Shown in pieces: positions 1 to 32,845 of a stretch of 32,845 bases of DNA. Every line of letters begins with the position of its first letter. Position 1 is the stretch's first letter. The position numbers and the translations under genes are program-made. Location: contig JAKIWH010000004.1 of NCBI GenBank assembly GCA_022750125.1, positions 1-32,845 of the forward strand. Direction: 5' to 3'. Under the pieces are notes generated by a model that was given only the letters and a program-made list of their open reading frames with translations, searched no databases and was not told where the DNA came from. This DNA comes from Thermoplasmata archaeon. GTDB taxonomy: Archaea > Thermoplasmatota > Thermoplasmata > Lutacidiplasmatales > UBA184.

Positions 1-1
1 C

Positions 2-850
2 GCACCGTTCGAACGCGCCCTCCTCGTCGGAGGAGAGGAGAGGGCGGCGGAGCTCCTGGACCGGTTCGGGGCGCGCATTGCCGCAGCGCTCTCGCCATCG
101 ACGTTCGGACCCGGCGTGGCCCGCCGCGCGAGCGAGCTTGAGATCCCTCTCTATCCGCGGAGCCTGCTCCTCGAAGCCCGAGGACGACGCCGGGTTCGCT
201 CCGTCCTTCTCCGTCCGCGGGGAGGCGGTGCGCCGCAGTCGATCCCGGTCGACGCAATCCTGCTCGCGCACCGCCGCCTGCCGAACGTGCAGCTCCTCTT
301 CCAGCCGGGAGGGGAGATGATCTGGAGCGGCAAGGTCGGCGCGTACCTTCCCCGCATCGCCGCGGGTGGCGGGACCACGGTACCGGGCCTGTTCGCTGCG
401 GGGGAGGCGGCCGGATTCGCCGCCGGCGCCGAAGCGGAAGCGAGCGGGATCGCTGCCGCCGAGGCCGTACTCTCGCCTCCGGCGGGTCTCGGCGCGCCGC
501 CACCCGCTCCCCCGGACGTCACCCCCTCGTTGCTCCAGGGGTACTACTCGGAGCTCCGCAACGGGTCGAGCGCCCGCGGGAAGTGGATCCTGTGCGCCTG
601 CGAGGATGTCCTCGTCTCGGAGGTCGAGGAGGCGCACGCGCTCGGCTACCAAGGTCTCGAGGAGGTGAAGCGGTACACGGGCGTCGGCACGGGAGTCTGC
701 CAAGGCCGGTTCTGCCTTCCCGACGCCATCCTACTCCTCGCCGCCCTCGAGAAGCGTCCCCCGGCGGAGGTCGGGTACATTCGCCAGCGACCTCCCGTCC
801 TCCCGACGTCGCTCGGTGCCTGGGCGCAGCTCCCCGAGGCTCCCCCATGA
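2..850 (+). CDS. Partial (5' end outside window) SoxA/HcnB/proline dehydrogenase alpha-like FAD-dependent oxidoreductase with C-terminal BFD-type [2Fe-2S] domain
   Basis: The frame is open from base 2 to the TGA at 850. It contains FAD-binding-like 'TTVPGLFAAGEAAGF' and the four-Cys BFD motif 'CACEDVLVSEVEEAHALGYQGLEEVKRYTGVGTGVCQGRFC'. It ends after the BFD motif, with no GcvT-like domain. Confidence 0.8.
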   Translation, partial: APFERALLVGGEERAAELLDRFGARIAAALSPSTFGPGVARRASELEIPLYPRSLLLEARGRRRVRSVLLRPRGGGAPQSIPVDAILLAHRRLPNVQLLFQPGGEMIWSGKVGAYLPRIAAGGGTTVPGLFAAGEAAGFAAGAEAEASGIAAAEAVLSPPAGLGAPPPAPPDVTPSLLQGYYSELRNGSSARGKWILCACEDVLVSEVEEAHALGYQGLEEVKRYTGVGTGVCQGRFCLPDAILLLAALEKRPPAEVGYIRQRPPVLPTSLGAWAQLPEAPP

Positions 851-2013
851 GCGGAGACCCACGCGACCGGTATGCGGTCGCGATCATCGGCGGGGGTATC
901 GTGGGCCTGTTCACCGCGCTCCATCTCGCACGCGCGGGAGCAGGACCTATCGCCGTCTTCGAGCGCGGGTTCCTCTCCTCGGGAGCCTCCGGAAGGAACG
1001 GGGGCGGGGTCCGCCAGCAATGGGAGACGTCGGCGACGGTGAAGCTCGCGCGGGAGGCGGTCGTCGCCTGGCGGCGTTTCCCGAAGGAGTTCGGCTACAA
1101 CCCGTACTTCCGCCAGGGCGGCTATCTGTTCCTCGCCGAAAGCGACGCGGAACTCGCCCAGCTCGACCGCGTTGCCGCCATCGTTCGCTCCTCGGGGCTC
1201 CCGATCCAGCGGCTCCCCGCGGACCGGGTCGCCCACTACGCGCCCGGACTCGCGCTCCGCACGCTCCGGGGAGGCTCCTTTCTCGGGAGCGATGGCACGT
1301 TGTACCCGTTCCCGGCGATCTGGGGGGTCTACGAGGAGCTCCGTCGGCTCGGGGTGGAGGTGTTCCTCCGTACGCCCGTCCTCGGCATCTCCCGGGGAGA
1401 AGGTGCCGACCTCCGGCTAGCGCTCGAACGGTCGACGGTCGTGGCACCCAAAGTCGTGAACGCCGCCGGCGGATGGTCGGGGGAGGTCTCCCGTCTTGCG
1501 GGGCTCGAAGTGCAAAATGTCGCAAGCCGCCACGAGATCCTCGCCACCGAGCCTATGAAGCCGTTCCTCGACCCGATGCTCATCCGGCTCTCGGACGGCC
1601 TCTACCTGAGCCAGACGATGCGCGGGGAGCTCGTCGGCGGGCTCACCGTGTCCCATCCGACCGGAACGATGACCGGGATGCCGAGCTCGCTCGAATTCCT
1701 CCGGCGGATGGGCCGCGCGGTCGTCGAGCTGTTCCCCAACTTGCGTGGCCTGAACGTGCTGCGGGCCTGGGCAGGATACTACGACGACACTCCTGACGGA
1801 ATGCCGGTGATCGGGGAGGATCCTCGGTTACCGGGATTCTTCCACGCGAACGGTTTCGGCGGCCACGGCTTCATGCTCTCGCCGGCGAGCACCGTCCGTG
1901 TGGCGAAGTCGGTGCTCGGAGAGGGCACGGACCTCGATCCCGCTCTTTTCGGCCCCGGACGGTTCCTCGGCCCCGCCCGGTCGGGGAGCGTCGAGCGGCT
2001 GCAGCCCGGGTGA
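847..2013 (+). CDS. DAO-family FAD-dependent oxidoreductase (sarcosine oxidase beta / proline dehydrogenase beta / HcnC-like)
   Basis: ATG at 847 overlaps the upstream stop (ATGA). N-terminal 'YAVAIIGGGIVGLFTALHLARAG' Rossmann motif, 'SSGASGRNGGGVRQQW', and C-terminal 'DDTPDGMPVIGEDPRLPGFFHANGFGGHGFMLSP' typical of DAO-family proteins. Confidence 0.85.
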   Translation: MSGDPRDRYAVAIIGGGIVGLFTALHLARAGAGPIAVFERGFLSSGASGRNGGGVRQQWETSATVKLAREAVVAWRRFPKEFGYNPYFRQGGYLFLAESDAELAQLDRVAAIVRSSGLPIQRLPADRVAHYAPGLALRTLRGGSFLGSDGTLYPFPAIWGVYEELRRLGVEVFLRTPVLGISRGEGADLRLALERSTVVAPKVVNAAGGWSGEVSRLAGLEVQNVASRHEILATEPMKPFLDPMLIRLSDGLYLSQTMRGELVGGLTVSHPTGTMTGMPSSLEFLRRMGRAVVELFPNLRGLNVLRAWAGYYDDTPDGMPVIGEDPRLPGFFHANGFGGHGFMLSPASTVRVAKSVLGEGTDLDPALFGPGRFLGPARSGSVERLQPG

Positions 2014-2091
2014 CCCCAACCTGCCTCGGCTCGGTGAGAGAGCGCCCGGGCCCGTTTCCCGCCGGCCGCGAGGGAGATAACCCGGGTCGCG

Positions 2092-2658
2092 GTGGCTCGA
2101 CGGGCAGCGACGATGCGACGGAGCTGGGTCGTGGTGGGGGCGATCTTCGCGGTGGCGGGAGCGCTCCTCGCCTACGTCCCGTTGAGCTCCACGACGAGCT
2201 CGAGCGCCTCGCTCGCGCCCGGGGAGGAGATCGTGTTCACCGTCTCAAGCATCCTCGGCACGTACGGCACGAAGGTGGACCTCTTCCACCCGTACCTCGA
2301 GGTGACGGTCGGCTGGAGCGCGGGAGCCCCGGTGCAGCTCGACGTCTATCCCTGCGGGAGCGACTCGAACTGCACCCATGCGCTCTCCCGAGCCCCCGTC
2401 GCTTCGGGCAACGCAAGCTCCGGGTCGGTGAGCTTCCCGGCGCAGAGCGGCGTGTGGTACTCGGTGCTCCTGAACCGCTCGGGGAGCTCGGCCGTCGTCA
2501 CGGTGAACGACACGGGACCGCTCGCGGGTGGCCTTCCTGGGATGGTGCTCTTCTTCGTAGGGGTCGGGGTGCTCGTCGCCGGATCCGTACTAAAGCCCCG
2601 GTCGCGCGTGCCGAAGGAGGAGGAAGCTCCTCCCGACGACCAGCCCGAGCCCGCGTAG
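2092..2658 (+). CDS. Small membrane-anchored protein with an extracytoplasmic beta-rich domain between N- and C-terminal TM helices
   Basis: 188-aa ORF with N-terminal hydrophobic segment 'WVVVGAIFAVAGALLAYV', sequon-containing middle and C-terminal TM 'GMVLFFVGVGVLVAGSVL'. GTG at 2092 or ATG at 2113 could be the start. Confidence 0.7.
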   Translation: MARRAATMRRSWVVVGAIFAVAGALLAYVPLSSTTSSSASLAPGEEIVFTVSSILGTYGTKVDLFHPYLEVTVGWSAGAPVQLDVYPCGSDSNCTHALSRAPVASGNASSGSVSFPAQSGVWYSVLLNRSGSSAVVTVNDTGPLAGGLPGMVLFFVGVGVLVAGSVLKPRSRVPKEEEAPPDDQPEPA

Positions 2659-2733
2659 GCCGGCGCCCTCCGCCGGTCGGTTGCTCCGGCCGTAACGCGA
2701 GGGGATCGGCTCAAGCTTCATACGCGTTCGTCC

Positions 2734-3672
2734 GTGCGAGCGCCCTGGACGGAGGGAGTTCTGCCCCGAAGCCTCGAACGCGCGCTCTCCGACCGCCCTC
2801 TGCTCTTCGAGCCGGTCCCTCCCTCGGTGCGCGCGGACCCTGTGCGCGCGGGCCTGCACACCGAGGCGCTCACGAAGCTGCTCCGGGGCGTCCCACGGCT
2901 GGACGCCGTGAACATCCCCGAGCTCGTCGACGAGAACCACGACGGCCGACCGTACTACCGGACGGGCGACCCGCGGACGTTCGCCCGTACGGTGGGCGAG
3001 CAGGCGGCCTGCGACGTCGTCGTCAACAAGGTGGTCGCGCACCTCGCGTCGACCGAGGCGGTCTCAAACTGGGCTCGCGAGACGCTCGCGGGGGGGGTTC
3101 GCCATGTGGTCCTCGTGGGCGGTTCGAGCCGGTACATCCCCTACCCGGGTCCGACGGTCGCCGAGGCGGACCGGATTTGCTCGGCGGTGCTCGCCTCCGC
3201 CGGCGGACGGCTCGGGAACATCGCGATCCCGCAGCGGAAGGGGGAGGCGCATCGGATGCTCGCGAAAACCCGCGCCGGCGCGAGCTTCTTCACGACGCAG
3301 ATCCTTTTCGACCCCGCCGCCGCCGTCTCCACCCTGCGGGAGTACGGCGAGATCGCCACGGCGGAGGGGGTCCCGCCGGCCGCGGTTTTGCTGAGCGTTG
3401 CCCCGCTCACGGACGAGGCGGACTGCGAGTTCGTCCGATGGCTCGGGGCGGAGATCCCTGAGGAGGCGGAGCGGGCGATCCTGAACGAGGGGGACGGCGG
3501 CGCGGCCCTACGGGCGATCCAGCTCGCGCTCGACGTCTGGGGGGAGGTGCGGCGGGTCGCCACCGAGGAGAACTGGTCGGTCCCTCTCGGCGTCAACGTC
3601 GAGCAGATTTCGCAGCGCCATCTCCACTCGGCGGCGGAGATGCTGCGCGCCTTCGCCCAGGCGATCGACTGA
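2734..3672 (+). CDS. Methylenetetrahydrofolate reductase-like (MetF-family TIM barrel) protein
   Basis: GTG start. MetF-like features: 'FEPVPPS', 'DAVNIPELVDENHDGRPYYR', 'HVVLVGG', 'GNIAIPQRKGEAHRMLAKTRAGASFFTTQILFD' (the classic 'K...GA.F..TQ..F' signature). Confidence 0.75.
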   Translation: MRAPWTEGVLPRSLERALSDRPLLFEPVPPSVRADPVRAGLHTEALTKLLRGVPRLDAVNIPELVDENHDGRPYYRTGDPRTFARTVGEQAACDVVVNKVVAHLASTEAVSNWARETLAGGVRHVVLVGGSSRYIPYPGPTVAEADRICSAVLASAGGRLGNIAIPQRKGEAHRMLAKTRAGASFFTTQILFDPAAAVSTLREYGEIATAEGVPPAAVLLSVAPLTDEADCEFVRWLGAEIPEEAERAILNEGDGGAALRAIQLALDVWGEVRRVATEENWSVPLGVNVEQISQRHLHSAAEMLRAFAQAID

Positions 3673-4600
3673 GCGGCCGCTCCAAGGAATCCACGGGCGC
3701 CCCAGCGCCGCCGCTCCGGCCGGGACCCACGCGCCGAAAGATGAGGCAGTAATGGTGGTGCACGTTCGGGACGAACGTGACGGGATAGCCCCAGATCCCG
3801 AGCGGCTTCGAATCCTGGCACCAGATCTGTTCGCCCTGGAACTCGAGCGGCGGCCGGTCGAGCCCGGCCGCGACCTCCCAGGCCAAGCGCCGGTACGCGC
3901 CCGTGGGATCGCGCAGATTCTGGAGCACGACCACGAGGTACCGCTCGGGGGCGAGGAGCGCGCCCGCCTCGGCGAGGATGGGCAGCAGTTCCTCCAAGAA
4001 CCGGCGGTAGTCGGTGATGTTCCCGAGGTCCCTCGGGTCCGCGGAGTACGCCTCGCTGAGCCCCTCCTCCCGCCGGCGACGATGGACCGAGCGCACTCCG
4101 CCCCGTCCCTTGCGGAGCATGTCCCAGTACGGCGGTGAGGTGAGGACGAGGCTCGGGGCGGGGAGTCGAAGGCGGCGCCAACTTTCCCCGAGGAGACGGG
4201 CGTCCTCGGCGAGCAGGATGGCGGGGACGGAGCGCGCCCCGGGCACGGCGTCGACCCGGCGCTCCGCGAGCCGCACGTACTCGGGGCTCAGTTCAACGCC
4301 GACGGAGGGGCGACCGAGCCGCCGCGCGGCGACGAGCGTGCTGCCCGCCCCGGCGAATGGGTCGAGCACCCACTGACCGGGACGGGTGAAGAACCGAACG
4401 AACCGTTCGGCGAGCCCCTCGGGGAACTTCGCCGGGTGGGAGCGCTCCGCGGCGCTACGGCGCGGTGGATTTTCCACGAACCACGAGCGAGTGAATTGGA
4501 TCCAGGCGCGCCCCCCGAGGTCGTTCAGACGCTCCCGCTGGACGCGGACGGACGCGCGAGGAAGCCGCTTCCCCCGCGGTCCACTCGCCACGTGGTTCAC
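3593..4600 (-). CDS. DNA methyltransferase, N4-cytosine/N6-adenine type
   Basis: SAM motif I 'VLDPFAGAGSTLVAARRLGRPSVGVELSPEYV' precedes catalytic motif IV 'LVLTSPPYWDM' (gamma-like order). The start overlaps the argH stop by 4 bp. Confidence 0.85.
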   Translation of the reverse strand: MNHVASGPRGKRLPRASVRVQRERLNDLGGRAWIQFTRSWFVENPPRRSAAERSHPAKFPEGLAERFVRFFTRPGQWVLDPFAGAGSTLVAARRLGRPSVGVELSPEYVRLAERRVDAVPGARSVPAILLAEDARLLGESWRRLRLPAPSLVLTSPPYWDMLRKGRGGVRSVHRRRREEGLSEAYSADPRDLGNITDYRRFLEELLPILAEAGALLAPERYLVVVLQNLRDPTGAYRRLAWEVAAGLDRPPLEFQGEQIWCQDSKPLGIWGYPVTFVPNVHHHYCLIFRRVGPGRSGGAGAPVDSLERPLSRSPGRRRAASPPPSGDGAAKSARR

Positions 4601-6054
4601 GAGGGCCGATGGGTCGAGCGGAAGTGCGGTCGGAGGGGAGCGTCAAGAAGATGTCGCAACCTCGCGAGCCGTGCGCGTTCCGACCGTGCCGCGGCGGCCG
4701 CGATCCATCCTCGGGCCCGGACCTCGGTTAGGAGCGAGCGGACCGCGCGGCGCGCGCTCCCTCCCTCCGTCGTCCTCCGCTCCGGCTCCTCTTCGGCGTC
4801 CGGGAGCCCGGGAGTACCTTCGAGCTCGGGAAACGCCCGGTCCCACTCCGAAGGGCTGAGCTCGCGGAGGGTCCGGTGGGTCCGCTCGAGCTTGCCGAGA
4901 AGCCTGGCCACCCGCCCGTGGGCGGCACGGAACGGTACTCCACGCGCGACGAGCGCGTCGACCAGTTCGACGGATCCGGTGTCACCGGCGGGGCTCGCGG
5001 GGGCGAGGAAACGCGCGGTGCGGAGCATCGGCTCGAGCACTTCGAGTCCCTGACGGGCCCGCTCCACCCCCTCGAAGAGGAGCGGCTTTCCCACCTGCAG
5101 GTCCCGATTGTACGCGAGCGGCAGACCCTTCAGGATGGCGAGGTGCGCGACGAGCCGTCCGATCGCGGGCCCGCTCTCGCCGCGCAACAGCTCCGCGAGA
5201 TCCGGGTTGCGCTTGTGCGGCATGAGCGAACTCGTGCTGACGAACTCGTCCGCGAGACGGACGCGCCCAACCTCGGGCATCGAGCCGAGCACGAGCTCCT
5301 CCGCGAGGGAGCTAGTGTGGACGCCCAAGAGCGCGAGCGCCGAGAGCGTTTCCAGCACCGCGTCCCGGTCCGAGACGGCGTCGAGGGAGGAGGGGGAAGG
5401 ACGGCGAAAGCCGAGAAGACGGGCGGACCGCCGCCGGTCGAGCGGAAGCGAGCTTCCCGCGAGCGCCCCGCTCCCGAGGGGGCAATCGACGATCCGTTCC
5501 CGGATCGAGCGAAACCGCTCCGCGTCGCGCAGGAACCGGAGCGCGTGGGTGCCGAGGATCTGGGCGACGTACACCCGTTGCGCGGGCTGCAGGTGGGTCC
5601 AGCCCGCGACGACGATCGATCCGTCGGGTCCCTCGGCCCGCCGACCGAGCTCGACCGCCACCGCGGTCGTCCCTTCCTCGAGGTCGAGGAGCGCCTCCCG
5701 GAGCCAGAGGAGAAGGTCGGTCGCCACCTGATCGTTCCGGCTCCGGCCCGTGTGGAGCCGCTCCCCGTCCCGCCCGATGCGCCGGACGAGCTCCGATTCG
5801 ACGTTCAGGTGAACGTCCTCGAGCTCGCTCGCGAGTTGGAATCGTCCCTGAGCGACGAGCCGCTCGATCGCTCGGAGCCCTCGGTCGATCCGGCGCGCAG
5901 CGGGGGCGGGGAGGATCCCGGTCTCGCCGAGCATCCGCGCGTGCACCCGGGAACCCCAAAGGTCCGCCCGGAGGAGCTCGGCGTCCTCCCGGACCGAGCT
6001 CGAGAGCGCGAGCGCGGCCTTAGCTAGGGGTCGGGAGAACCGCTCGCGCAGCAC
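4597..6054 (-). CDS. argH: Argininosuccinate lyase
   Basis: 'ERFSRPLAKAALALSSSVREDAELLRADLWGSRVHARMLGETGIL', 'RRIGRDGERLHTGRSRNDQVATDLLLW', and signature 'SLMPHKRNPDLAELLRGESG' (GSSxMPxKxN-like). Confidence 0.95.
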   Translation of the reverse strand: MLRERFSRPLAKAALALSSSVREDAELLRADLWGSRVHARMLGETGILPAPAARRIDRGLRAIERLVAQGRFQLASELEDVHLNVESELVRRIGRDGERLHTGRSRNDQVATDLLLWLREALLDLEEGTTAVAVELGRRAEGPDGSIVVAGWTHLQPAQRVYVAQILGTHALRFLRDAERFRSIRERIVDCPLGSGALAGSSLPLDRRRSARLLGFRRPSPSSLDAVSDRDAVLETLSALALLGVHTSSLAEELVLGSMPEVGRVRLADEFVSTSSLMPHKRNPDLAELLRGESGPAIGRLVAHLAILKGLPLAYNRDLQVGKPLLFEGVERARQGLEVLEPMLRTARFLAPASPAGDTGSVELVDALVARGVPFRAAHGRVARLLGKLERTHRTLRELSPSEWDRAFPELEGTPGLPDAEEEPERRTTEGGSARRAVRSLLTEVRARGWIAAAAARSERARLARLRHLLDAPLRPHFRSTHRPS

Positions 6055-7300
6055 GAGATTCGTTCTCCTCGGGGTTCCGGCTCGCCCGGGCCGCCTCGGC
6101 CCGGGCGTGAGCGAGCTGGTTCGGCAGACCGTAGAGGTGGATGAACCCGACGGCGAGCTCCTGGGGGAAGCGGCTCTCCGTGCCGTACGTCGCGAGCTCG
6201 TGCGCGAGGAGCGAGTAGTCGGAGCGGCGACCGACCGCGCGGACGCTCCCCTGGTGCAGGCGGAGCGTGACCGTGCCCGTCACCACCTCCTGCGTCGAGC
6301 GCACAAAGGCGCAGAGCGCCTCCCGGAGGGGCGAGAACCAAAGCCCCTCGTAGACGAGGTCCGCGAACCGCCGGTCGACGAGCGCCTTGAACTGAAGGAG
6401 GTCCCGCGGGAGGACGAGGCTCTCGAGCGATCGGTGCGCTTCGAGCAGGGCGAGCGCGCCCGGGCACTCGTACGTCTCGCGGCTCTTGATACCCACCACG
6501 CGATCCTCGATGTGGTCGATCCGTCCGACGCCGTGGGTCCCCGCGAGCCGGTTCATCGTCTGGACGAGCTGCACCGGCTCGAGCGCCGCGCCGTTCACGC
6601 GCACCGGCACGCCCGCGTCGAAGTCGACCGTGACCTCCTCGGGTTCCCGTGGCCAATCGCTCGGGTGGCCCGTCCACTCGAACACCTCCTCGGGTGCGGC
6701 CAGGGCGGGGTCCTCGAGCCGGCCGCCCTCGATGCTCCGGCCCCAGAGGTTCTCGTCGACCGAGTAGGGGCTCTCGGGGCTCACCCGGATCTCGATCCCG
6801 TGCGTCTTCGCGTACGCGATCTCGTCGGTGCGGTTCATATTCCACTCCCGGACGGGAGCGATGACGCGGAGGCCCGGGCCAAGAGTGTGGACGGCCACGT
6901 CGAACCGGACCTGGTCGTTCCCCTTGCCCGTGCAACCGTGCGCGATCGCGCCGGCGCCCGAGCCGCTCGCGACCTCGACGAGCGTCCGCGCGATGAGCGG
7001 CCGCGCGAGCGCGGTCGAGAGGGGGTAGACTCCCTCGTACAGCGCGTTCGCCTGGACGGCCGGCCACAGGAACTCGCGGACGAACGTCTCCTTCGCATCG
7101 ACGAGCTTCGCGTCGACCGCGCCGTTGCGGCGAGCGCGCTCGAGCGCTCCCTCGAGCTCGCCCTGCTGGCCCACGTCGACCGTGAGGGTGACGACGTCGG
7201 AGTGGTACTGCTCCTGGATCCAGCGGATGGCGACCGAGGTGTCGAGTCCTCCCGAGTAGGCGAGCACGACCTTCGAATCCCGCGCGTCTTCTTCCTTCAT
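6020..7300 (-). CDS. argG: Argininosuccinate synthase
   Basis: 'KVVLAYSGGLDTSVAIRWIQEQY' ATP-binding motif, 'GCTGKGNDQVRFD', 'APVREWNMNRTDEIAYAKTHGI', 'SVDENLWGRSIEGG'. ATG at 7300; the ORF-track start at 7531 is an extension. Confidence 0.97.
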   Translation of the reverse strand: MKEEDARDSKVVLAYSGGLDTSVAIRWIQEQYHSDVVTLTVDVGQQGELEGALERARRNGAVDAKLVDAKETFVREFLWPAVQANALYEGVYPLSTALARPLIARTLVEVASGSGAGAIAHGCTGKGNDQVRFDVAVHTLGPGLRVIAPVREWNMNRTDEIAYAKTHGIEIRVSPESPYSVDENLWGRSIEGGRLEDPALAAPEEVFEWTGHPSDWPREPEEVTVDFDAGVPVRVNGAALEPVQLVQTMNRLAGTHGVGRIDHIEDRVVGIKSRETYECPGALALLEAHRSLESLVLPRDLLQFKALVDRRFADLVYEGLWFSPLREALCAFVRSTQEVVTGTVTLRLHQGSVRAVGRRSDYSLLAHELATYGTESRFPQELAVGFIHLYGLPNQLAHARAEAARASRNPEENESRAARAVLPTPS

Positions 7301-7304
7301 CGAT

Positions 7305-8156
7305 TCACCGTCCTCCTCCCGGGGTCGGAACCTTGAGGAGCGGCGGGCGAGAGCCCGGGCGCGCCTCAGGGAGGAGCTGCGTACCGACCGCCGGCCGAGG
7401 GCCGGCGGGCGAAAGGCCAGCGAGCGAGCCAATCCAGACGCTCCGGGCGCCCTTGCGCCGGGCGAGCTCGGCCGCCTCGAGCTTGGGAACCATCCCGCCC
7501 GTCGCGGCTCCCGAGCGGAGGAGCTCCGCAAGCTCGGACGAGGTGAGGCCGGTCTGGACCGCTCCGGTCGCGTCTCGCACCCCTTCGACGTCGGTGACGA
7601 GCCAGAGCTCGGAGCGCAGCGCCCCCGCGAGGGCGGCCGCCGCGAGGTCCGCGTTCACGTTGTAGAGGTGGCCCGACCGATCGACGCCGATCGGCGCGAG
7701 CACCGGAAGTACACCGTCCTCCCAGAGGCGGAGGAGCGGCCGTGTCCGAACCGCACGGGGCGTACCGACCCAGCCGAGGCTTCCCCGCGGGCTACCTGCC
7801 GGGTCGACGAGAAGGATCCGTTCTGTGGCGCCGGTGAGGCCGTGGGCGTCCACCCCCTCCCGCCCGAGCGCGGCTACGAGCCTTGAATTGATGCGGCCCG
7901 CGAGCACCTCGACAACCACCTCGAGCATCGGGAGCGAGGTGAGCCGTTGGCCCCGCACCCGGGTCGTACGGAGGCCGAGCGCGTGGGCACGGTCCGTCAC
8001 CTCCTCCCCGCCGCCGTGGACAAGGAGGAGCGGGCGGCCGGTCGACCGCAGGGCGGCCACGGTGGCGACGAGCGCCTCGAGCCCGGGTCCCGGCTCCAAC
8101 TCGCGGCCCCCTACCTTGAGGACGGACGGTGCAGGGGAAGCCTCGGTCGCGATCAT
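7305..8156 (-). CDS. argB: Acetylglutamate kinase
   Basis: Amino-acid kinase fold: 'VLKVGGRELE', 'PLLLVHGGGEEVTDRAHALGL', 'LYNVNADLAAAALAGALRSELWLVTDVEGV', 'GGMVPKLEAAELARRKGARSVWIG'. ATG at 8156 overlaps the argJ stop (ATGA). Confidence 0.93.
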   Translation of the reverse strand: MIATEASPAPSVLKVGGRELEPGPGLEALVATVAALRSTGRPLLLVHGGGEEVTDRAHALGLRTTRVRGQRLTSLPMLEVVVEVLAGRINSRLVAALGREGVDAHGLTGATERILLVDPAGSPRGSLGWVGTPRAVRTRPLLRLWEDGVLPVLAPIGVDRSGHLYNVNADLAAAALAGALRSELWLVTDVEGVRDATGAVQTGLTSSELAELLRSGAATGGMVPKLEAAELARRKGARSVWIGSLAGLSPAGPRPAVGTQLLPEARPGSRPPLLKVPTPGGGR

Positions 8157-9406
8157 GTGTGGTACGCCGCGTTGATCTGGACGTACGAGTAGGAGAGGTC
8201 GCAGCCCCACGCGGTCGCGGCCGCGCGGCCGCGGTGGAGGGCGATCTCGAGCGGGACCTCGTCGAGGCGCAGGAGCAGTTCCCGCACCCGCTTGCCCCCG
8301 CCGTTGTCGAGCCCCGCGGCAGGGCGGCCACCGACGATGAGCGGGACCGCCTGGCGTCCGCTTCGGAGCGCGACGTCAATCCGATCGGGGTCGATCTCCG
8401 CACCCGAGTAGCCGAGGGCGCAGGCGATCCGGCCGACGTTTGGATCGGCCCCGAACACGGCGGCCTTGACGAGCGTCGAGCCCACAACCGCGCGGGCTGC
8501 GGAGCGGGCATCCGCAAGGGTCCGGGCGCCCCGAACGGTGACGGTGAGGAGCTTCGTCGCGCCCTCCCCGTCCTTCGCGATCTGACGCGCGAGCGACTCG
8601 AGCGAGGCGAGCAGGAGCGAGGCGAACGCCGGGTCCTCGTCAGCGTACCCTCCGCCGGCGGCGCCGTTCGCGAGGAGGTAGACGGTGTCGTTCGTGCTCG
8701 TATCCCCGTCCACCGAGACCATGTTGAAGGTCCGGTCGACCGCTGCGGCGAGAAGCCGGGAGAGCGCTGCGGGCCGCACCCGCGCATCGGTCGTGAGGAA
8801 GCCGAGCGTCGTCGCGTGCGGCGGTCCGAGCTTTGGGGCGATCATCCCGCTGCCCTTTGCCATCCCGCCGAAGCGGATCCGAGTGCCATCGGCGAGCCGA
8901 CCTGAGGTCGCGGTCTCCTTCGCGCGGGTGTCGGTCGTGAGGATCGCGTGCGCCGCTCTCCGCACACCGTCCCGTCCCGAGTCGGTGGAGGCACGGAGCG
9001 GCTCGAGCCCGGCGAGAACCGTGGCGAGCGGGATTCTAGGCCCGATCACTCCTGTGCACGCGGGCAGGAGGGATCCCTCGGCTACGCCGAAGCATCGCTC
9101 GGCGTTCGCCAAGAGCGTACGGTTGTCCTCGATCCCCTCCGCGCCGGTCATCGCGTTTGCGACGCCGCTTACGGTGAGGACCCCCCGGATCCTCGCGGGG
9201 TCTCGGCGCAGAAGCTCCTCGCCCAAGAGCACGGGGGCCGCCTTCACCACGTTCGTGGTGAACACGCCGGCGGCGCTCGCCGGTCGCTTTGAGAGGAGGA
9301 TGGAGAGGTCGGGCCGGCCGGAGCGCTTCACTCCGCAGGCGACCCCGCCCGCCTGGAAGCCCCTCGGATGGATCGCGCCGCGCAGGAGCCGCCCCAGCGG
9401 TTTCAC
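8153..9406 (-). CDS. argJ: Bifunctional ornithine acetyltransferase / N-acetylglutamate synthase
   Basis: 'GFQAGGVACGVKRSGRPDLSILLS', 'AACTGVIG'-like 'PACTGVIGPRIPL', the autocleavage-region-like 'HATTLGFLTTDARV', 'TFNMVSVDGDTSTNDTVYLLANGAAGG', 'VFGADPNVGRIACALGYSG'. GTG start at 9406 overlaps the argC stop (GTGA). Confidence 0.93.
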   Translation of the reverse strand: MKPLGRLLRGAIHPRGFQAGGVACGVKRSGRPDLSILLSKRPASAAGVFTTNVVKAAPVLLGEELLRRDPARIRGVLTVSGVANAMTGAEGIEDNRTLLANAERCFGVAEGSLLPACTGVIGPRIPLATVLAGLEPLRASTDSGRDGVRRAAHAILTTDTRAKETATSGRLADGTRIRFGGMAKGSGMIAPKLGPPHATTLGFLTTDARVRPAALSRLLAAAVDRTFNMVSVDGDTSTNDTVYLLANGAAGGGYADEDPAFASLLLASLESLARQIAKDGEGATKLLTVTVRGARTLADARSAARAVVGSTLVKAAVFGADPNVGRIACALGYSGAEIDPDRIDVALRSGRQAVPLIVGGRPAAGLDNGGGKRVRELLLRLDEVPLEIALHRGRAAATAWGCDLSYSYVQINAAYHT

Positions 9407-10416
9407 ACCCCGAAGCCGGGCTGGCGCAGGCCCGTCGACTCGTCGAGGCCGAACATCAAGTTCGCGTTCTGGATCGCCTGCGCTGCACCGCCCTTGCCGA
9501 GGTTGTCGAGCGCACTGAAGAGCACGGGAGCATCGCCCGCTCGCTGGAGTGAGAGGAAGCAGAGGTTCGTGCCCTGCGTCCAGCTGAGCCGGGGGGTGGC
9601 CCCCACGTGCACGAACGGGCTCGTCCCGTACGTGGACTCGTAGAGCGCGGGCCAACCTGCTGGGTCGGCCGCGTCTGCGAGCGCGGGGTAGATCGAGCAG
9701 AGGATCCCGCGCACCAGGGGCACGAGGTGCGGGACGAACACGAGCGACAGGCTTGTGCCGGTGAGGGCGGTGATCGCCGCCTGCATCTCGGGCACGTGTC
9801 GGTGCGTCGGGGTACCGTACGGTTGGACGGTCAGCGCTGCCTCCGGGTGATGCGTTCCCGACGTGAGCGAGGCTCCGGCGCCCGAGGTTCCGCTCTTCGC
9901 ATCGACGATCACGGGACCTTTGATCTCTCCAGCCCGGAGAAGGGGAGCTAGCGCGAGCAGCGTGGCGGTCGGGTAGCAACCAGGGTTCGCGACGAGTCGC
10001 GCGCCGCGGACCGCGTCGCGGGAGAGCTCGGGGAGGCCGTACACGGCCTCGGCGAGATGGCCCGCGTCGAGGTGCGGCTGGCCGTAGGCGCGGGCGTACG
10101 CCTCGGGGTCCCGGAGCCGGTAGTCGGGTCCGAGGTCCACGACCTTCGTGCCTGCGTCGAGGAGCGCCGGGACCTGCTTCATTGCCTCCCCGGCAGGCCC
10201 CGCAAGGAAGGCGAGGTCGACATTCAGTTCCTGCGAGTCCGAACGAGTGACCAGCCGGTTCCCTGGGAGATTCGGCCAGATTGCTTCGAGAGGCTCTCCC
10301 GAGCGGCTTGAGGAGACTACCGCGGTCAGAGCGAACTCGGGGTGAGTGGAGAGAAGGCGGAGGAGTTCTCCGCCGAGATAGCCGCTCCCACCAATGACTG
10401 CCGTAGACGTCGACAT
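9403..10416 (-). CDS. argC: N-acetyl-gamma-glutamyl-phosphate reductase
   Basis: 'TAVIGGSGYLGGELLRLLSTHPEF', catalytic 'VANPGCYPTATLLAL', 'VDAKSGTSGAGASLTSGTHHPE', 'HRHVPEM', 'FVPHLVPLVRGIL'. Confidence 0.95.
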   Translation of the reverse strand: MSTSTAVIGGSGYLGGELLRLLSTHPEFALTAVVSSSRSGEPLEAIWPNLPGNRLVTRSDSQELNVDLAFLAGPAGEAMKQVPALLDAGTKVVDLGPDYRLRDPEAYARAYGQPHLDAGHLAEAVYGLPELSRDAVRGARLVANPGCYPTATLLALAPLLRAGEIKGPVIVDAKSGTSGAGASLTSGTHHPEAALTVQPYGTPTHRHVPEMQAAITALTGTSLSLVFVPHLVPLVRGILCSIYPALADAADPAGWPALYESTYGTSPFVHVGATPRLSWTQGTNLCFLSLQRAGDAPVLFSALDNLGKGGAAQAIQNANLMFGLDESTGLRQPGFGV

Positions 10417-10447
10417 GGCGGGGAACAGAGTTGCCTACGGGGAGTTT

Positions 10448-10458
10448 GTTCTAAGAAC
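10448..10458. promoter_or_regulatory. Candidate operator: 11-bp inverted repeat GTTCT-A-AGAAC upstream of argC
   Basis: Perfect 5-bp arms around one central base, ending 32 bp upstream of the argC start codon and next to the A/T-rich tract expected to hold the promoter. No regulator has been shown. Confidence 0.35.
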
Positions 10459-10746
10459 GTCGTGTCCCGGTTGGGGCGCGCGCCGCTCCGCATGTGACCC
10501 ACGCGACTACTCTCAGTCCACCCGAGATCCACGGAGCGCAGCGTGGCCGGAGGCGTTCGCCGGCCCGGATCCGGTGCAAGAGGGGTGCTAACCGACACCT
10601 CCGCGGTACGAATCTCGGTCGCGCTCCTTTGGGATTCAGGGAGGAGATATCCGGCAGCCGCCCGGGCCGATTTCCCCGCAAAATCAGCGACAAATACGAC
10701 TAAGTAGGGGGCCCTCGCATGAATTCCACGCCGCCGGGAGAAATCG

Positions 10747-11271
10747 ATGCAAACTAGAGTGCCGGGACGCCTCGTGTACTTTGCGACCTTCGTCGGGGCG
10801 CTCGCGCTCGTGGGAGGGTTCGCCTTGGCCACCTTTACGACCTCCTCGAGCCAGCTCTACGCTCAGGGCGACTACGTGAGCGCCGCGGGCAGCGTCGCCG
10901 GCCTCACCTACACGTCCGTCCAGCTTACCGCCACCACGAACCCCGCCCCTTCGGCCCCCACCGGCACCTCAAGCTCCCCGCAAGTGCTTGCGACCGGCGC
11001 GAACAACTTCTGCGCCAACACCTGCGTCGCGGGCGACTTCGCCATCGTGGCCACGTACACCTATACGACGGGGTTCTCGGGCGCGGCCCAGTTCACGGTG
11101 CAGACCTCCGCCGGCGCGGCGAGCGGTACCGACACGATCTACCTCGGGCAGGCCTCGACCGCGGTCGGCGGGACGATCGTGATCACCTGGGACCTGGGAA
11201 GCTCGGCCCTCACGATCACGGCCGTGACCCTCACGGACCAGCAGTGCAGCAGCCCGACGAGCTGCCCCTAG
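10747..11271 (+). CDS. Secreted or membrane-anchored beta-rich protein with N-terminal hydrophobic segment, unknown function
   Basis: 174 aa; 'RLVYFATFVGALALVGGFALATF' N-terminal TM/signal followed by a Thr/Ser-rich, beta-type sequence with two Cys pairs ('CANTC', 'CSSPTSC'). 'gggag' SD-like element upstream of the ATG. Confidence 0.7.
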   Translation: MQTRVPGRLVYFATFVGALALVGGFALATFTTSSSQLYAQGDYVSAAGSVAGLTYTSVQLTATTNPAPSAPTGTSSSPQVLATGANNFCANTCVAGDFAIVATYTYTTGFSGAAQFTVQTSAGAASGTDTIYLGQASTAVGGTIVITWDLGSSALTITAVTLTDQQCSSPTSCP

Positions 11272-11404
11272 ACCCGGCGGGCCCGGCGACCACCCCCCAC
11301 CCGCCCGGGCCGGCCCGGCCTTGACGCACGGGTCGGTGCCGAACTCGGAGCTCCCCCCTCGAGAGGAATCTCTTTGGCGGGGGCGGGGATAGCTCGCGCC
11401 GTTC

Positions 11405-12007
11405 ATGTCGAACAGTTGGGGAGTGAGCAGTCTCGCCGAGGCGGCCCGGCGCAACTTCCGCTGGAGCCTCCCGCTCCTCCTCCTCGCCCTGGTAAGCGTG
11501 GCCATCGGAGTCGCACTGTTCCTCCAACAGGCGCACGCGCCGCCGACGCGGTACCCGGTCTGGGGGCTAGCGCTCGCGATCGGTCTCCTGGCGCTCGCAG
11601 CGGGGCTCGTATCCCTCCTCTTCGGAGATTTCAGCTCCGATTCGGAGCGCGGCCTCGTTCAGCTTTCGGCCGAAGAGATGGTGGTGCCGAAGGGAGAGTG
11701 GCTCGAGTTGCGCAAGCGCGTGGAGGTGCTGAGCCAGCGATCCCGCGACGACCCCGCCGGGTGGAACGACGCGGCCGCCTCCCTTCCCCTCACCTTCATG
11801 CCGTCCAGCACCCCCCCGAAGGGGTCGGGACGGCGGCACGGCAGGGTAGGGGGGGGCCGACCCGCTGGGGCTGGGGCGAACAGCCAGAACTCGTTCGATT
11901 CGGAGCCGATCCCCGAGCCTCCATCGCCTCCGCCCCCGACGCTCGAAGACTCCCCCCCAGCCGAGGGGGTCCGCGATTCCAAGGGGTCGAGGCCGAAGTC
12001 GGCCTAG
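11405..12007 (+). CDS. Two-TM membrane protein with a disordered Pro/Ser-rich C-terminus
   Basis: TM segments 'WSLPLLLLALVSVAIGVALFL' and 'VWGLALAIGLLALAAGLVSLLFG', short charged segment, then low-complexity tail. Confidence 0.65.
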   Translation: MSNSWGVSSLAEAARRNFRWSLPLLLLALVSVAIGVALFLQQAHAPPTRYPVWGLALAIGLLALAAGLVSLLFGDFSSDSERGLVQLSAEEMVVPKGEWLELRKRVEVLSQRSRDDPAGWNDAAASLPLTFMPSSTPPKGSGRRHGRVGGGRPAGAGANSQNSFDSEPIPEPPSPPPPTLEDSPPAEGVRDSKGSRPKSA

Positions 12008-12053
12008 CTCTGCCCGGGCACGACGACCGTCGCCCACGCGCGATCCTCGCGCG

Positions 12054-13937
12054 TCACGACGCGGGCTCTGCCCCGATCGCCATCGCCGCCCGCAGCACAC
12101 CGATGTGGGTGAACGCCTGCGGGTAGTTCCCGAGCGGCACGGCTCCCGTCGGGTCGTACTCCTCGGAAAAGAGGCGAAGGGGACCGGCGACCTTGAGGAG
12201 CTCACGGAAGTTTCGGACCGCCCGAGCGCGTTCGCCCGATCGCGCCAGGCACTCGACGAGCCAGAAGGAGCAGAGGAGGAATGCGCCCTCGGGGCCATGG
12301 AGGCTCCGGGAGGAGGAGTACCGGTACACAAACGGACCCCGGGTGAGCTTCTCCTCGACGAGGCGGATGGTCCCCTGCACCCGCGAGTCCGTGTACGGCA
12401 GGAAGCCGACCATCGGCACGCGCAGGAGGCTTGCGTCCGGCCACCGGCGGTCGAAGCCCTGGACGAAGCCGCCGAGGCGTTGGTCGAACCCCCGGTCCAG
12501 CAGCACACGGCGGATCGCCTCGGCTGCGACCCGAAACTCCTCCGCCCGGCTCGGCTCCCCGAACCGCTCGGCGAGTTCCGCCCCTCGGGCGACCGCGACC
12601 CAGCACATGAGCTTCGAGTGGGTGTAGTGCGTGGGCGCCGCCCGGGACTCCCAGATGCCGCTGTCGCGCCGGGTCCACTCCCGCGCGGCGAGCTCTGCGA
12701 GCGGCCGTAGCCGCGGCCACGCCTTCCGGACGAACTCGGGGTCGGCGTGGGCGAGCTGCGCCGCCGAGCCGACCACTTCGCCAAAGATGTCGAGCTGCAG
12801 CTGCGATGCGGCCGCGTTCCCGATCCGGATCGGCTTCGAGCCGGCGTAACCGTCCCAGTGGTCGAGCCGTTCCTCGTGCGGCGGCGCCTCGCCCGAGAGG
12901 TCGTACAGCGTACGGAGTGGTACCCGCGCGCCCTTGCGGGGCATGGCGCTCAGTAGCCAGCGAAAGTACTGGCGCGCTTCCTCGAGATGCCCGAGCGCGA
13001 TGAACGCCTGGGCCGCGAACGCCGCGTCGCGGACCCAGACGTAGCGGTAGTCCCAGTTCCTCGGTCCGCCCGGCCATTCGGGGAGCGAGGTGGTGGGCGC
13101 GGCGACGAACGCGCCCGACTCGTGGTCGGAGAGGAGCTTCAGGAGGAGCTCCGATCGCTCGACCCAGTCGTGCCACACGTGCGCCGCGCGGTGCATGGGG
13201 GAATCCGGCCGGTGCACCCAGCCCCGCCAAAATCGGATCGTGTCCCTGAGGGAGGCGTCGGGAGAGGCGAGGGGCGTTCCTTCACCCCAGAGGATCTCCG
13301 TCGTTGCGCCTTGGCCGGGACGCACGGCGAATGTCGAGGCGGCGACCCGTCCCTCGACCTGCCAGCTCCCGGGGGAGAACAAGTTAAGGAGGGCGGATCC
13401 CGACCGGGCCCGGATGGTTCCCTTTCCGCTGACCTGCCACCGGGGCGCGGGCGCGCGCCCGTAGTCGAACCTAGGCTCGACAACGAGGCGGACCGGCACG
13501 GGGCCGCCCTCCGCCTCGAGCCTCCGCACGATCCTCGGCTCGGGTACGGCAGTTCTTGCCTTCGCCACAGGCATGAAGTCGGTGACGGTGAGCTGACGGG
13601 CTCCCTCGAGGAGAAAGTGGGTGCGGAGCACGTTCGTCGCCGGGACGTAGCGTTGCGTCGTTACCTTGCAGCTCTCGGGCTCGACGAGGTGGAACCCACC
13701 TCGAGCCCGGTCGAGGAGCCGTCCGAAGACGGAGGGAGCGGCGAACCGGGGAAGGCAGGCCCAATCGATCGAGCCTCTCGCCGATACCAGCGCCGCGGTG
13801 CGGAGGTTCCCGATCGCTCCGTAGCTGTAGATCGTGTCCCACGCCGGGGTGGCGGGCGGGTCTTTTGGTGGAGTTTCCCGGTTGCGCCCGCTGGCGCGCC
13901 TCGGCCCGGAGGCGCTCCGGCGGGCCGGCGATCGCAT
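12054..13937 (-). CDS. Glycoside hydrolase family 15 protein (glucoamylase/trehalase-like)
   Basis: 'YSYGAIGNLRTAALVSARGSIDWACLPRFAAPSVFGRLLD' N-terminal domain; catalytic-domain motifs 'RNWDYRYVWVRDAAFAAQAFIALG', 'HLDHWDGYAGSKPIRIGNAAASQLQLDIFGEV'-like, 'EGAFLLCSFWLVECLA', 'FSEEYDP'. Start chosen at ATG 13937; the longer ORF upstream is low-complexity. Confidence 0.9.
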   Translation of the reverse strand: MRSPARRSASGPRRASGRNRETPPKDPPATPAWDTIYSYGAIGNLRTAALVSARGSIDWACLPRFAAPSVFGRLLDRARGGFHLVEPESCKVTTQRYVPATNVLRTHFLLEGARQLTVTDFMPVAKARTAVPEPRIVRRLEAEGGPVPVRLVVEPRFDYGRAPAPRWQVSGKGTIRARSGSALLNLFSPGSWQVEGRVAASTFAVRPGQGATTEILWGEGTPLASPDASLRDTIRFWRGWVHRPDSPMHRAAHVWHDWVERSELLLKLLSDHESGAFVAAPTTSLPEWPGGPRNWDYRYVWVRDAAFAAQAFIALGHLEEARQYFRWLLSAMPRKGARVPLRTLYDLSGEAPPHEERLDHWDGYAGSKPIRIGNAAASQLQLDIFGEVVGSAAQLAHADPEFVRKAWPRLRPLAELAAREWTRRDSGIWESRAAPTHYTHSKLMCWVAVARGAELAERFGEPSRAEEFRVAAEAIRRVLLDRGFDQRLGGFVQGFDRRWPDASLLRVPMVGFLPYTDSRVQGTIRLVEEKLTRGPFVYRYSSSRSLHGPEGAFLLCSFWLVECLARSGERARAVRNFRELLKVAGPLRLFSEEYDPTGAVPLGNYPQAFTHIGVLRAAMAIGAEPAS

Positions 13938-14005
13938 CGGCGCGGGGAGACGCGGTGAGGTAAGGGGCTTTCCGTGCTTCGGGCGCGGGGTAGCCCGCGA
14001 CGCTT

Positions 14006-15439
14006 CTATAGGTGCCAGCTCGGCCCGCCGTACCCGTCGGGGAGTCCCGGAGGGTTCGCTCCGCCGAACGGGTCGGGGCGAGGCACCGGAGCGCGGCCCT
14101 GCTTCGTCGCGAGGTACCGCTCGATCGCTTCCGCGGCTTTGTAGCCGGCCGCCATAGCGTAGACCACCGACTTTCCGCCTCCGGCGAACACCCCGTCGAC
14201 GTCGGTCATCCAGTCCTCCCGCTTTCCCTGGGGCCATCCCTGCGAACCGAACTTGAAGTCGAGCTCGGGCGGGAGGCCCGTCACGTCGGCCCGCTCCCCG
14301 ACGGCGATGATGACCGTGTCGCACGCGAGGGTCTCCTCGGAGCCGGGGACCGGGACCACCGTGGGCCGACCTAACGCGTCGGGGGGTCCCGGCTGCGTCG
14401 CCTGTACCCGAACTCCCTCGACCTGTCCCGTCCCGACGATCTCGAGCGGCATCCGTTCGAACAGGAACTCGACGCCCTCTAGCTCGCCCCCCTCCAGCTC
14501 CTCGGGCCCGGCCGGGATCTCCTTGCGGCTCTTCCGGTAGACGACTCGCACAGGGCCGTGCTCGGGAAGGCGCCGGCAGGAGCGGGCCGCGTCGAGCGCG
14601 ACGTCACCGCCGCCAATCACGGCGACCGACCGCCCCGCCCGCCCCAGGAGGCCACTCGGTCCCTTGTTCATCGCGAGGAGGAACGGAAGCGCCGAGAAGA
14701 CGCCCGGCAGGTGCTCGCCGGGAACGCCGAGCTCCCGGGGGTCGGAAGCCCCGATCGCCACGAACACCGCGAGGTATCCTTCCGCGAGGAGCGACTCGGG
14801 GGTGAACTCCCTCCCTGCCCTGCGTCCCATCAGGAAGGTTATGTCGAGCTTCCCGAACCGACCGACGTCAGTGTCGAGCTCGTCCCCGTCCATGTGGTAC
14901 TTCGGGATCGTGTCGACCTGGCCGCCCAGGAACGGTTGCGCCTCGAAGACGGTGATCGAGTAGCCTCGCAGGGCAAGGTCCCAGGCGGCGGCGAGGCCGG
15001 CGGGCCCGCCGCCCACGATGGCGACCCGTTCGTTCCGCGGCGCGCTCGGAACGTACACGAGCTGGGAGTTGCCGAGCTCGAGCGCGGCCCGCTTCAGGTG
15101 CCGGATCGCGATCGGGACCCCCCGTCCCGCGATGATGCAGTCCTCCTCGCAGTAGTGGTAGCAGGTCTTGCAGAGCACCGTCGCGAGCGGGTTCTCCCGC
15201 AGCGTGAGACGCGCCGCGTCGTCGAACCGCTCCTGGGCGATGAGGCTGATGTAGCCACGGCAATCCTGGGTGATCGGACAGGCCTGGACGCAGTACGGCA
15301 TCGCGCACTGGAGGCACCGCTGCGCCTCGAGCACCGCCTTCTCGTGGGTGTAGGGGTGGAGAATCTCCGCGAACCCCTCGGTCCGTTCGACGGTGGTCTC
15401 CTCGGGAATGGGGAGCCGTTGGTACCGATCGGGGCACAT
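14006..15439 (-). CDS. GltD-like NAD(P)-dependent oxidoreductase (glutamate synthase small subunit family)
   Basis: N-terminal Cys clusters 'QRCLQCAMPYCVQACPI' and 'CKTCYHYCEEDCI', dinucleotide motifs 'VAIVGGGPAGLAAAWDLALRG' and 'VAVIGGGDVALDAARS', and 'GVFAGGG'. 'GGAGGTC' SD-like sequence upstream. Confidence 0.9.
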   Translation of the reverse strand: MCPDRYQRLPIPEETTVERTEGFAEILHPYTHEKAVLEAQRCLQCAMPYCVQACPITQDCRGYISLIAQERFDDAARLTLRENPLATVLCKTCYHYCEEDCIIAGRGVPIAIRHLKRAALELGNSQLVYVPSAPRNERVAIVGGGPAGLAAAWDLALRGYSITVFEAQPFLGGQVDTIPKYHMDGDELDTDVGRFGKLDITFLMGRRAGREFTPESLLAEGYLAVFVAIGASDPRELGVPGEHLPGVFSALPFLLAMNKGPSGLLGRAGRSVAVIGGGDVALDAARSCRRLPEHGPVRVVYRKSRKEIPAGPEELEGGELEGVEFLFERMPLEIVGTGQVEGVRVQATQPGPPDALGRPTVVPVPGSEETLACDTVIIAVGERADVTGLPPELDFKFGSQGWPQGKREDWMTDVDGVFAGGGKSVVYAMAAGYKAAEAIERYLATKQGRAPVPRPDPFGGANPPGLPDGYGGPSWHL

Positions 15440-15537
15440 CGCTGAACGACCTCCGTCCCGGGAAACGGCTCACCTAGCGCACGCGGCGTATAGGGTCGTC
15501 GCCGAGCGGCGGTGGTCTCTGCGACGCCCGAACCGAA

Positions 15538-17631
15538 CTAGCTGCCCCGTTGGGCCCACCGCGGGAGGTCGGCGCCGCACGCCTGGCACGTGCTCCGGAT
15601 CGGGAGGTTCGCCGTCCCGCAGCTCCGGCAGATCTTGACCCCCTTCACCGTGCGGCTCGGGTCGGTCTGGGGAACCCAGGGAGCCTTCGACTGGAGCTCC
15701 TCCGACTGGGTGCGCTTGAGCCGGGAGAAGGCGACGAGGGCGAGGAGAAGACCGATGAGGAAGGCAACGGCGAGGAGGCCGAGCGCCGAGAGGAGGGGCT
15801 GGGGCGGCGGAGGGACCGTCACGGAGAGGGCCGGGAGTGCCGAGCTGTTCGTGGCGCCGAGCGGGTCCCGAACGAGGACGGTTGGGTGGTAGGTACCGGC
15901 GGAAGCGTACGCGTGGTGGAGATTCGCTCCGTAGCCGACCTTGCCGTCCCCGAACGTCCAGGTGTAGTTGTACGGTGCTCCCGCGCCGCCCGAGGCAGTC
16001 GCGTTGAACAGCATCGAGCTGCCGGTCGTAGTCGAGGCCGAGAGCGGGAGGACGGTCACCGTGAGCGCGCGAATCTGGAGGGGCACCGTAGTCGAGACCG
16101 TGATCCCGTTCGAATCGGTGACCCGGAACGTCGCTGTGAACGCGCCGGGCCCAAGGTAGGCATGGGTGGCATTCGCCTTGTTCGTGGGGCCCACGTTCCC
16201 GTCTCCGAAGCTCCAGGTGAGGGTCGGGAAGGTGCCCGAGCCGTTGCGGACGAGGGCTCGGAACTGAAGGGGGGTGCCGGGCGCGGCGACCGCCGAGCTT
16301 ACCGTCGCCGAAACCCCGAGCGCCGGGCTGATCGCGAGGGATAGGGAGGTCGCCGTCTGCGTGTCGGTCGCATCGACCGCGCTGCAGGTGGCGGAGAAGC
16401 GGCCGGACGAGGTGTAGCTGTGGATCGCGCTCGCCGAGCCGTTCGGGCTCCCGTCCCCGAAGCTCCAGCCGGTGGCGAACGGCGGGGTGCCCTGGTGCGG
16501 GACGCAGCCGAAGGTGATCCCCTCCCCGACGTCCGCGGTCGTCCGGTTCGTCGTGAGGGTGAGCGTGGGAGCCGCGTTGACGGAGATGGTGGTGGCGGCG
16601 TTCGCGTGGGCGCTCGTCGAATCGGTCACCTCGCAGTTGACGGAGGCCGGGCCCGCGCTCGGGAACGATCGGCTCTCGCTGCCGGGCCCCGGAGTCGGGG
16701 ATCCGGCGCCGAACGTCCAAGTGTAGTTGAACGGGGCGACCCCGCCCGACGGGTTGCAGGTGAAGAGGTCCGACTCTCCGGTATCGATGACGGTGCGGGT
16801 CGCGGAGAGCGAGGCCCCGAGGGTGAAGGTGGTGCCGAACGTTACCGGGTTCGACTCCGTCGTGCTCAGCTGCTGCCCGCCCTGGCCGCAGGCAACGTAG
16901 CATTCGGTCGTGTTGAGATAGAAGGAGTAGCCCACGCCGCCCGCGAGTCCCGTCACCGTGAAGGTGCGGGTGGAGGGGTTCACCACGGTTGCGACGAGGA
17001 GAGGGGCGCTCCCGTTCTTTTCCTCGTAGAGACTGTAGGTAACGAATCCGACGGCGCCCCCGTACGTCGCGTTGTTCGTCCAGTTGAAGTCGGCGGAGGA
17101 GGAGGTCGGTTTCGTGAAGGTGAGGTAGGCGAGGGTCGGTTGCGTCTGAGCGACCACGTTCGACCCGCTGCTTCCGCCGAAGCTGTTGTACTCGAGCACC
17201 TGCCACCAGTAGGTGGCGCCGGGGGAGAGACTCCCCGTGCTGAAGCTCGTCGCGGTCTGCGGGGTAACGACCCCGAAAAAGCTCCAGGGCCCCGAGGGGC
17301 CGGCGGAGGAGCCGAAGACGGTGTAGTTAGCGTAGAAGATGTCGTTCGTCGCGCTCCAGGAGAGGCCTACGGCTGCAGGAGCGTCCCCCGCCGTGGTGAG
17401 GGTGGGCGCGTGAGGTCGGCTCACGAGGGAGGATTCGCCGGAGGTCGGAGCGACGTGGGAGCGGAAGATCCCGGTCGAGGCGGCGGGGAGAGGGTGCGCT
17501 GCGTCCGGTGATGTGGGGAGCGATGCCGGGCTCGAACTACCGCTGCCCCTGGGAAGTACACCCACGAGCAGAGTGCCGAGCGCTACGAGCAGTACGAGGG
17601 AGAGGGCGAGCGTGCTCGTGCTGAACTTCAA
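15538..17631 (-). CDS. PKD/FN3-domain surface protein with C-terminal TM helix and cytosolic zinc ribbon
   Basis: N-terminal signal/TM, FN3-like repeats ('WSATNDIFYANYTVFGSS...YWWQVLEYNSFGG'), several PKD motifs ('YTWTFGAGSPTPG', 'GWSFGDGSPNGSASAIHSYTSSG', 'LTWSFGDGNVGPTN', 'YTWTFGDGKVGYG'), C-terminal TM 'LLSALGLLAVAFLIGLLLALVAF' followed by RLKR and 'CRSCGTANLPIRSTCQAC'. TTG start with 'GGGAGG' SD 9 nt upstream. Confidence 0.85.
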   Translation of the reverse strand: MKFSTSTLALSLVLLVALGTLLVGVLPRGSGSSSPASLPTSPDAAHPLPAASTGIFRSHVAPTSGESSLVSRPHAPTLTTAGDAPAAVGLSWSATNDIFYANYTVFGSSAGPSGPWSFFGVVTPQTATSFSTGSLSPGATYWWQVLEYNSFGGSSGSNVVAQTQPTLAYLTFTKPTSSSADFNWTNNATYGGAVGFVTYSLYEEKNGSAPLLVATVVNPSTRTFTVTGLAGGVGYSFYLNTTECYVACGQGGQQLSTTESNPVTFGTTFTLGASLSATRTVIDTGESDLFTCNPSGGVAPFNYTWTFGAGSPTPGPGSESRSFPSAGPASVNCEVTDSTSAHANAATTISVNAAPTLTLTTNRTTADVGEGITFGCVPHQGTPPFATGWSFGDGSPNGSASAIHSYTSSGRFSATCSAVDATDTQTATSLSLAISPALGVSATVSSAVAAPGTPLQFRALVRNGSGTFPTLTWSFGDGNVGPTNKANATHAYLGPGAFTATFRVTDSNGITVSTTVPLQIRALTVTVLPLSASTTTGSSMLFNATASGGAGAPYNYTWTFGDGKVGYGANLHHAYASAGTYHPTVLVRDPLGATNSSALPALSVTVPPPPQPLLSALGLLAVAFLIGLLLALVAFSRLKRTQSEELQSKAPWVPQTDPSRTVKGVKICRSCGTANLPIRSTCQACGADLPRWAQRGS

Positions 17632-17680
17632 CTAGGCGCCTCCCGGGTAGCGGCACTCTCGAGGTTTGCCTGCACCTTCC

Positions 17681-17690
17681 CCATATATCT
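17681..17690 (-). promoter_or_regulatory. Putative TATA box for the PKD/zinc-ribbon gene
   Basis: 'AGATATATGG' on the minus strand, about 55 nt upstream of the TTG start. This predicts a ~25-30 nt leader carrying the SD. Confidence 0.45.
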
Positions 17691-17767
17691 TGTGGGTGCG
17701 CGAAGGCTCCCCGCCGAGCCCGAAGACGCGAAACCCAGCTGGTCTGGCCGTCCGAATCAGGCCGTCG

Positions 17768-18181
17768 TCACTTCTTCTTCCGACGGCGTCGCGGTTCGGC
17801 CGGGCCGAACGCCTCGATCCAGTTGCCATCGGGGTCCTGGACGTAGATGAGCCACTGCTTGCCCTCCTTGAACTCCGCGACGACCTTCGCGCCCGCGCGC
17901 TTCACGAGGCGCATCCACGCCTGCATGTCCGGCGCGTAGAAGCCGAAGTGGTCGAACTCGGTGCCGATCCGGAACGGCTCGTAGAACCGGTTCCGCTTCG
18001 GGTAGAAGTTGAGCTCGATCTCGTGCACCGCGCCTGGATACCGGAAGTGGATCCAGATTCCGCCGTGTTCCATCTTCCCGCCCGAAACCTTTCGGAACCC
18101 GAGCCGTTCGTAGAACCGAGTCGAGCGCGCGAGATTGCGGACGCGTAGCCCTGTGTAGAGGAAGATCCCCGTTCTGGCCAT
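17768..18181 (-). CDS. VOC (glyoxalase/dioxygenase) family protein
   Basis: 'LYTGLRVRNLARSTRFYERLGFRKV', 'HEIELNFYP', 'DHFGFYAPDM', 'QWLIYVQDPDGNWIEAFGP' are typical VOC motifs. Confidence 0.9.
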   Translation of the reverse strand: MARTGIFLYTGLRVRNLARSTRFYERLGFRKVSGGKMEHGGIWIHFRYPGAVHEIELNFYPKRNRFYEPFRIGTEFDHFGFYAPDMQAWMRLVKRAGAKVVAEFKEGKQWLIYVQDPDGNWIEAFGPAEPRRRRKKK

Positions 18182-18348
18182 CGGGCGCGGAGTGCGACGG
18201 GGCTACTTGTAGTTGCGAGAACCGAACCCCCGTGGAGGCAGCTCGTTCTCCCGGCAGAGCGTCCGGTGCACCGGAGTGTGCGGTCGCGCGATGGGAAGAA
18301 GAAAGGCGAGAAGGGGTTGTGGCTCCCACGTCGGTGGGGGCCCGCGTC

Positions 18349-18744
18349 CTACGCTGTCGTTACCGCGATGGCCATCCTCTTCGCCGGTTCCACAAGGAAG
18401 AGGACCCCACCCAGGAACACGAACAGGGCGCCGACAAGCGCCACGACGTTCGCTCCGAGGCCGAGGAAAGCCCAGCCCACGACCGCGAGTACGACCAAGA
18501 GCACGCCGCTAGCGAACGGCCGGTCTCTCCAGTCTCGCTGCCCTATCCATGCGAAGAACATGGCGAGGGCACCGACGACGAAGAGTACGACTGCTAGGCT
18601 CGCGGAGCTGATCGCCCCGAACGGGTGGCCGACCACCAGGTCGACGAACCCGACGAGGAGGCTCACGAGGCCCCCGAGGAGGATGAGTCCCCCCCCGAGC
18701 AGCCCAAATCCGTACCCGAGTCTCGATTCCGTTAAACTTACCAT
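18349..18744 (-). CDS. Small polytopic (~4 TM) membrane protein
   Basis: Hydrophobic ORF 'GYGFGLLGGGLILLGGLVSLLVGFVDLVVG...ASLAVVLFVVGALAMFFAWIG...GVLLVVLAVVGWAFLGLGANVVALVGALFVFLGGVLFL'. ATG at 18744 is preceded by 'GGAGGTG' at 11-nt spacing, favouring it over the longer start at 18783. Confidence 0.7.
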   Translation of the reverse strand: MVSLTESRLGYGFGLLGGGLILLGGLVSLLVGFVDLVVGHPFGAISSASLAVVLFVVGALAMFFAWIGQRDWRDRPFASGVLLVVLAVVGWAFLGLGANVVALVGALFVFLGGVLFLVEPAKRMAIAVTTA

Positions 18745-19062
18745 AAATCTGAATTCACCTCCTTCTAAGTAGCTCCGCGCCACCGACTAATCCCCTCGGT
18801 CGGCTCGAGCGCGGGCGGGTCGAACAAAGGAGTACTCGAGCGGGTACTTGAGGGTGTGGCCGGTGGACCCACTACTTCAATCAACGGTCGCGGAATCAAC
18901 GACAGACTTGGTACCGTTTCTCGTCGACAAATCGCCCCTCCGGGGGGTGCTGACGCTCGCCGCGCTACGGGAAGCCGATAGCTGGGGCGCGGTTCGCGGG
19001 GGGGCATGTCGGTGCTGCAGCGCAAAAGCGCTCGGACAGGGAATCCCGGAGCCGGAATCTAC

Positions 19063-20148
19063 TCAAGCGACTCTCGCCAAGTGTTCGGGAAGCGGTTTGA
19101 CCGATACCCGCGCGAGGGCCAACGGGTGGTCACCTAGGAGGTCGTCGATCCGGTAGCCTTCGATCGACCCCTCGTATTCCCGAAGCAGTGAGGCGATCAT
19201 TTGGACCGCCTCCACCGGATGCTTCCCGATCGCAGTCTCCGCCGCGAGGACCAGGCCGTCGGCCCCGTCGAGCAGGGTGTTCATGACGTCGTTGACCTCG
19301 GCCCGCGTGGGGGCGCGCCGGGCGACCATCGACTCCAGGAGATTGGTGGCGACGTAGGCCGGGATCCCGAGTGCGTTGGCCTTGCGCAGAATCGCCTTCT
19401 GGAGGAGCGGGATCGCCTCCAGGCGAACCTCTCGGGAGAGGTCGCCTCGGTCGACGAGTATCGCGTCCGCGAATTCGGCTATCCGGCCCAAGTTGCGCAC
19501 ACCTTCCCGGCTCTCGATCTTCGCGACGATCATGCTCTCGGGGCCGACGAGTTCTCGGAGCTGGTTGACGGCCGAGGGGTGCTCGCAGAAGGAGAGCGCG
19601 TACTGCTGCACTCCGTTCGCCCGTGCACACTCGATCGCAAGGAGGTCCTTCTCGGTGAACGTCGGCAGCCTCGGCGAAGGGAACGCGGTGACCGCCTTCC
19701 GAGAGCCGACCTCCCCGCCAGTCACTACCGTAGCCTCGGCCCACCCGTCGGTGACCCGGTCGATCCGGAGCGTGACCGAGTCGAAGTCGATGCTCATTCG
19801 AGTGGACGGCGACAACCGCTCGATGGCGAATCCCGGGGTGAGCGGAATGGTCGAGCCGTCCCCACGGACCTGCTCGGGTACGAGACGGACGACCGACCCC
19901 TCGACAACGGCGGCGCCGTCGGGCATGAGCCCGGTCCGGATCTGGGCTCCCTCGGTGTCGAGGCAGATCGGTCGCCTCGTACAGCCTTGGATGAACCGGA
20001 TCGACTCCGGCAGGGAGGCGACATCGCTGTGGGACATATTGATCCGGAACCCCGTGACCCCGGCGGCCTCGAGCTGGCCGATCGTCTCGCGGTCCATCGA
20101 GCTCGGGCCGAGCGTGCAGAGGATCGCCTTACGGGCGGACACGAGCAC
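19063..20148 (-). CDS. Divergent pyruvate kinase lacking the C-terminal domain
   Basis: 'ARKAILCTLGPSSMDRETIGQLEAAGVTGFRINMSHSD', 'DTEGAQIRTG', 'MIVAKIESREGVRNLGRIAEFADAILVDRGDLSREV', 'ATNLLESMVARRAPTRAEVNDVMNTLLDGADGLVLAAETAIGKHPVEAV'. GTG start near 20148; the protein ends ~40 aa after the GKHPVEAV motif. Confidence 0.85.
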   Translation of the reverse strand: MLVSARKAILCTLGPSSMDRETIGQLEAAGVTGFRINMSHSDVASLPESIRFIQGCTRRPICLDTEGAQIRTGLMPDGAAVVEGSVVRLVPEQVRGDGSTIPLTPGFAIERLSPSTRMSIDFDSVTLRIDRVTDGWAEATVVTGGEVGSRKAVTAFPSPRLPTFTEKDLLAIECARANGVQQYALSFCEHPSAVNQLRELVGPESMIVAKIESREGVRNLGRIAEFADAILVDRGDLSREVRLEAIPLLQKAILRKANALGIPAYVATNLLESMVARRAPTRAEVNDVMNTLLDGADGLVLAAETAIGKHPVEAVQMIASLLREYEGSIEGYRIDDLLGDHPLALARVSVKPLPEHLARVA

Positions 20149-20549
20149 TCTCCAGCTGGTCCGCCGACGGCCCCGTTGACCAACCTCCGTCCTGCAGCGC
20201 AACCTCGGCGGCCCTTCGGGGCCTCGAACCCGGGGTGAACTCGCCGCGAGTCCGGACGGCCCTTCCACGGCGAGGAGGGGAGCCGAACGTGAGGAGCGTT
20301 TGTGATGGCGACATGTCCTACCCGCCGAGACGGCAGCATGGTACGGACGAGGCTTCGGGTAGTAATTCGGTCGCTAACCGGAGGGTGAGCGCATATGGGG
20401 GGCTGCGGTCGCCGGCCTGTCGGTGGGCCGTCCCGTCCCCGGATGAAACCGGATGCTAAAGGGTCGCCCTCACCGGGGTGATTCCGAGCTCCAGGAGTGT
20501 CGTCCGACTATCCCGATGAATACCCGCTAACTTTTTTCTCAGGGTACGG

Positions 20550-20559
20550 GCTTATACTC
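20550..20559 (+). promoter_or_regulatory. Putative TATA box for the multi-PAS kinase; transcript predicted leaderless
   Basis: 'cttatactcc' lies about 25 nt upstream of the GTG start (20579), with a T6 tract just upstream (20532-20537). Confidence 0.4.
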
Positions 20560-20578
20560 CGTAACCAACTTCGGACTT

Positions 20579-23500
20579 GTGAGCGTCGCCGACCTCAAGC
20601 CGGCCGGGGAGACTCACCCGCGCTCCGTCAAGCCGATCGACCCGATCCAGGACTATCGGGCATTCCTTCAGAACGTCTTCGAGTCGTCGACGGAGTACTC
20701 GATCATCGCGGCAGATCTCACCGGACGCATCCTGCTCTGGAACGCCGGTGCCCAACGAATCTACGGCTACGGGCCGGAGGAGATCATCGGAAAGGACGCG
20801 AGGATCCTCCACTCCACCGAGGAGGTCCGGGACGGAACCGCCGATCGTGTCCTCGCGGTGGCCCTCGAGCAGGGCAAGTTCGAGGGACTGGTCCGGCGAC
20901 AGCGGAAGTCCGGCGAGACCTTCGCCGCCCGGATTGTTTCGACGGTACGTCGCGATGCGAACGGTCACCCGATCGGGTTTCTCATCGTCTCCAAGGACCT
21001 CACCGACGAGGAGCGGCTGAGCCAGAAGATCATCGAGTCGGAGGAGTACAATCGGGGCCTCATCGAGGCGAACATCGACGGGCTGATCACGACCGATACC
21101 CTCGGGGTCATCACCGGCGTGAACCGGCGGATGGAGGAGCTCACCGAGATCCCCCGGGAACAGCTGGTAGGATCCCCGTTCAAGAACTATTTCACCGACC
21201 CCTCTCGGGCCGAGGAAGGGATCCGCCGGGTCATCGCCGAGGACCGCGTCACCAACTTCGAGCTCACTCTCCGTTCTGCCTCGGGCCATCCGACCCTCGT
21301 TTCCTACAACGCGACGACGTTCCGCGGCCGCGACGGCCGGCTCAAGGGCGTCTTCGCCGCGGCCCGTGATGTCACCGAGCAGAAGAAGCTCGAGGCCGAC
21401 CTCCGCGAGTCGGAGAACTACAATCGGGGCCTGATCGAGGCTTCCCTCGACGCCCTCATCACGGTCGATCGCGACGGGGTCATCACCGACCTCAACCGGC
21501 AGATGGAGAAGGTGACCGGCTACTCGCGCGAGGAACTCGTGGGCAGCAAGTTCAGCGAGTACTTCACGGAAGCCGAACGGGCCGACGCGGGGATCGCCCG
21601 GACCTTGAAGGACGGGTTCGTCACGAACTACGAACTGGTGCTCCGGCCCCGGGGTCGTGGCGAGGAACGGGTCGTCTCGTTCAACGCCTCCGTGTTCAAG
21701 GATATCGCGGGGCGAGTGAAGGGGATTTTCGCCTCGGCGCGGGACATCACCGACCAGCAGCGCTTGCAGGAGCAGCTGCGGGAGTCGCAGCTCTACAACC
21801 GGAGCTTGATCGAGGCGTCGCCCGACGCGCTCGTCACCGTCGACCCCGACTACGTCATTACGGACGTCAACGAGCAGATGGTCCGGGTCACGGGCTACAC
21901 CCGGGAGGAGCTCGTCGGGAGCCCGTTCAAGAACCACTTCGAGGACCCGGCCCGCGCCGTCACCGGGGTTCGCCAGACGTTCGAGCAGGGATTGCTCACG
22001 AACTTCGAGCTCATCCTGAAGCCCCGGAACTCGCCGCCGGTCGTCGTGTCGTTGAACGCCTCCGTGTTCCGGGACCCGGAGGGCCGGGTCAAGGGGATTT
22101 TCGCCTCGGCGCGGGACATCACCGACCAGCGGGCGCTCGAAGAGAAGCTCCGCGACGCCCAGAACTACAACCGGGGTCTCATCGAGGCCTCCGCGGACGC
22201 GATGGTCATCGTCGACCGCGAGCTGTTCATCACGGACGTCAACGAGCAGATGGTCCGGCTGACGGGCTTTCCGCGCAAGCATCTCATCGGTTCGTCGTTC
22301 AGCCAGCACTTCACCGACCCGGACCACGCCTCGAGCGGGGTCCGGCAGACCCTCGAGAAGGGTGCGGTGACGAACTACGTCCTGATCCTGCGTTCGAAGG
22401 ACGGACGGGAGACCCCTGTTTCGCTGAGCGCCTCGGTGTTCCGCGACATCGAGGGCGGCATCAAGGGGGTTTTCGCCTCCGCTCGCGACATCACCGCCCA
22501 GAAGACGCTCGAGGCGCAGCTCCGCGAGTCCACGAACTACAGCCGGGGCCTGATCGAGTCGAGCATCGACGGCCTGTTCACGACCGATGCCGTGGGAACG
22601 ATTACCGACGTCAACCGCCAGATGGAGATCATCACCGGCATCGATCGGGGGCGACTCATCGGGACCCCGCTCAAGAACTACTTCGTGAACCCCGACCTGG
22701 CCGAGGAAGGGGTCCGGCGGGTGCTCGAGCAGAACCGCCTCAGCAACTACGCCCTCGTCCTCAAATCGGAGAACGGCACCGAGACGCCGGTCTCCTTCAA
22801 CGCCACGACGTTCCTGGGCGCCGACGGGGCACTGAAGGGAATCTTCGCCTCGGCGCGTGATGTCACGGAGCAGAAGACGCTCGAGACGAGGCTCCGGGAA
22901 TCGCTAGGGTACAACCGAAGCCTGATCGAAGCCGCCGTGGACGCCCTCGTCACCGTCGACCGGGGCCTGACGATCACCGACGTCAACGAGCAGATGGTCA
23001 AGGTGACGGGCTACACGCGCGAGGAACTCGTCGGCTCCCTGTTCCCGGATTACTTCACCGACCCGGTGCGCGCCGGCGAGGCCGTCCGCCAGACCCTCGA
23101 GGCCGGGGTGGTCACGAACTACGAGCTCACCCTGCGGAGCCGCCACGGCCGGCTGATGCAGGTCTCGTTCAATGCCTCGGTGTTCAAGGATATCGAGGGC
23201 CGGGTGAAAGGAACGTTCGCCTCGGCCCGTGACATCACCGAGCAGAAGCGGCTCCAGGACCAGCTGCGCGAGTCGCAGCTCTACAACCGGAGCCTGATCG
23301 AGGCATCTCCCGACGCCATCGTCACGGTCGACCCCGATCTCGTCATCACCGATGTGAACCAGCAGATGGTCACGCTCGCGGCCACCCCGCGGGACCTCCT
23401 GACCGGGAGCTCCTTCAAGGACTACTTCACCGACCCCGAGCGCGCGGTCGCTGGCGTCCGACGGACCCTGCGCGAAGGCTCGGTCACGAACTACGAGCTC

Positions 23501-25171
23501 GTCCTACGCTCCCGGGAGGGGCGTCGGACGCTCGTCTCGACGAACGCGGCCGTTTTCAAGGACGCCGAAGGAAAGGTCGCGGGTATCTTTGCCTCGGCCC
23601 GAGACATCACCGAGCAGAAGAAGACCGAAGAGAAGCTCCGGGATTCCGAGAACTACAACCGGGGCCTCATCGAAGCCTCCCCGGATGCGCTCGTCACGGT
23701 CGCGCCGGACCTCATCATCACCGACGTGAACGAGCAGATGCTCCGGGTGACGGGCTACACTCGCAAGCACCTGATCGGCAGCCGCTTCCCCGAGCTGTTC
23801 ACCGACCCCGTGCGGGCGGAGCACGGGGTCCGGCGGGCGCTCGACGAAGGGACGGTCTCGAACTACGAGCTCATCCTCCGTAAGCGCAACGGACAGCGGA
23901 TCCCGGTATCGCTCAACGCCGGGACGGCGTACGACATGGCCGGTAACGTCCGAGGGGTCCTCGCCGCGGCACGCGACGTCACCGAACAGAAGAAGCTCGA
24001 GGGTCAGCTGCGGGAGTCGGAGAACTACAACCGGGGCCTCGTCGAGTCGAACATCGACGCGCTCATGACCACGGACGTCCTCGGGACGATCACCGACGTC
24101 AACCGCCAGATCGAGGTCCTGACGGGCCTCTCCCGCGACCAGCTGATCGGGACGCCGTTCAAGAACTTCTTCACCGACCCGGCGAAGGCGGAGGAGGGGA
24201 TCCGGCGCGTGCTCAGCGAGAACAAGGTCACGGACTTCGAACTCACGATCCGAAACCCGGACGGCCGGACCGTGGACGTCTCCTACAACGCCACTACCTT
24301 CCGCGACACCGAAGGGCATCTCAAGGGGGTGTTCGCCGCCGCTCGCGACGTCACGGAACAGAAGCGGCTGCGCGAGCAGATCGAGCAGCGTAACCGGGAG
24401 CTCGAAGTCCAGAACCAGAAGGTCCAGGAGGCCAACCGGCTCAAGAGCGAGTTCCTGGCGAACATGTCGCACGAGCTTCGCACACCGCTCAACAGCATCA
24501 TCGGCTTCTCGGAGTTCCTCCTCGCCGACGCCGACACGATCGCTTCCTCCGACCGCCAGGAGTACCTCGAGGACGTGCTGAACAGCGGCCGTCACCTCCT
24601 GCAGCTGATCAACGACGTCCTGGACCTCGCCAAGGTCGAGGCCGGCAAGATGGCGCTCTCCCCCGCGCCGTTCTCGGTGGTGAACGCCGTCGGCGAGGTG
24701 CGCTCGGTCGTCAAGCCGCTGACCGAACAGAAACACATCACGATCCTGACCCAGGTCGCTCCCGAGCTCTCCACGGTGACGCTCGACCCGCTGCGGTTCA
24801 AGCAGATCCTCTACAACCTCCTCTCGAACGCCGTCAAGTTCACCGACGACGGGGGGCGGGTCGAGATCCAGATCTTCCCGCACGGGGAGCAGATGTTCGC
24901 CCTCCAAGTCTCGGACACGGGGATCGGGATCGCCGCCGAGGACTTGCCGCGGTTGTTCCGGGAGTTCGAGCAGCTCGACGCCGGACCGGGTCGCCGATAC
25001 GAGGGCTCGGGCCTCGGCCTCTCGCTCACCCGGCGCCTCGTCGAGCTCCACGGCGGCACGATCGCCGTCGCGAGCGAACCCGGGAAGGGGACGGCGTTCA
25101 CCGTGTACCTGCCGCTCAACGCCAACGGTCGTTCGGGCGAGGAAGCCACCGCTCCGGCCGTGGAGGCCTGA
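20579..25171 (+). CDS. Soluble multi-PAS (10 PAS) sensor histidine kinase
   Basis: 1530 aa. One divergent N-terminal PAS, nine tandem homologous ~124-aa PAS units, then HisKA 'KSEFLANMSHELRTPLNSIIGFSEFLL' and HATPase 'YNLLSNAVKFTDDGG', 'VSDTGIGIAAEDLPRLF', 'GSGLGLSLTRRLVELHGG'. No TM segments. Confidence 0.95.
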   Translation: MSVADLKPAGETHPRSVKPIDPIQDYRAFLQNVFESSTEYSIIAADLTGRILLWNAGAQRIYGYGPEEIIGKDARILHSTEEVRDGTADRVLAVALEQGKFEGLVRRQRKSGETFAARIVSTVRRDANGHPIGFLIVSKDLTDEERLSQKIIESEEYNRGLIEANIDGLITTDTLGVITGVNRRMEELTEIPREQLVGSPFKNYFTDPSRAEEGIRRVIAEDRVTNFELTLRSASGHPTLVSYNATTFRGRDGRLKGVFAAARDVTEQKKLEADLRESENYNRGLIEASLDALITVDRDGVITDLNRQMEKVTGYSREELVGSKFSEYFTEAERADAGIARTLKDGFVTNYELVLRPRGRGEERVVSFNASVFKDIAGRVKGIFASARDITDQQRLQEQLRESQLYNRSLIEASPDALVTVDPDYVITDVNEQMVRVTGYTREELVGSPFKNHFEDPARAVTGVRQTFEQGLLTNFELILKPRNSPPVVVSLNASVFRDPEGRVKGIFASARDITDQRALEEKLRDAQNYNRGLIEASADAMVIVDRELFITDVNEQMVRLTGFPRKHLIGSSFSQHFTDPDHASSGVRQTLEKGAVTNYVLILRSKDGRETPVSLSASVFRDIEGGIKGVFASARDITAQKTLEAQLRESTNYSRGLIESSIDGLFTTDAVGTITDVNRQMEIITGIDRGRLIGTPLKNYFVNPDLAEEGVRRVLEQNRLSNYALVLKSENGTETPVSFNATTFLGADGALKGIFASARDVTEQKTLETRLRESLGYNRSLIEAAVDALVTVDRGLTITDVNEQMVKVTGYTREELVGSLFPDYFTDPVRAGEAVRQTLEAGVVTNYELTLRSRHGRLMQVSFNASVFKDIEGRVKGTFASARDITEQKRLQDQLRESQLYNRSLIEASPDAIVTVDPDLVITDVNQQMVTLAATPRDLLTGSSFKDYFTDPERAVAGVRRTLREGSVTNYELVLRSREGRRTLVSTNAAVFKDAEGKVAGIFASARDITEQKKTEEKLRDSENYNRGLIEASPDALVTVAPDLIITDVNEQMLRVTGYTRKHLIGSRFPELFTDPVRAEHGVRRALDEGTVSNYELILRKRNGQRIPVSLNAGTAYDMAGNVRGVLAAARDVTEQKKLEGQLRESENYNRGLVESNIDALMTTDVLGTITDVNRQIEVLTGLSRDQLIGTPFKNFFTDPAKAEEGIRRVLSENKVTDFELTIRNPDGRTVDVSYNATTFRDTEGHLKGVFAAARDVTEQKRLREQIEQRNRELEVQNQKVQEANRLKSEFLANMSHELRTPLNSIIGFSEFLLADADTIASSDRQEYLEDVLNSGRHLLQLINDVLDLAKVEAGKMALSPAPFSVVNAVGEVRSVVKPLTEQKHITILTQVAPELSTVTLDPLRFKQILYNLLSNAVKFTDDGGRVEIQIFPHGEQMFALQVSDTGIGIAAEDLPRLFREFEQLDAGPGRRYEGSGLGLSLTRRLVELHGGTIAVASEPGKGTAFTVYLPLNANGRSGEEATAPAVEA
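21041..24380 (+). repeat. Intragenic tandem repeat: nine PAS-coding units of 372 bp (one of 375 bp), with ~1.49-kb super-period
   Basis: The Tyr codon of the '(E/Q)xYNRxLIE' motif falls at 21047, 21419, 21794, 22166, 22538, 22910, 23282, 23654 and 24026. A 40-nt stretch is identical at 21719-21758 and 22091-22130 (offset 372). A 24-nt stretch is identical at 21782-21805 and 23270-23293 (offset 1488). Confidence 0.9.
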
Positions 25172-25188
25172 GGGGGAGATGCGCGCCG

Positions 25189-25632
25189 ATGAGTCGAATC
25201 CTCTTGGTGGAGGACAACGTCCAGAACCTGAAGCTCGCCACCGTCATCTTGCGGCACGAGGGCCACGAGGTCATCCCGGCCTCCGATGCCGAGGAAGCGG
25301 AACGGCATCTCGCCGCGAACCCCCCCGACCTCGTCCTGATGGACATCGGTCTCCCGGGGAAGGACGGCTACACGCTCACCCGGGAGATCCGGCGCAACCC
25401 GGCCCTGGCGCACATCCCCGTCCTTGTCGTCACCTCCTTCGCGATGAAGGGGGATGAACGGAAGGCGAGAGAAGCCGGATGCAGCGGGTATCTAACGAAG
25501 CCGATCAATCGCGTCGAGTTGCTCAGCGAGATCCGGCGGCTGCTCCCGAACGCTTCGTCGAGCCCGCGGGCGGGTCGGCCGGGGCCGGAGGATCCGAGCG
25601 GTCGGTCCGGGGCTGGAGGAGCCGGGAAATGA
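25189..25632 (+). CDS. CheY/DivK-like single-domain response regulator
   Basis: 'RILLVEDNVQNLKLATVILRHEGHEVIPASDAEEA', phospho-acceptor 'PDLVLMDIGLPGKDGYTLTREIR', 'VVTSFAMKGDERKAREAGCSGYLTKPI'. Confidence 0.93.
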   Translation: MSRILLVEDNVQNLKLATVILRHEGHEVIPASDAEEAERHLAANPPDLVLMDIGLPGKDGYTLTREIRRNPALAHIPVLVVTSFAMKGDERKAREAGCSGYLTKPINRVELLSEIRRLLPNASSSPRAGRPGPEDPSGRSGAGGAGK

Positions 25633-26123
25633 TCGACCGGGAACCGGGCGGCCTGCGGATCCTCGCCGTCGACGACTCCGCGTCGGCCTGCAAGCTCTTC
25701 CAGGCGGTCCTCCTCCGCCTCGGTGTCGCGCGCCCCGACCTTCGCTTCGCCTCGAGCTCGACCGAAGCGCTCCAGCTCTTCACGCAGTGGAGGCCGGACC
25801 TCGTCTTCGTCGACATCGAGTTGGGCGCGGCAGCCCGCGCCCGTCTCCCGGACGGGGGCCCGGCGGGCAGCGGAAAGGTCGGCGCGGTCGACGGGGACGA
25901 TCTCGCCCGCCAGATGCTCCAACGCGACCCCCAGCTGAAGCTCGTGGTCGTGACCGCCTTCGACCGGGACCATCCTCGGGTCCAGGCGCTCCTCTCGGGG
26001 GGTGCGGCCGACGTGATCGTGAAACCGCTCCTCGCCTCGCGGGTGAAGTCGGTCCTCGACAAGCTCGCGACCCCGGTTCCGGCGAACCGTCGTTACCGGT
26101 CGGTGCAGCCCGCCTGGATCTAG
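25629..26123 (+). CDS. Response-regulator receiver protein with extended loop after the phospho-acceptor Asp
   Basis: ATG at 25629 overlaps the previous stop (ATGA). 'RILAVDDSASACKLFQAVLLRLG', 'PDLVFVDIELGAAARARLPDGGPAGSGKVGAVDGDDLARQML', 'VVVTAFDRDHPRVQALLSGGAADVIVKPL'. Confidence 0.85.
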   Translation: MIDREPGGLRILAVDDSASACKLFQAVLLRLGVARPDLRFASSSTEALQLFTQWRPDLVFVDIELGAAARARLPDGGPAGSGKVGAVDGDDLARQMLQRDPQLKLVVVTAFDRDHPRVQALLSGGAADVIVKPLLASRVKSVLDKLATPVPANRRYRSVQPAWI

Positions 26124-26141
26124 GTCGGCGACCGGTGGGTA

Positions 26142-28070
26142 CTAGCTTCGGGTCGGGTTTCGGCCGTGGGCGCGACGCGCCCGCACCGCGAGCACGGCGA
26201 CGGCCCCGCCCAGGACGCTCGCGAGGGCGGCCCAAGCCCACAGGCTAACGCCGAACGGCCCCAGCGGGAGGCCCGGACCGGGGGGAGCCGAGTTCGTGCC
26301 GTTCGGCGTCGATGTGGCCACGTACGTGGCGCTTCCCTGGGCCTCGTCGCCCCAGCCATCGACAACGACGACCGTGACGTTGTACACCCCCGACGCCGCC
26401 GGGCGGTACGAGAGCGTCGCGTTGGCGCCCGGCTCCGGCAGGCCGTTGATCGACCAGCGGTAGGAGCCGCTCGCGAGCGAGCCCCCGCTCGCCGCCGCGG
26501 TAGCCTCGAACGCCGTGCCCGCGGTTCCCGTCGATCGGTTGAGCGTGAGGTTGACCCGGAGCGGGAGGTACGCGAGCTCGGTCACCGAGGCGTCCACCGC
26601 GGTTCCGTTCGAATCCGTGGCGGTCGCGCGAACCAGAAACGATCCCGGGGTCTCGAACGTATGCGTCCCCTGCAGTCCGCTCGCCGTCGGGCTCCCGTCC
26701 CCGTACTGCCACCGCACCGAGTACGGCGGCCGACCTCCGGTGACGTTGGCCGAGAGGTCCACGCTGAACGGCACCGGACCCCGATCTCGGCTCGCCGTGG
26801 CCGTCAGCCGGAGGGGGGAGGATCCGTTGGTGACGGTGATCGTGAGGTTCGCCCCGGAGGAGTTCGTATGCGCGTCCGTTGCCTCGACGTGGACGGCGTA
26901 CGACCCTGGGAGGCTGAAGAGGTGGGTTGGGTCGGCGGTGGTGGCGTTCGCCCCGTCCCCGAAGGTCCATCGGTAGGCGTAGGGGGCCGATCCGCCCGTG
27001 ACGTTCGACCGGAACCCTACGGTCAGGGGAGCGATCCCCGTCGTGGCGCTCGCGCTCGCGCGCACCGAGAGCGGTCCCGGCCCTGGGAACGCGAAGAGGC
27101 TCTTCATCGGCGGGTACTTCGTCCAACTGTCGTTGTTCCCGAGAGAAGCGGTACCGAGGAGCCACTCCGTGGTCGTCAGGACGTTGTAGTCGGTGACGTT
27201 CACCGCGAACGTGTAATTCGCGCGGACGTACGCTCCAACGGCCACGAGGTACGTGTGGCCGCCCACCGTGCCGTTGAATCCGCTCGTGTCACCGGCGCTC
27301 GATTCGTCGTAGAGGATGAAGAAGACCGAGCTCGAGGCCCAGCTGGCGTTGAGGAGCGGCGGGAGCCATCCCTTGAGCCACGCGTCGGCCCCTGCAACGC
27401 CCGTATCATGGCCATCGTCCGTCATGTTCGCCGCCACGAACGCATAGTTCGGAACCGACCCGCTCGCGACCGCGCTTTGCCAGGCCGCGAACCCCTGGTC
27501 GTGGGCGTCGCACCGGGTCGCGTTCCCGACGATGTCGGCCGGATAGACGAACGGATTGTGGTGGGCGATGTACGGGTAGCTGTCGGAGCTGTCGCAGGCG
27601 GACGGCATGCTCTCGAAGTAGCCGCCCCAGGAGAGGTGGCGCGCCTCGAGGAGGTCCGCGATGTTCGCCGTCGTGTAGGTCGTGACCCCGTCGCCGCCGC
27701 ACTGCCACGTCTTTCCCGTCACGAGGGCGAGGTAGTTCGGCGCCGAAGGGTGGCAGGCGGCGTAGTAGTGGCTCGCGAACCCGTACTGCCGGGCCAGCGA
27801 AGCTTCGAACGGACCTTGGGCCAGCACGGTCGAGACCTGCTCGTTCTCGAGGAGGACCGTGATGACGTGGCGGATCGGGGTCGGGAAGGCCGGCGCCGAG
27901 GGCCGGGCGGTTCCCGCGTTCGGCAGCTGGGAGACGGGCGCGGAGGGGGGCGACGGACCCACGGGCACCCAGAACGGGGTGGAGAGCAGGAGGAGGACCC
28001 AGAGCGCGGGAAGCAGCGACCCGGGCCCGCGGGGGGCACGAGCGCGCCGCAACCCCCGGCGTCGGTCCAT
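26142..28070 (-). CDS. Secreted phosphoesterase-family (PF04185-like, acid phosphatase-type) protein with PKD domains and C-terminal TM anchor
   Basis: 'IRHVITVLLENEQVSTVLAQGPFEASLARQYGFASHYYAACHPSAPNYLALVTGKTW' matches the acid-phosphatase-type phosphoesterase N-terminus. PKD motifs 'YRWTFGDGANATTADPTHLFSLPGSYAVHVEATDAH' and 'VRWQYGDGSPTASGLQGTHTFETPGSF'. C-terminal TM 'LWAWAALASVLGGAVAVLAVRARRAHGR'. Start taken at ATG 28070. Confidence 0.8.
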   Translation of the reverse strand: MDRRRGLRRARAPRGPGSLLPALWVLLLLSTPFWVPVGPSPPSAPVSQLPNAGTARPSAPAFPTPIRHVITVLLENEQVSTVLAQGPFEASLARQYGFASHYYAACHPSAPNYLALVTGKTWQCGGDGVTTYTTANIADLLEARHLSWGGYFESMPSACDSSDSYPYIAHHNPFVYPADIVGNATRCDAHDQGFAAWQSAVASGSVPNYAFVAANMTDDGHDTGVAGADAWLKGWLPPLLNASWASSSVFFILYDESSAGDTSGFNGTVGGHTYLVAVGAYVRANYTFAVNVTDYNVLTTTEWLLGTASLGNNDSWTKYPPMKSLFAFPGPGPLSVRASASATTGIAPLTVGFRSNVTGGSAPYAYRWTFGDGANATTADPTHLFSLPGSYAVHVEATDAHTNSSGANLTITVTNGSSPLRLTATASRDRGPVPFSVDLSANVTGGRPPYSVRWQYGDGSPTASGLQGTHTFETPGSFLVRATATDSNGTAVDASVTELAYLPLRVNLTLNRSTGTAGTAFEATAAASGGSLASGSYRWSINGLPEPGANATLSYRPAASGVYNVTVVVVDGWGDEAQGSATYVATSTPNGTNSAPPGPGLPLGPFGVSLWAWAALASVLGGAVAVLAVRARRAHGRNPTRS

Positions 28071-28212
28071 GGACCGGTCGAGGCGGGTGCCTGGGGCTCG
28101 AAGCGGGAATCCCTTGGAGAACGAGTGCGCGCGCGGGACATCTCCCCCCCGGTTCGAAGCTTCTCGCCCGGTACCCGGCGCCTCTTCGGCGCGCTCCGAG
28201 TCGCGCAACGGC

Positions 28213-29529
28213 TCACTGGTATCGGAAGCTCATCGACCCGGACGAGCTCACGAGGAGGTGGGAGGAGTCGACGATGTGGAGGCCCCCCGAGGTCGTCCAG
28301 CCGACCAGACTGAAGCCGGGGCACGACGGGGCCGAGAACGCGAACGGGGTCTCGGACGGGCGGACCGTCGCGCTCTTCCCCGGCGCGTACGCCGAGTGGT
28401 TGAATTCGACCGGTCCACAGGAGGAGGCACTCGCGGAGAACCCGACGGTCGCCGACGCGGCGTACACGGTCTGGACGCTCACGCTGTAGAGCAGGGCACC
28501 GCACGCGTCGTGGAGATGGGCGAGGTAGGTTCCCGGATAGAGGTAGCTATCGTAGTTGAGGAGCAGCACCTGGACCTCAGCGGGCGTGGGTCCCGTCTCG
28601 GGGGGCGACGCAGCTTGGGCCTGGGAGACCTGTCCCGTGACCGGATCCTCGACTTCGAGGAAGAACGACCGGCCGGGCACGTAGCCCGAGATCCACATCG
28701 AGTACTCGCTCCCAATGAGCGCCGGGTTGGGGGTCGTCCGGACGAGGCCGACGTACGGCGCCGGGAAGAAGATCGAGGGCACGGCGGCGGGCCAGTACGC
28801 GGAGGAGGTCGGTTGGCTCCAGCCTCCGACGGTCCCGCCCGCGTCCGGCTGGTAAACCGCCCAGTGCCAGCGGACCTCTACCGTCAGGTTCCCGTACTCG
28901 GACGACCCCAAGACCGCGAGCTTCTCCGAAGAGAGCAAAGCGCTGCCCGACCCGAAGCTGTCGGTCGCGGGAACCCCGACCGATTGGCTCGCCGACGGGG
29001 GGCTCCACCAGCCGGGTCCGGAGATGTTCTGCGCGGCGGGAGGGAAGTAGATCGTCAGGGGTCCGCCGCTGCTCATCGGGAACGTCGCGAAGAGGCTCGG
29101 AAAGGAGAGAGATGCCCCGGCGTCGGATGCCGAGTAGTTCACTATCGCGTAGGCGTACGTCGCGCTGACCTGGGCACCTCCCGCCACGAACCCGCTCGGG
29201 TTGGGCACGGGGATCAGGAGGGCGGACGGGGTCGGAGTGGAGACGGAATTGCACCACGACGGTCGTGCGGGGGGTCCGGTAGGCCCGGGGGGTGGGGGAG
29301 TCCCCGGCCCGGAAGAGTTCGGCGGTGGCGTGGGGGTCGGGGGCGGGCTCGTCGCCGCCCCCGATCCGCCTTGGGTGGAGGGGAAAGGGCCGAGCGTCCC
29401 GAAGAACAACCCGAGAGCGACCACGACGGAGACCCCGCTGCCGAGGGCGATGGCGAGGTTGAATCGCGAGAGGCGGGAGCGCCGAGTCAGTTCCGTGCGA
29501 TCGGATCCCGGGCCGTAGTGTGAGACCAT
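28213..29529 (-). CDS. Membrane-anchored surface protein, paralogue of 31717..32844; unknown function
   Basis: N-terminal TM 'LAIALGSGVSVVVALGLFFGTLG', Pro-rich linker, then a domain sharing 'NLTVEVRWHWA', 'IFFPAPY', 'FFLEVEDP', 'YLAHLHDACGALLYS' and 'GWTTSGGLHI' with the second paralogue. Confidence 0.8.
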   Translation of the reverse strand: MVSHYGPGSDRTELTRRSRLSRFNLAIALGSGVSVVVALGLFFGTLGPFPSTQGGSGAATSPPPTPTPPPNSSGPGTPPPPGPTGPPARPSWCNSVSTPTPSALLIPVPNPSGFVAGGAQVSATYAYAIVNYSASDAGASLSFPSLFATFPMSSGGPLTIYFPPAAQNISGPGWWSPPSASQSVGVPATDSFGSGSALLSSEKLAVLGSSEYGNLTVEVRWHWAVYQPDAGGTVGGWSQPTSSAYWPAAVPSIFFPAPYVGLVRTTPNPALIGSEYSMWISGYVPGRSFFLEVEDPVTGQVSQAQAASPPETGPTPAEVQVLLLNYDSYLYPGTYLAHLHDACGALLYSVSVQTVYAASATVGFSASASSCGPVEFNHSAYAPGKSATVRPSETPFAFSAPSCPGFSLVGWTTSGGLHIVDSSHLLVSSSGSMSFRYQ

Positions 29530-29790
29530 CTGCCGAACCTGGTGGTCTCCCGACGTTTCGGCGAGCCCACGATTTTCAATGCGGCGGAGGACCTATACGG
29601 GCTCCGTTACGGAGCGGCGAGGCCCTATCGGTTCGGTCCCGGAGGACCCGCCGCGCGCTGCGGTCTACGCCGGGGAGATGCCCTTGGGACGCTACGAGCT
29701 GCTCGACGCGTATCCTACTTCTCTCGACCTGTCAGGTCCGTTACGCAACGACCATCCCCCTAACGCGCCTCTCGCCCGTCGAGGATTCCG

Positions 29791-30009
29791 TTGCCGGAAG
29801 AGCCTGCGCCGCCGGGACCCCGATGGAGCGGCAGGACGACCCCCGACCGAGCCGAACTTGGGAGTTGCCCTCAGTGCGGCAGCCCGCTAGTGGAGTCCGC
29901 CGAGCCGTACGAGTTCTGCGGAGTGGAACTCGGGATACCGGCGGGGCGCTCCTGCACCGCCTGTTCGTACCTCGAGCTCACCCAGACGTCGGTGGGCACG
30001 CGGCGCTAG
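29791..30009 (+). CDS. Possible small zinc-ribbon protein
   Basis: 72-aa ORF, TTG start with 'GAGG' upstream. 'CPQCGSPLVESAEPYEFCGVELGIPAGRSCTACSYLEL' has a two-CxxC zinc-ribbon pattern. Confidence 0.5.
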   Translation: MPEEPAPPGPRWSGRTTPDRAELGSCPQCGSPLVESAEPYEFCGVELGIPAGRSCTACSYLELTQTSVGTRR

Positions 30010-30077
30010 CCCGCACTCCCGAACTCTTCGCCCGGAGAGGCGTCGCCCCCTAGTACGAGCTGCCCCGACGCTTCCGG

Positions 30078-31523
30078 TCACCCCTCGCCGATCGAGCGGG
30101 CCGTCGATCGTTCGGACCGAACGGCCATGGGACTGCCCGACGCCGTGCCCACAGGTATCGACGCGGAATGGACGGGCGTCGCCAGAGGCTGCAGCACGAG
30201 CGGGTAGGTACCGTTCGGGTCGAAGACGAGCGGCATCCTCGGTGCCTGAGAGGTGTCGATCAGCGACGTCAGGCTTGGAGCGGAGCCGTCCGCTCCTCCC
30301 AGCGAGGGAAGGCCAAAAACCTCCTCGACGAGCCGCGCGATCGAGCTCGTCACCCCGAAGGTCGAACTGACGAACCCCTCACGGGCGAACGGGCTGATCA
30401 CGAGGAGCGGCACGCGGAAGCCGGGGCCGGTCGTGCCCTCGTTGGGCGGGGCCCGGTGGTCGTACCAGCCGCCGCCTTCGTCCCAGGTCAGGAGGATGAG
30501 GCTCGAGTTCCAGACGCTGCTCTCCTCGACCGAGTTCACGACGCTCAACGCCCAGTCCATGCCGGGATCGACCGGTCCCGGCGGATGTTCGCTCTGGGGA
30601 AACGAGGGGAACACCCACGAAACGTTCGGTGCGGACTTGGTCGCGAAGTCCGTCGGGAAGCTGTACCGGGAGGGGAAGTGCACCGCGTTGGACGGAAGGT
30701 ACGTCGACGCCTTGGCGAGGAACGGGTCGAACTCGTCGAAGAGGGTTCCCTCCGCCACCGAGCTGTTCGCGCTGCGGTTGAGCGCGCCACCGTACCCGCC
30801 GGGTGCGATCCCGCCGGCGTAGACCCTCCAGGAGAGTCCCGCCTGACTGAGGGAGTCGCCCAGGGTCGGGGTCGAGTTCGCTTGGGCGAGGTAGGACTGA
30901 CCCACCGCCGTGATCTGACCCCCCCGGACGAACGTGTTGAAGTCGTTCTGGAAGGAGACCGCCGGAGGGGCGCCGGAGAGCAGCAACCAGTGGTTGGCGA
31001 GGCTCGCGCCCAAGGCGCCCGAGTAGAAGTTCTGGCCGAGCGAGTACTGCTCGGCAAGGTTCCAGTAGGGGGCGATGGTCGCGTTCGTGAAGTACGCCAT
31101 CGGGGTCGAGTTCCCATGGTCGGCCGCGATGAAGCCGTCCATCCGTCCTTGATCCCACGCCAGGTGATCCGATCCCCAGGTGTGAGGCAGGTCGTTCGAC
31201 GGGTGCCATCCCGCAAGCGCAGGGTAGGGGCTCACACAGCCGCTCGCCGGGTCGGTGAGGGAGTACGGGATGCATGCGCCGGCGGGGATGCCGTCGACCG
31301 CCGTCGAGCAGAAGGCGCTGGTCGCCTGGCAGTACGCTCCGAAATAGTTGTCGAAGGCGTGATTCTCCTGGAGGATCACGACCACGTGCTGGATGGCGGG
31401 GATCCGGTGCCGGGGGGGGTCGGCGCCGAGGTGGAGCGGGAGAAGGCCGGTCGCCAGGAGCAGCGCCACGCCGGCCACGGCGGCCACCCCGGAGAAAGCG
31501 GCGATCTTCCTACGGCGCTCCAT
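30078..31523 (-). CDS. Secreted phosphoesterase-family protein (PF04185, phospholipase C/acid phosphatase-like)
   Basis: N-terminal signal/TM; 'IQHVVVILQENHAFDNYFGAYCQ', 'DLPHTWGSDHLAWDQGRMDGFI', 'LILLTWDEGGGWYDHRAPP', 'GPGFRVPLLVISPFAREGFVSSTFGVTSSIARLVEEVFGLP' are PLC/phosphoesterase hallmarks. Confidence 0.9.
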   Translation of the reverse strand: MERRRKIAAFSGVAAVAGVALLLATGLLPLHLGADPPRHRIPAIQHVVVILQENHAFDNYFGAYCQATSAFCSTAVDGIPAGACIPYSLTDPASGCVSPYPALAGWHPSNDLPHTWGSDHLAWDQGRMDGFIAADHGNSTPMAYFTNATIAPYWNLAEQYSLGQNFYSGALGASLANHWLLLSGAPPAVSFQNDFNTFVRGGQITAVGQSYLAQANSTPTLGDSLSQAGLSWRVYAGGIAPGGYGGALNRSANSSVAEGTLFDEFDPFLAKASTYLPSNAVHFPSRYSFPTDFATKSAPNVSWVFPSFPQSEHPPGPVDPGMDWALSVVNSVEESSVWNSSLILLTWDEGGGWYDHRAPPNEGTTGPGFRVPLLVISPFAREGFVSSTFGVTSSIARLVEEVFGLPSLGGADGSAPSLTSLIDTSQAPRMPLVFDPNGTYPLVLQPLATPVHSASIPVGTASGSPMAVRSERSTARSIGEG

Positions 31524-31546
31524 CCCGAGGAAAGCGAGACCTCACG

Positions 31547-31553
31547 GTATATG
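31547..31553 (-). promoter_or_regulatory. Putative TATA box for the phosphoesterase gene at 31523; predicted leaderless
   Basis: 'CCATATACC' on the minus strand, centre ~27 nt upstream of the ATG at 31523. Confidence 0.4.
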
Positions 31554-31716
31554 GCGAGCCACGGAGGGCCCGGGTAGGTCGTATCCTTGCACGTTCCGCC
31601 CCAGCGGCGGCCGCCCTCGGGGCCACCGGTCGTCTCCCGGCGCGCTCCCGGTCCCGCCGGGGTCGGAGCGTCCGCGGAGTGGCCCGTTCCGAGCTCCGGC
31701 GGGTCGGCGACCGGGT

Positions 31717-32845
31717 CTACGAGAAGCGGACCGTGAAGTTGCCGCTCGAGCTCACCTGGAGGGCGCTCGAAGAAGCGATGTGAAGGCCCCCGGTCGTCCC
31801 CCATCCCCGGAAGCTGTGGCCCGCGCAACCGGAGACCGCGAAGGAGTAGGGGGTCGCCGAGGGGACGAGCTGGGCCCTCCCTCCATCGTGGTACGCCGTG
31901 CCGTTGAGTGAGATGGTCCCACACAACCTGGGGACGAGGTGGACCGTAACGTTCGCCGCCGGCGCGAAGACCGCTCGGACCGGCAAACTGTAGAGGAGGG
32001 CTCCGCAGTCGTCGTGGATGTGCACGAGGTAGGTCGCGGGCGTAAGGTAGCCGATGTAGGTCAGGAGCACGATCGAGGCCGCGAACCGGGAGACGTTCCC
32101 CGGCGCGGTTTCGCTCACCGCCTGGACGACCGTCCCGTTGGTCGGGTATTCGAGCTCGAGGAAGAACCCGCGGCCGGCGACGGTGCCGCCGAGGAGCGCG
32201 GTGAAGTTGGCGCCGACGTACGCCTGCGAGTTCGGCTGGGCGAGGAGCGAGGCGTACGGGGCTGGGTAGAAGATGGTCGGGAGCGTGCCCGGGCCACTGC
32301 CTCGGACCGACGGGACGCTCCACGGGCCGTTATGGGTGGGCGAGCCCGGCGAGCCGAGAGCCCAGTGCCAGCGCACCTCCACGGTCAGCGACGCGTACGT
32401 GGCGTTGGCCATGACGGCTAGCAGCTGGGTCGAAAGAAGGGCCGGCGTCGAGTTCGAGAAGACCAGCCCGCTCGGGAAGGAGACGTTCCGGGTGGCGAGG
32501 GAGGCGTTCGACCAGCCTGGGGCAGCGATGGTGAGGTTCCGGGGAAGGAAGTAGATCGTCGCCGACCCGCTCGGGGAGAGGGGGAACGTCGCGAAGACAC
32601 TGGGAAACCAGATCCGGATACCGGCGTTGGCCGACGTGTAGTTGACGATCTTCACCTCGAAGGTCGCAGCGAGCGATCCGCCCGCCGCCAGGACGGTCGT
32701 CGGGTTCGGGATCTGGACGCGGAGGGCGGAGGGGGAGGGGGACTTCACCGCGTTGCAGACCGTGCCCGCACTCCCGCCGTGAACCACTCCGCTCGGGAGC
32801 GAGCCGGGCACGAGGAGCATCATCGTCAGGGCCACGAGGACCACG
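31717..32845 (-). CDS. Partial (N-terminus may lie outside window) surface protein, paralogue of 28213..29529
   Basis: Shares 'PSVFATFP', 'TIYF', 'LTVEVRWHWA', 'IFYPAPY', 'FFLELEYP', 'YLVHIHDDCGALLYS' and 'GWGTTGGLHIASSSALQVSSSG' with the 28213..29529 product. The frame stays open to the window edge. Confidence 0.8.
   Translation of the reverse strand, partial: VVLVALTMMLLVPGSLPSGVVHGGSAGTVCNAVKSPSPSALRVQIPNPTTVLAAGGSLAATFEVKIVNYTSANAGIRIWFPSVFATFPLSPSGSATIYFLPRNLTIAAPGWSNASLATRNVSFPSGLVFSNSTPALLSTQLLAVMANATYASLTVEVRWHWALGSPGSPTHNGPWSVPSVRGSGPGTLPTIFYPAPYASLLAQPNSQAYVGANFTALLGGTVAGRGFFLELEYPTNGTVVQAVSETAPGNVSRFAASIVLLTYIGYLTPATYLVHIHDDCGALLYSLPVRAVFAPAANVTVHLVPRLCGTISLNGTAYHDGGRAQLVPSATPYSFAVSGCAGHSFRGWGTTGGLHIASSSALQVSSSGNFTVRFS

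Follow-up and report, generated by a model that had tools for sequence, protein, structure and literature searches.

The described enzymes closest to the phosphoesterases considered here are the acid phosphatase AcpA (2d1g), bacterial PC-PLC, and plant NPC4, in which the residues E23, N24, D299, and E300 bind metal or activate the nucleophile, T158 (PMC9837106). The superfamily domain, the E-N and D-E metal-site residues, and the Ser/Thr nucleophile motif of these enzymes are common to two proteins, PE_s and PE_l, encoded in a 32,845-nucleotide stretch of a Thermoplasmata archaeon genome (hereafter, the window). However, the PE_s of the window matches the Pfam model in the second part only, carries a PKD stalk and a TM anchor, and has a partner gene for a surface protein, SURF. 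This arrangement is similar to that of the CBM-type binding modules encoded beside or fused to secreted hydrolases, since SURF is likewise a predicted non-catalytic β-sandwich protein whose gene adjoins, or is fused with, that of an exported hydrolase, but SURF resembles no CBM in sequence and none convincingly in fold. The C-terminal domain of SURF (D3) shares a G-W motif and a β-rich pattern with the InlB B-repeat/List_Bact_rpt families (Flg_new PF09479 and Flg_new_2 PF18998) and differs from them in a conserved Cys pair. Our literature searches did not find the pair of SURF and a phosphoesterase described.

The genome containing the window comprises 1.89 Mb in 146 contigs, and its relatives are Thermoplasmata MAGs. 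PMC9287336 lists the isolates AcS13-54 and AcS5-58 as Lutacidiplasmatales of Scottish acidic soils, and SubAcS15-67 and SubAcS13-24 appear, judged from their names, to belong to the same series. The window also contains an arginine biosynthesis cluster on the minus strand (4597-9979), consisting of argininosuccinate lyase, argininosuccinate synthase, and ArgJ.

Surface proteins and phosphoesterases of the window

An earlier note on this DNA had placed four open reading frames on the minus strand in the order SURF1, PE_l, SURF2, and PE_s, all of which we found at the coordinates it claimed. SURF2 (28213..29529, minus strand) is a 438-aa surface protein with predicted export, in which an N-terminal hydrophobic segment and a Pro-rich linker are followed by a β-sandwich domain (D1), an Ig-like domain (D2), and the InlB-repeat-like D3. 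Its paralog SURF1 (31717..32844, minus strand) has 375 aa counted from the GTG at 32844, and the open frame of 412 aa runs beyond the edge of the window. The pairwise alignment of SURF1 and SURF2 shows 42-43% identity over ~355 residues (E 1.3e-84); the colinear series of motifs that had been noticed in the two proteins is therefore real and not a product of chance. Neither protein has a match in Pfam or NCBIfam, and the two are not sisters in the SURF tree, which is weakly supported in that region.

PE_l (30078..31523, minus strand), located 193 nt downstream of SURF1, is a full-length PLC-like PF04185 protein with a signal peptide, and matches the family over the whole model with 220.5 bits (E 4.9e-65). 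PE_s (26142..28070, minus strand, with an alternative TTG start at 28208) belongs to the AcpA branch of PF04185 and contains a signal peptide, two PKD domains, and a C-terminal TM segment; its match of 78.3 bits (E 8.1e-22) covers model positions 108-291 only. Both scores lie above the Pfam gathering cut-off of 23 bits, and the motifs 'ENHAFDNYFG', 'LTWDEGGGWYDH', and 'HPSAPNYLALVTG' were confirmed in the phosphoesterases. The two enzymes belong to one superfamily but to different branches, PLC-like for PE_l and AcpA-like for PE_s. The PE_s profile matches AcpA (E 3.4e-9) as well as phospholipases C, and PE_l matches AcpA and PLC structures with E-values of 1e-23 to 5e-23. Against the PC-PLC equivalog TIGR03396 and the Burkholderia-type acid phosphatase TIGR03397, PE_l scores 166.5 and 148.4 bits, below the curated cut-offs of 580 and 362.75, respectively; PE_s has no match to the NCBIfam models of either enzyme.

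The E-N and D-E pairs of PE_s align onto E43-N44 and D386-D387 of AcpA and correspond to E23, N24, D299, and E300 of NPC4. The nucleophile is assigned, by motif alone, to the Ser of HPSAPN (PSTPG in AcpA). The catalytic E, N, S, D, and E are kept in 14 of 15 aligned PE_s proteins, including that of the window, the exception being a fusion protein described below. PE_l, aligned through AcpA, retains QENHAF and WDEG. The contig of the window carries a further PF04185 gene, its third, on the plus strand (L019:11752-13410, equal to C49:37751-39409); this gene belongs to the PE_s branch and lies ~5 kb past the window edge, with no SURF adjoining.

The earlier note had regarded the four genes as a duplicated two-gene module. 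The SURF genes are indeed paralogous, but PE_l and PE_s do not resemble each other significantly in pairwise comparison (best E 0.13) and are not duplicates of each other, so a duplicated module is unsupported. Each enzyme has its nearest relatives at other loci, PE_l among other PE_l proteins (44%) and PE_s among other PE_s proteins, such as that of genome G004 (47% over 528 aa). The window is thus better described as two SURF paralogs beside enzymes of two kinds. In another species, G181, SURF and PE_s do form a genuine tandem repeat, on contig C6.

Fold and distribution of the SURF family

SURF is, by its sequences, a previously undescribed and lineage-restricted family of predicted secreted proteins. 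Intact SURF, scored on the two N-terminal domains, is confined to one Thermoplasmata family, where it occurs in 17 of 103 genomes, all within two genera, with up to seven genes per genome. Beyond the family, a search of 400 genomes of the class and 390 of the phylum gave nothing but one short and weak match, in G251 (E 4e-4, 75 columns), which we took as chance. The D3 repeat without the rest of SURF is widespread across the family of the window. A 1026-aa protein of JOPF208 (L066:405-3485) has a 673-aa N-terminal region without a Pfam match, followed by a SURF domain.

The model of SURF (356 residues, pLDDT 82) is all-β and consists of three parts, and D1 modelled alone from 50 sequences is confident (pLDDT 93). 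No convincing match of the D1 model was found in the PDB, where the best had an E-value of 0.056 and the TM-scores were low; the viral matches were weak only, and several of these were tail proteins. The whole model gave generic multi-Ig matches alone in the PDB (TM ~0.2). The SURF profile found no match under E 0.48 among PDB sequences. Among 12 SURF proteins scanned, none reached the gathering score of PF09479 or PF18998 (best E 0.023, in one protein), and tandem repeats similar to the C-terminal region of SURF, located elsewhere in the genome, matched PF18998 with E 0.0016, under the cut-off.

Adjacency and fusion of SURF and PE_s

In 15 genomes with 53 SURF and 93 PF04185 matches, we counted as adjacent any phosphoesterase gene that follows SURF directly, in the same orientation and at a distance of up to 1.5 kb. 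SURF is followed by PE_s in this way at nine places in seven genomes, against 0.051 expected (Poisson P ~6e-18), an estimate that assumes independent loci, although five of the nine places represent one inherited clade. The five-locus SURF clade is mirrored by a five-member PE_s clade, which could simply reflect common inheritance. The remaining four pairs (the window, G004, G207, and a fusion on contig C21 of the window's own genome, G000) occupy separate positions in the SURF tree, weakly supported in some cases, and the SURF-PE_s pairs fall on several separate branches of both trees. The divergences of SURF and PE_s are correlated (r 0.94), which we did not take as evidence of interaction because the one inherited five-locus clade drives the correlation.

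Eight of the nine places are two-gene pairs, and in six of them 11-25 nt separate the SURF stop from the PE_s start codon. The exceptions are G207, with 63 nt, and the window, where the ATG of PE_s lies 142 nt past the SURF stop and the alternative TTG lies 4 nt past it; with the ATG, co-transcription is less obvious there. G650, outside the nine-place count, has SURF followed by its sole PE_s, and two further SURF genes flank this pair. Among the genes immediately downstream of SURF on the same strand, PE_s is the most frequent one that could be identified (8 of 31). More than 40 of 58 SURF genes have no PE_s adjoining them, and PE_s is present in the SURF-free genomes G007, G010, G012, and G022. 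For PE_l, the corresponding arrangement was observed twice, in the window and in G322, against 0.089 expected (P 0.004).

The C21 locus (L020:6604-10329, minus strand) is a single ORF of 1242 codons, in which a hydrophobic leader is followed by SURF, PE_s, two PKD-like stretches, and a C-terminal TM segment, in the same order as the separate SURF and PE_s genes of the window. The window PE_s is 42% identical to the fusion over 565 aa, with the stalk region included. In the fused PE_s, the E-N metal-site pair conserved in the 14 other PE_s proteins is replaced by Q-S, so this PE_s may have lost or changed its activity and is possibly a pseudoenzyme, and the fusion alone is no proof of a working enzyme complex.

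The adjacency and the fusion speak for a functional connection of SURF with PE_s, the fusion being indirect support only for an interaction of the two proteins. The earlier note had proposed that the repeated pairing marks a functional unit and had named the absence of recurrent adjacency as its refutation; for SURF and PE_s the adjacency does recur, once as the fusion, and the G650 pair comes besides, so this part of the proposal gains support. The same idea fares less well for SURF and PE_l, where the pairing recurs only once (G322) and the link is therefore weak.

Other neighbors are conserved at SURF loci. A histidine kinase with ten PAS domains by Pfam (20579..25171, plus strand) is convergent with the PE_s/SURF2 pair of the window; its homologs, 69-72% identical, lie beside SURF in G004, G223, G236, and G227 and on contig C135 of G000. 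Conserved with the kinase is a response regulator with, by sequence, a single receiver domain (25189..25632, plus strand), whose homologs, 57-58% identical, adjoin the kinase in L122, L130, and L131. A second response regulator (25479..26123, plus strand, PF00072) has homologs in L068, L122, L130, and L145, and response regulators flank SURF in G650 too. ATP sulfurylase genes occur near SURF in six genomes (L020, L062/L131, L063/L130, L068, L125, and L141), accompanied by a PF01663 type I phosphodiesterase in L020 and L062; in L141, a ComA-type phosphosulfolactate synthase sits between the ATP sulfurylase and SURF. A deeper and separate SURF clade without D3 adjoins GT2 glycosyltransferases, the same-strand downstream gene in L021, L024, L070, L123, L136, and L147 being of GT2 type or a BLAST-linked homolog; the partners of SURF are therefore probably of more than one kind.

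Proposed role of the pair

The SURF gene stands repeatedly ahead of the PE_s gene and is once fused to it, which suggests that the two proteins cooperate on the cell surface. We consider it rather probable that SURF2 and PE_s form an exported two-protein unit, consisting of a tethered AcpA-type phosphoesterase and a non-catalytic surface partner, that releases phosphate. The two genes would most likely be co-transcribed. PE_s would act outside the cell as a metal-dependent AcpA-type phosphoesterase, held on the PKD/Ig stalk by its C-terminal membrane anchor, and SURF, a putative non-catalytic all-β surface protein, would bind either PE_s itself or the substrate of PE_s, a polymer or particle, and thereby keep PE_s in place on the cell surface. 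Organic phosphate of the acidic soil would be cleaved, probably to yield phosphate, or an alcohol and phosphate; such scavenging is plausible, being compatible with the AcpA-type active site predicted for PE_s. We infer co-transcription, physical interaction, the binding role, the substrate, and phosphate scavenging alike. SURF1 and PE_l may form an analogous association, weaker and younger, or their pairing may be incidental.

Genes for exported proteins might also cluster and expand together as an island, with no function shared by SURF and PF04185 proteins. Surface proteins with PKD, kelch, and fn3 domains are abundant around the SURF loci, SURF is often solitary or beside other SURF genes, and, when orientation is disregarded, SURF and PF04185 genes are also enriched within 3 kb of each other (17 PE_s and 6 PE_l). 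However, the placement of PE_s is specific, directly downstream on the same strand with very short spacers, and holds among species whose SURF proteins are partly only 27-42% identical. Genes for PE_l are nearly twice as many as those for PE_s, yet give two same-strand downstream cases, and an island does not account for the fusion. We regard this explanation as rather unlikely.

Two other readings assign SURF a different part. It could be a sensor or adhesin module with a degenerate or regulatory PE_s, controlled or answered by the ten-PAS kinase and the response regulators; the fused PE_s lacks the metal-site E and N, and at least five species have the kinase and regulators as conserved neighbors of SURF. 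This seems improbable, since every catalytic residue is intact in all PE_s proteins aligned except the fused one, the convergent orientation of the kinase genes and SURF implies no shared promoter, and some kinase-linked SURF loci (L130, L131, and L122) have no directly adjoining PE_s. That SURF is instead a dedicated chaperone-like partner for the secretion or folding of PE_s, and not a targeting protein, would suit the position of SURF ahead of PE_s in the paired loci, mostly at a short distance, and the single fusion. Nevertheless, SURF far outnumbers its pairings with PE_s, its modelled all-β three-domain architecture with an InlB-like repeat resembles an adhesin or binding protein, and the deeper clade adjoins GT2 glycosyltransferases instead of PE_s, which makes a chaperone role very improbable.

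A broader reading, which we hold only tentatively and think doubtful, is that SURF is an archaeal surface recognition family with an unseen β-sandwich and clade-specific partners, AcpA-type phosphoesterases in one case and envelope glycosyltransferase loci in the other, for the capture and processing of phosphorylated polymers or lipids. If this were true, the acid-soil Thermoplasmata would own a modular surface system that captures and processes such compounds. As a new lineage-specific family, SURF offers a partner, a ligand, and a fold that are accessible through recombinant proteins. To our knowledge, little is known about phosphorus uptake by uncultured acid-soil Thermoplasmata, for which the SURF-PE_s pair is a concrete candidate.
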